A stretch of DNA of 64,000 nt from Liolophura sinensis (lineage: Eukaryota > Mollusca > Polyplacophora > Chitonida > Chitonidae). Under the pieces are notes generated by a model, which was not told the origin of the DNA, made no database searches, and saw nothing but the letters and a program-made list of their open reading frames with translations. Numbering within the stretch: position 1 is the stretch's first letter; every line of letters begins with the position of its first letter. A program made the translations under genes and the position numbers. Positions 1-64,000 of this stretch are shown one piece after another. The DNA lies in assembly GCF_032854445.1 (NCBI RefSeq), contig NC_088299.1, forward strand, positions 7,044,324-7,108,323. The letters run 5' to 3'.

Positions 1-245
1 TGACGTTCAGCATGAATGGGATAGTGCTACAATTGGTTGACCCGTATCAGTATAATGGCTTGGGCGGGGCAGCTTACTTGCCTTCGGGAAGGTCTCAGCG
101 AAGCAGCACCAGATAAGAGTGGTGGAAATCCATCCTACAACAAGGAGGGCACATTACATGCACTCTAAGGACTCCTTCATCGTCATATGACTGAAAAATG
201 GTTAAGTACGACATTAAACCCCAAGCACTCACTCACTCACTCACT
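1..245 (+). mobile_element. tRNA-derived SINE, family 2 (5' part cut by window edge)
   Basis: This stretch matches three other copies in the window (15999-16328 minus, 38699-39030 minus, 57178-57508 plus). The more complete copies have a tRNA-like head with A-box and B-box resemblance, a middle containing 'GTATCAGTATAATGGC', and a tail reading 'AAACCCCAAGCACTCACTC' with tandem ACTC units. Here only the middle and tail are inside the window. It lies in the intron before the first visible CFAP47-like exon. Confidence 0.75.
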
Positions 246-394
246 CAGTACCTAAATTTTATTTTTGCTTGACATTCAAAGCTGAAAGTGCAGAAGATCT
301 GTACAGGTAGCATATACGAAATGTCGCGGTATCGAAACGGTGAACAAAAATTATTTCACTTAATATTCCAAATTCTATTTCTCTCTAATTGCAG

Positions 395-620
395 GCCGTA
401 TGAACATAGAGTATCAGCCTCTGAGGGTTGGAGAGACCCAGGGTCGCCTAGAGTTTAACTGCTCGGAGCTTGGGCTCTACACTTATGACCTCAATCTCAA
501 GGCCCACCCCAGCAGGTCCAGAAAGGGCGCTCTACTTCCGCACCTGTCTGGGCACCAGTCAAGTCCAGGTCGCCAAATTTCTCAACTTTGCGAAACAGAA
601 AGCGGACTACACCTGTAAGG
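395..620 (+). CDS. CFAP47: CFAP47-like protein, penultimate coding exon (frame broken by one base)
   Basis: The exon follows a clear acceptor (pyrimidine tract then GCAG at 391-394) and ends before a GTGAGC donor at 621. Its translation resembles the C-terminal region of CFAP47, a large axonemal protein of motile cilia and flagella: 'YQPLRVGETQGRLEF' and 'LGLYTYDL' in one frame, then 'PAGPERALYFRTCLGTSQ' and 'VAKFLNFAKQKADYTCK' in the next. The switch falls in the C-run near 500-506, where dropping one base would restore a single frame. A second oddity is an extra G before the donor: the exon ends AAG+G, but the next exon reads correctly from GTG in phase 0. Two compensating indels could be assembly errors or real lesions. 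The gene runs off the left edge. Gene identity is from recognised motifs, not a search. Confidence 0.6.
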
Positions 621-1179
621 GTGAGCATCAACATTTTCTTACACAAGAAGTCAAATTCATGCTGTTTTTCAGCTGAAGGTAAAATGTTGCAATTTTCTCA
701 AACATATGATTGAGAAACATATGATTCGATTTTAGATGTACATATATACTGAAGCCATTTAAAGCATTTATTAACTTTACTGACAATTTGGCTGCACCTG
801 TCTGACTATAAAGTGCAATTTTATCACACTGAGCTGATTAAGTGGATCACATTACACTAGATTGGTTAAGTGTTATCTCATTGGCTGCTCAAGTGGTCTT
901 CCATTGAGCTGGTGAGATCCCATTCACATTAGCCTGGTCAGTGGGATCTTCTCACATTTGGATTACATTACCATACTATGAATACTGATCTTTACCGCTT
1001 TGTATTCTGTGAACTGCATTGATATGATTGGTTCTGTGAATGACCATTCTGGTGCTTGCATAAACTTTAACAAGCTGGCAGTAGATTTAGTAAAATCTGA
1101 AATAGAATGACATTTGTATTGCTACTTCTCCCCTAGCCAGCTATTCACCTTATAGCTCACCTGTATTACTCTACCTCAG

Positions 1180-1665
1180 GTGGACAACCCAGACTTTCAT
1201 GCTGACAAAGCTGTGGCCGCTGCCCCAGGCTCCACAGGCGGGACTGAGATCGGGCTAGACGTGACCTTTGAACCCTCCAAACTAGGCGAGCAGCGGGCCA
1301 TGCTGACAGTGAGCTCCCCACACGGCGGAGAATATGTCTTCCCTCTGTTTGGCTCCTGTGTCGCTCCCAAACCCCAGGGGCCTTACATCATCAAGGCAGG
1401 GTCCACCGTAGCCATAATGTTCAGGAACGTCTTCAGTAGTACCACTGCCTTCACGTTCCAGGTGGACAACCCCGCCTTCCACCTGACCAAGTCAGGTGAA
1501 AACATCCGCTCGCGCAAGGACCATCGTATAGTGGTGGGGTTTGATGGTAACGACACAGGCTCTAAGGCATCTGTGATGGGCAAGCTGATCATAACGTGTG
1601 CCAGGTCTGCTGGGGGTAACAGCAGCGCACAGTGGGTGTATTATCTTAAGGGCATTACCCCCTAG
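1180..1665 (+). CDS. CFAP47: CFAP47-like protein, last coding exon
   Basis: The exon begins directly after the acceptor 'CTACCTCAG' (ends 1179) and is open for 161 further codons to a TAG at 1663-1665. It begins VDNPDFHADK and ends WVYYLKGITP. The sequence is a beta-rich ASH/MSP-like repeat region (for example 'VTFEPSKLGEQRAMLTVSS', 'GGEYVFPLFGSC', 'PQGPYIIKAGSTV', 'FTFQVDNPAFHL'), the fold typical of CFAP47 and HYDIN-type axonemal proteins that attach to the central apparatus. Ending right after 'YYLKGI' fits my memory of the family C-terminus. No membrane segment or signal is seen. HYDIN-family alternatives are possible, but the VDNP-to-KGITP pattern favours CFAP47. Confidence 0.65.
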   Translation: MDNPDFHADKAVAAAPGSTGGTEIGLDVTFEPSKLGEQRAMLTVSSPHGGEYVFPLFGSCVAPKPQGPYIIKAGSTVAIMFRNVFSSTTAFTFQVDNPAFHLTKSGENIRSRKDHRIVVGFDGNDTGSKASVMGKLIITCARSAGGNSSAQWVYYLKGITP

Positions 1666-3242
1666 ACTGTCAAAACATTTTGCAAAGATATGGAAACTGT
1701 TTCACTGAATAGAATACTGCTTTTATACTGGAAACCTGTGGCCTTTGCAGTGTAAAACTACCACAAGTTGCTAGCGTGAAACTGTTTTCGAGAACATTGG
1801 GTTTACTTCTTAAACGGTTTTATACACTGAGTCAAAGATTGTGATAAGTATTACAATTGCTAATGTGAAACAGTATTCAAATATACCTTTCTTAAACTTG
1901 GAAAACTTTTGTAAACAGTTCTAAATCGAATTTGTATCACACTTCCCATCCTTGAATACTGGAATCTTGTGAAAATGTGTTACCGTCTGTCCTAGTGCAT
2001 TCGAGACAGTTGCTATTGCAAAAAAACTGCTCGTCGTCTGAGGCAGTATTCAAAGCTTAAAGCTTTGATATTTGTATCTTAAACTCAGAGATATGATATT
2101 TTTTATTGTGTACATGCAAGGTTGTATATGTATTGTGTTATATGATGAACTGTTCCATTTTGAGTGTCGGTGTCATACCCAGCTGCATCTCTTTTATTGC
2201 TAGTATTGTGACCTGATGCACATGAAGCGCTTTATGTCTGATGGTGTGACTTCTTCCTTTACTGTTACCGTCCATAGATTAAGCAAATTTGTATTTTACC
2301 AGTGATGTACATTCCAGGTAATGGATGCATATGTATGTGTTTGCTGTTTCTGTCCCATTCCCTCAATATTTTCTGCCCTATGTATGTTACCAAATCGTGT
2401 ACAGTCCAGATAATAGATAGATATGTATGCGTTTACTATTCCGTCCTATGACCTTAAATTTACGTTTATTTATTACTTTTACACTTAGTTCCAAATGTTT
2501 ATGTATTGTTGCTGGATTTTAACCCCCAGTCTGTGATAAAAATAAAAAAAAATTGTTGGCAATTTGAAATTCAAAATAAATCCATTTTCAACACTGATCA
2601 TGTGTTGAGCTTTTCTTTACGTACCAGTGCCAAGAACTGCTTGTTTTTAATCTTACTGGCATTGAATGGATTTAGTTGCCTGATGTGGAATGGGTACTGC
2701 TGTGTAAGGTCTATTGCTTTATCTTTGGACAGATCACTATGACTGTACTGCAATTCTTCAACGTTTTCGCATGTTTGCAAGGGGTTTATTTAAGCATATT
2801 CTGCAGGCACTTATCTGTGTTGACTGACAAAATTATACACTGGCTACACCAATCAATGTAGTTTTGTCTCTAAAATCATGCTAAAAACGTGTTTAAATTG
2901 CACTGAATGTGGCTCTTTTATATGTGAAAAGGTTTCAGATTAAGGGTAAGGTCAAACCATCTTGTGGAGCACATGCTGATTTGCCTTTAGCCGTAAGTGG
3001 AAGATCTCAGATTCCAGAATAGTACCTGAAAACTTGGATTAATTAAATCATGGAGGTATATATACCTGGAGGTACATTTACCTCCATGATCCACCTGGCC
3101 GTGATATCACCGACTTCTTTCTGCACTGTCATCTCTAGGCTAAGGTTTATTCTGATAACTCCATTCAAATATTTATACATGTACATAGTTAATAAATATT
3201 TGAGCAGATGAAGTTCAATGTTTCAGTATTAGCTACAGCCAA
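1666..3242 (+). other. CFAP47-like 3' UTR and downstream intergenic DNA
   Basis: No coding signal is visible. AATAAA hexamers at 2541-2546 and 2575-2580 are candidate polyadenylation signals about 0.9 kb after the stop codon. The sequence is AT-rich with several near-repeated phrases (for example 'ATATGTATGTGTTTGCTG' near 2330 and 'ATATGTATGCGTTTACT' near 2422). An inverted repeat (3047-3058 with 3079-3090) is described in the findings. Confidence 0.5.
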
Positions 3243-3305
3243 AGCACAATCTGGCTTGGGGCATAATGCTACAAACACATGGGGGGCATAATGCTACAAA
3301 CACAT

Positions 3306-3550
3306 GGGGGGGGCCTCCGTGGCTCAGTTGGTTAGCACACTAGCACAGCTTTATGACCCCAAAGTCTCTCACCAATGCGGTGGCTGTGAGTTCAAGTCCA
3401 GCTCATGCTGGCTTCCTCTCCGGCCGTAAGTGGGAAGGTCTGTCAGCAACCTGCAGATGGTTCTGCCCGGATTCCTCCCACCATAATGCTGGCCGCCGTC
3501 ATACAAGTGAAATATTCTTGAGTACGGCGTAAAACACCAATCAAATAAAT
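3306..3550 (+). mobile_element. Full-length tRNA-derived SINE, family 1, with target-site duplication
   Basis: The head reads 'GGGCCTCCGTGGCTCAGTTGG', a tRNA-like A-box region, with 'GAGTTCAAGTCCAG' as the B-box-like segment. The core has 'CCACCATAATGCTGGCCGCC' and the tail 'ACACCAATCAAATAAAT'. It is flanked by the 10-bp direct repeat ACAAACACAT (3296-3305 and 3551-3560), a target-site duplication of retrotransposition. This copy is the reference for the many partial copies in both orientations across the window. The family resembles mollusc SINEs with a conserved central domain, though I cannot assign a database name. Confidence 0.88.
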
Positions 3551-3821
3551 ACAAACACATAGTCAAACATCCAGATACATGGCTTTGTGCAGTTTCCTAT
3601 ATACTTGTGTTGATCACTGATCATCATCCTGCTAGAGACAGAAAAGAGTATGGAACTCAAATAGCCCAATGAAGTTATGAGTTTTATCTTACCTACATGT
3701 CCTAGATTTTGGTGCAGTTGTTTTACACCTAATGATTTGTCATTTGTATGTACATGTATGTAAGCTTGGAGTTGTACATCATGCTTAAGTTTTCATTCAT
3801 ATGACAATGAGGAGTCATTTG

Positions 3822-3827
<6 letters not shown>

Positions 3828-3890
<63 letters not shown>
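3828..3890. repeat. (TA)n microsatellite
   Basis: About 30 uninterrupted TA dinucleotides lie immediately left of the LTR that opens the duplicated region. Confidence 0.98.
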
Positions 3891-3891
<1 letters not shown>

Positions 3892-3910
3892 TGGTCTTCA
3901 TGTAGAAGGA

Positions 3911-4163
3911 TGTGATATTGTCATAGTTTGCCACGTGCATTTGTTTACATCATAGCACATGTGTATGTTTACATCACATGATCAGCTCCCCAATATTAAT
4001 ATTCATGACGTTGCATCATAGCGATTGACTAATATTACATAAGTAACATAGTGCGGGACTGCTCAAGGTGATGAAGTGAGTGGAATAGAGTGACTGTCTG
4101 AATGGAGACGCTGTTTCGAGTCATTTATTTATTTATACTTTCTTACGTCAAAAGACGTTAACA
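3911..4163 (+). mobile_element. Probable solo LTR of the Ty3/Gypsy element (copy A)
   Basis: The segment starts TGTGATATTG and is nearly identical to 17779-18023, which directly follows a pol gene and a purine tract and is therefore a 3' LTR. Similarity between the two regions begins exactly at this TG. The right edge is uncertain: 'GTTAACA' at 4157-4163 gives a TG...CA element of about 250 bp, but similarity continues through shared flanking DNA to about 4916. No pol lies upstream, so a solo LTR left by LTR-LTR recombination fits best. An 8-bp insertion relative to copy B lies near 4067. Confidence 0.55.
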
Positions 4164-4916
4164 TAAAAGTATTACAAAGAACTAGTCCAAGCTGCCACTT
4201 AAGTACCATGCCGAAGACACCAGACATGACACCCCACACAATAAGTACCAATGTTGTCTGTTATGACCCAACCTGGATTTGATCCAGAATCATTGGTCAT
4301 TGGATTGGGGTTTAATGATGTCCACCAGAAATCATCTGGAGTATGGTGTAAAATTCTAACAGTAAATAGACAAACAAGTGGCATTCTATAATAACTTGGA
4401 CTGCACCCTCACACACTGGTTTTACTATTATACATATAGTTGTATTTATTTTCTTGTAGATGGGAAAGCCTGCCAGCAACATGCAGATATTCGTGGGTTT
4501 CCCCCGGACTTTTCCGAATTTCCTCCCACCATAATGCCAGACGCCATCGTATAACTGAAATATTCTTGAGTACAGTGTAGAACACAAATCAAATAAACAA
4601 ATAAATATTTCATTGGTATTTTTTATGCTGTGATCAAAAAAATTTCACATTAGCTGTAATTGTATGAAGGTGAGAGCTGTCGGGTGAAAGCAGCATGCAT
4701 GGAGTGATATATACATACACAATTTGTTTAGTACCTTCCCAAGTCACTATTAAATTTCCACTGGCAATCCCGGTTCGATAATCAATTTTCACCTCTGATT
4801 CCACAAATCTTTTTTTTGATCTCAAAGGTTCCAAAAAATTTCCGTTTGTAAGCCGCCTTGGATTTAAACCAGACTTAGTCTTTAATTAAATTAAATTAGT
4901 CTTATTAATGAGTTAT
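4164..4916 (+). repeat. Duplicated LTR-flanking segment with truncated SINE (copy A)
   Basis: The sequence matches 18024-18777 almost base for base. It includes a 5'-truncated family-1 SINE at about 4457-4607 ('CAGCAACATGCAGATATTCG' core, 'CAAATAAACAAATAAATA' tail). No coding potential is seen. Confidence 0.75.
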
Positions 4917-4936
4917 AACATCGTCGTATTTTATCC

Positions 4937-7900
4937 TCACAGGTTATCCCTAAACCTCTGGCGTTCGCTTTTCTTCTTAAACTTTTTGATAATCGCCACA
5001 ATTCCGGACAGAATTCCGAAGGAAGCGCCACTGCCTGCGGCCCCGATCCCGGCGGTTGTGGATGCTGCCAGTCCGGCTGCTCCAGCTGACTGGAGCAGGG
5101 CGCACAGGCTTCCGGCGGAGACGGCACCGCCATACGTGGACATGAACCAGGCGGCAAATGAGCCAGCGACAATCCCACCACTGCCAAAGCCAGCAGCTGC
5201 TATCACAAACGGTGCGGACACTATGGCAGCTATTCCCACACCGACCGAGGCCAGACCGATCAGAGCGTACCTCCCCACACCTGTGAACAAAACAAAGGAA
5301 TACTGGATGGAAACGATGCATGTCAAAGGGAAATTACCATATCTCCTGATACAAATGCCTTTCCTTATACAATTACCAATCCCTGTAAATATTTTCAAGA
5401 TTTTAAACATAAAAATTAATTTGATACATGAAAATAAAGGATAATGGTATTGAAGGCATTAAAATAAAATATTTGGGATTAGGATATGTTCCGGATTCTC
5501 AGTCAATTGAGAATATGACTTTTTCTCATGAATTGTAAAGCAAAGAGAAAATCACACCTTGCTACAGAATTGGAAGTGACGATATGGCCATTCCCCCTGG
5601 TATAAATTTATTACTAGAAATACATATACGACATATTGCTTTCCAAGCATATTTTATTGTTGATACATTTCTGCAAAACTAGTTTCACCGGGTCTTTTAG
5701 CCTATTCGTATAATATCCGTGTGAAATATTACATGATACAATGGATGACCATGGTTAATGGTCCAACACATCCAATGTCCCACCGCCAATGTCCCACCAC
5801 CCCTTGTCGTGACAACATTACTTTTTATTCCATTCCCGCTGGAAACAACTGTGACATCATATGGAGTCACAGAAAGGTTGAACATTTGTGACCAATGTGT
5901 GGGACATCCGGTTGACCTATTTGCATCAATACTGCTTTTGACTGATCATCTGCGTGTTCTTGGTTGGCAGTTCGGACAGGGATACACTTACTGCTTGGGT
6001 CTGGTGGTCTTTGTGGAGGGTCTAACACAACGTTTACCACATAGTTGTAAGCTACAAGAACAAAACAACGACAACAAGAAATGATTATTGTACCATGATA
6101 ATGAGACAACAATAATGTGCCAATTTTTGCATCTGTTAGTTTTGTATTGATTCAAATAATTGTGTTAGTATAATTAAAGATGTACAGTACAGAGTTTAAC
6201 CAGAGCAGCGACAACAGTGTCATAGCTGGCAAATGGTAACCCTTAACCGGTGAAATACATGTACGGTGTCTTGTGAGTTTATACCTCACCCAGGGTTTCA
6301 TTCTAACTGGTCATGTAAATGCATACCTAGCAGTTATTTACTTTAATCATCTATTAACTACCCTTCGTTTTACCATACCTTTCTTTTTCATGCTCTCTGC
6401 CATTGCCGTCAAGGTCGGATTAGCCAGACAATTGAACACGGCTTTCTCGTCCTTACTCATGAGAAAACACGCCACCTTCTGTCGACTGGTGGGGAAAAAC
6501 TTGTCAAGTTCCTCTTTCGTTACCACACCACTCAAGAAGAGGGTTTTACAGAAGACGTGCAAATCTTTGACGTGGGTAAGAATGGCCGGAAGTGCCAATG
6601 AATACCCAAGCTTTCTCAGGTGAACATCCAAATCAGGATCTTGACACACACGGGATTCTGATAAACATATAGCCATAAAATAACTATATATTAATATAGT
6701 TAATATTAAAAAACAGACAGTCGTAGACCAGCCGTCAACCAATAGGGACGTCCCGGGTCAATATTCGCAAGACCAATTCCCAAAACGACGTTTAACACAC
6801 GCAAGGTATATTCTAGGCCACGGATTGAAATCAGTATTCAAATCGTGTACCATGCTAGAAAATAAGTTGTCAATAATAAAACACGTATGCCAGTTGCGCT
6901 TTGATTGAAACTGTTTATATATGCAAAGCGGCCATGTAATTCCAACACGATGAATACACAGCCCCAAGTCCCGGGGTAAGCAGAATTAGACACAATCGTG
7001 AAGCAGAGCACCACAGATTCTGGACGCTCTTCATACAGTGGATATGACTTCAGTCAAAGGCTCAGGTCCACTTACATGTGCGTTTACCTGTAACCAGACT
7101 GCAGAAGAGGGTGACTAACTGTAATGGATTTATTTATTTATTTTATTGGTGTTTTACACTGTGTTCAAGAATATTTCACTTATACCACGGAGGCCAGCAT
7201 TTTGGTGGGAGGAAACCGGACAGAGCCCGGGGGAAACCTATAGCCATCCGCAGGTTGCTGGAAGACCTTCCGTACGTACGACCGAAGCATGGACTGCACT
7301 TGAACTCACAGCGACCAATTGGTTGAAGGCTCCTGGGTCATTGCGCCGCTAATCCTCGGCCACGGAGGTCCCAACTACCGTGGAAACAAATGCCATCAAG
7401 ACATGAGCTACAGTGTAATTACAATCAAATTAGCCTAAAGCTTTGTAGAAATGGGTGTGGATTGTTAGCTGAAAACAGAAGAATGCAGGCCTAGGACTTT
7501 TAGACAGCCGTAAGCGAGGGCCTTGAACATCACAAATGGCAGCTACATGTTACAAGTAATCCCTTCAGCTACATGGAAAAAGAGAGCCGATGTCAGCTTC
7601 ACAAACACCCTAATTTCAATCCTCCTTATGTAAAACCAGGCCCCGTTTTTTGTATCAAGTAACTTAAGTCATACATTTTAAGTGTGAGAACAGGAAAGAA
7701 CTCCAACTGCAGCTGGTATATTGTTCTACAGTAAAGAATCAGTGTACGAAGTTTGAAGTTCTTTGGGCAAAACATTTTATTAAGGGAGTTTCCAGTTCGA
7801 ACTCTTATCTGTGAAGGTAGAAAAAGTCCAACTGTCCATCCATTGTGACCTGTGAACTCAAAAAATGTTAAGCACCTTCACTTTTATATGGGCGTCTGAA

Positions 7901-10900
7901 GAAAGTGTCTTAAAATAATTTAAAATTAAGTTAATTTATTAATGATAGAGAAAATAGAGAAGCTGAACGTTTGTCTTGAGAAGTTTCTAAAGGAAAGTGG
8001 CGTCATTTGTGCCTCTGGAAAAAAGTCAGAGAGGTGATGAGTAAGTCAATTTCAACTAAGGTTGCCTAACATTTTTCCCTAGTCACATGACACAGCAGGG
8101 CCGTGTTTATCTTTGACGACAAAAGATTTCCAACTCCAAACTTCCTTACTGTAGCTGTTATTGAATTTTTCACCTAAGTCCTAAGACAGCTGATAAATAT
8201 GGGCCCAGAGAAGACTCAGCGAGGAAGTGTTGTATACAAACACACGATAAGGTTGGCCGAGTGGTCAAGAGATTTGCGTGTGGCCACCTGCCCTTAACCA
8301 TTAACAGCATGTCCTTCATGTCTTTGTATTCATCCCAAAAGCCTGGACTAATCCATGGATTCACATGAGGTCTGGACTAATCCATGGATTCACATGAGGT
8401 CTGGACTAAGCCATGGATTCACATGAGGTCTGGACTAAGCCATGGATTCACATGAGGTCTGGACTAATCCATGGATTCACATGAGGTCTGGACTAAGCCA
8501 TGGATTCACATGAGGTCTGGACTAAGTCATGGATTCACATGAGGTCTGGACTAAGCCATGGATTTCACATGAGGTCTGGACTAAGCCATGGATTCACATG
8601 AGGAGGTTTGGAATATAATGCATTGAAAATGTTTTAGCATAATCTTTGAATATAATAAAAGGAGAAGTAAAATATAATAAAAAATAGAACTATTTAATAC
8701 TTAAGAATTTAATTAATTTAACTGGTTTCACATCAAGAGGTTTGGAACATAATGCTTAAATCTGTTTAGCACAATCTTTCAATATAACATAAAAGAAAGT
8801 AAAACAAACAAAACATTTATGTAATTTATTCCTAAGAATGTAACTGCACTTTTGACAATTATACAACTTTTGAAAAGTGATGGAAAAAATGTACTTTTCA
8901 TTCAACATTCTAACATTTACTCATTTCTTTGCAACAATACTAGATAAACATTGTAAAACTGACCTGAGTCTCCCCAAAAATTGACGATTGCACGGGTGTG
9001 TCAGAATCCAAGACTTTATCCAGAATGTGATGGAAGGCTGAAATGTAAGGTCAACAGTTATATCCAGAAGGAACACACAACCTCCCCCCCCCCCCCCACC
9101 TTCCACTTATATTCTCCATTTTAAAATCACACCTTTAAATCCATAAAATAAACCATTAAAAGGATTTTCAAAAGCTCCCTTCACTAGGCTATTATAAGCC
9201 ATACAGCCATTCCTAAAGCCAAACGGTCAAAAAAATCCAAGATGGCCGACAACATCCACACTGAATTACGCAAGGTAAAGTAAAACCGTTCTTTTGCTGA
9301 TCTCAAGCATAAGTGTAAAATGTGAACTTGATTGCCCGAAACTTTTCAGGATATCTTCTTCAAACGGACAGGTGTGACGTGCCTGGAAATCCAAGATATA
9401 ACGTAGGGTGACAAAAATCATTCACAATCGTCCTCTCGCTGACGTCAAAATACTGTATAAGTATGAACTTGGTTGGTTCAAAACTGCTATAGTAATCAAC
9501 GGTTTTCTCACTGACCTCAAGCCGCTGTGTACATGTGGACACATATAAGTTGGCATGTTCATTTATGATTAAGTGATGTGCAGTGGGCGTGCCTTACTCC
9601 TTACAGCGCATGTGCCGCTCTCTACCTCGCTATTACTGCCAACATTAGACAAGCTTGACCTTCAGATCATCTGCGACGAACGTAAGATTGCCGAGGCTTA
9701 GCCTCGCCGCTGAAATCGTCATGCGAAACTATTTAATCAGCATTTATCTACAAAAAAATGGCCCAGGTGTCGATGAGAATAATGTTTTGAACACTTTGGA
9801 GAATTCATGTGTATACTGTATTCTTATAATCAATAAGAAGCTGAGACAGGATTTTAGTGTTTCTGCCACTTTCACTTTCTGCCTCATCACCCTGACCCCA
9901 GTGACCTCGGCGTTGTTCAAAATTTCTGTACAAAAAATGGCTAGTGTTGCAGTGATGTAAAGCGCACGTAGAGAGCGACCCATGCGCTGTAAGGAGTATC
10001 TGGGCGGGGTTTGATCGCTCAAAATTTTCTGGCTACACAAGCCGGTTCCATTCTGTGTTTGGCACTTCGGTGGCCTAATGGTTAGCGCGTCTGGGTCGAA
10101 GTCAGGAGACCCGACTGATTTTTTTGATTGAATTGTTTAAGACGTTTCATAAATGTGTGCCCCGGGCAATGCATCAGCTTAATTTGCATTGTAGCTCACC
10201 CAAGGAAGTGCTCTTTTTGAGCGATTGTGTATAAAAATACACAAGATATGTGTTACAGTCACACACAAATTGTTACAAATCTGCACAAGAACATTAATGT
10301 ATACCTAGCACTTATAATCTTTACACTCAAAAATAATCTGTTAATTTTAACAAAAACTCTGTTGTTTGTGTGATGCTAAATGAATTATGTTATTATAACA
10401 TAATACTGTGTTATATTCTACACAATATTCTGTTAGTCTAATAGACTCGTTAGATTGAATGACTAGAATTATGTGTGTGTTATATTTAAACAGAAGAATC
10501 TGCTGCAATAGCTGAATGCATTCTAGCATACCTCAGACAACAGACTTTTTGAGAGTATGTACCTAGCCTACATTTTATGTTCACCAAATTGTGTGCACTT
10601 GTGTAATTAATGGCACACATTTCCTTTTTGAAAATAATTACAGTATTTATCGTTCTTACAGATTACACTTTCAGAACAGTCAGTACAGATCAGAAATGTA
10701 ATTCATTATCGCTCTGGCTGGATAGCAGGTAACCTACCTTCCAAAACAGTGACCACAGTATAATCGGCTGCGGAGGCGTTCATCTCACAGATGGCTGCCA
10801 AAACTCCACTGTCGTCTGGATCCGAAGGCGATGCCAGCCAATAATCTTCCTTGCCCAGCAAAATCTTGTGTAGCACATTCTTACGCATTCTTGGGTTTGA

Positions 10901-11065
10901 GGCCTGTATGATTTTGAACAGGTCGTCTTTTGTAAGAAATCCTTTTTCACAGAGCCGGACACTAAATTTGTCCAATTCAGAAATTTGGTCCAGAATGTCT
11001 GGCAGAGATAATTTGTACGCCATATGAAAATATTTCCTCAGAAACTCTTCTTGATGATCAGCCAT
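4937..11065 (-). CDS. CARD-CARD-IFI6/IFI27 (ISG12-like) protein, copy A, four exons
   Basis: I joined four minus-strand exons: 11065-10738, 6657-6379, 6051-5992 and 5280-4937. All three junctions have GT/AG borders and are phase 1 (one base, then two), giving one 336-aa reading frame ending TGA. Residues 8-95 and about 121-190 are two death-fold segments of CARD type ('CEKGFLTKDDLFKI' and 'FLSGVVTKEELDKF' match the helix 2-3 region, each followed by a basic helix). Residues 203-222 are a Pro-rich linker. Residues 225-320 are a Gly/Ala-rich hydrophobic IFI6/IFI27 domain ('ALIGLASVGVGIAAIVSAP', 'SLCALLQSAGAAGLAAS'), followed by a basic tail (KKFKKK). Known ISG12 proteins are short membrane proteins induced by interferon and linked to mitochondria and apoptosis. 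An N-terminal double CARD is not part of the classical family. The ATG at 11065 lies 4 bases after an acceptor-like TTTCCAG, suggesting a 5' non-coding exon. Function is inferred. Confidence 0.72.
5281..5991. other. Intron 3 of copy A
   Basis: AT-rich intron between the linker exon and the IFI27 exon. It is copied almost unchanged in B (19492-20201) and C (24510-25219). Open stretches on either strand here are not conserved as codons and look incidental. Confidence 0.6.
7127..7372 (-). mobile_element. SINE family 1, reverse orientation (copy A; matches in B and C)
   Basis: The reverse complement carries the family-1 core and tail: 'ATTGGTGTTTTACACTGTG' at the left is the inverted tail, and 'GGCCACGGAGGTCCC' at the right is the inverted tRNA-like head. 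Equivalent copies sit at about 21361-21606 and 26379-26625, so the insertion predates the duplications. Confidence 0.8.
8343..8606. repeat. 29-bp minisatellite, about 9 units (copy A)
   Basis: Tandem units of 29 bp begin 'CTGGACTAATCCATGG' and contain 'ATTCACATGAGG'. Units alternate between AATCC and AAGCC variants. The same array has about 8 units in copy B and 11 in copy C. Confidence 0.95.
10738..11065 (-). CDS. Exon 1 of copy A: first CARD-like domain (unique to this copy)
   Basis: The exon runs from the start codon to a GTAGGT donor and encodes 109 residues plus one base. The core 'ILDQISELDKFSVRLCEKGF' followed by 'LTKDDLFKI' and 'RKNVLHKILLGK' has the helix spacing of a CARD. The end (DDSGVLAAICEMNASAADYT) is acidic and polar. 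Copies B and C have no equivalent, because their breakpoints exclude this stretch. It is therefore the only visible first coding exon in the cluster. Confidence 0.65.
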
Positions 11066-11400
11066 TGCTCTGGAAATATATGCGACCCTGCATAAATGAA
11101 AGTAAAATGTAATGATGGTTAATTGAGCACACATGAAAAATACAAACCACAGTCCAAGAAGTAAGTGTGAAAAAAAAAGCGTCAGTGTGGAGAGAATATT
11201 AACAACTTTACGCTGAAATACTCCCATAATTCAACTGCCCCCTCACTTACTTTCTTTTTTAACTTCTCTTTAAATTCCCCTCAGCGTAGAAAGTATCTAG
11301 GGTGAGCCCGGTTAATAAAAAGGGTGCACGGGATAATGTATTCTACCACAGACCAATATCACTGCAGCCTTCTCTGTCTCGAAAAACGACTATATGAATA
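11066..11400. promoter_or_regulatory. Upstream region of copy A exon 1 (no defined promoter)
   Basis: On the minus strand this is the DNA just upstream of the start codon. An acceptor-like TTTCCAG abuts the exon, and a purine-rich tract containing 'AAAAAAGAAAG' lies near 11250-11265. GAAA-type repeats recall IRF sites, but no proper ISRE consensus is present. The label is tentative. Confidence 0.2.
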
Positions 11401-11439
11401 TTATATTGACAAAAATGGTTCATAATATATACCAGAGTA

Positions 11440-11915
11440 CTGACACAGGTTCAGACGTTTGGCTTGTATTTCTTGACGTAGGCAAGGCCTTTGTCAATTG
11501 TGTCAAATGTGTCAATTTCAGCAAAGAAAATTAACCGAGATTTAGGCCCTTCGGCGCTGAGCCATATGGGCGGATCAGTGGATTGTTACATTTAATGCCC
11601 AGGAAACCGTGTATCTATACATGTCTCTAAAAAATAATCCAGCTCTTCCTAAACTCTAGTTTCAAGGTACTGAGGTGAAGAGCGTCCGGTGCCATAAGTA
11701 TCTCGGTGTGATATTGCAACAGGATGGAAAATGGGACGAGCGTATTCGGACGATAGTAACAAAATGATAAGAACACTTGGACGGAAATGTATGTTTATAC
11801 TTTATAAAAGCACGGTTAGATCGACACTAGAATGTGGTGATATGCTGCCTTCAATGCTTTTCACAAAAAAATTGAAAATGTACAACGTAGAGCAGCTATT
11901 TTGTAACGTTGTATA
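11440..11915 (+). pseudogene. Degenerate non-LTR retrotransposon reverse-transcriptase fragment
   Basis: Scattered plus-strand motifs of Jockey/RTE-type reverse transcriptases are visible across several frames and stops. 'FLDVGKAF' at about 11469-11492 corresponds to RT motif A. 'WADQWIVTFN' lies near 11566. 'HKYLGVILQQDGKWDERI' at about 11692-11745 is the thumb-proximal motif, followed by a degraded 'LYKSTVRSTLECGD'. The catalytic YxDD is not found. This is a dead fragment, present in copy A only because copy C lacks the interval. Confidence 0.6.
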
Positions 11916-13424
11916 ATGCTGGGCAATCATTGGCTAACCTATACATTAGGCAATATATTACGTACCACAAGTTAAAAGGTTGATGTTAACAATATTTCAA
12001 GAAAGTTACTGGAATGTATCTCGGTGAGACCACAATATTCATACAGCGAGCCACTCTAGAAAGCAATAATTAAACCCAGAATACCTCCAAGAAAAAAAAA
12101 TAAATCAGTCAGCAGAGCTTGTACGTGATAAAGTTACCTCCCTTTGTCAATTCGAAACCCGAAAATACATGTATCGAGGGATTATGATCAGAGCCGAAAA
12201 TTGCCGATAATATGATAAATGTGGTCGTATAAGAAGGGGTGAAATCTTTTACCTTAAAACCCGATTGGCTGTGTACACTTCACCTTTCAGACTGACAAGA
12301 CGTGGGTCGAATGGTTTCGATGAGATCGCGGCCTTGCTGTCTACAGCGAAGCGTTTGGTGTGAGGAAGAGGTCAATATTGGAGGTGTCTTAGGCAGGTAC
12401 TTCACCAAGGCGCGAAAAAAGAACCACGAAAACTATTCACAAGGTTCAACCTGAGTAGCAGTGTCTTAATAAACACATCGTTTTGGCGCTTAGGGGTGAA
12501 GATTTTCCGCTTTTTCTTTGGTTTCATGTTCATATTAACACCCCAGCCTACCCATTGGCGGTCGAGTCTAAGGTGGTCTTACTTCTTGTAAATTACAGGC
12601 CTGTGTAGGTTTACCCAGTATGTAGGTCACATATATGGTGGCGCGGAAGGGACATATCTCTTTTATTCCTTTTTATTTAATTGTTCATATTTTTAGCTGT
12701 TTAACTTCATCTATGTGCATGTACTAACTGCATGGGGTTTACTTTCTCCTTTCTTGGGGCCCTCGCTCTGGTTGCTCTGCGCCTCAAACTTTCTTATCCA
12801 GGAATGCACAGTAACTCAGCCTTTCTCCGCACCATGGGCCACATATATACGGAACCTGGGAAGGGGCATAGCTCTTTTATTCCTTTTTATTTATTTTTTT
12901 CTTTTCTTTTTGGCTATTGAAAAAAAAAAGAACTGCTGACCCCGTTTCCCCGTGTGATATACTTTGATATAGTCTGCCCATGCCTTTGTAAGTCAGACGG
13001 CAGTCAGTAACTACAAGAAAAAGAAACATGAACAGGTGTAAAGGAAGTGAATACGCCCTGCTGTTTCTGCTTTGGGAAATTTTTTAAAGCAGTTTTTTTT
13101 AACTGCAAAAGAAATTAATGGAAAATTTAGTAAAGTTTCCTTCCAAATCTATTTAACAGACAGACTACTCATCTTCTGATGCTAACCACTGCTCATAATG
13201 GCCACATATCACCCATGGATCTAAATCTCTTTATTTTCTCTTAACTTTTACCTGTCTAACTTTATATATGTACTGATAGCATATAGTTTATTTTCTTCTT
13301 TCTTAGGGCTCTATCTGCCACACAGAATTAAAGATTTGATTTGCTGCGACTGGCAGGCGTTTGGCAAGTAAATGAAGTCCCGTGCAATGTTCAATCCAGG
13401 TTTGAACCTTGGGCTGTATTTTTA

Positions 13425-13703
13425 AATTAATTGATTTGATTGGTGTTTTACGCTGTACTCGAGAATATTTCGCTTATACGACGACGGCCAGCATTATGGC
13501 GGGAGGATACCGGGCAGAGAGCAGGGGAACCCGATGATAGATTGTTAGCAGACCTTATCACGTACGGCCGAAGAGGACGCCAGCATGAGCTGGAATTGAA
13601 CTCACAGCGACGCATTGGTGCGAGCCGCGAACTGCTGTATCATTGCTGTGAGCTGCTGTGTCATTGCGGCGCGCTGGCGTGCTAACCATCTCACCCAGGT
13701 AGA
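13425..13703 (-). mobile_element. SINE family 1, reverse orientation (matches 29967-30245)
   Basis: Inverted tail 'GATTGGTGTTTTACGCTGTA' on the left, then 'CGGCCAGCATTATGGCGGG' (inverted core), and the head region on the right with inserted GAGCTGCTGT-type repeats. The copy at 29967-30245 shares these insertions, so it was duplicated with its host segment. Confidence 0.8.
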
Positions 13704-14240
13704 CCCTGGCTTTGGCTCTATTTTAGGTCAGCAGTACTCAGCTGTGATATCGGTTAGCCATGTTTCTAGGTTTTAGCTTTCACATTAACCGCTCCGAATC
13801 ACTCACTGAACACTTATCCTTAAGGCTGAATGTGCGCCACGCAAACAGGTCTTAAGTATATTTCACATCACATCACTCCATTATGCGAGAATAATAAAGA
13901 TCCTGACGTCGCGTTTGAGACAAAAATTGCACCTCAGATTAGTCTCCATGACCGTAAGTGTGTGGGCACTTTTCTACCTTACATTTTCGACTGTCAATTT
14001 ATGGCGAGCCCGACGTTGATCTGATAATTCCTAGGTCGTACAACATGAAGGGACGAGATTCTTTATTGACACTGAAAGCGACCAGCTGGCTGACAGCCTC
14101 CACATATATATACATGCCATTAATACGGTAATCTCTCACATGTAGTGTAAACATTTCTGATAAGAGCACCCCCCCCCCCCCCTTCCTAACCCTTCCACCA
14201 CCCGTACTTTCCTCTATACATTTCATGTCATATACACTGT

Positions 14241-14747
14241 GTGATCTCCTATGCCACGTGTACATTTTTGATAGAAACGTCCCAGGAGATCTCCTATGCC
14301 ATGTATAAATTTTTGATATCAACGTCCCAGGTGATCTATGCAATGTACACATCTGTGCCTGCAGAAGGACAAGGGTTTACGACGACCCCAGCCTTGTGTC
14401 AGGAGGTATTTTCGGTACCTGGTGAAGGACAGTGCTTCACAATGAACCCAGCCTTATGTCAGGAGATAAATCTGGTACCTGGTCAGGTAAAGTGGTTACC
14501 GCGAGCCCAGCTTTATGTCAGGAGATATCCGGTATCTGGTGAACTCCTTTCACATGTGGTCACAGTACTAGTGAAATCATGTCAAATATGTCCACAATAC
14601 CAGTGGGCATCTGTGACCCACGAAGAGTTGACCAAACTACCCAGGAAGGAAAAAACAAACAAAACAATAATTTTTCTGATAAAAATATATTTTGCTCATT
14701 ATTATTTCTACAAAAGGCAGTTGATCATGATTTCTGAGATTCAGTAA
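14241..14747 (+). other. Open frame of 168 codons over 45-bp and 60-bp tandem repeats
   Basis: Both repeat periods are multiples of three, so a frame stays open and encodes imperfect 20-residue repeats containing 'VPGEGQCFTMNPALCQE'. The duplicate at 30793-31254 also stays open (153 codons) despite point changes. No Kozak context, splice site or known domain supports it as a gene. A by-product of repeat periodicity is the simpler reading. Confidence 0.25.
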
Positions 14748-15189
14748 CTAATACTAACCACGGGCTGGTTTCTAACAGACGCTCAAACAAACAGACGCCC
14801 AAACAAACAGACACACAAACAAACAGACACACAAACAAACAGACAACCACTTGGTGACCCTTTAACACGCAGATTAGCCACCTCACTGTTATGAATGAAT
14901 TACATAAAAAAAAAATTCTTTTCTTCAACTGGCTGATATCAGGGGACATTTTGCTGTTATGACAGCTTTTGGCAAAATTAATTATCCAGAGCAAAATGTC
15001 CGTGTCTGGTGTAACCACAACAACGTGACGCTTACAAGTGCTGGAGTTCTTTTTACAAAGAGTTCTTAGCATGTAACTACAGTGGTAACATTATGCTTAC
15101 AGTACTGCGGCATTCCACAAAGCATGCTTAGCGTTACAGGTAGGTTATCACCATTGTATGAAATACTGTTGGTATTATGTCGTATATTG

Positions 15190-15998
15190 ACCCAGACAAT
15201 TGAACCAGACAAGATTAAAGGGAAAGAACAGATGCCGACCCTTACCTCGAGAAAGGAACTGGAAACGGTGATGAGTATATCAATTACCTCACCAGGACTT
15301 GCCACAGCCACAGCTCCAATAACAGAACTCTTAAAAGAAAATGTTGAGTGGCTACGGGACGCAAATTGTGACAAAGCATTTGAACAGGTGAAATCCATCA
15401 TCACGCGAACACCAGGGCCGGTGTTAGCATACTATGACGTCACCATCCAAGTAGACGTGTCAGAATCAGGCCTTGGCGCAGTCATTCTTCAAGAAGGCAA
15501 ACCAGTTGCCTACGTCTCACGAGCACTTACGCCGACACAGCAAAACTATGCACAGATAGAAAAAGAAATGTTGGCAATTCAGTTTGGGTGTGAGAAGTTT
15601 CATTCTTATATCTGTGGCAAACAAGTGACAGTACACAGTGATCACAAGCCGCTTGAGATAATCATGCGCAAACTACTGGCTTCAGCACCACCCAGACTAC
15701 AGCGCACGATGTTGCGCTTACAGCGCTGCGATTTGAACGTAGTTTTTCGCCCCGGAAAGGAAATTCCAATTGCGGACACACTCTCGAGAAATTACAAATC
15801 TGGACATGACGCACATGAAGATCCAACCGTGGAAGAGCACGTTCATGCAGTATTTGAACGGATCCCAATAATTGATCAAAAACTGGAAAAAATCAAATCG
15901 GAAACACAGAAGGATCAAACTCTCATCAAACTTCAGTCTGTCATTCACAGAGGCTGGCCACAGATTAAACAAGTGGACGCTGATCTGAGAGAATTCTG
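15190..15998 (+). pseudogene. pol: Ty3/Gypsy pol fragment: end of RT and RNase H
   Basis: Plus-strand open frame starting inside the RT connection region ('TIEPDKIKGKEQMPTLTSRK') and running through RNase H, with its acidic residues in 'VDVSESGLGA' (near 15451), 'IEKEMLAI' (near 15559) and 'HSDHKPLE' (near 15637), and 'PGKEIPIADTLSR' at the domain end. Gag, protease and most of RT are absent. The left edge coincides with the duplication breakpoint rather than a transposon end. A SINE interrupts the frame at 15999. Such elements copy themselves through RNA; this copy cannot. Confidence 0.9.
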
Positions 15999-16328
15999 AG
16001 TGAGTGAGTGAGTGCTGGGGTTTAACGTCGTACTCAACAATTTTTCAGTCATATGACGACGAAGAAATCATTAGGGTGCATGTACATGTAATGTACCTCC
16101 TTGTTGCAGGACGGATTTCCACCGCTCTTTTATTTAGTGCTGCTTCACTGAGACGACTTACCGAAGGCAAGTAAGCCGCACCGCCCGAGCCATTATACTG
16201 ATACGGGTCAACCAGTCGTTGCACTATCCCCTTCATGCTGAACGCCAAGCGAGGAAGTTACAACTTCCTCTTTTAAAGTCTTAGGTGTGACTCGATCAAG
16301 GATTGACCCTGGATCTACCGGTCCCGAA
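15999..16328 (-). mobile_element. SINE family 2 inserted into Gypsy pol, with 12-bp target-site duplication
   Basis: A reverse-orientation family-2 SINE (GAGTGAGTG tail at the left, tRNA-like head at the right) lies between direct repeats GAGAGAATTCTG (15987-15998 and 16329-16340). The duplication shows insertion after the retroelement had landed. The head appears shortened compared with 38699-39030. Confidence 0.93.
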
Positions 16329-17407
16329 GAGAGAATTCTGGCATGTGCGAGACGAACTGACTGTTTTGAACGGCATAGTGTTCAAAAGTGACAAAATTGT
16401 GATTCCAGCATCATTGCATGTCGACATGCTGCAACGGATACAGGCAGGACATTTCGGCATGGAACTTTGCAAATTGAGGACTAAATGGACAGATTGTAGC
16501 ACATGTTTTGAACTCAAGTCCTCCCCACCGAAGGAACCGATGATGTCACCGCCGATACCAAACGGGCCATGGAAATTGTTAGCCACAGACCTGTTTGAGT
16601 GGGACAACCGTAACTATCTCATTGTGGCTGATTATTATAGTCACTATTTTGAGATCAGTATGTTACCTAATATCACCGCCAACAGTGTCATCAACCACAT
16701 GAAGTCAATCTTTGCCCGGCACGGCATATGTGAAGAACTGATATCTGACAATGGAAGCCAATATACATCTGCAGAATTCAAAAGATTCGCTGCAGAATTT
16801 CAAGCACACCATGAACAGCCCCTACCATAACCAATCTAACGGACGTGCTGAAAAGTATGTCGGTATAGTAAAACGGATCATGAAGAAAGCCTAGTCCGAC
16901 GGTACTGACCCGTACATGGGACTGTTAGTCTACAGAAATACACCCACTGATGGAACGGCTACACCAGCTCAACTCCTAATGAGTCGTCGTCTTCGAGACA
17001 ACCTCCCAGTCCAACAAAAACAGCTCCGTCCATCTGTACAAAACGCAAAAGATGTACAAAGGCGACTTTCACAGAAACGGATGAACAGTGAGAAATACTA
17101 TAACCGTAACACCCAATCTCAAAAACCATGGAGGGAAGGAGAGGATGTGTACATGCAAACACTCAATGGGAAATGGAAACCAGCGACAGTGAGAAAAGTA
17201 GCCGAGATACCACGATCATATATTGTCTCCACATCTGCCGGTGGAAATTTTCAACGGAACCATCGTCACATCATTCCGTCCAAACCACCACGGCTAGCCA
17301 ACAGCCCGAACAACAAATTAACAGGCTCGACACCTCCACCGCTGGAAAATCAAACTCATCCTGAGAGTTCCAACTTAACAGTTCTCACGTTTTGGTCGAC
17401 GTATTAA
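16329..17407 (+). pseudogene. pol: Ty3/Gypsy pol fragment: integrase, with frameshift, stop and deletion
   Basis: After the SINE the frame resumes with 'FWHVRDELTVLNG' and the integrase. 'LATDLFEW' and 'SDNGSQY' carry the first two catalytic acids and 'GRAEKYVG' (near 16850) the third. Lesions are a missing stretch in the HHCC zinc region between 'MELCKLR' and 'CSTC', a frameshift near 16796-16805, and an in-frame TAG at 16892-16894. The C-terminal part (from 16916) keeps 'YRNTPTDGTATPAQLL' and a later domain to TAA at 17405. The element is inactive. Confidence 0.9.
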
Positions 17408-17778
17408 GCCCAAGATTTTATCTGATTTCATAACTGGATAAAGTGGAAGTGTGTGTGTGTGTTATGGTGAGCATAGTCTGTGTTGCTCTCAGTGGCAGAT
17501 CTTAGAATGCAAATTCCAGCTCCAACAGTGAATTCGTGAATCATGTGATTAATGTGTTTAGCTTTAAAACCTGGTGAACCAAGGATATCATTTGACATTT
17601 GACTCCAACTCAAGTCTTAAGTACCAAACTGACTCTATAAATACTTACAGTTTGCAGTGTACTCTATTTGGTTTTAAACTGAAATTGGTTGCATTTGAAA
17701 TGTATACTTGGGCAGTCCTTTAGAAGCAAAATTGTTAAAGAATGTAATACCACTAGCTTTTCTTCAAAAGAAGGGGGA
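17408..17778 (+). other. Gypsy 3' untranslated region and polypurine tract
   Basis: Non-coding stretch between the end of pol and the LTR. It ends in the purine run 'AAAAGAAGGGGGA' (17766-17778), placed as a plus-strand priming tract directly before the TG of the LTR. Confidence 0.7.
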
Positions 17779-18023
17779 TGTGATATTGTCATAGTTTGCC
17801 ACGTGCATTTATTTACATCATAGCACATGTGTATGTTTACATCACATGATCAGCTCCCCAATATTAATATTTATGACGTTGCAGCATAGCGATTGACTAA
17901 TATTACATAAGTAACATACTGCGGGACTACTCAAAGTGAGTGGAATAGAGTGACTATCTGAATGGAGACGCTGTTTCGAGTCCTTTATTTATTTATACTT
18001 TCTTACGTTAAAATACGTTAACA
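17779..18023 (+). mobile_element. Ty3/Gypsy 3' LTR (copy B)
   Basis: Starts TGTGATATTG right after the polypurine tract and matches the LTR at 3911 with about a dozen differences. The right edge (CA at 18022-18023) is a guess from the TG...CA rule. Its counterpart 5' LTR is missing. Confidence 0.65.
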
Positions 18024-18777
18024 TAAAAGTATTACAAAGAACTAGTCCAAGCTGCCACTTAAGTACCATGCCGAAGACACCAGACATGACACCCCACACA
18101 ATAAGTACCAATGTTGTCTGTTATGACCCAACCTGGATTTGATCCAGAATCATTGGTCATTGGATTGGGGTTTAATGATGTCCACCAGAAATCATCTGGA
18201 GTATGGTGTAAAATTCTAACAGTAAATAAACAAACAAGTGGCATTCTACAATAACTTGGACTGCACCCTCACACACTGGTTTTACTATTATACATATAGT
18301 TGTATTTATTTTCTTGTAGATGGGAAAGCCTGCCAGCAACATGCAGATATTCGTGGGTTTCCCCCGGCCTTTTCCGAATTTCCTCCCACCATAATGCCAG
18401 ACGCCATCGTATAACTGAAATATTCTTGAGTACAGTGTACAACACAAATCAAATAAACAAACAAATATTTCATTGGTATTTTTTATGCTGTGATCAAGAA
18501 AATTTCACATTAGCTGTAATTGTATGAAGGTGAGAGCTGTCGGGTGAAAGCAGCATGCATGGAGTGATATATACATACACAATTTATTTAGTACCTTCCC
18601 AGGTCACTATTAAATTTCCGCTGGCAATCCCGGTTCGATAATCAATTTCCACCTCTGATGCCACAAATCTTTTTTTTTTGATCTCAAAGGTTCCAAAAAA
18701 TTTCCGTTTGTAAGCCGCCTTGGATTTAAACCAGACTTAGTCTTTAATTAAATTAAATTAGTCTTATTAATGAGTTA
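18024..18777 (+). repeat. Duplicated LTR-flanking segment with truncated SINE (copy B)
   Basis: Matches 4164-4916, including the truncated SINE (here about 18317-18467). Similarity to copy A is interrupted at about 18777 by a minisatellite and resumes near 19130. Confidence 0.75.
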
Positions 18778-19128
18778 CATAAGTTTACGACGTCACATCC
18801 ACGGTACGGCCACGTCACCTAAATATTCCTGTAACGTCACAGCCACGGTACGGCCACGTCGCCTAAACATCTCTGTAACGTCACAGCCATGGTACGGCCA
18901 GTCGCTTAAACATCTCTGTAAAGTCACAGCAATGTTGCGGCCAGGTCGCCTTAACATCTCCGTAATGTCACAGCTACGGTGCCGCCAGGTCGCCTTAACA
19001 TCTTTGTAAGGTCACAGCTACGGTGCAGCCACGTCGCCTTAACATATCTGTAAGGTCACAGCCACGGTGCGGCCAGCTGCCTAAACATCTCTGTAATGTC
19101 ACAACCACAGTACAGCCACATTAACTAA
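18775..19128. repeat. ~44-bp minisatellite, about 8 units (copy B)
   Basis: Imperfect tandem units contain 'GTAACGTCACAGCCACGG' and 'CGTCGCCTAAACATCTCTG'. A shorter version with about 4 units precedes copy C (23965-24150). Copy A lacks it. It lies just past the stop codon of the copy B gene. Confidence 0.9.
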
Positions 19129-19147
19129 ACATCGTCGTAGGTTATCC

Positions 19148-20867
19148 TCACAGGTTATCCCTAAACCCCTGGCTTTCGCTTTTCTTCTTAAACTTTTTGA
19201 TAATCGCCAAAATTCCGGACAGAATACCGAAGGAAGCGCCAGTGCCTGCGGCCCCGATCCCGGCGGTTGTGGATGCTGCCAGTCCGGCTGCTCCAGCTGA
19301 CTGGAGCAGGGCGCACAGGCTTCCGGCGGAGACGGCACCGCCATACGTGGACATGAACCAGGCGGCAAATGAGCCAGCGACAATCCCACCACTGCCAAAG
19401 CCAGCAGCTGCTATCGCAAACGGTGCGGACACAATGGCAGCTATTCCCACACCGACCGAGGCCAGACCGATCAGAGCGTACCTCCCCACACCTGTGAACA
19501 AAACAAAGGAATACTGGATGGAAACGATGCATGTCAAAGGGAAATTACCATATCTCCTGATACAAATGCCTTTCTTTATACAATTACCAATTCCTGTAAA
19601 ATTTTCAAGATTTTAAACATAAAAATTAATTTGATACATGAAAATAAAGGATAATGGTATTGAAGGCATTAAAATAAAATATTTGGGATTAGGATATGTT
19701 CCGGATCCTCAGTCAATTGAGAATATGACTTTTTCTCATGAATTGTAAAGCAAAGAGAAAATCACACCTTGCTACAGAATTGGAAGTGACGATATGGCCA
19801 TTCCCCCTGGTATAAATTTATTACTAAAAATACATATACGACATATTGCTTTCCAAGCATATTTTATTGTTGATACATTTCTGCAAAACTAGTTTCACCG
19901 GGTCTTTTAGCCTATTCGTATAATATCCGTGTGAAATATTACATGATACAATGGATGACCATGGTTAATGGTCCAACACATCCAATGTCCCACCGCCAAT
20001 GTCCCACCACCCCTTGTCGTGACAACATTACTTTTTATTCCATTCCCGCTGGAAACAACTGTGACATCATATGGAGTCACAGAAAGGTTGAACATTTGTG
20101 ACCAATGTGTGGGACATCCGGTTGACCTATTTGCATCAATACTGCTTTTGACTGATCATCTGCGTGTTCTTGGTTGGCAGTTCGGACAGGGATACACTTA
20201 CTGCTTGGGTCTGGTGGTCTTTGTGGAGGGTCTAACACAACGTTTACCACATAGTTGTAAGCTACAAGAACAAAACAACAACAACAAGAAATGATTATTG
20301 TACCATGATAATGAGACAACAATAATGTGCCAATTTTTGCATCTGTTAGTTTTGTATTGATTCAAATAATTGTGTTAGTATAATTAAAGATGTACAGTAC
20401 AGAGTTTAACCAGAGCAGCGACAACAGTGTCATAGCTGGCAAATGGTAACACTTAACCGGTGAAATACATGTACGGTGTCTTGTGAGTTTATACCTCACC
20501 CAGGGTTTCATTCTAACTGGTCATGTAAATGCATACCTAGCAGTTATTTACTTTAATCATCTATTAACTACCCTTCGTTTTACCATACCTTTCTTTTTCA
20601 TGCTCTCTGCCTTTGCCGTCAAGGTTGGATTAGCCAGACAATTGAACACGGCTTTCTCGTCCTTACTCATGAGAAAACACGCCACCTTCTGTCGACTGGT
20701 GGGGAAAAACTTGTCAAGTTCCTCTTTCGTTACCACACCACTCAAGAAGAGGGTTTTACAGAAGACGTGCAAATCTTTGACGTGGGTAAGAATGGCCGGA
20801 AGTGCCAATGAATACCCAAGCTTTCTCAGGTGAACATCCAAATCAGGGTCTTGACACACACGGGATT
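19148..20867 (-). CDS. CARD-IFI27-like protein, copy B (exons 2-4, no exon 1)
   Basis: Exons 20867-20589, 20261-20202 and 19491-19148 match copy A exons 2-4 in length and splice sites, and all remain open. The protein has one CARD-like domain, the Pro linker and the IFI27 hydrophobic domain, with a few changes (for example LTAKAES for LTAMAES, GTG for GSG, and RQRF to SQGF near the end). No exon 1 lies in copy B. If splicing from outside does not supply one, the frame stays open upstream of the acceptor to an ATG at 20952. That would give a 255-aa product with an N-terminal hydrophobic stretch ('TTVCFLILTILIYSYFMA'). Whether it is expressed is unknown; it may be a decaying duplicate, but the absence of frame lesions argues for youth or use. 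Confidence 0.6.
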
Positions 20868-21360
20868 CTGATAAACATATAGCCATAAAATAACTATATA
20901 TTAATATAGTTAATATTAAAAAACAGACAGTCGTAGACCAGCCGTCAACCAATAGGGACGTCCCGGGTCAAGACCAATTCCCAAAACGACGTTTAACACA
21001 GACTACCAATGAACTCAAGAAAGTATACAAAAACGCAAGGTATATTCTAGGCGACGGATTGAAATCAGTATTCAAATCGTGTACCATGCTAGAAAATAAG
21101 TTGTCAATAATAAAACATGTATGCCAGTTGCGCTTTGATTGAAACTGTTTATATATGCAAAGCGGCCATGTAATTCCAACACGATGAATACACCGCCCCA
21201 AGTCCCGGGGTAAGCAGAATTAGACACAATCGTGAAGCAGAGCACCACAGATTCTGGACGCTCTTCATACAGTGGATATGACTTCAGTCAAAGGCTCAGG
21301 TCCACTTACATGTGCGTTTACCTGTAACCACACTGCAGAAGAGGGTGACTAACTCTAATG

Positions 21361-21606
21361 GATTTATTTTTTTATTTTATTGGTGTTTTGCACTGTGTTC
21401 AAGAATATTTCACTTATACCACGGAGGCCAGCATTTTGGTGGGAGGAAACCGGACAGAGCCCGGGGGAAACCTATAGCCATCCGCAGGTTGCTGGAAGAC
21501 CTTCCGTACGTACGACCGAAGCATGGACTGCACTTGAACTCACAGCGACCAATTGGTTGGAGGCGCCTGGGTCATTGCGCCGCTAATATTCGGCCATGGA
21601 GGTCCC
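21361..21606 (-). mobile_element. SINE family 1, reverse (copy B)
   Basis: Equivalent of 7127-7372, with the same boundaries and small substitutions. Confidence 0.8.
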
Positions 21607-22548
21607 AACTACCGTGGAAACAAAAGCCATCAAGACATGAGCTACAGTGTAATTACAATCAAATTAGCCTAAAGCTTTGTAGAAATGGGTGTGGATTGTT
21701 AGCTGAAAACAGAAGAATGCAGGCCTAGGACTTTTAGACAGCCGTAAGCGAGGCCTTGAACATCACAAATGGCAGCTATATGTTACAAGTAATCCCTTCA
21801 GCTACATGGAAAAAGAGAGCCGATGTCAGCTTCACAAACACCCTAATTTCAATCCTCCTTATGTAAAACCAGGCCCCGTTTTTTGTATCAAGTAACTTAA
21901 GTCATACATTTTAAGTGTGAGAACAGGAAAGAACTCCAGCTGCAGCTGGTATATTGTTCTACAGTAAAGAATCAGTGTACGAAGTTTGAAGTTCTTTGGG
22001 CAAAACATTTTATTAAGGGAGTTTCCAGTTCGAACTCTTATCTGTGAAGGTAGAAAAGGTCCAACTGTCCATCCATTGTGACCTGTGAACTCAAAAAATG
22101 CTAAGCACCTTCACTTTTATATGGGCGTCTGAAGAAAGTGTCTTAAAATAATTTAAAATTAAGTTAATTTATTAATGATAGAGAAAATAGAGAAGCTGAA
22201 CGTTTGTGATCTTGAGAAGTTTCTAAAGGAAAGAGAGAGGTGATGAGTAAGTCAATTTCAACTAAGGTTGCCTAACATTTTTCCCTAGTCACATGACACA
22301 GCAGGGCCGTGTTTACCTTTGACGACAAAAGATTTCCAACTCCAAACTTCCTTACTGTAGCTGTGATTGAATTTTTCAACTAAGTCCTAAGACAGCTGAT
22401 AAATATGGGCCCAGAGAAGACTCCGCGAAAAAGTGTTGTAAACAAACACACGATAAGGTTGGCTGAGTGGTCAAGAGATTTGCGTGTGGCCACCAGCCCT
22501 TAACCATTAACAGCATGTCCTTCATGTCTTTGTATTCATCCCAAAAGC

Positions 22549-22780
22549 CTGGACTAATCCATGGATTCACATGAGGTCTGGACTAATCCATGGATTCACA
22601 TGAGGCCTGGACTAATCCATGGATTCACATGAGGTCTGGACTAATCCATGGATTCAAATGAGGTCTGGACTAATCCATGGATTCACATGAGGTCTGGACT
22701 AATCCATGGATTCACATGAGGTCTGGACTAATCCATGGATTCACATGAGGTCTGGACTAAGCCATGGATTCACATGAGGA
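22549..22780. repeat. 29-bp minisatellite, about 8 units (copy B)
   Basis: Same unit as 8343-8606, dominated by the AATCC variant, whereas copy A has mainly AAGCC. Confidence 0.95.
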
Positions 22781-23964
22781 GGTTTGGAATATAATGCATT
22801 GAAAATGTTTTAGCATAATCTTTGAATATAATAAAAGGAGAAGTAAAGTATAATAAAAAATTGAACTATTTAATACTTAAGAATTTAATTAATTCTTCAA
22901 CTGGTTAAACTGGTTAATTAATTCTTTAACTGGTTTCACATCAAGAGGTTTGGAACATAATGCTTAAGTCTGTTTAGCACAATCTTTCAATATAACATAA
23001 AAAAAAGTAAAACAAACAAAACATTTATGTAATTTAAGAGTGTAACTGCACTTTAGACAATTATACAACTTTTGAAAAGTGATAGAAAAAATGTACTTTT
23101 CATTCAACATTCTAACATGTACTCATTTCTTTGCAATAATACTAGATAAACATTGTAAAACCGACCTGACTCTCCCCCAAAAATTGACAATTGTACGGGT
23201 GTGTCAGAATCCAAGACTTTATCCAGAATGTGATGGAAGGCTGAAATGCATGGTCAACAGTTATACCCAGAAAGGAACACACACCCCCCCCCCCACCCCT
23301 CCACTTATATTCTCCATTTTAAAATCACACCTTAAAATCCATAAAATAAACCATTAAAAGGATTTTCAAAAGCTCCCTCCACAATGCTATTATAAGCCAT
23401 ACAGCCATTCCTAAAGCCAAACAGTCAATTAAATCCAAGATGGCCGACAACATCAACACTGAATTACGCAAGGTAAAGAAAACCGTTCTTTTGCTGATCT
23501 CAGGCATAAGTGTAAATGTGAACTTGATCGCCCGAAACTTTTCAGGATATCTTGTTCAAACGGACAGGTGTGACGTGCCTGGAAATCCAAGATATAACGT
23601 AGGGTGACAAAAATCATTCACAATCGTCCTCTCGCTGACGTCAAAATGCTGTATAAGTATGAACTTGGTTGGTTCAAAACTGCTATAGTAATCAACGGTT
23701 TTCTCACTGACCTCAAGCCGCTGTATACATGTGGACACATATAAGTTGGCAGGTTCATTTATGATTAAAGTGATGTGCAGTGGGCGTGCCTTACTCCTTA
23801 CAGCGCATGTGCCGCTCTCTACCCTCGCTATTACTGCCAACATTAGACAAGCTTGACCTTCAGATCATCTGCGACGCACGTATGATTGCCCAGGCTTAGC
23901 CTCACCGCTGAAATCCTCATGCGAAACTATTTAATCAGCATTTATCTACAAAAAAAATACAGGT

Positions 23965-24150
23965 CGCCTTAACATCTCCGTAATGTCACAGCTACGGTGC
24001 CGCCAGGTCGCCTTAACATCTTTGTAAGGTCACAGCTACGGTGCAGTCACGTCGCCTTAACATATCTGTAAGGTCACAGCCACGGTGCGGCCAGCTGCCT
24101 AAACATCTCTGTAATGTCACAACCACAGTACAGCCACATTAACTAAACAT
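23965..24150. repeat. ~44-bp minisatellite, about 4 units (copy C)
   Basis: Continues from 'CAGGTCGCCTTAACATCTCC' and matches the last half of the 18775-19128 array (from about 18947). This is the B/C tandem junction. Confidence 0.9.
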
Positions 24151-24165
24151 CGTCGTAGGTTATCC

Positions 24166-25885
24166 TCACAGGTTATCCCTAAACCCCTGGCTTTCGCTTT
24201 TCTTCTTAAACTTTTTGTTAATCGCCACAATTCCGGACAGAATTCCGAAGAAAGCGCCAGTGCCTGCGGCCCCGATCCCGGCGGTTGTGGATGCTGCCAG
24301 TCCGGCTGCTCCAGCTGACTGGAGCAGGGCGCACAGGCTTCCGGCGGAGACGGCACCACCATACGTGGACATGAACCAGGCGGCAAATGAGCCAGCGCCA
24401 ATCCCACCACTGCCAAAGCCAGCAGCTGCTATCACAAACGGTGCGGACACTATGGCAGCTATTCCCACACCGACCGAGGCCAGACCGATCAGAGCGTACC
24501 TCCCCACACCTGTGAACAAAACAAAGGAATACTGGATGGAAACGATGCATGTCAAAGGGAAATTACCATATCTCCTGATACAAATGCCTTTCTTTATACA
24601 ATTACCAATTCCTGTAAAATTTTCAAGATTTTAAACATAAAAATTAATTTGATACATGAAAATAAAGGATAATGGTATTGAAGGCATTAAAATAAAATAT
24701 TTGGGATTAGGATATGTTCCGGATCCTCAGTCAATTGAGAATATGACTTTTTCTCATGAATTGTAAAGCAAAGAGAAAATCACACCTTGCTACAGAATTG
24801 GAAGTGACGATATGGCCATTCCCCCTGGTATAAATTTATTACTAAAAATACATATACGACATATTGCTTTCCAAGCATATTTTATTGTTGATACATTTCT
24901 GCAAAACTAGTTTCATCGGGTCTTTTAGCCTATTCGTATAATATCCGTGTGAAATATTACATGATACAATGGATGACCATGGTTAATGGTCCAACACATC
25001 CAATGTCCCACCGCCAATGTCCCACCACCCCTTGTCGTGACAACATTACTTTTTATTCCATTCCCGCTGGAAACAACTGTGACATCATATGGAGTCACAG
25101 AAAGGTTGCACATTTGTGACCAATGTGTGGGACATCCGGTTGACCTATTTGCATCAATACTGCTTTTGACTGATCATCTGCGTGTTCTTGGTTGGCAGTT
25201 CGGACAGGGATACACTTACTGCTTGGGTCTGGTGGTCTTTGTGGAGGGTCTAACACAACGTTTACCACATAGTTGTAAGCTACAAGAACAAAACAACAAC
25301 AACAAGAAATGATTATTGTACCATGATAATGAGACAACAATAATGTGCCAATTTTTGCATCTGTTAGCTTTGTATTGATTCAAATAATTGTGTTAGTATA
25401 ATTAAAGATGTACAGTACAGAGTTTAACCAGAGCAGCGACAACAGTGTCATAGCTGGCAAATGGTAACACTTAACCGGTGAAATACATGTACGGTGTCTT
25501 GTGAGTTTATACCTCACCCAGGGTTTCATTCTAACTGGTCATGTAAATGCATACCTAGCAGTTATTTACTTTAATCATCTATTAACTACCCTTCGTTTTA
25601 CCATACCTTTCTTTTTCATGCTCTCTGCCTTTGCCGTCAAGGTTGGATTAGCCAGACAATTGAACACGGCTTTCTCGTCCTTATTCATGAGAAAACACGC
25701 CACCTTCTGTCGACTGGTGGGGAAAAACTTGTCAAGTTCCTCTTTCGTTACCACACCACTCAAGAAGAGGGTTTTACAGAAGACGTGCAAATCTTTGACG
25801 TGGGTAAGAATGGCCGGAAGTGCCAATGAATACCCAAGCTTTCTCAGGTGAACATCCAAATCAGGGTCTTGACACACACGGGATT
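24166..25885 (-). CDS. CARD-IFI27-like protein, copy C (exons 2-4, no exon 1)
   Basis: Exons 25885-25607, 25279-25220 and 24509-24166 have exactly the lengths (279, 60 and 344 bp) and splice borders of copies A and B, and are intact. Changes include MNKDE for MSKDE in the CARD, GIGAGSF for GIVAGSF, GAFF for GASF and AINKKF for AIIKKF in the hydrophobic part. It is offset from copy B by 5,018 bp. Upstream, a deletion removes the interval that held exon 1 in copy A, so translation would need the ATG at 25970 or an unseen exon. Function as for copy A, with one CARD fewer. Confidence 0.6.
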
Positions 25886-26378
25886 CTGATAAACATATAG
25901 CCATAAAATAACTATATATTAATATAGTTAATATTAAAAAACAGACAGTCGTAGACCAGCCGTCAACCAATAGGGACGTCCCGGGTCAAGACCAATTCCC
26001 AAAACGACGTTTAACACAGACTACCAATGAACTCAAGAAAGTATACAAAAACGCAAGGTATATTCTAGGCGACGGATTGAAATCAGTATTCAAATCGTGT
26101 ACCATGCTAGAAAATAAGTTGTCAATAATAAAACATGTATGCCAGTTGCGCTTTGATTGAAACTGTTTATATATGCAAAGCGGCCATGTAATTCCAACAC
26201 GATGAATACACCGCCCCAAGTCTCGGGGTAAGCAGAATTAGACACAATCGTGAAGCAGAGCACCACAGATTCTGGACGCTCTTCATACAGTGGATATGAC
26301 TTCAGTCAAAGGCTCAGGTCCACTTACATGTGCGTTTACCTGTAACCACACTGCAGAAGAGGGTGACTAACTCTAATG

Positions 26379-26625
26379 GATTTATTTTTTTATTTTATTG
26401 GTGTTTTGCACTGTGTTCAAGAATATTTCACTTATACCACGGAGGCCAGCATTTTGGTGGGAGGAAACCGGACAGAGCCCGGGGGAAACCTATAGCCATC
26501 CGCAGGTTGCTGGAAGACCTTCCGTACGTACGACCGAAGCATGGACTGCACTTGAACTCACAGCGACCAATTGGTTGGAGGCGCCTGGGTCATTGCGCCG
26601 CTAATATTCGGCCATGGAGGTCCCA
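26379..26625 (-). mobile_element. SINE family 1, reverse (copy C)
   Basis: Equivalent of 21361-21606, essentially identical. Confidence 0.8.
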
Positions 26626-27563
26626 ACTACCGTGGAAACAAAAGCCATCAAGACATGAGCTACAGTGTAATTACAATCAAATTAGCCTAAAGCTTTGTAG
26701 AAATGGGTGTGGATTGTTAGCTGAAAACAGAAGAATGCAGGCCTAGGACTTTTAGACAGCCGTAAGCGAGGCCTTGAACATCACAAATGGCAGCTATATG
26801 TTACAAGTAATCCCTTCAGCTACATGGAAAAAGAGAGCCGATGTCAGCTTCACAAACACCCTAATTTCAATCCTCCTTATGTAAAACCAGGCCCCGTTTT
26901 TTGTATCAAGTAACTTAAGTCATACATTTTAAGTGTGAGAACAGGAAAGAACTCCAGCTGCAGCTGGTATATTGTTCTACAGTAAAGAATCAGTGTACGA
27001 AGTTTGAAGTTCTTTGGGCAAAACATTTTATTAAGGGAGTTTCCAGTTCGAACTCTTATCTGTGAAGGTAGAAAAGGTCCAACTGTCCATCCATTGTGAC
27101 CTGTGAACTAAAAAAATGCTAAGCACCTTCACTTTTATATGGGCGTCTGAAGAAAGTGTCTTAAAATAATTTAAAATTAAGTTAATTTATTAATGATAGA
27201 GAAAATAGAGAAGCTGAACGTTTGTGATCTTGAGAAGTTTCTAAAGGAAAGAGAGAGGTGATGAGTAAGTCAATTTCAACTAAGGTTGCCTAACATTTTT
27301 CCCTAGTCACATGACACAGCAGGGCCGTGTTTACCTTTGACGACAAAAGATTTCCAACTCCAAACTTCCTTACTGTAGCTGTGATTGAATTTTTCAACTG
27401 TCTTAAGACAGCTGATAAATATGGGCCCAGAGAAGACTCCGCGAGGAAGTGTTGTAAATAAACACACGATAAGGTTGGCTGAGTGGTCAAGAGATTTGCG
27501 TGTGGCCACCAGCCCTTAACCATTAACAGCATGTCCTTCATGTCTTTGTATTCATCCCAAAAG

Positions 27564-27886
27564 CCTGGACTAATCCATGGATTCACATGAGGTCTGGACT
27601 AATCCATGGATTCACATGAGGCCTGGACTAATCCATGGATTCACATGAGGTCTGGACTAATCCATGGATTCACATGAGGCCTGGACTAATCCATGGATTC
27701 ACATGAGGTCTGGACTAATCCATGGATTCACATGAGGTCTGGACTAATCCATGGATTGACATGAGGTCTGGACTAATCCATGGATTCACATGAGGTCTGG
27801 ACTAATCCATGGATTCACATGAGGTCTGGACTAATCCATGGATTCACATGAGGTCTGGACTAAGCCATGGATTCACATGAGGAGGT
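27564..27886. repeat. 29-bp minisatellite, about 11 units (copy C)
   Basis: Longest of the three arrays. It includes one unit with ATTGACATG instead of ATTCACATG. Confidence 0.95.
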
Positions 27887-28740
27887 TTGGAATATAATGC
27901 ATTGAAAATGTTTTAGCATAATCTTTGAATATAATAAAAGGAGAAGTAAAGTATAATAAAAAATTGAACTATTTAATACTTAAGAATTTAATTAATTCTT
28001 CAACTGGTTAAACTGGTTAATTAATTCTTTAACTGGTTTCACATCAAGAGGTTTGGAACATAATGCTTAAATCTGTTTAGCACAAACTTTCAATATAACA
28101 TAAAAGAAAGTAAAACAAACAAAACATTTATGTAATTTATTCCTAAGAATGTAACTGCACTTTTGACAATTATACAACTTTTGAAAAGGGATAGAAAAAA
28201 TGTACTTTTCATTCAACATTCTAACATTTACTCATTTCTTTGCAATAATACTAGATAAACATTGTAAAACCGACCTGACTCTCCCCCAAAAATTGACGAT
28301 TGCACGGGTGTGTCAGAATCCAAGACTTTATCCAGAATGTGATGGAAGGCTGAAATGTATGGTCAACAGTTATACCCAGAAAGGAACACACAACCCCCCC
28401 CCCTCCACTTATATTCTCCATTTTAAAAGCACACCTTAAAATCCATAAAATAAACCATTAAAAGGATTTTCAAAAGCTCCCTCCACAATGCTATTATAAG
28501 CCATACAGCCATTCCTAAAGCCAAACAGTCAATTAAATCCAAGATGGCCGACAACATCAACACTGAATTACGCAAGGTAAAGAAAACCGCTCTTTTGCTG
28601 ATCTCAGGCATAAGTGTAAATATGAACTTGATTGCCCGAAACTTTTCAGGATATCTTGTTCAAACGGACAGGTGTGACGTGCCTGGAAATCCAAGATATA
28701 ACGTAGGGTGACAAAAATCATTCACAATCGTCCTCTCGCT

Positions 28741-31740
28741 GATTGCCGATAATATGATAAATGTGGTCGTATAAGAAGGGGTGAAATCTTTTACCTTAAA
28801 ACCCGATTGGCTGTGTACACTTCACCTTCCAGACTGACAAGACGTGGGTCGAATGGTTTCGATGAGATCGCGGCCTTGTTGTCTACAGCGAAGCGTTTGG
28901 TATGAGGAAGAGGTCAATATTGGAGGTGTCTTAGGCAGGTACTTCACCAAGGCGCGAAAAAAGAACCACGAAAACTATTCACAAGGTTCAACCTGAGTAG
29001 CAGTGTCTTAATAAACACATCGTTTAGGCGCTTAGGGGTGAAGATTTTCCGCTTTTTCTTTGGTTTCATGTTCATATTAACACCCCAGCCTACCCATTGG
29101 CGGTCGAGTCTAAGGTGGTCTTACTTCTTGTAAATTACAGGCCTGTGTAGGTTTACCCAGTATGTAGGTCACATATATGGTGGCGCGGAAGGGACATATC
29201 TCTTTTATTCCTTTTTATTTAATTGTTCATATTTTTAGCTGTTTAACTTCATCTATGTGCATGTACTAACTGCATGGGGTTTACTTTCTCCTTTCTTGGG
29301 GCCCTCGCTCTGGTTGCTCTGCGCCTCAAACTTTCTTATCCAGGAATGCACAGTAACTCAGCCTTTCTCCGCACCATGGGCCACATATATACGGAACCTG
29401 GGAAGGGTCATAGCTCTTTTATTCCTTTTTATTTATTTTTTTCTTTTCTTTTTGGCTATTGAAAAAAAAAAGAACTGCTGACCCTGTTTCCCCGTGTGAT
29501 ATACTTTGATATAGTCTGCCCATGCCTTTGTAAGTCAGACGGCAGTCAGTAACTACAAGAAAAAGAAACATGAACAGGTGTAAAGGAAGTGAATACGCCC
29601 TGCTGTTTCTGCTTTGGGAAATTTTTTAAAGCAGTTTTTTTTAACTGCAAAAGAAATTAATGGAAAATTTAGTAAAGTTTCCTTCCAAATCTATTTAACA
29701 GACAGACTACTCATCTTCTGATGCTAACCACTGCTCATAATGGCCACATATCACCCATGGATCTAAATCTCTTTATTTTCTCTTAACTTTTACCTGTCTA
29801 AGTTTATATATGTACTGATAGCATATAGTTTATTTTCTTCTTTCTTAGGGCTCTATCTGCCACACAGAATTAAAGATTTGATTTGCTGCGACTGGCAGGC
29901 GTTTGGCAAGTAAATGAAGTCCCGTGCAATGTTCAATCCAGGTTTGAACCTTGGGCTGTATTTTTAAATTAATTGATTTGATTGGTGTTTTACGCCGTAC
30001 TCGAGAATATTTCGCTTATACGACGACGGCCAGCATTATGGCGGGAGGAAACCGGGCAGAGAACAGGGGAACCCGATGATAGATTGTTAGCAGACCTTAT
30101 CACGTACGGCCGAAGAGGACGCCAGCATGAGCTGGAATTGAACTCACAGCGACGCATTGGTGCGAACTGCGAGCTGCTGTATCATTGCTGTGAGCTGCTG
30201 TGTCATTGCGGCGCGCTGGCGTGCTAACCATCTCAGCCACGTAGACCCTGGCTTTGGCTCTATTTTAGGTCAGCAGTACTCAGCTGTGATATCGGTTAGC
30301 CATGTTTCTAGGTTTTAGCTTTCACATTAACCGCTCCGAATCACTCACTGAACACTTACCCTTAAGGCTGAATGTGCGCCACGCAAACAGGTCTTAAGTA
30401 TATTTCACACCACATCACTCCATTATGCGGGAATGATAAAGATCCTGACATCGCGTTTGAGTCAAAAATTGCACCTCAGATTAGTCTCCATGACCGTAAG
30501 TGTGTGGGCACTTTTCTACCTTACCCTTTCGACTGTCCATTTATGGCGAGCCCGACGTTGATCTGATAATTCCTAGGTCGTACAACATGAAGGGACGAGA
30601 TTCTTTATTGACTGAAAGCGACCAGCTGGCTGACAGCCTCCACATATATATACATGCCATTAATACGGCAATCTCTCACATGTAGTGTAAACATTTCTGA
30701 TAAGAGCACCCCCCCCCCACCTTCCTAACCCTTCCCCCACCCACCACCACCACCCGTACTTTCCTCTATACATTTCATGTCATATACACTGTGTGATCTC
30801 CTATGCCACGTGTACATTTTTGATAGAAACGTCCCAGGAGATCTCCTATGCCATGTATAAATTTTTGATATCAACGTCCCAGGTGATCTATGCAATGTAC
30901 ACATCTGTGCCTGCAGAAGGACAAGGGTTTACGACGATCCCAGTCTTGTGTCAGGAGGTATTTTTGGTACCTGGTGAAGGACAGTGCTTCACAATGAACC
31001 CAGCCTTATGTCAGGAGATAAATCCGGTACCTGGTCAAGGACAGTGGTTACCGCGAGCCCAGCGTTATGTCAGGAGATATCCGGTATCTGGTGAACTCCT
31101 TTCACATGTGGTCACAGTACTGGTGAAATCATGTCAAATATGTCCACAATACCAGCGGGCATCTGTGACCCACGAAGAGTTGACCAAACTATCCAGGAAG
31201 GAAAAAACAAACAAAACAATAATTTTTCTGATAAAAATATATTGCTCATTATAATTTCTACAAAAGGCAGTTGATTATGATTTCTGAGATTCAGTAACTA
31301 ATACTAACCACGGGCTGGTTTCTAACAGACGCTCAAACAAACAGACGCCCAAACAAAATGACACACAAACCAACAGACACACAAACAAACAGACAACCAC
31401 TTGGTGACCCTTTAACACGCAGATTAGCCACCTCACTGTTATGAATGAATTACATAAAAAAAATTCTTTTCTTCAACTGGCTGATATCAGGGGACATTTT
31501 GCTGTTATGACAGCTTTTGGCAAAATTAATTATCCAGAGCAAAATGTCCGTGTCTGGTGTAACCACAACAACGTGACGCCTACAAGTGCTGGAGTTCTTT
31601 TTACAAAGAGATCTTAGCATGTAACTACAGTGGTAACATTATGCTTACAGTACTGCGGCATTCCACAAAGCATGCTTAGCGTTACCGGTTGGTCATCACC
31701 ATTGTATGAAATACTGTTGGTATTATGTTGTATATTGACC
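28741..31740. repeat. Duplicated non-coding segment (pair of 12200-15190)
   Basis: Begins abruptly at 'CTCTCGCTGA|TTGCCGATAA', fusing the equivalent of A 9440 to A ~12202. It includes a reversed SINE (29967-30245), the 60-bp repeat open frame (30793-31254) and an ACAAACAAACAG microsatellite (about 31327-31400). It ends at 'GTATATTGACC', after which unique sequence follows. Confidence 0.85.
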
Positions 31741-31937
31741 TTAACGGACACCTATTGTACAACAGGGATCAGTGTCCTTGTTTAACAGAGCTTTCAAAAG
31801 TCAGTCGAAATATGGACGTAATTTGTCCATAAATCGTACAAGAAATTGGATTTAATGAAATAGGAAATGCTTCAAGCTATCGGTGTAATTGTTGCATGGC
31901 CTTCACCTTTGATGCCTTTGTGAGGGCTGACAGAGGG

Positions 31938-32178
31938 CTGGGGCCGGTTTCACACAGCGCAAGTAGCGTTGAGTACATGGTACAAAGCCCTTTTAACGTT
32001 ATGAGCATGTTACGGCCATCGGGGCATAATCCTTACATTGCTGGTTGCCACTGTAGTTACGTGCTTGTAACACTAGGAATGTTTCGTACAAGCGGGCCCA
32101 GTGCTGTAGGTATTACGTCGCCATGGTAGTTACATGGACGTATCTCTACGTATCTGGGTTTTACGAAACATGGCCCAG
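31938..32178. mobile_element. Diverged MITE-like element with terminal inverted repeats
   Basis: Left end 'TGGGGCCGGTTTCACACAGC' and right end '...TTTTACGAAACATGGCCCAG' are imperfect inverted repeats of the type seen at 40379-40510. Internal phrases such as 'GTCGCCATGGTAGTTACATG' are shared with that element. Confidence 0.5.
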
Positions 32179-32215
32179 ATTCTGCTGACCGCACCAAGGA
32201 CAGAATTGACAACCT

Positions 32216-33975
32216 ATGTCCGGTAAACCAAACCATTACATGTACATGTCCTATATCTAGCAAACCAAACCATTACATGTAAATGTCCTGTGTCTGGCAA
32301 ACCCAACCATTACATGTACATGTCCTATGTCTGGTAAACCAAACCTTTACATGTCCTGTGTCTGGCAAACCAAACCATTACATGTCTTATGTCTGGCAAA
32401 CCAAACCATGACATAAACATGTCCTATGTCTGGCAAGCCAAACCATTACACGTACATGTCCTATGTCTGTTAAACCAATCCATTACACATACACGTCCTA
32501 TGTCTGGTAAACCAATCCATTACATGAACATGTCCTATGTCTGGCAAACCAACCCATTACATGTACATGTCCTATGTCTAGGAAGCCAAACCATTACATG
32601 AACATGTCCTGTGTCTGGCAAACCAATCCTTTACATGAACATGTCCTATGTCTGGCAAACCAAACCATTACACGTACATGTCCTATGTCTAGGAAACCAA
32701 GCCATTACATGAACATGTCCTATGTCTGGCAAACCAAACCATTACAGGTACATGTCCTATGTCTGGCAAACCAATCCATTACATGTACTTGTCCTATGTC
32801 TGGCAAACCAAACCATTACATGTACATGCCCTATGTCTAGCAAACCAATCCATCACATAAACATGTCCTACGTCTGGCAAACCAAACCATTACATGTACA
32901 TGTCCTATATCTGGCAAACCAAACCATTACATGTACATATTCTATGTCTGGCAAACCAAACCATTACATGCACATGTCCTATGTGTGGTAAACTAAAGCT
33001 TTACATGTACATGTCTTATGTCTGACAAACCAAACCATTACATGTACATGTCCTATGTTTGGTAAACTAAACCTTTACATGTACATGTTCTATGTCTGGC
33101 AAACCAAACAACGACATAAACATGTCCTATGTCTGGCAAGCCAAACCATTACATGTACATGTCTTATGTCTGGAAAACCAATCCAATACAAGCACATGTC
33201 CTATGTGTGGCAAACCAATCCATTACATGATTGTCGCGATAAAACTGAAATATTGTTGAAAGCGACGTTAAAGCTTTCATACACACATACATACAAACCA
33301 ATCCATTACATGTACATGTCCTATGTCTGACAAACCAAACCATTATGTGTACATGTCCTATGTGTGGCAAACCAAACCATTACATGAACATGTCCTATGT
33401 ATGGCAAACCAAACCATGTCACAAACATGTCTTACATCTGGCAAACCAAACCATTACATGTACATGTCCTATGTGTGGCAAACCGAACCATTACATGTAC
33501 ATGTCCTATGTCTGGCAAACCAAACCATTACATGTACATATCCTATGTCTAGCAAACCAAACCATTATGTGTACATGTCCTATGTGTGGCAAACTAATTG
33601 TTTACATGTACATGTCTTGTGTCTGACAAACCAAACCATTACATGAACATATTCTTTGTTCTGCAAACCAAATCGTTACTTATACATGCCCTATGTGTGG
33701 CAAACCAAACCATTACATGTCCTATGTCTGGCAAACCAAGCCGTTACACGTACATGTTCTATGTCTGGCGATCCACACCAGTACATGAACGTGTCCTTTG
33801 TCTGGCAAACCAAACCATTACATGTCCTATGTCTGGCAAACCAAGCCGTTACACGTACATGTTCTATGTCTGCTGATCCAAACCAGTACATGAACGTGTC
33901 CTTTGTCTGGCAAACCAAACCATTACATGTGCATGTCCTATGTTTGGCAAACGTAACCGTTAAATGGACATTGCT
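32216..33975. repeat. 37-bp minisatellite, about 45 units
   Basis: Tandem units of about 37 bp contain 'CATGTCCTATGTCTGGCAAA' and 'CCAAACCATTACATGTA'. The period is not a multiple of three, so all frames show the same peptide repeat shifted, and no long frame survives. The array is broken at about 33230-33298 by an unrelated piece ('TGTCGCGATAAAACTGAAAT', 'GAAAGCGACGTTAAAG') resembling the tail of another mollusc repeat. Some units are shortened to 25-30 bp near 33710-33830. Confidence 0.95.
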
Positions 33976-34019
33976 CTGCCTAAAATATCACATGTATTTT
34001 TAACCCCGAGTGTCGATAA

Positions 34020-34830
34020 AATAGGTCTAGGCATTCTAATAAGGTTCTGAGGGATAATTCTGAACCATCAAGGGTTAACTGTGTATTATCAGTATCATCA
34101 GCGTACTGGCTTTCCTTAAATTCAGTATCATTGTAAAGTATTCCTCTGATAGATTTATTCTCTCGAATCCTTTTTCCTAACGGTTCCTCACAAAGTAAAA
34201 ATAGTTATAGTGAAACTGGATCGCCTTTTCTACATGCACGCGATACCTCGAAAAATGATGACAATGCCCATTTTAAATAATGGAAATGCTTACATCCTTA
34301 TAGTACATTAACCCAATTTTGAATCATATCACCAAAAGTTTTTATGACTTCATTTAAAAATGTCCAGGAAAGGCCTTTTCAAAATCAGTAAATAATAAAA
34401 GTGCGGGGATTTGTTTGTCTTTGGTTTGAAACATTAGGTCATATATAACACGAATATTTTCACATATATTACCCTCCTGGGATAAATCCATTTTGGTCTT
34501 CGTGAATCAGTTCTTTTTAAGCAGATTTAATTCTGTTTGAAAATGCAGTTTAAGATAAGTTTGTAGTTTACGTTTAAAAGTGATATTGACCAATTTTTAA
34601 CAGATGATGTGGTTTGTTGGATTTTAGTAGACAGGTGATTACACCTTGCCTGAAAGGCAATGGTAACTCTCCATTTTGGAGGCTTGAATTAACAATTAGA
34701 ACTAAAAACCTCCCAATTTTATCCAAAATATTTTGTAAAGTTCGACTGGAACCCATCAAGGCTTGGACTTTTATCGTTTTTTTGTATATCTTAAGTTTAA
34801 TGTTAGTTCTAACATGAAACTATTTTATCA
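34020..34830 (-). pseudogene. Dead L1/Tx1-like non-LTR retrotransposon (reverse transcriptase part)
   Basis: Reading the minus strand leftward: 'LPLPFRQGVITCLLK' (about 34640-34685), 'KNWSISLLN' in a shifted frame (near 34580), 'DLMFQTKDKQIPALLL', 'DFEKAF' (near 34370-34387, motif A) and 'YADD' (34094-34105, catalytic motif C), with 'SLRTLLECLDLF' beyond. Frameshifts and stops split it. The motif order is that of L1-clade elements. Confidence 0.75.
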
Positions 34831-34971
34831 GTCCATTTTAAAAAAAGCGATTTCAAACATACCCTGTTTTCCCAGTTTGGATGTTCTCATGATCTTTTGG
34901 TAGATTGTATTACTGTACTTGCTGTGAATTTGAGGATTAAGAATATGCTGCAAAATATAATGCCATAAAAA

Positions 34972-34992
34972 ATATATATATATATATATATG
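34972..34992. repeat. (TA)n microsatellite
   Basis: About ten TA units within AT-rich DNA. Confidence 0.9.
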
Positions 34993-35070
34993 AAAAATAA
35001 AACATTCAAGGTTTTTTTTCAGGACAGAAACAAGTCCGTGCTACATAAATATAAACTTGTAGTATAAAAG

Positions 35071-35330
35071 GGGCCTCCGTGGCTCAGTTGGGTAGCGCAG
35101 CGTAATGACCCAGGAGTCTTTCACCAATGCCGTAGCTGTGAGTTCAAGTCCAGCTCATGCTGGCTTCCTCTCCGGCTGTATATGGGAAGGTCTGTCAGCT
35201 ACCTGCGGATGGTCGTGGGTTTCCCCCGGGCTCTGCCCGGTTTCCACCCACCATAATGCTGGCCGCCGTCGTATAAGTGAAATATTCTTGAGTATGGCGT
35301 AAAACACCAATCAAAAAAAAAAAAAAAAAA
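35071..35330 (+). mobile_element. Full SINE family 1 with poly-A tail and target-site duplication
   Basis: Starts 'GGGCCTCCGTGGCTCAGTTG' and ends 'ACACCAATC' plus about 18 A residues. It is flanked by 'GTAGTATAAAAG' (35059-35070) and 'GTAGTATGAAAAG' (35334-35346). It appears to be among the less degraded copies in the window. Confidence 0.88.
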
Positions 35331-35334
35331 CAAG

Positions 35335-36870
35335 TAGTATGAAAAGGGGAGATAATCTACTATATTACTGTTTACTCTGATCATGCCACTAAATCATGAT
35401 CTTTGTATTAAAATGGGCTGTTGAGAAACATTACATGCCTGTGTTATTAACTCTGTTTATGAACCAAATAAAGACATGTAAACTTTTCTGTTTACAGTAT
35501 TAATATTATAAACATGGAAATGAATTTCTCTTAAACAAACCAGCAGTCATGTATTTGAAAGATAACATCTAAAGGATAGAAAGAATTATAAATGAACAGA
35601 CCAATTCTCTGCAACAAACAATGCAATAGACGTTTGAGTATTGGACTTCGAGCAATCCTAAAAAATATTACATGTAATTAAACTTTCAATAAAGCAACAT
35701 ACAAATTTCACTTTACAGAGTAATGGTTAGATTAGAAGAAAAGAAGAAGCAATATCCTGGAAGATCTATACTCGTTGTAGATTATTTTTATTTTCTGTGA
35801 TACAGTAATATTGCATCGCATAACGAGTCTACAAAGTGTAGATACAAAGTTTTACAGGCATTTCCTTCAGCTGGTAGCTTATTAACAGCTTTAAGCCAAA
35901 TTTTTGGCTTTGAAATTCAAGTCACGCACCATTCCACGGGCTTTAAACTGTCTTATCAGTGTTTATTTGGATTGACAGATTGGTTGTATCTCCTGGTGTT
36001 TGAAGGTTTGTTTATACATGAACTTTTTTCAGCTGGTCTCATCACAAGTTGTCGAAGATCTCTTAATGATTGGATATGTTTGATCCGACCCCAAAAATTC
36101 GACACTGCTGAATCAACCAGACTGTGTAGAACACTTTTTCTAATTCATAATGTCAAAATCCATAAGTTCAGTTTCGACATCAAGAACACATTGTTTTGGA
36201 AGACGTCAGAATTATTTTAAAAAACCAGTAGCATGCTGAATGTTGGGTGGAGTTCATTGTGTTTTGACGGAGGGTGACATCAATTACCGAAACTGCTATT
36301 GGCTCAACCCTATTACTGACATTGCCATATTTGAAATAGTTTACCACCTTTAGCATGAAACAACCTTAATAAATGAATTTTATTTTATCTCTTGCAGTAT
36401 ATGTTCTAACGGCGGTGTAAATTTAGAGATGGATGTTAGGAGATTAAAGCCATGTAGTCTGTTCGCACAGGCAGTAGTGTAGGCTGTGTTACCGCATAAC
36501 GTTTGTTCCTCTCGTTTGTTGGTGCAGCCATTATCAAAACAAATTTCTCCCCACGCCGATTTCACAGCATGCAACTTGCTGTTGAATGATTATAACGTCA
36601 CCCGAGGCAATGAGTTCTTGGTGTCGAAACTAAGCTTATGGAGTTAAACATTATTAATTAGAAAAAGTATTCTGAATCCATTTTCCTTGTAATAATATAG
36701 ACCTTCAACATGTCAATGTGGGTTGTTACGTGTCACTGATTAAATGCAAATTTGGTAGCGAGAATCACTAATTTTACAGACAGCTGAATATATGCGACTC
36801 CCTAAAAGAAACAGACCATAATACATACATGTAGTAGTTTTTGGAGACTCAAGAGAGTCCTGTTTATCTA
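35335..36870. other. Intergenic AT-rich DNA
   Basis: No gene, SINE or tandem repeat stands out. An 82-codon open stretch at 35972-36220 has no recognisable domain or splice context. Confidence 0.4.
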
Positions 36871-37300
36871 TTTATCTGACAGGTATTTAACATAGTATTC
36901 ATGACTTTTCACTTATATACGATGGCGGTCAGTTGTGTGGAAGATACTGGAGTAAACCACCGAAGGAAAAGTGGGCAGATTCACGGCCATCCGCAGATTG
37001 CTGGCCTTCCCACGTACTGTTGGAGAGCTGGGCTGCTATAAGCTTGAACTCTTACGCAATATCTAATCTTAATATGTGACACCTTATGTATTTTTATATT
37101 TTTTGATTTATTTGTTGGGTATTTTACGCCGTACTCAAGAATGTCTCACGTATACCATGGCGGCCAGCATTCTGGTGGGAGGAAACCGCGCAGAGAAAGG
37201 GAGAAACCCTCGACCATACGCAGGTTGCTGCAAAACCTTCCAACGTACGACCGGACAGGAAGCCAGTATGAAGACATGATACTTCAGGGGGGCAGCACCT
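36870..37300 (-). mobile_element. Two reversed SINE family 1 fragments
   Basis: A diverged piece at about 36885-37010 ('CACTTATATACGATGGCGG') and a better one at about 37100-37300 ('TATTTTACGCCGTACTCAAG', 'CATTCTGGTGGGAGGAAACC'). Confidence 0.7.
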
Positions 37301-38009
37301 TGCCAGCATGGACTCGCCCTGCTACAAGAAGACAGTATATGTAGGCCTACACACGCCTGTAATGACTCATCGTCGTCATGTAATTGAAAAATTGTTAAGT
37401 ATGACGTAAAACCGGAGGGATTCGTTTACTCATCACTGTTAACAAAAACACATTAAACTATATACAGCGTCATGAGGTTGAATATCGCCAATTCAAAGCC
37501 AAATACAAGATAATCGAGTACCACAAATAACAAAATCACAACAATATACGACTTCATTCTGTCAAATATCACCAAAATGTATACCTTTAGCATGAACAAA
37601 GATAAACAACTTTGTTTCACCAAAGTTTAAAGCAGAACAATCATTCTTAAGGACTAACAGAAGAGGTGCAAAGCTATGGTGCCCGCTGGGTAACCGTAGG
37701 GGACCTATAGGCCCTACTTAAAGAACCACCATCGACATAGAGTTTCACAGCGTTGCACAGAAAAATGAACAACCGATGGTATACATGTACTCGCATCGTA
37801 TAGGGTAACATGGTGTTAGATATCACCTACCGAAAAGCACGATATACAACTCTGTGTTGTAACATACCACCCAAATCAAAAACACCATAGTGGCCGTACA
37901 ATTTCATGGTGTTCCCTATCGCTTAACCTAAAAGACGATCAACCAGATTTAACAATTACACTGTTCAGAACAACTAATTGTTATATAAATATCAACCATC
38001 TATATAATA

Positions 38010-38419
38010 CAACACTATGGTGGGAGGAAACCGGGCAAAGCCCGCGGCGGAAACCCACGGCCATCCGCAGGTTGACAAGTAATTTACTGAAATGTCAAGT
38101 ATACATAATCAGTTTTATAGGGCCAATTCAGCAGAGAACAATACGGTCATGTAACACGGCAAACCATTTGATTTACGTATGCCTGATTGAAAATGAAAGA
38201 AATATGGTCTTAATACCAAACGAAATGCAAGCAACATATACTTTAAAATCTGAATCTTTTAAATGTAGACTGTACAGTGTTAATTTATGACCTGATGCTC
38301 TTTGATTTTGTAAGGTCACAGGACAAACTTTATATTTCTGTCTGTAACCTCAGTCCTAAGACAGCTTACAGCAGCTATATATATATATATATATACAACA
38401 CTATGGTGGGAGGAATATA

Positions 38420-38461
<42 letters not shown>

Positions 38462-38470
38462 ATGCTATAC
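38010..38470. repeat. SINE scraps and (TA)n arrays
   Basis: 'CACTATGGTGGGAGGAAACC' at about 38011 and 'CACTATGGTGGGAGGA' at 38400 are reversed SINE core scraps. TA arrays occupy about 38376-38394 and 38415-38461. A third, diverged SINE-like piece follows at 38478-38620. Confidence 0.7.
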
Positions 38471-38698
38471 TTTTCACTTGCATGCCAGCAGTCTGGTATA
38501 TGGGTGAAAGAAACCAGAGTAAACCACCCACCTTCAGCAGATACCTGACCAACCTCCTGACAAAAGCTTACTTAGAACCGAAGTCAAACCAGCAAGGGTT
38601 GGATTTGAACATATCATTGTTGGTCAACGGTCTGGTATCCACAGTAGCAGAGATCTTCAACTGTCTGAAGCCAGTAATGTCTGACAGTGGGGCTTAAG

Positions 38699-39030
38699 AG
38701 AGTGAGTGAGTGCTTGGGGTTTAACGTGGTATTTAACAATTTTTCAGTCATATGAAGACAAAGGAATCCTTTGAGTGCATGTAATGAGCCTCCTTGTTGC
38801 AAGACGGATTTCCACCCCTCTTTTATCTAGAGCTGCTTCACTGAGACGACTTACCGAAGACAAGTAAGCCGCACCGCCATTATACTGATACGGGTCAACC
38901 CTTTATGCTGAACACCAAGCGAGGAAGTTACAATTTCCTCTTTTAAGGTCTTAGTTGTGACTTGACCCAGGATTGACCCTGGATTTACCGCTCCCGAAGC
39001 GGACGCTCTGCCAACCGTGCTATCGGGGCC
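38699..39030 (-). mobile_element. SINE family 2, near full length, reverse orientation
   Basis: GAGTGAGTGAGTGCTTGGGG tail at the left. At the right, the reverse complement of the end gives a tRNA-like head: 'GGCCCCGATAGCACGGTTGG', then 'CAGAGCGTCCGCTTCGGGAG'. This copy shows the intact head that the copy inside pol lacks. Confidence 0.85.
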
Positions 39031-39629
39031 GGTGAACTGAAGTGAAAGTTGTGTGTTGAAAGCTGTAAGTGACGAAACTGAAATTCATGAGTTAAAACAT
39101 GAAGCCAGAAAAGGAGGGGGGTAGGGGGGGGGGGGGGGCAAAAAGTATCAATCTAGGTCACAGTGACAATTATAGTGTGAGTGTCTGGATTATGGTACAA
39201 GTCCTAAAAATTTCAACATTATTTACATGAACTTTGAGAAATCTGATTTACTAAGTTTTGTGAAAGTTGGTCCAGTAAGATAACAAAAAGCCCCTCTTAT
39301 CTCAGATTGTATACGTTTAATCATTACACATGTGTACACACATTTCATGTACCCACATGTTACACGTTCACATGCCAGGGAATAACAGAACAAAGTCAAA
39401 ATAATCAAATTAGATCAACAAGAATATCAAACCAAATATGCAAATAAGCATTTGACACAAATAAATAATTGAAATTTGCACAAATAAACCTGATTAGTAT
39501 GATTTCTCAATGGTTCAACAATACAGTGCTTTAATTAATAATTACTTAAACTGCCGTCCATGTACTGTACAATGTAGAGCTCACCAGCCTCCTCAATCTC
39601 ATATACATTTATTTTATGGCTCACAAAGA

Positions 39630-40310
39630 GATGAACAGCAACTGTCATGTTTTAAGATGTCAAACTCTTGTGGCTACTGAATCATTACTTTGCTAAAGCT
39701 ATTCAAATTAAAATTGCGCTTTGTCATCTAAGGGAGGCCATCCCAGCCGATTCAATGCCGTTTTCATTTACCATTACAAGTATTCTATCAAAATCATATA
39801 AACAGCATGAACTGCAACTGTCACACAAGTGATTAATAATTACTTAACCACAGGTATTCAAATTAAATTTAAATATTATCATCCAGCCTCGACCATCCCC
39901 AACTATTCAATGTCGTATTTATTTACAGCTATTCTATCAAATCATAAAGTTGTAAGGCATGAAATATAACTGTAACATTTAAAGATGTCAAACTCTTGTT
40001 ACTATTCAATAATTACTTAACCACAGGTATTCAAATTAAATTCAGATATTATCGTCCAGCCTCGACTGTCCCAGCACTTTCAATCTTGTATTCATTTGTG
40101 TGTATTCTATCAAATCACACAGTTGTGAGGCATGAATTGCAACTGAAACGTTTGAAGATGTCAATCTCTTGTTACTATTCAATCATTACTTCACCGCAGG
40201 TATTGAAATTAAAATTAGATATTATCATCCAGAGTAGGTGAAACAGCCTTTTCAATGATGTATTCTATCAACTCATAAACATCTAATGTTATAAGATATC
40301 AAACTGTTTT
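39630..40310. repeat. ~155-172-bp tandem array, about 4 diverged units
   Basis: Repeated landmarks are 'AAGATGTCAAACTCTTG' (near 39653, 39981 and 40156) and 'ATTCAAATTAAA' (near 39704, 39859, 40031 and 40203). Each unit also has 'TATTCTATCAAATCA'. Satellite-like, with no coding potential. Confidence 0.8.
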
Positions 40311-40378
40311 TGACTCTACACATTAGGAACGAATGAAGAATAGTGAAGTATAAAGTGACTTTTCGACATTCAAAGATC

Positions 40379-40510
40379 GGGGCCCCGTTTCACCAAGCAC
40401 ACGTAGCGCTATGTTTATGTAACTACCATGAAGACGTAACACCTACAATACTGGTCGCCATGGTAAATACATGCACGTAATGTAATGCGCGCTTTGTGAA
40501 ACGAGCCCCA
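40379..40510. mobile_element. MITE with ~25-bp terminal inverted repeats
   Basis: Left end 'GGGGCCCCGTTTCACCAAGC' and right end (reverse complement) 'TGGGGCTCGTTTCACAAAGC' match with few differences over about 25 bp. The element is 132 bp and has no transposase. Confidence 0.75.
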
Positions 40511-41177
40511 GAACACCGACACCTAGGAAATGAATGATCAAAACAAGGTCAAACCATTGACTTCCCAATCAACAAACTCTGTGAAGAACACACAGAACCG
40601 TAAACTGCTGTTTTCATCATAATCAGACATTATCAGTTTGCATCTTTGCTATTCTTTAAATATATCTACATACATACATCATAATTAGAAACACTATCTT
40701 CAATCTGTACACGTGTATGAATATCAAGAACAAGGAGAAATGTAAGCTTATTAAAGATGATCTTAATTACATGCATGGTATCTGGACCACTACTACCACA
40801 TCTACCTTTAATTTGTCTTAATCAGTAAACACTGATCTTACATGTTATTGCAACACTATACTAAGCATCTCAACCGTCTGGAAACTCTAAACAAACAGAA
40901 CACCCCCAAAAATCAGTATGTATTTCATCAGAATATCTAGAAATTGTGACAGCTTTTGTAACAGTACAACACTATTATTAAAAGAACGGATCACCTTTAA
41001 ATATTTAAGTGCCCATTGTCTAAAAGGTCATTTTGTGCTGACTGCAAGTATGTCTTTTTACAGTGAATATAATGCAAATATTCACAATCTTCTACGGTGG
41101 ACTTTTTGGGCAATATTCAACAATCTGATGCACATTGATGTCACAGAATCTTTTAAGCTGCTAAACATTTGATTTAT

Positions 41178-41290
41178 GTATTTATTTGATTGGTGTCTTA
41201 TGACATACTTAAGAATATTTCACTTATACGATAGCGGCCAGCATTATGGTGGGAGGAAACCACGAAGAGCCCAGGGTAAACTAAGCCTCT
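41178..41290 (-). mobile_element. Truncated SINE family 1, reverse
   Basis: 'TTTGATTGGTGTCTTATGAC' followed by 'GCGGCCAGCATTATGGTGGG', cut before the head. Confidence 0.8.
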
Positions 41291-41699
41291 AAACATACTC
41301 TTACTGCTATATTTCTCTGTCCAACATGAATGTACTACATCTATATAGGTATTCAAAGTGAAAATGTAAATGGTAGAATCTATTTAACAGTAGCCGCAGA
41401 AAAGAAGCTGTGATGTCACCGATCTTCAGCGTGTTCAATGTGTGTATATGGGTCACAGTAGTACCACAATGGTTATTTTCTTTCTTTGCATTTTATTCGC
41501 TGTAAAAAAAAAACACGTAAAGAAAATTATAAAAACCATGTTTGGAATCTGCATGAAATGGCCTTTCCACTATTTAAAGGTGTTCTCTTACTAACATATT
41601 TGCACACATAATCTTGTTTGTCATAAGATAAGCTATGAGATTGTCCCACTCGGCTGCAAGATAACAGATGAAAACAAACTGTCTCTCACATTACCCACA

Positions 41700-44600
41700 C
41701 TAGGACAATGGTATGTAGACTGTGTTACCATCTACCTTGTGTAAGGTGCTCACCGCTGGCATGACTTGTTGGTAGGAAATGTTCATGGAGCCCAGGTTGG
41801 CCATTTTGTACTCTATAGGGATAGGATTGCCGTCCGCATCAGCGGTCACAGGGATCAGAATATCTGGCAGCTGGCCTGGGTCCAGTGATGGCTGTAGAAC
41901 AGTGATGTTCGTCACTGCGCGTGCTTCCTCGTCCACCTTGGCCTTAGATCTCATTTGCCGTGACTTGAGATGCTGTATGCCGTGCGTCTGTCGTTCATGG
42001 CGTCGCAGATGGTGCTTCTGACGAAACTGGTAACCGCACAGCGTGCACTTGAACTGTGCGTTACTTGTGTGCGCCCGATAGTGGCCATTACACATTACCT
42101 CCGTCTTAAACCGCCAAGTACATTCTGGGTAGGGACAACCGAATGGACGGCTAGGATCGTGAACGCGCTTGTGCTTGTTAAGTGTTGACTTGTCAGTGTA
42201 GGCATTGCCACAAATATCACAGAGTACACTCCCTTGGCTATGGAACTGACGGTGCGCGTGGATGGCCGCATTGATATTGGACTTGAAACCACACACACTA
42301 CACGTGTATGCTTCTTTCTGATGAGTTTTCAGATGCTGCTGCAGACTGGTGTTTGTCTTGAATGCTTTGCCACACTCAATACACAGGAAGTTTTTGGTGG
42401 GTACGTGTATTCTCATATGTTTCCTGAGGTAGCTCCATTTGTTGAACACCTTGCTACAATTGGTGCACGGGTAATTGCCATGCTTATCCACCATTCTGTC
42501 CTTCACTCGGATCGTCTTCAGTGTCTCTCGTCGCTTCCCCACGGCCTGGTGTTCCACAAATTCAGACATCTTCATCAACTTCTGGTCACTATTTTTCTCC
42601 GTGGATCTCATCTCTATGAATTCGTGCTGAGACAAGACGTCTGTATGGTTGTCCTTCATATGCTTGATGAACGCCTGTTTCCAGAAAGTCTTATAGTCAC
42701 AGTGTAAGCACTTGAACGACTGTTTTCCATACATGAACGAACTTCCTCGCACCATACTCGTTACCAACAAAAAGTAAAAATCAAGTTCCTTATTACTCCC
42801 CACAGCAGCCGTGTCCTCCTTGGCTGATTTCATCGGTTCTTTTTCAGTGGTGGATTTTTCTGGCGACTTTTGCATGGTCTGGGTATCATTCGCTTGATTT
42901 TGCTCTGGTTCCTGAGGTAAAACCTGAACACTGATTCTGTCGTAGGAAATGTTTCCATCTGGTCCCATTGTCTCTATCTGAATGATGTTTGTCTCTTGAG
43001 CAGTCTGACCGACTTGAACTTGAGTTACAGCACTGCTGTTGTCGGGTGCAACATCAGAGTTATGCGCCATACCCTGATTGTCATGAATTTCAATTTCATG
43101 ACCAGCGTTCTCTACGGTGACAGCAGCTGTGAGTTCACTCTCACCTTCCCCTGTGCCATCACAACCTTCTTCCTCGGGTGCCTCTTCTTTCTGCTTTTTC
43201 TTACTCCTTCTCCTGCTTTGTGACTTTTGTCTCTTTCCCGGGATAACTTTCGAGGGTCCGCTACCTCCAGGTGGTTTCCTGCGGTAAGCTGATCGACACG
43301 ACCGTGGTCTTAATCCGTCTGGAAGATCCAGCTTGTGTACTTTCTTGTAGTGTTCTCGTAAGCGGAATGGTTGATAGTAAATAGGACAGGACTCTCCCAA
43401 CTCACAGGCCATACCTCGATCAGGCTGAGCATCTGTCAAAGACAATGAGTCATCTGAAGTCATGAAACATGGTTCTGCTTACTCTAATAAACCAATTCTA
43501 AGTCAACTGGTAATGGTACCAGGCAAATCTTCGATAGTGTCTTTCTCAATCAGAGAAGATTAAAGGAGATATAGATAGTTTTTATTTATGATATTGATGT
43601 TTTATGCCGTACTCAAGAATATTTCACTTAAAAGACGGCAGCTTGCATTATGGTGGGAATAAAGTGGGCAGAGCCCAGGGAAAACCCATGGCCATCTGCA
43701 CGTTTCTGGCATACCTTCCCATATAGGAGAAGTATGGACATTCTTCATTTATTTATTTCATTGGTATTTTATGCCGTACTCAAAAATATTTCACTTACAG
43801 GATGGCGTCCAGCAATATGGTGGGATTTATTTATTCCACTGGTGTTTTACGCCGAACTCAAGAATATTTCACTTATACGACGGCAGCCAGCATTATGGTG
43901 GGAGGAAATTGGGCAGAGCATGGGGGAAACCCACGACCATCCGCAGGTTGCTGACAGACCTTCCCACTTACGACCGCAGAGGAAGCCAGCATGAGCTGGA
44001 CTTGAACTCACAGCGACTGCATTGGTGAGAGACTCCTGGATCATTATGCTGTGCTAGCAATATGGTGGGAGGAAACTGAGGAGACCTGGGGGGAACCCAT
44101 GACCACCTGCACGTTGCTGACAGATCTTCCCATGTATGGCCGGAGCGGAAGCCAGCCAGAACTAGACTTGTGATAGGCTCCTGAGTCATTACGCCCCTAC
44201 AGCGCGCTAACCAACTGAGCCACAAAGGCCCCCCAGTATGGACATAAAGTAGCCCTCGTATCAATATGTTTACCAGTATAACGAAGTCATAAGTCAGGAT
44301 GAAACTAAGCTGGCCATCTTCCCGTGCAATGTGACAAAACATGAACTACATTTACATGTAACCATGGTAACAGGTAAAACAAAGATTCTCTGTGGTGTCT
44401 TAACAGCAACCAAGTGACATGACAGTGCAAAATGATGTTGCCGCTTCACATCACAGTGTGGCCACTTACACATCTTTCACTATGACTGTATTAGTGTTTA
44501 CGGGCAAAATTAATATCATTATTACTTGCAATATTTAACATCCAAACCCACCCATGAACACATTTCACAAGATTCATCTAACCCTGTTTATTACTTAATT

Positions 44601-47600
44601 CTGATATTCCATATACAACCCTGACTGAAGTTGGCAGACTGACTCTGTTCTTCCATATTAAAAGGGACGGTATCTCACAAACGGATGTCGCTTGTTGTTA
44701 TTGTAATGCGGGAACATGTATACCTGACAACTTCCTGATGCACAGCTGCAGCAGAACCTACAAGAACTGGATTTGGACGTACAACCTCATTGGCCAAGAA
44801 CCAGTGGAGTTCTTCTACCAAAGCACTGTATGTATCAAAGTTTACTGTATAACTACCCTGGCAAAACATAGTAACAACATACAAAGCCATGGTAGTTACA
44901 ATCAAGTTAGGGCATCCTTAAAAATGTGTTTGTTGGGTAGTTCACTTGACTGACCACCCCCGCACCCCCCCCACCCACCCTCCAAAAAAAAAAGCTCTGT
45001 TAGGGTTTTGAAGGCTTTTTCTAGCTCTCAGTGTTAATTTCTTTAAATTTATCTTGTTCACTAGCCAGAATGATGATAATTATAGTAATATTAAAAAGAA
45101 TTCCCTTGAAAACAACATTACTTTTTCTGATAGGATCAAGTTTTCTGAAGGAAACAAAGTATAACTCACATTGTATTCTGTGGCTGAGGAATGGTAAGAG
45201 TTTGTTGTAAAGCTTCCCACAAACACCACAGGAAAAAGTATCCTGTACTTCTGGTACATACAACAGGCCATCTGAAACAAAGACATACTTGTAATACTAA
45301 TGAGCATGGATTCACTTATTTGGTTATTGTTCAGTGCCATACAGAAGAATTTTTCACTTTATATGATGACCATCAAAGTACCCACTTCTCCATGCCAACC
45401 CATGTGACACCCCACAAACCACTATAAATTTGGTGCAGGAGTAAAGCTAAATAGTTAAGGCATTGTCAGTCATTTCAGCCACAAGGTGAAGCCTCGCTAC
45501 TAAAATGAATCAGTACCCTATTAGCACTTCCGTTTCTCAGGAACAAATGTAAGCATAAGGTTAATAAAATGTTATATAGTTATATAGTAAAAGGTTAATG
45601 ATGTAAGTTTGACATTCTGGGCGAGAGGACACAAGGCTACGAGTGACGTCCCCTTGGCGTTGGTGGGCACCTCTCCCAGCTCATGGCAAGGAAGGTCCAG
45701 ATTTTGATGGTCAACCGATGTCAAGATTTTTACTGCTGCTTTCTCATGAGCTGGGCAAGGCATGCTCCAAAGCTCATTGGCCACGGAATGTTTGGGACTG
45801 AGTTATAGTAGAAAATTAATAGTATGACACAGCCAACACAGCACCTTAGAGCTCAAATGACTAGTTCTAGTCAGTGCTTTCAATTGCGTTTTAATAAAAA
45901 CATTAAGAGGTTGGTCACATTTTCATAACAAAAGAACATTTACAGAATACTGTAAATCGAGCAAGTTAGTCATGGATGAAATTTTAGATCATTTAGGGTA
46001 TATATTAAATCACTGTACTATTCCACTTCACTACTGTCATGTGGTCACCAGCCCACACTCCAAAGTGATGCTGCGAGTGATGTCCCCTTGATGTTTCTAT
46101 TATTATTGTGTTCAATTATTATTTTTGTCTTGCTGGGCTGTATGTGTGTTAGAGATGCTGTGCAATCTGGAGGAAGTTGGAAGATTTGGTACTTTCAAAA
46201 CATCAGCTAAAACAGCGGCACTTCCTCCTGACAAGAGATACAGCTTACAATGATTGATACTTTGCATTTTGGGCTACTTCTGAGATGCCTAGACATTGTA
46301 TACTAAAAATGCAATGGCAAAAAAACACTGGGTATTTTTCTATCAGTACTTAAAACCTCTGTAACCTTTTCTCAATCGGCAATCTTCAGCCAAGGGGGTC
46401 GCACTTTTGTTTTGTCACAATTGGCAATTTGTAAACACAAACCCAGCAAAATTTTGATTGATTTATTTATTTATTTATTTGATTGGTGTTTTATGCTGTA
46501 CTCAAGAATATTTCACTTATACGATGGAGGCCAGCATTATGGTGGGATGGAACCGGGCATAGCCCGGGGGAAGCCCACGACCATCCGCAGGTTGCTGGCA
46601 GACCTTCCCACGTATGGCCGGAGAGGAAGCCAGCATGAGCTGGACGAACTCACAGCGACCGCATTGGTGAGAGACTCCTGGTTCATTACGCTGTGCTAGT
46701 GTGCTAACCGACTGAGCCACAGAGCAAAAATTTTGAACACACAGCGATATTTGCCATCTCAAAGTTTTGATGAGTATTCTCCATGAGGGATACTCTTTGG
46801 TGTGGAACTGAACGAAGGCTATTCTTGGCAGATAACAACCAGCCACTGTGCAGGACAAACAAAAAGTTCACATCATGGAGAATAGTTGGCTCCATACCCC
46901 ATTCTGGTGCACAAAGGTTGGAAATGGCGAACATGGTTATCAATTCAAAATTCTGTTGTCCCTATTAGAAATGATCAATACAGTACAGTATAGGCATTAC
47001 AGCTGAATTTGGTCCAAAAAAGGTGCAACACCCTTGGATAAGGCATGCCAATTGAAAAAATGTCAAGTAGAATGTTGGAAGTGCTATGGAGATTTTAAAT
47101 TTGATTATAAAAACACCCAGGCTTTTAGGAATGGACCTCTGTTAGACATGTTACATGAGGTATCATTTTATTAGGCATAAATGTGTGAGAAGTATAAAAT
47201 AAAGTCACAGTGTAGTCATATCCAATGTGAGCTGTCTTGAACACAGTCCAAGATTGCTCTGATTTCCAGTTTGGCAAAATCTTGTTGACAAGGTTGGCTC
47301 CTGACCACCAGTCCATTTAAAAATCTCATGCAGTTACCTGCCCTTGTCATATATATTGAGGCTGTCAGTAAAGCCGTTTCATTTGAGCATTATCAAGGAA
47401 ACTCAGACCCATGCAGCCTAGGAAATAAGTGATAGACGTTGTGTTTGCGATAAATCAACAGGTGAAAAGATAAGGAACATAAGTGTTTGCAAACTTCAGG
47501 TCATGGAGACGTATTTGACGGGTAGTTTTAGTCCCAAACGCCGCGACAAACTACCACACCAACTGCATCAGGTTTTTAAATGGAGCGCACTCTGATGTTG

Positions 47601-47949
47601 TTTTGGGGCGATCCTTAGCGGAACAAAAGTTTGCCATATCTGACGTCAGGGCAATTTCGTACTATCTTGAACATTATAAAAAAATCTAATGATGCAAATC
47701 ATAAGAATAATTCATTATGGAAGACAAACCTGGCTTTCCTCCATCACCTTTCGTTTGAGGTACGGTTTTCTGGGCTTGAACCTCATTAATCACTTGACAT
47801 GTTTGGTTCTGGGTTTGAGACAGGGTAGAACTGGAAGATGATCGTTCGACCAAAACATGAACGGCCTTCTCGTATTCATGGTCGCTGTAACCAATCCCTA
47901 CTGTTGTACTGGTGGGTTGCGCAACAGCAGAAGTTTGAAGCTCACTCAT
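41700..47949 (-). CDS. C2H2 zinc-finger transcription factor, three coding exons (691 aa), ZFP64-like
   Basis: Exons 47949-47730, 45271-45170 and 43453-41700 join with GT/AG borders and matching phases (each junction 1+2) into 691 codons plus stop. The N-terminus is Ser/Gln-rich. Exon 2 encodes a partial finger ('FSCGVCGKLYNKLLPFLSHR'), and a basic nuclear-localisation-like stretch (KRQKSQSRRRSKKKQK) follows. Seven C2H2 fingers occupy the last exon: FKCLHC, YPCTNC, FLCIEC, YTCSVC, VLCDIC, FGCPYPEC and FKCTLC, each with spaced His pairs. The C-terminus has 'NITVLQPSLDPGQLPD', which recalls vertebrate ZFP64 'VTVLQ...DPSKQP', and the N-terminal half-finger also fits ZFP64, but I would not assign orthology. 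Expected to be a nuclear DNA-binding regulator. The start ATG is the first in exon 1 and no membrane or signal sequence is present. Confidence 0.82.
43577..44236 (-). mobile_element. Cluster of four adjacent or nested SINE family 1 copies
   Basis: In intron 2 of the zinc-finger gene, reversed pieces start near 43577, 43750, 43826 and about 44050. The third interrupts the second at 'CAGCAATATGGTGGGA|TTTATTTATT', and the second resumes near 44050 with 'AGCAATATGGTGGGAGG'. The last ends with the inverted head 'CTGAGCCACAAAGGCCCCCC'. Confidence 0.8.
46458..46726 (-). mobile_element. Full SINE family 1, reverse, with target-site duplication
   Basis: In intron 1 of the zinc-finger gene. Flanked by AAAATTTTGA (46448-46457 and 46727-46736). 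Confidence 0.88.
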
Positions 47950-49680
47950 TCTGAGCGTGTTGGGGGACGCTTAGTTCACGATGTAAGTAAATAAATCTTT
48001 CAAAAGCGTCATATTCTGTGCTACGATGTTCCGTCTTTTAGTGGAGACGCGGAATTTTCTACCTCAAACGTGGAACTCTTCAATTTTGTCATTATAAATC
48101 CTTAACTTTAACGTTAAACCGAAGCAAGATTATCCAATATACACATAGAATTAAAGTCAGTAGATATATAGAGGTAAACAGTCCATTTTAACACGTTGTC
48201 GTCGACTATTACTAGCCGAAATATTGAGAAAAAGATTTGAAACGAACCAAGGAAATGAAATGAAATTTGCCCATCGTAAAGATTTTGGTGAGGATTTTGG
48301 AAGCTTTCAAAGGGGAGACAACCCTGGAAATTTTATACCGACGCTAGATGTCGCTATTTCAGCACAGAAAACCGGCATGATCGTGAAATTTGTCTTGTGT
48401 CTTGACACAAGAAATTTTTAACCAACCAATAGAATTCTGTATAGGTGAGTAGCACACAAAATTTGCAATGCTTATAGCCATTAAGTTTTTGACGTTTGCA
48501 AATTAGGAAGAATGAGGATGTATAAGGGCGGTATTCGTTGTTCGCTGTCTATATTGCGACCTGTATTCGACGGTGAAGACTCAGTGTTGAGCATGTAAGT
48601 CTATTAGTGACTAGTAACCAAGTAATTTCACATGACGATGTTACTGTGAACCTCAGCGTCTTGCAAGCAAAGTATTCTACCGGACCAACACTTTCCTGTA
48701 CATAATCCGCCTTGGCAAGCGATTAGTTTGAGGTCTGATGTCTACCCCAGCTACTCTGTCTAAAACTTGTAAGACCATGATGCAAAATTTGCATTCCATC
48801 TTCCAGTTCCAATCCAATTGTCGAGTCAGAGCTCCGGTCTGCAGGTCTGAGATCCAGTCTGGACTAGCCCTGGATGACTACATAACGTTCTTCTCCGTTT
48901 TTACTGACACTCGCATAGTAATAGCTGGGTCTCCTTTGCCCCGGTGGGAAGAATTGTAAAAAAGCAGTCGATTACTAACCTACCACGTTCACCCAGTCAC
49001 TCCTTTACAATGCTTAGGGTTTTAGAACAACTGACTGTTAAAATCCCAAGATGTTGGTCATCCCAAAGTGAAATATCCAACCATATTTATTAAAGTCTAG
49101 CATTTCCACTCAATTGTCATTTACAAAATGGCTGCCATCTACATGGCGCACATGCACCGACAGGCAGGTGGATACAAAACTATCCTTCCCTTCTAATGCT
49201 GGAAAATACTAATGATGCCCTTATGTTGTTATATGATCATACAATAGCTGGCATTTGATGTACAAATCGCGTGCCAGGGATCCCAACTAGAGCATATGCT
49301 ATTGTTTTGTGCTATTGCTTTCCACAAACGAGGGCAGTATGGGTCAGCCGTTTCGTTTCCAGCAGGGTTTGTAATTTTTCTTTTTGCCAGACCAATATGC
49401 CATCATAAGCTGGAAAGGATATGATTAATGTCACGGTGAAAAGAGAAAATATCGAGAAATTTACAATTGTATATTATGAACATGAATCCCAATATGTGGC
49501 TTTATATGTTTACCATAAAACAACGGTATAGTCCGTTTTCCGATTTGACATAAGTTTTTACATTACCCGTCATCCATCCAAGCCGACATTCAAGTCGAGA
49601 TTAAAGAGTGCTTCAGTCTTGGCATATCATATTGAGGAAGACAATATCATTTGATCTATATCCGTTTTGAGTCGATACTT
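47950..49680. other. Promoter side of the zinc-finger gene and intergenic DNA
   Basis: The first few hundred bases should hold the minus-strand promoter and 5' UTR. No TATA box is convincing. Near 49125 'ACAAAATGGCTGCCATCT' resembles a YY1 site. No gene is supported. Confidence 0.35.
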
Positions 49681-49694
49681 GTTGGCATTCAACC

Positions 49695-50145
49695 GATAAT
49701 GATTAATACTCACCACACACAATGCTTTCTGATACAGAATAATTGATACTCACCACACACAATGCTTTCTGATACAGAATAATTGATACTCACCACACAC
49801 AATGCTTTCTGATACAGAACAATACTCACCACACACAATGCTTTCTGGTACAGAATAATTAATACTCACCACACACAATGCTTTCTGATACAGAACAATA
49901 CTCACCACACACAATGCTTTCTGGTACAGAACAATACTCACCACACACAATGCTTTCTGGTACAGAATAATTAATACTCACCACACACAATGCTTTCTGG
50001 TACAGAATAATTAATACTCACCACACACAATGCTTTCTGATGCAGAATAATCAATACTCACCACACACAATGCTTTCTGATACAGAATAATTAATACTCA
50101 CCACACACAATGCTTTCTGATACAGAATAATTAATGCTCCACACA
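49695..50145. repeat. ~36-40-bp minisatellite, about 12 units
   Basis: Units contain 'ACTCACCACACACAATGC' and 'TTTCTGATACAGAATAATT'. Shorter units lack the ATTAAT tail and end GAACAAT. Confidence 0.95.
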
Positions 50146-50426
50146 CAATGTGTTTTGTGATACAAAACAAACTGTGTAGAAAACACCACAGGATTGTGTA
50201 CGGTGATAGACGCTTATATCTGAATCATTAATGATGTGGCGGAGCAGTCGGTAACTTTGCATTTAAATAAAACAAAACGGAAAATGATGAACAAGTATTA
50301 CCTACTTCGCTTTAAATCACTTTTGTGGAGTGTGGAGGTATGATGTCGTAAACTTTTATTGTGTGCTTAAGGCATATCCTGTGGTTGTATTGTGTGGTAT
50401 GATTATGATGTCAAAATATCTGAACG

Positions 50427-50467
50427 TATCACAGGACATGTCATGTACCATGACATGTTCTGTGATA
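50427..50467. other. Near-perfect palindrome (19-bp arms, 3-bp centre)
   Basis: Left arm TATCACAGGACATGTCATG and right arm CATGACATGTTCTGTGATA are inverted repeats with one mismatch, separated by TAC. Each arm contains a GACATGTY core like a p53-family half-site. Confidence 0.7.
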
Positions 50468-50469
50468 AT

Positions 50470-51370
50470 GATTTTCCTTTGTCATGATGTATCCCCTGAC
50501 GTGTACTGGGATACAACGTGAACATTTATTATAGAGAAACCGTGTCAAGGAAAATTACATTAAGAGGTGATGTGTATTTGTTATACAAGGCCTGCTTGGC
50601 TCTGTTTGCTTTACTACAACACTCCCCGTCATTTGTCACTCAATTAGTCATGAAGATTGGCGATGACAAGAGAGTTGCCGCTATTTCATTTATGCAAGGA
50701 GTGGTATAACAAGAGGCAGTGTCATCAAGCCGTAAGGTTGCTTCCTTTAATCAAGGACTGATCTGGAAGCCAAGGAGCCAAGGAGCCAAACCAATAATCC
50801 ATCGTACTTGCCATTGTGTGATAGACGCTGGCGTTATTGCAGTGAGCATGAGCAAAGTCAGAAGGAACACTCAAGAGCCCATATTTGTAAATCATTTTGT
50901 ATGTAATATTCTCACAAGTCCTGTTGCTTTATGGTATGTTAAATTTCCAAAAAAAGAGGTAACAAGATGTGAGAAAGTATGATGTCTTACAACAGTAGAT
51001 ATTGTTTACAAATATCTCTCAAAACAAGTGTTGCCACAAAATAACTGATAGACTTTCCAAAATGGGATTAAGCCAGAATCATTCTTTGCAAGTAATTGTT
51101 TGAAGGTGGAGGTAATGTAATGAGAATTATGCATGTCTGCTGCAAATTGCTTTAGCTCCAAGATGGAAACTTTTTCACTTGGATTTGTTTTAAAAGTGAG
51201 GTGCAGTTGGTTCTCAGGTATCTCCAGGTTTCCCGAATTTCCTCCACCCGTAAACCTGACCGCTATCAGGAAAGTCAAGTATATATTCAAAGTACAGTAT
51301 AAAATGCTGATTATTCAGATACATGTAGATAAGTAAATGAAATACCTGCCACTCAAAATCGGTCTTCCAG
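50470..51370. other. Intergenic DNA without supported features
   Basis: Short open stretches exist on both strands (for example 50518-50709 and 51006-51290), but none has a domain, splice context or codon conservation that I can recognise. Confidence 0.35.
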
Positions 51371-51371
51371 C

Positions 51372-51505
51372 AACGTGTGGATGGTCGTGGGTTTCCCCGG
51401 GCTTTTCTCGGTCTCCTCCCACCATAATGCTGGCCGGCGTCGTATAAGTGAAATATTCTTGAGTACAGCATAAAGCACCAATCAAATAAATAAATAAATA
51501 CCACT
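51372..51505 (+). mobile_element. 5'-truncated SINE family 1
   Basis: 'CAACGTGTGGATGGTCGTGG' through 'CACCAATCAAATAAATAAAT'. The tRNA-like head is missing. Confidence 0.8.
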
Positions 51506-52921
51506 CAAAATCGTTTCTAGCAGTGTAGCATTTGTGTGCTGGCAGTGTGCCAGTGGTTTGCTTCTGGAATGGTATTGGACTGTTTGTAGAAAGCTTTTGT
51601 AACAGATATCAGCAGATGAACAAAATTAAGTAGGGTGGAATTATATATCAACATTGTCCAGAGATATTACTTCATTGCCCAAATCATTGTGTATGACACT
51701 TTTCAATAAAGCTTTTGAAAAAACCTGTATTTGGTGGTATTTTTCATTTAGCAGACCTCTATTAAGGAGGGTGGACGCCTTCTTCTGTTGGTAGATAATT
51801 TTTTATTAGGTGCAGTTCACTAGAGGTCACTAACTCACGTGTGTTGCATTGCAGTTGAATAATTTCAGCTGAACAGTGCATTTTGTTTTATGGTGGCTGT
51901 TAAAGTGGATCAAAGTGTAGACGAAATTTTGTCGACAGACTTGTCTCGTGCACAATTAAATTTAGTAATTCTTGTTACAATATATGTGCGTCTCATCATC
52001 TCATGTGAATTACCTCTCCCCCACAACGTGGAGTTATGAAACATAAGATAATTACTGTTTGAAGTAAGAAAAAATGTATGTGTCAGGCTTGACAATCAAT
52101 TGAGTTTCTAATTTCACATGGAAAAAATGGATTTTGTGTACAGGTTCTAGTGAAAAAAAATGTTTAAAGCCGTTTTTTTGAGACATTTTAAAGGATTACA
52201 ATTTTCGGTGTTATTAAATTGCTGAAAAAAAAATGTATTTTGAATTAAGACAGATTTTTCTTCTTCAGTGAGGCACAACTATAGAGCCGTTTGTTTACGC
52301 GTTTGTCTTGATTTTGATCGCGTTGTCGTCTTTTCTGGATTTTTTCAATAATTCACAGAACTGCGCTGTGTTTGGTTCACTGGTGAGATAACTTCATAGA
52401 TGTTTGTCAGTTTTCATGTGTGTTACAAGTATTTACATTTCCAAAATACGAACATCAGTACAGTACATGCTGATTGACTATACAAATGTTCAGATAAGAA
52501 TTGCGAGTTTTGACGAAGATAATTTTTTTTCTCATGAATATCAATATGATGTGCATAAATTTTTGGAAGTTTCATCGTTGACAAATTTCCATCCTAGAAC
52601 TCTATTCTAATCTCTTTAACAATTCTGAATTTTCTAATATTTGATTTCATAAATGTGTATCCATTACAGGTATTTATAATAATTTCTAAATATGTGACAT
52701 AATTGGAAATGGATACATGTTTTATTTAATCAAAGGCAGGAAGTAAGAATGTTGGTGTTAATGAAGATAAATAGAACTTTATCGTTGAAAATGATAATCA
52801 TCGTCACAACAGTCTGCTGATAAAACTGCTGTTGGGTAGTTTAAATCATTTTTAGTGTACAGTATTAATGTTAATGTTATAGTACATTGTTGAACGCTAG
52901 TAAAATGAATAAGTAAATAAA

Positions 52922-52981
<60 letters not shown>

Positions 52982-53058
52982 GGAAAGGTACCAGAAGAGT
53001 AAACTGACTGTATTACCTGTGCTTTGGACCAGGTGAGTAAAATCTCTGTGTTTTACAG
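51506..53058 (+). promoter_or_regulatory. 5' region and upstream intron of the NCOA5-like gene
   Basis: A TTTTACAG acceptor at 53051-53058 precedes GTGAGGGTCAGTC and the start codon, so a 5' non-coding exon must lie upstream, position unknown. (TA)n occupies about 52927-52972. No promoter element is certain. Confidence 0.35.
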
Positions 53059-53071
53059 GTGAGGGTCAGTC

Positions 53072-56000
53072 ATGGACAGACTTGACTATCGCCGCAGTCG
53101 AAGCCGCGAGTCCTACAGAAGTGGCGGACACAGAGACAGCACCCCACTGGCCTACTCCGGAGCATATCGCAACCACAGCTCTTCCAGACGTCGAAGTCGA
53201 AGCTATAGCCGAGAACGAGGACGACACCGGTCTCGAAGTCGAGACCGGCGTTCCCGAAGTCGAGACCGGCGTTCCCGAAGTCATGATCATCGGACGCGCA
53301 GCCAATCTCATCGGTCACATAGCCGGGACAGTCGCAGGAGCAGCAGGAGACGTGGGGGTAGAGGGCGCTCTTCATCGTCTTCATCTTCCTCCTCTGACTC
53401 ATCGGATCAGTTACGAAGGCAACGAGAAGAAGAGAAACAGGCAAAGGAGATTCTGGCAGCCCGTGTCTTTGTGTGTAATCTTCCTTATGGGAGCTTTACA
53501 GAGGCTGACCTGAGACATATGCTGGATAGTCATGGCAAACTGAAAAGTAAGTCTTAATTTAAAATTTGAAATGTGATATAAATGCATAATTTTAGACGAC
53601 CATATAAGTTAAAATTTGGATTGCTTATAAACAAGAGGGTGGAGATGGCCAGCATACAATGACCGAGGAGACTCTTACCAATGTGGCTGCTTTGAGTGTC
53701 TGTCGGCAACCTACGTGTGGTCGTGTTTTCTCCCGGACTCTGCCTGGTTTCCTTCCATTTTTGTTTCTGTTATTTCATTTTCTTTGTTAATGTATGTTAG
53801 GGAGAACCCTTGAGGCCATTAGGCTGCAGGAAACACCCTTAAAGCAAATAAAGAATTAAATTAAATAAAATCAGCCCCATGTCGTAATAAGCCACATCGA
53901 GATCTCTGTTGCGCGGTGCTTAAAATGCTAGCACAGCGCAATGACCCAGGAGTTTCAAACCAATGAAGGCAGTGTGAGTGTAAGGCCAGTTTCCGCCCAC
54001 CATAGTGCTGTCAGCTGTCTTATAAGTGAAATATTTTTGAATATGGTGTAAAACATCAAAAATAAAATCATTTTATTAAAATTACTCATTTATTTGATTG
54101 GTGTTTTACACCGTACTCAAGAACATTTCACTTATACAACAACGGCAAGCATTTTGATGGGAGGAAACATGTTGCCGGCAGACCTTCCTCTGATGGCTGG
54201 AGAGGAAGCCAGCCAGAACTTGACTTGTATTCACAGCGACCGCATTGGTGAGAGCCTCCTGGGTGATTTATGTCATTGCGCTGTGTTGGCGTGCTAACGC
54301 TCTCAGACACCGGGGCCATAAAAAGTAAATAGTCTGCGTCCTATATCTTCTATTGGGTAATTTCAGGGAGTGGTTTCAGATAATGGGAGTGTAAAACACT
54401 TCAGCACTCCTGCTTGCCAATACTGGGCTGATCTGTAAATCTAAATATATGTAGCTTAGCACTTACCCATTTACCCTAAATCACCTAAAATTTCGTCAAT
54501 GAGTAAGTTTTTCATTTTTCTAGATTGTGTGAGTTCTACTGATTTTAGAAAGGTGCTTTGAGAGGTGTTCAGATGGAAAACTGGAAAAATGTAAATTTTA
54601 ACACCAGAAGTAATATCTCATGACATTTTTTTGGCCTCCAGAAATGCTCTTTTTTTTGGTCGAATTTTCAGGTCATTTAGGGTAACCCTATTGCTGATTA
54701 TTATTACAGGCGTCAACATGTTTGTGGATCGTGGATACGCTTTTCTGCAGTACGAGACTGAGGCCGATGCGAGGATTGCTGTGGAGGAAGGCCGAGGGAG
54801 TATTTGGAAAGGGCGTAAAATTGGTATGTGGTGATCCGGCCATTGACACCTGTGATGACACAGGTGGCCAATAGATCAGGGGGCTTTGGTAAAAACAAAT
54901 AAAACAACCCCAAAAGACCATCATACAGAATGCAGTTGCCTCCCTCATGTTACTATTGTGTTCCTTTGGGCAAACTTTAGGCAATTAAATGCATTTCAAA
55001 TCCTTTTGGAAATAGACCGATTTCACGGCACTTTATTTCAGGTTTTCTGTAAAAGGGTAGGTTCATGTATTGCTTCTAAATGAAGCAATGTTCTGTAATT
55101 TTGATCATTTGCCTTATGCTGAACTGTAATTATGATCATTTGCCTTATGCTGAATGCTTGAAAACAGATACCAGTCAGAAAACCTGTAAACCGTATGATA
55201 TTGGTCCATCCTAACCCTTAGGTTTCATTTACATACACATTGCACAGTGTGCAAAGAATTCTATTTTTTTTTTTTTTTTTGTGAATGTGTAGTTCAGAGA
55301 ATCTGAGCAAATATGATTTCTTTATTTGACCCAAAATATGCCACAAATTAGCACATTTTTGGAGATAACTAACTTTTCTCTACTATGATATCATTCTGCA
55401 TGTACCTTCAAAGAAACCACAAAAGGAATTTCAGACATCACAAGAAATGAGAGAATCAGGCATAGTGAGGAAATTCGCCCTGGACAAAATCTAAGGTCGT
55501 TATTTATGCGAAGTTTAATGACTGACTCGTTAGTCGTTATCAATGCTTGTGAAGAAATTTTACTGGAAATGTTCACAGGTCAGCAGTGCTATTGAGACAA
55601 ATAAAAACTGATTACTTCAATCAAAAACTTGCAATGTGTGTTTCTGTATGATCATTAAGCTTGATAGAGTCTGTCAGGTATAACTGCCGTCAAAACAGTT
55701 GCTGCCCTTAGATTATGTTACATGTATTATTACATTTGTGTAAATGTATTATTACATTTGTGGAAATGCCAAGTATTTATTACATTTGTGCTTTGAAGGG
55801 AGTAATATTAAATGTGCCTTTAGGAGACAGTTAAGACGCCTGCGTAACAACATCGACTGTGTCACAGCCTTACTAACTAAACTTGTTATTGTTCTTATAT
55901 GGTCTTTGCATGCAGAAGATATGATTGTATTTTCGGGTGAAGATAGTATTTTAATTTACATGTACAAAAAGTGATAAAATCCATCCAGAGTTGTAAAAAA

Positions 56001-59000
56001 TGCACATAAAGGGATGGATTTCAAGACACTTAAAATCCAGTGTTTATCAGTTGACATCAGTGTTTATGCTAACATCAGTGTCAGCATCCAAGAACAATGA
56101 AAGCAGTATTCAGGTCATTGTGTAAGGGTTATATCTGAAAAGCACTGTACGGATTTGTATTGTGCTCGGGTTTTACATATTTGTTAAGAACAGTAACACA
56201 GGGCTGATGTCACATTGTTAACACCCAGCCCATATGTTAATTACTGTAAATTACCGAACTACAACCATCGTGTCTCTTGTGTGCTAGAATTCATGTTAAG
56301 GTGACTTTTTCAGCCCTTTATGTATCTCCCGCGGGTGAACTCTGTGGAATCTGTGATACCAAATCCATGTATTATTTACTAGTATTCTTCATTTATTATT
56401 TATTTATTTGATTGTTGTTTTACGACAATTTGTTACAATTGCTGTGTGTGATTGAATATTTTCCCCTCTTGACCTACTGTAGATGTTCATGTAGGTCAAC
56501 ATTGACATCATATGGTAACCGTCTCATGTATATTTCTGGCAACCTGCTCCTGTTTCCTGTTAACTGGTTTTGCATAACCTCTAATTGAACATGTTTAATG
56601 ATTGTCCATTCATTCCCAGACCTGCAAAGGGACAGGCCTAAAGCTGTCGGTTTTCTGCCAGTGATGAAATCCAGTGTTGAACATGTTCATATCATTATAA
56701 TGTTGAGCATCGCCATAATTCTATTAGTTTCTGCTTTATTTCAGATATAAAAATGGCTATGGAAGGAAGACGAGACAGAGAAGGATTTGCCAGACGTCCC
56801 TCACCCCCTCCGCCCATGGGGTAAGTTACAGCTGAGTGCTCAAGGCAGTCATGATAAGCAATTGATTGATCCCTCGTGCCTGATATCTGACAATCCTGTT
56901 GCGTGATAATTTTACGCCTCGTTCCATTTTGAGACACGACACAAAGATTGAAGGTTGTAACATCCGGTTGATCTATTTGCAGCATTATTGAGTATGATTG
57001 GTGAAATGGGTGTTCTTGATTGACAGTTTGGAAAGGTGTTAGTTTGTCTGGTATTGTCTTAGGGCTTTCACAGATGGTAGTGAATCAAATCAGTTACAGG
57101 TGATAAAACTGCCCCAGTTAGACTGAACACTATTATACCATTGTTGATTTGTGCATCAGTTTTCTGACAGATAACACTGGCCCAGATAACTCAGTTGGTG
57201 GAGTGTCTGTTTCGGGGCCTAAGTCGGGTCACACCCAAGACCTTGAAAGAGGAAATTATATTTTCCTCATTGCCGTTCAAAGTGAAGGGAATAGTGCGAC
57301 AGGTTGACCTTTCTCAGTATAATGGTTGGGACAGGGTGGCTTATTTGCCATCGGTAAGCTGTCTCATTGAAGCAGCACTTGATAAAAGAGCGGTGGAAAT
57401 TAGTCCTGCAGGAAGGAGGCACATTACATGCACTGTAAGAATTCCTTCGTCGTCACATAACTGAAAAATGGTTAAGTACAATTTTAAACCCCAAGCTTTC
57501 ACTCACTCTGATAGATAATATGCAGATTTCATTAATTTTATCATGTGACACAATCATCAAAATAGTTCTGATCGAGAAAGGTCGAATACTGAAATTACAT
57601 CTTAGTACTCAAATGATATCTGAAATAACTTTGAGGGAAAACATAGTGTATATCACCTAAAGTTTGGTGCTGTGTGTGAAAATGCACATTCAGAAGCAGA
57701 TAAAGGCCTTTAGAATGGCACTTTTAATGCTACCTACTTTCAACTTAACGAAAACTCTTTAACTGGTCCTATAAGGTTGATGAATTGATCAGAATGCGTC
57801 ACTTGAGAAATGCTAAATTTCAGATGAAACACAAAAGCTGCATACCAAATTATGGTATATGTACTTTTTTCTGCCCATTTTCTGATACTTTAATTTTCAC
57901 TTAATTTTTTGTGCGGAAACAATTTCGCTGCCACTGAAGCTGTGAAGATTTTGCTCTGTATGGCCTAACTTTCTCTGAAGATTTGTAATTTTTGCAAACT
58001 TTAATGTAATAAGTTCACTTATTTTGCTCACAACGGTATGACTGAAATATTGCCAATGTGGAATTAAAGAACAATTATTCATTCATGTGATTGAAGCACT
58101 GAAGTTTAATTTGCTGTTGGTGCAGATTTGTCATAACAGACTTTTGTGCCTTTGAAAGCAGTAATTTTGCCAGGAGATGAAATACATATGGAAATAGTCA
58201 TAAAGAGGGTGTGTGTGGGTGGAAGTGAAGGAGGGGGGTGGGGGATGGGGGATGGAAACTTTGGGCATAATGTTTTCAGTTTTGTCCAACAGTAAATACA
58301 AATTCTTGTCATTGCTGCTGTACTAGATTATATCGCACATGTGTACTCCCCATTCACTTGTGTGATAATTTTGACCTTTGTTTAACTCAGGCTTCTTCCT
58401 CTGTCTGGTGTACAAAGGCCTGACCCGGACAGACCTGACAGGTATTGGTGATTGTGCAACTTGTTGCTGTTGTAAGGACTTGTGCAAATTTTTTTCTGTT
58501 GTCCTGACTCGTGCAACTTGTTACTGTCGCCCTGACTTGTGCAACTTGTTACTGTCGCCCTGACTTGTGCAGCTTGTTACTGTCGCCCTGACTTGTGCAA
58601 CTTGTTACTGTCGCCCTGACTTGTCGATCCTGCACACCAGGCTTTGTCTGCATGGATGTTATTATTCTGTCCGCCCGACATAGTGATTCTTGTACATGTG
58701 CATCTACAAGAGTTTAGAAAGATTTAATATAGGAATTGAGAAATGCACAAACTTCCTTACAGGATGACAAATATAATTTTGTGTTTCTCAAGGACTGTTT
58801 TTTATATTTCTTAATTCGGGTGACCTGAGATCAAACCCGGATCGCATCATACCAAAGACTTTATAAATGGTACGGTACTTGTTGCTGCCTCGCTCTTTGC
58901 TCAGCACGAGGAGGCTAGAACCAGGAAAACAGACTGGTTGGCAGGGGGTCAGTCATGAAATAGTTTGTTGTCCATTCAGCAAATGCATTCATAGATTTAT

Positions 59001-62000
59001 ATGGGTATGCCTTTTGAATGGGGAATCTGGCACTGTTATTAGTGGAATAAAGTTGATTTGACGTCACTGGTCTCAATATGGTCTGAAAAATTTACAAATT
59101 TTGCTAGGTAAAAATTAACTCAAACTAGTTTTCTGGAAGTGTTTAATGATTTTTCTTCTGACATTATACTTTAGATCCTTTAAATAAACTAAAATGCTTA
59201 CAATATTTTGCAGAAAAAAAAATCCACTGTCTTACGATTGAAGAGGTACCAGCAAATCTATTAGTGTACCTGTAAAATGAGCTTGCTTTAGTTGTATGCT
59301 TGTGTGCTGGAGTCGTTTGCATTATCCTGAGAGTGCATCAATTTAGAAAATCAACAAGTTACTAAGTCCATGAGTTATCTTTTCACCAGTTTAACCCCAG
59401 GCCGCCTCCCACGAGACCGTTCACCTGTTCGCCTCGTCAGAGATCGCTCACCCTTGAGGGACGACAGATACAGAGACCCCTACAGAGATCTGAGAGACCC
59501 CCCTGTCAGGTATACTAAGGGAGACTACTCAAGTCCATGTGTGGGAAGATTTGCCTACCGCTGATAAACTGAGGAGTGTGTAGTTCATACGTTAAATAGA
59601 GAATTGAAAAGAAATCTGCTATTAGCCAGTTAGTGTGGATTAATTATGGTTGATTTATAGGACGGCGGCCAGCATTATGGTGGGAGGAAGCCAGGCAGAC
59701 CCTGTGGGTAACCCACGTCCGCCCACATCACTTGTATGTGATTGCCTCGCAGGTGTGATAGTGCTATGTGCTGTATATTTTAAAAATCTGGAAAAATAGT
59801 GCAAAATATGGATCTTGAGAATGCATGCCTCCTTGTGCCTCTTAGCAGTCATGGTGGTGGTTCAAATCCACCATCAGCCGATTTTTCAATTTAGGCTTTA
59901 GATGATTTCCTCTATGTATTAATATAAATTAACAAAAAAGGGGGTTAAGAAATTTTCATGATGTTTCACTGGAGCGCTTACATCAGTTTTCTCACAAGAT
60001 TGTAGTTGCTCTGTGGATTAAATACTGATGAAATAACTGTGTGTTTGTGTGTGTTTACCAGGCGAGATGACCCGTATTATGATGACCCCTACAGACGTCT
60101 CCCTCCTCCAGACGACCCTTACCTGGACAGACTGAGAGACGACAGATACAGGTGAGTCAACAAGGCAGGGCTGAAGATCTGGTAAAGGTGCACAAAAATT
60201 ACACCTGTATGTAATTGACTGGCTTGTTTTACAGCGGGGGCCTCTGTGGTTCATTTGGTTAGCGCGCTAGCGCAGCGTAATGACCCAGGAGCCTCTCACC
60301 AATGGGAAGGTCTATCAGCAACCTGCGGATGGTCGTGGGTTTTCCCCGGGCTTTGCCCAGTTTCCTCCCACCATAATGCGGGCCGCCGTCGTATAAGTGA
60401 AACATTCTTGAGTAAGGTGTAAAACACCAATCAGATAAATAAATCAATAAATATTTGACAGCGAACTGGGGTAAAATCTGCCTATTTTGTGTGAGTTTAA
60501 TTTTGCTCTCTGCTGTGATTCTTCAACCTTTTGGGCATGTGTGCAAGGTGTTTATTCAAGCATATTTTTACGGCTTTATTCTTTGTAGACCATTAAGGTC
60601 ATACTTTTTAAGAAGCCCAGAAATTGGCCGATGCAATCCATGTAGTTTTGTCTCCAAAATCTAATTATAAATGTGCTTAAATTGCACTGAAAGTTTCCTC
60701 TTTCATAACAGTAAACAGGCAGCGAAATTTGGCGCGAACGAAACCGTCGGTCGCGCAACGGTTACGTGCGGTTCAATTTGGCTAACCGGAAAATCGGTTA
60801 GGCCAACTGTCCAACGAGAACGTTCTTAGAGTCAGTGTGCATTAGGTAACTACAGATAAACTGGACTGAACAGCTTTCATAATCACAACGCGGCCAGTAT
60901 GGCAACGCGTCTAAAAATAGAAACATCGATTTCAGCCACAGCCAGCTGCCTGTGCTGGTCACATGGAAATGTAATCATTCATATATGCTTTACAGGCTTT
61001 GAGATAATACTCAAATTATTTATTTTGACTTATCTTTTCACGATCACGCAAGTAAATAAAACAAGGTTACCTTTTCATGTACATGTAGTTTAATTGCTAC
61101 TCGAGCCCAAATTAGTCGAGTCTACTGTACAGATTGATGGAACCCTCACGGGACCTCACCGGCTGCGTTCTGATTTAGAGCACAGGCCTGTGACGCATAG
61201 GCCTGTGACGTCAAGGTCTCTCCCGGCCCTGTAGCGAGTATATATATACTGTATATATATATATATCACTATGGTAAGACTCACACCACGTGCGTTGGAA
61301 ACTGCGTTAATTATCAGTAATCAGGGATACCAAACTCGCTCCCCAATACCGTAATGACACTTACTGGAAGTACTTAATGTTGGACTGGGCATATTGCAAA
61401 CATATAAGCCTGTATAACGGAATTTCACGTAAAAATGTGCCACAGGAGTCAAGTACCAACCAGGCAACACACAACGTTGAAACACCGTGTGAGTGTAAAA
61501 TTTCTCTTTCTTTTGTTCACCAACCTTACGGTATGAGCTGCTAGATATAGAAAAGAAAAACAAACATAACATTGAGCTGAATACTTGATCCATAATGATG
61601 CCTGAAACATAAACCACGTAAACAATTAGCGTAACCGATCGGATTGATAAACATACGTGGCGTAACCAAATGATAGGTTAGGCGAGGCGGAAAAGACGTA
61701 ACCGATTTCTGGGTTTCGCCGGCAGGCCAAATTTCGCTGCCTGAGTAAATGTTGAGGAAGGTGTCTTGCTGGTTTAGATGTTTAAAGCGCTGGCTTACTG
61801 CAACTATCAGGCCCTTGACTACTGAGGTCACGTGTTCAAATCCAGGCTTAGCTATTTCAGCCGTGGCATTTTGGCTATAGGTTTGGCAAAGGCCGGTGGT
61901 TTACTCTAGGCACTGTTTTCCTCTGACCATAGATTTGACTTGGCCGAGGTGGTTAGTACACCAACATGGCGCTTTGACCCATGATGTCCAGCTCATGCTG

Positions 62001-63722
62001 GCTTCTTCTCAAACCACACATGGGCCAGCAGCCTGCGGATGGTCATGGGTTTCCCTCGAACTGCCCGATTTTCTCTTACCATAAGGCTGGTTGGTGTCAT
62101 ATAAGTGAAATAGTCTTGAGTATGGCATAAAACACCAGTCAGATAATATAAATAAATAAAACACCTGAGCTCTGCGTCAAACACCAATCAGATAAACAAA
62201 ATAAATGAATAAAACAGTGTTTACTAACAGAAGCACTGGGCTGATCAATTAGGATTTTGTCATCAGAATTGCCAAGTATCTGGCAAATGATTACTCTTAC
62301 ATACCTCTGTCTAGTAGAGTTCCTCCATGTGTAAAGCTGACAAACTGCTTTACAAATACAGTATTTTAGGGAATGGCATAAAACTTCCACCAGAGACATA
62401 AAGAATTAAACACAGCAGACAAATAAAAGATGGAAATAAATGAATTGCTCATCCATTGTCAATGGAGGGTACTTCTATATTGTCATAGGGCAGAACGTGT
62501 CAGATGTTTACGGTTCACATTGTACATAGGAAGGTCTTTCGGTAACCTGCTGATGACTGGGTTTCCCCCAGGCTCTGCCCATTTTCCTCCCACCAGAACG
62601 CTGACCGCCATCCTATAATTGAAATATTCTTGAAACCAGGTATAAATAAATATTACTCTAAACATTCATTCGCTTATTTTGTTAAAATCGCCACAGCCGT
62701 CGGGGAGAGGGTCTGTCAACAACCTGCGGATGGTCGTGGGCTTCCCCTGAACTCCCCCGTTTTTTCTCCCACCATAATGCTGTCCGTCGTCGTATACGTG
62801 AAATATTCTCGAGTATGGTGTAAAACACGAATAAGTAAGTAAAATAAATAAATAAAATTGCCTGTGTGAAATGTCAGCTGTTTTGCTGGTGTCCTAATGA
62901 CTTGCTGCTGTTTACTGTATTTCAGAGGACTCCCCCCACCACCCCCACGTCGCGAGCCATATGTGGACCCTTACCTGCCCCCACAGCGACCCCTACCTCC
63001 TCCAGAGTGTACTGTGCTACTCACAGAGGAACAAGTCAGGTGAGACAGAAACTGGTAGACTCTGCTCTGACTGGAGTAAGAAACAAACCTCTCACATTGT
63101 GGCATACAAAGCCACTGTAAGTCTTCAGCCTTTTTGCATGTTTTCAAGACCTTTATTGATATTTAGCTAATAAAGTCTTGACTTGTGGAGTCTTGTGCAA
63201 GAAGGTTGAAGAGTTGCAGTGAGCTTAATTTGATTTATTCCTGAAGTGAGTGTTCTCTGGCTCAGTAGCAGCAGAAGTTATTATTATTATTATTATAAAA
63301 GTTAATATTATTTTTTAAGTGCTGAAACTTACAATTTTCCACAAGAATAACATCCCATGCAAAACATGGAAAATAACATTTCCAAGCAAACCTCAGAACA
63401 CCTTTCTGGAATTTATAGACCTCTCACAATCAGGAAAAATGGGTAAGTTAGTCATGGAGAATTATGTATGTCTATTTAGAGTATTTAGCAATGTATGTGA
63501 ATTTACTCTTTTATCTTTCTAGACCATACGGCGAGTTGATCATTAGGAAGGTTAAGGCCAATGGATTAGTAGCTTCCATTGCCGTGCTGCCTGAAGACCG
63601 CACTATTCCACTGGCGGTGGAGGACATGACAAGACGGGGGACACTGTTTGCCATCGTCATCACCAGCCAAAACGAAGTTCATAGTTCAGTCACTCTGAAC
63701 ATCTTGCACGGTCAGCCACAAG
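53072..63722 (+). CDS. NCOA5: NCOA5-like protein: RS domain, RRM and anticodon-binding-like domain (8 exons, 3' end outside window)
   Basis: Exons: 53072-53546, 54710-54823, 56745-56820, 58391-58441, 59390-59509, 60062-60151, 62926-63039 and 63523-63722. All borders are GT/AG and all phases agree, giving 413 codons plus one base before leaving the window. Residues 1-115 are Arg/Ser repeats ('RSRSRDRRSRSRDRRSRS') ending in a serine tract. An RRM follows with RNP2 'VFVCNL' and RNP1 'RGYAFLQYE' across exons 1-2. Exons 3-7 are rich in RD, RS and PP ('RDRSPVRLVRDRSPLRDD', 'GLPPPPPRREPYVDPYLPP'). Exons 7-8 carry 'ECTVLLTEEQ' and 'EDMTRRGTLFAIVITSQNEV', matching the anticodon-binding-like domain of NCOA5, a nuclear-receptor coregulator. 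The GTAAGT donor leaves a G that fits the expected 'PQE'. Human NCOA5 as I recall it lacks an N-terminal RRM. Probably nuclear, RNA-linked coregulation. Confidence 0.82.
53630..54316. mobile_element. SINE family 1 fragments in NCOA5 intron 1 (both orientations)
   Basis: A diverged forward piece near 53640-53760, a forward piece at about 53920-54065 ('AATGACCCAGGAGTTTCAAA') and a reversed copy at about 54086-54316 ('TTTGATTGGTGTTTTACACC'). Confidence 0.7.
54824..56744. other. NCOA5 intron 2
   Basis: AT-rich intron with a poly-T run (55263-55280), a tandem 'ATGTATTATTACATTTGTG' block (55721-55770) and a SINE tail scrap near 56395-56425. No exon or RNA gene is recognised. Confidence 0.4.
57178..57508 (+). 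mobile_element. SINE family 2, forward, in NCOA5 intron 3
   Basis: Head 'TGGCCCAGATAACTCAGTTGG', middle 'CAGTATAATGGTTGGGACAG', tail 'AAACCCCAAGCTTTCACTC'. Diverged but nearly full length. Confidence 0.82.
58448..58625. repeat. 28-bp minisatellite just after NCOA5 exon 4
   Basis: About five units contain 'GACTTGTGCAACTTGTTACT' and 'GTCGCCCT', starting within 10 bp of the exon 4 donor and decaying toward that side. Confidence 0.9.
59650..59740 (-). mobile_element. SINE family 1 core fragment, reverse
   Basis: 'GGCGGCCAGCATTATGGTGG' with short flanks, in NCOA5 intron 5. Confidence 0.7.
60235..60450 (+). mobile_element. SINE family 1, forward, with internal deletion
   Basis: Head 'GGGGGCCTCTGTGGTTCATT', core and tail present. 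The stretch between 'TCTCACCAATG' and 'GGAAGGTCTATCAGC' is missing (about 65 bp relative to 3306-3550). Confidence 0.82.
60716..61743. mobile_element. Non-autonomous DNA transposon with 18-bp TIRs and 6-bp TSD
   Basis: The ends are CAGGCAGCGAAATTTGGC and its exact reverse complement GCCAAATTTCGCTGCCTG, flanked by AGTAAA on both sides (60710-60715 and 61744-61749). Subterminal sequences repeat GGTTACG and CGGTTA motifs in inverted order. The 1,028-bp interior has no transposase-like frame. It sits in NCOA5 intron 6. I cannot name the superfamily. Confidence 0.82.
61930..62860 (+). mobile_element. Three SINE family 1 copies in NCOA5 intron 6
   Basis: Forward copies at about 61940-62160, 62535-62655 and 62697-62860, each with the 'ACCATAATGCTG'-type core and A/T-rich tail. 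The first keeps a diverged head. A tRNA-like B-box ('GTGTTCAAATCCAGG') near 61832 may belong to another SINE remnant. Confidence 0.75.
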
Positions 63723-64000
63723 GTAAGTCGGCCTATCATCTCTGGCAAAAATTCAGACAATTGGCGGTGTGCTGAATTTGGAATCTGTAACAGTGTTTAA
63801 TTCAGAAAGATCATTTCAAGGAAATCGTAGAAGTTCTTAAATAAAGTGTGTTTTAAATGTACATCGGAATTGATATACTTTGTTTTATGGGAACGGTGTT
63901 GTCTTTTCTGCTTCTAGTTCATATTCGATACAATGTGTAAAAGAGTGAAATTCGCAGAGAAAGTAGGACAACAAAATATGTTTTCAGGCATGTGAAATAA
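63723..64000 (+). other. NCOA5 intron 8 (to the window edge)
   Basis: Begins GTAAGT and shows no further exon before the window ends. Confidence 0.5.

Follow-up and report, generated by a model that had tools for sequence, protein, structure and literature searches.

A candidate chiton gene joining two divergent CARD-like repeats to an IFI6/IFI27-type membrane domain

Introduction

The locus described here raises the question of whether, in Liolophura sinensis, a membrane domain of the IFI6/IFI27 family has been joined within a single gene to domains of the CARD type, and of what such a protein could do. The window, namely the whole stretch of 64,000 nucleotides that was analysed (C5:7,044,324-7,108,323), belongs to a genome of 609 Mb in 632 contigs. 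The gene under study, hereafter copy A, is read as a four-exon gene for two divergent CARD-like repeats, a Pro-rich linker and an IFI6/IFI27 membrane domain, probably assembled by shuffling and working, anchored in a membrane, as a CARD adaptor or decoy; this composite reading, which is drawn from sequence, is held at just short of even probability. The alternative explanations discussed below are not mutually exclusive, and the probabilities given to them may add up to a value other than one.

Gene Structure

Copy A lies on the minus strand and consists of four exons separated by three introns, each of phase 1, with GT-AG at every border (Table 1), and its protein is 336 aa long (336 codons and a stop). 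The four exons with canonical borders, matching phases and a 336-aa frame, which a preliminary description of this DNA had proposed, are therefore borne out, as is the Pro-rich linker, found as the 20-codon exon 3. In a scan of the borders, 6 of 320 combinations left the frame open, with products of 334-348 aa; the donors of the 336-aa form (GTAGGT, GTATGG and GTAAGT) are, by eye, the best-looking among the open forms. A non-coding first exon upstream of the start codon is suggested by an acceptor-like stretch, also recognised by eye, that directly precedes the start codon of exon 1. Intron 1 contains a tandem repeat with a unit of ~29 bp at ~8341-8603.

Table 1. Positions of the features of copy A and of its relatives in the window.
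Feature	Position	Strand	Content	Basis
Exon 1	11065-10738	minus	Start codon and putative CARD-like repeat 1; 109 codons and 1 base	Border, frame, codon usage, native CARD profile
Intron 1	6658..10737	minus	Phase 1; 4 kb	
Exon 2	6657-6379	minus	Putative CARD-like repeat 2; 93 codons	Border, frame, similarity to exon 1
Exon 3	6051-5992	minus	Pro-rich linker, 20 codons, symmetric 1-1	Border, frame
Exon 4	5280-4937	minus	IFI6/IFI27 (Ifi-6-16) hydrophobic domain, basic tail, stop included	Pfam, PDB, hydropathy
Copy B, exons 2-4	19148..20867	minus	Open frame, without exon 1; its exon 2 at 20589-20867	
Copy C, exons 2-4	24166..25885	minus	Open frame, without exon 1; its exon 2 at 25607-25885	
Stretch of copy A without counterpart at copy C	9442..12200	none	Includes exon 1; edges meet at 28742	

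In codon usage exon 1 scores 0.141 and exon 2 0.150, and of 58 background open frames with at least 70 codons one does better, exon 3 being too short for such a judgement; these values derive from a training set of 3170 codons that includes CARD and DED exons, with a possible slight bias to helical proteins. Exon 4 scores 0.051 and is exceeded by 3 of the 58 background frames and by one of its antisense frames (0.157). On sequence comparison the open frame is more than chance, because exon 4 matches Ifi-6-16 and exons 1 and 2, which are 4 kb apart on one strand, share a protein domain.

The IFI6/IFI27 Domain and the Origin of the Fusion

Exon 4 encodes the sole part of the protein with a Pfam match, and the search with the Ifi-6-16 profile (PF06140), which gives 63.7 bits (cut-off 29.1; 1.5e-17; profile positions 3-80 of 84), confirms the IFI6/IFI27 hydrophobic C-terminus of the preliminary description. 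The only credible match in the PDB is the solved structure of IFI27L1 (2loq; 7.8e-5), aligned with aa 232-307, and the hydropathy peaks, predicted to be membrane-spanning segments, lie at aa 224-265 and 301-320, within the IFI portion only. By these similarities, the exon 4 product is clearly a member of the IFI6/IFI27 family. A genome search, which also recovered exon 4, placed three further Ifi-6-16 exons on contig C11; aligned with exon 4, they have 35 of 87, 33 of 83 and 30 of 84 residues in common with it. No relatives of exon 4 were found in the viral contigs or in the bacterial and archaeal genomes searched. The copy A protein thus has its C-terminal domain in common with the family, for example with human IFI27L1 and the C11 genes, but at the N-terminus, where the family has a signal peptide, it carries two CARD-like repeats.

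One of the C11 genes (L004) can be read with an upstream signal-peptide exon, whose GTAGGT donor allows a phase-1 join to the IFI exon and would yield a short protein of the ordinary IFI6 type; 11 joins were open, involving two candidate signal-peptide exons, and this one was picked on the strength of its donor. For the second gene (L006) a phase-0 join only is available, with a poor donor, and for the third (L007) no join with a signal-peptide exon was found. The fusion probably arose by phase-1 exon shuffling, in which the CARD-like exons, together with that of the linker, would have taken the place of the signal-peptide exon of an IFI gene, because the IFI exon follows a phase-1 intron both in copy A and, as read, in one ordinary IFI gene.

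Two N-Terminal Repeats and Their Relation to CARDs

The proteins encoded by exons 1 and 2 align with a Smith-Waterman score of 68, which is reached by none of 5000 shuffles (maximum 49), and BLASTP gives 35% identity over 52 aa with an E of 2e-6 for this single comparison. As judged from these alignments, the two exons encode old, divergent repeats of one domain. No relatives of the repeats were found in the viral contigs searched, and a sequence on contig C7 that might be related to exon 2 looks like chance, its E being 2.14 genome-wide and 1.3e-4 in a small set only.

The assignment of this domain is less direct. The repeats are held, at slightly better than even probability, to be divergent CARD-like domains, on the evidence of helices 2-5, mainly of exon 1 together with its homology to exon 2. 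The HMMER search with the Pfam CARD, Death and DED profiles, by which the N-terminal segments were to be checked, gave no match for exons 1-2 up to a maximum E of 10, a range in which the HMMER filters drop most matches above ~0.1. When the 609-Mb genome was searched with the CARD profile PF00619 (cut-off 23.9 bits), 41 matches were scored, 27 CARD exons being over the cut-off, and the window was absent among the 41; in the same way, the DED profile PF01335 scored 27 matches, with eight exons over the cut-off and the window absent among the 27. This lack of a death-fold match in Pfam agrees with an alternative of appreciable, though clearly less than even, probability, according to which the repeats are a helical non-CARD domain (a different death fold, for instance PYD, or a lineage-specific fold), the weak CARD score reflects a helix-turn-helix motif only, and the IFI domain is coupled to a binding module of a different kind.

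Comparison with typed sets of death-fold domains (human and nematode CARDs, n = 17; PYD, n = 3; DED, n = 4; DD, n = 4) points in the same direction as this alternative. On the typed CARD profile exon 1 scores 1.7 bits and exon 2 -0.2 bits (values reached by 38 and 189 of 1000 shuffles, respectively), and the typed PYD profile does no worse, with 2.0 and 0.5 bits (20 and 81 of 1000); the DED profile gives 0.4 and -1.0 bits (123 and 392 of 1000), and the DD profile -2.5 and -1.5 bits (569 and 281 of 1000). All 17 left-out CARDs score 6.2-57.8 bits on the typed CARD profile, with none of 300 shuffles reaching any of them; 11 non-CARD death folds range from -2.4 to 3.5 and the highest, the MyD88 Death domain at 3.5, stands above exon 1. 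In profile-profile comparison, the pair of repeats scores 16.9 with the typed CARDs (probability 3.3%; none of 100 shuffles, maximum 16.8), 15.6 with the PYDs (1 of 100), 12.8 with the DEDs (20 of 100) and 10.8 with the DDs (29 of 100), and three held-out CARD pairs give 21.3-46.5. The typed sets do not separate CARD from PYD for the repeats.

The evidence that favours CARDs comes from a native profile, built from 21 of the 27 over-cut-off CARD exons of the same genome, the six shorter than 65 aa being left out. On this profile exon 1 scores 7.7 bits, a value reached by none of 1000 shuffles; exon 2 alone, with 0.8 bits (69 of 1000), is not recognised. With native and typed CARDs combined, the scores are 6.4 (2 of 1000) and 0.8 (51 of 1000), and all 21 left-out native CARDs, some of them aided by near-identical paralogues, score 29.3-86.3 bits against the rest of the combined set. 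The profile-profile score of the pair with the 21 native CARDs is 29.0 (probability 70%, E 4.1e-5 for this single comparison), above all of 300 column shuffles (maximum 20.2) and above the reversed control (10.2); among typed pairs on the same profile, six of non-CARD death folds score 9.1-17.1 and four of CARDs 36.9-65.2. Adding the typed CARDs to the native ones lowers the score of the pair to 24.2 (probability 37.3%).

Against eight native DEDs the pair scores 18.2; five unrelated pieces of the window score 7.3-11.9. When native CARDs were drawn at random, eight at a time, and compared with the pair, 16 of 20 such draws scored above 18.2, one equalled it and three were below. Exon 1 alone scores 21.5 with the native CARDs and 16.2 with the native DEDs, and exon 2 alone 14.3 (probability 1.6%) and 12.3. 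The native comparison covers CARD and DED, while PYD and Death are compared through the typed sets only. The position of exon 1 and of the pair above all shuffles, and of the pair above its native DED score, argues against a non-CARD domain; the extent of the native alignment, ~49 columns over helices 2-5 with helix 6 outside, argues for it. Structure prediction returned six helices per repeat, as expected from the preliminary description, but with pLDDT values of 49.4 and 52.9, too low for the fold to be judged; fold searches with these low-confidence models listed unrelated helical proteins and no death fold, a further point on the side of a non-CARD domain. Of the two CARDs originally proposed, the tandem repeats stand, and their identity as CARDs receives moderate support from the native profile, for exon 1 and, weakly, for the pair, but none from curated or typed profiles or from exon 2 alone. 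The CARD label is a plausible one for the repeats on these comparisons.

Copies of the Gene and Their Divergence

Exons 2-4 are present four times in the genome, in copies A, B and C of the window and in a frameshifted copy on contig C12, and the array arose by recent duplication. Copies B and C had escaped the preliminary description. A full exon 1 occurs once in the genome, the three remaining matches being cross-matches of exon 2. The similarity of copy B ends at the point that corresponds to 9758, and copy C skips the stretch between 9442 and 12200. The C12 copy, ~9% diverged in its aligned introns and with its frame lost in exons 2 and 4, is without 8948-11049 and retains no more than about 17 bases from the start of exon 1. 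Among the copies found, A alone is able to make the two-repeat form, since full exon 1 is missing from B, C and C12. An insertion of the exon 1 stretch into copy A was also considered; loss elsewhere is simpler, though the direction is unproven, because the breakpoints of B, C and C12 differ and C12 retains the first bases of the exon.

The introns of A differ from those of B and C by 1.9-2.0%, and those of B and C from each other by 0.9%. Such a small difference between B and C could indicate that the three copies are partly an assembly artefact of uncollapsed haplotypes and that the array is one gene, but the ~2% that separates A from both, the different breakpoints of the copies and the position of the window, over 7 Mb along its contig, make this improbable. 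The same copies bear on a reading of copy A as two adjoining genes, in which exon 1, perhaps with exon 2, would be part of a CARD-like gene of its own, and the start of the IFI gene would be near exon 2 or at exon 3. An in-frame ATG occurs 19 bases upstream of exon 2, B and C keep this ATG and exons 2-4 without exon 1, and intron 1 is 4 kb long; on the other hand, the phase-1 GTAGGT donor of exon 1 fits the acceptor of exon 2 and both exons encode the same type of domain, and two separate genes are considered quite unlikely. The single gene of four exons is the reading followed below.

Exon divergence among A, B and C is 0-2.3%, with identical borders and exons 2-4 open in all three; between B and C, exon 4 has 8 differences in 344 positions, above the intron rate of 34 in 3749. 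Between A and the C12 copy, introns differ by 9.0% and exons by 9.6-13.3%. Exon and intron divergence are thus alike, and therefore selection is not demonstrated; this parity and the single copy of exon 1 are cautions that lay beyond the reach of the preliminary description. Among A, B and C, pN is 0.012-0.016 and pS 0.018-0.024, with few changes, and between A and C12 the overall pN/pS is 0.091/0.122, with separate values of 0.111/0.053, 0.115/0.225 and 0.070/0.151 for exons 2, 3 and 4, respectively. These values neither show nor exclude constraint, the comparison with C12 being undecisive because part of the C12 branch is that of a dead gene; the figures for exon 4 give a hint of constraint on the IFI domain.

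The parity of exons and introns, the excess of changes in exon 4 of B and C, the pN above pS in exon 2, the frameshifts and truncated exon 1 of C12 and the lack of exon 1 in B and C would all suit a real but decaying fusion, in which a duplication-prone locus encodes a protein that no longer matters and copy A is intact by youth or by chance. The open exons 2-4 with identical borders in A, B and C, the pN below pS of exon 4 against C12 and the coding-like codon usage of exons 1 and 2 speak for a working gene instead, and decay is regarded as unlikely.

Proposed Function

MAVS is built of an N-terminal CARD, a Pro-rich stretch and a single C-terminal membrane anchor, which targets mitochondria. 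The copy A protein is similar to it in the order of the parts only, with putative CARD-like domains in the place of the CARD; it differs in having two repeats, a linker of 20 aa and an IFI-type domain as the anchor. By analogy, the IFI domain would insert into an internal membrane (ER or mitochondrion) and the repeats would face the cytosol, where they could bind CARD partners or polymerise with them; the protein would then be a membrane-anchored CARD adaptor or decoy, working as MAVS does without kinship to it. The mode of action proposed as the likely one is that of a membrane-anchored CARD-type adaptor; as separate assignments, the adaptor role is a tentative one, well below even, and that of a decoy or brake is less probable again. 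The fusion may also have a MAVS-like or pore-like role. In a stronger form, held to be doubtful, it would be an all-in-one antiviral signalling or death protein, in which tandem CARDs have replaced the IFI6/IFI27 signal peptide by phase-1 shuffling and CARD polymerisation acts directly on the IFI membrane domain, making a MAVS-like platform or a membrane executor of independent origin.

The membrane-anchored CARD-type adaptor or decoy is adopted here because of several analogies in the literature. The CARD receptor RIG-I is reported to be a partner of mammalian IFI6 and IFI27, most likely via RNA, and to be restrained by them (PMC9923010, PMC10175689). A shrimp IFI6-16 has a putative signal peptide, is up-regulated by poly(I:C) and by virus and is believed to act via apoptosis genes (PMC9144789), and in a mussel IFI27/ISG12 figures in a table of top expressed transcripts, apparently a haemocyte list (PMC4581086). 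RIG-I-like receptors, including nematode DRH-1, which is reported to signal via two CARDs missing from its annotation (PMC11260149), have tandem N-terminal CARDs or CARD-like domains as the copy A protein does, but they possess a helicase, in place of which the copy A protein has a membrane domain. Lophotrochozoan RLRs are described as having gained N-terminal domains by grafting (PMC8998645); new N-terminal domains would have been acquired through exon changes there as here, the recipient gene family being different.

The order of CARD-like repeats and IFI27 domain is undescribed in the open-access titles and abstract openings among the matches listed. Among these, the sole paper to combine IFI27 and the CARD domain with a mollusc deals with the IAPs of oysters, no CARD being found in them. 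An IFI-CARD-like fusion would tie the IFI domain and CARD signalling into one chain, would make the action of the IFI domain at membranes testable and would represent a second route to a membrane-bound CARD platform. On the native CARD profile, pairs containing MAVS score 36.9, 38.0 and 57.8, and the repeat pair of copy A, at 29.0, is lower.

Possible start codon upstream of exon 2

All three copies of the array, the four-exon fusion gene (copy A) and the copies of its exons 2–4 (B and C), share an in-frame ATG located 19 bases 5' of exon 2, the exon of the second CARD-like repeat, and in copies B and C this codon could be the start of a one-repeat protein.

Features in the window and on contig C11 of the same genome
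Feature	Position	Strand	Remarks
ATG to exon 2, copy A	6658–6676	-	
ATG to exon 2, copy B	20868–20886	-	
ATG to exon 2, copy C	25886–25904	-	
Retrotransposon pieces	15070–17407	+	domains: RNase H-like (PF17917), integrase (PF00665); in the interval from copy A to copy B
Long tandem-repeat array	32213–33971		unit ~37 bp
Long tandem-repeat array	49698–50164		unit ~40 bp
592-aa open frame	41700–43478	-	several C2H2 zinc fingers
169-aa open frame	1156–1665	+	weak Cep192-domain match (22.3 bits, below the 33.5 cut-off)
Open frame	53063–53557	+	many Arg-Ser dipeptides
IFI6/IFI27 cluster (L017–L019)	C11:2115001–2145000		three IFI exons, several signal-peptide exons; among minisatellites

Repeats and mobile elements

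The array is flanked by a segmental duplicate (12200–15192 versus 28742–31740, 97.7% identity), parts of which are also found, at lower identity, in two stretches (L015, L016) of contig C12. The unit sizes of the long tandem arrays were taken from self-match offsets. Intron 1 of copy A contains an inverted repeat (9595–9998; 31 nt, 94% complementary, spacing 342 nt) that is perhaps a small foldback element.

Other open frames and exons

The Arg-Ser-rich part is followed by what appears, by eye, to be the start of an RNA-binding domain; a Pfam search of the piece at 53063–53557 gave no match. Among the ordinary IFI6/IFI27 exons on C11, the acceptor common to L004 and L007 seems to be gone from L006.
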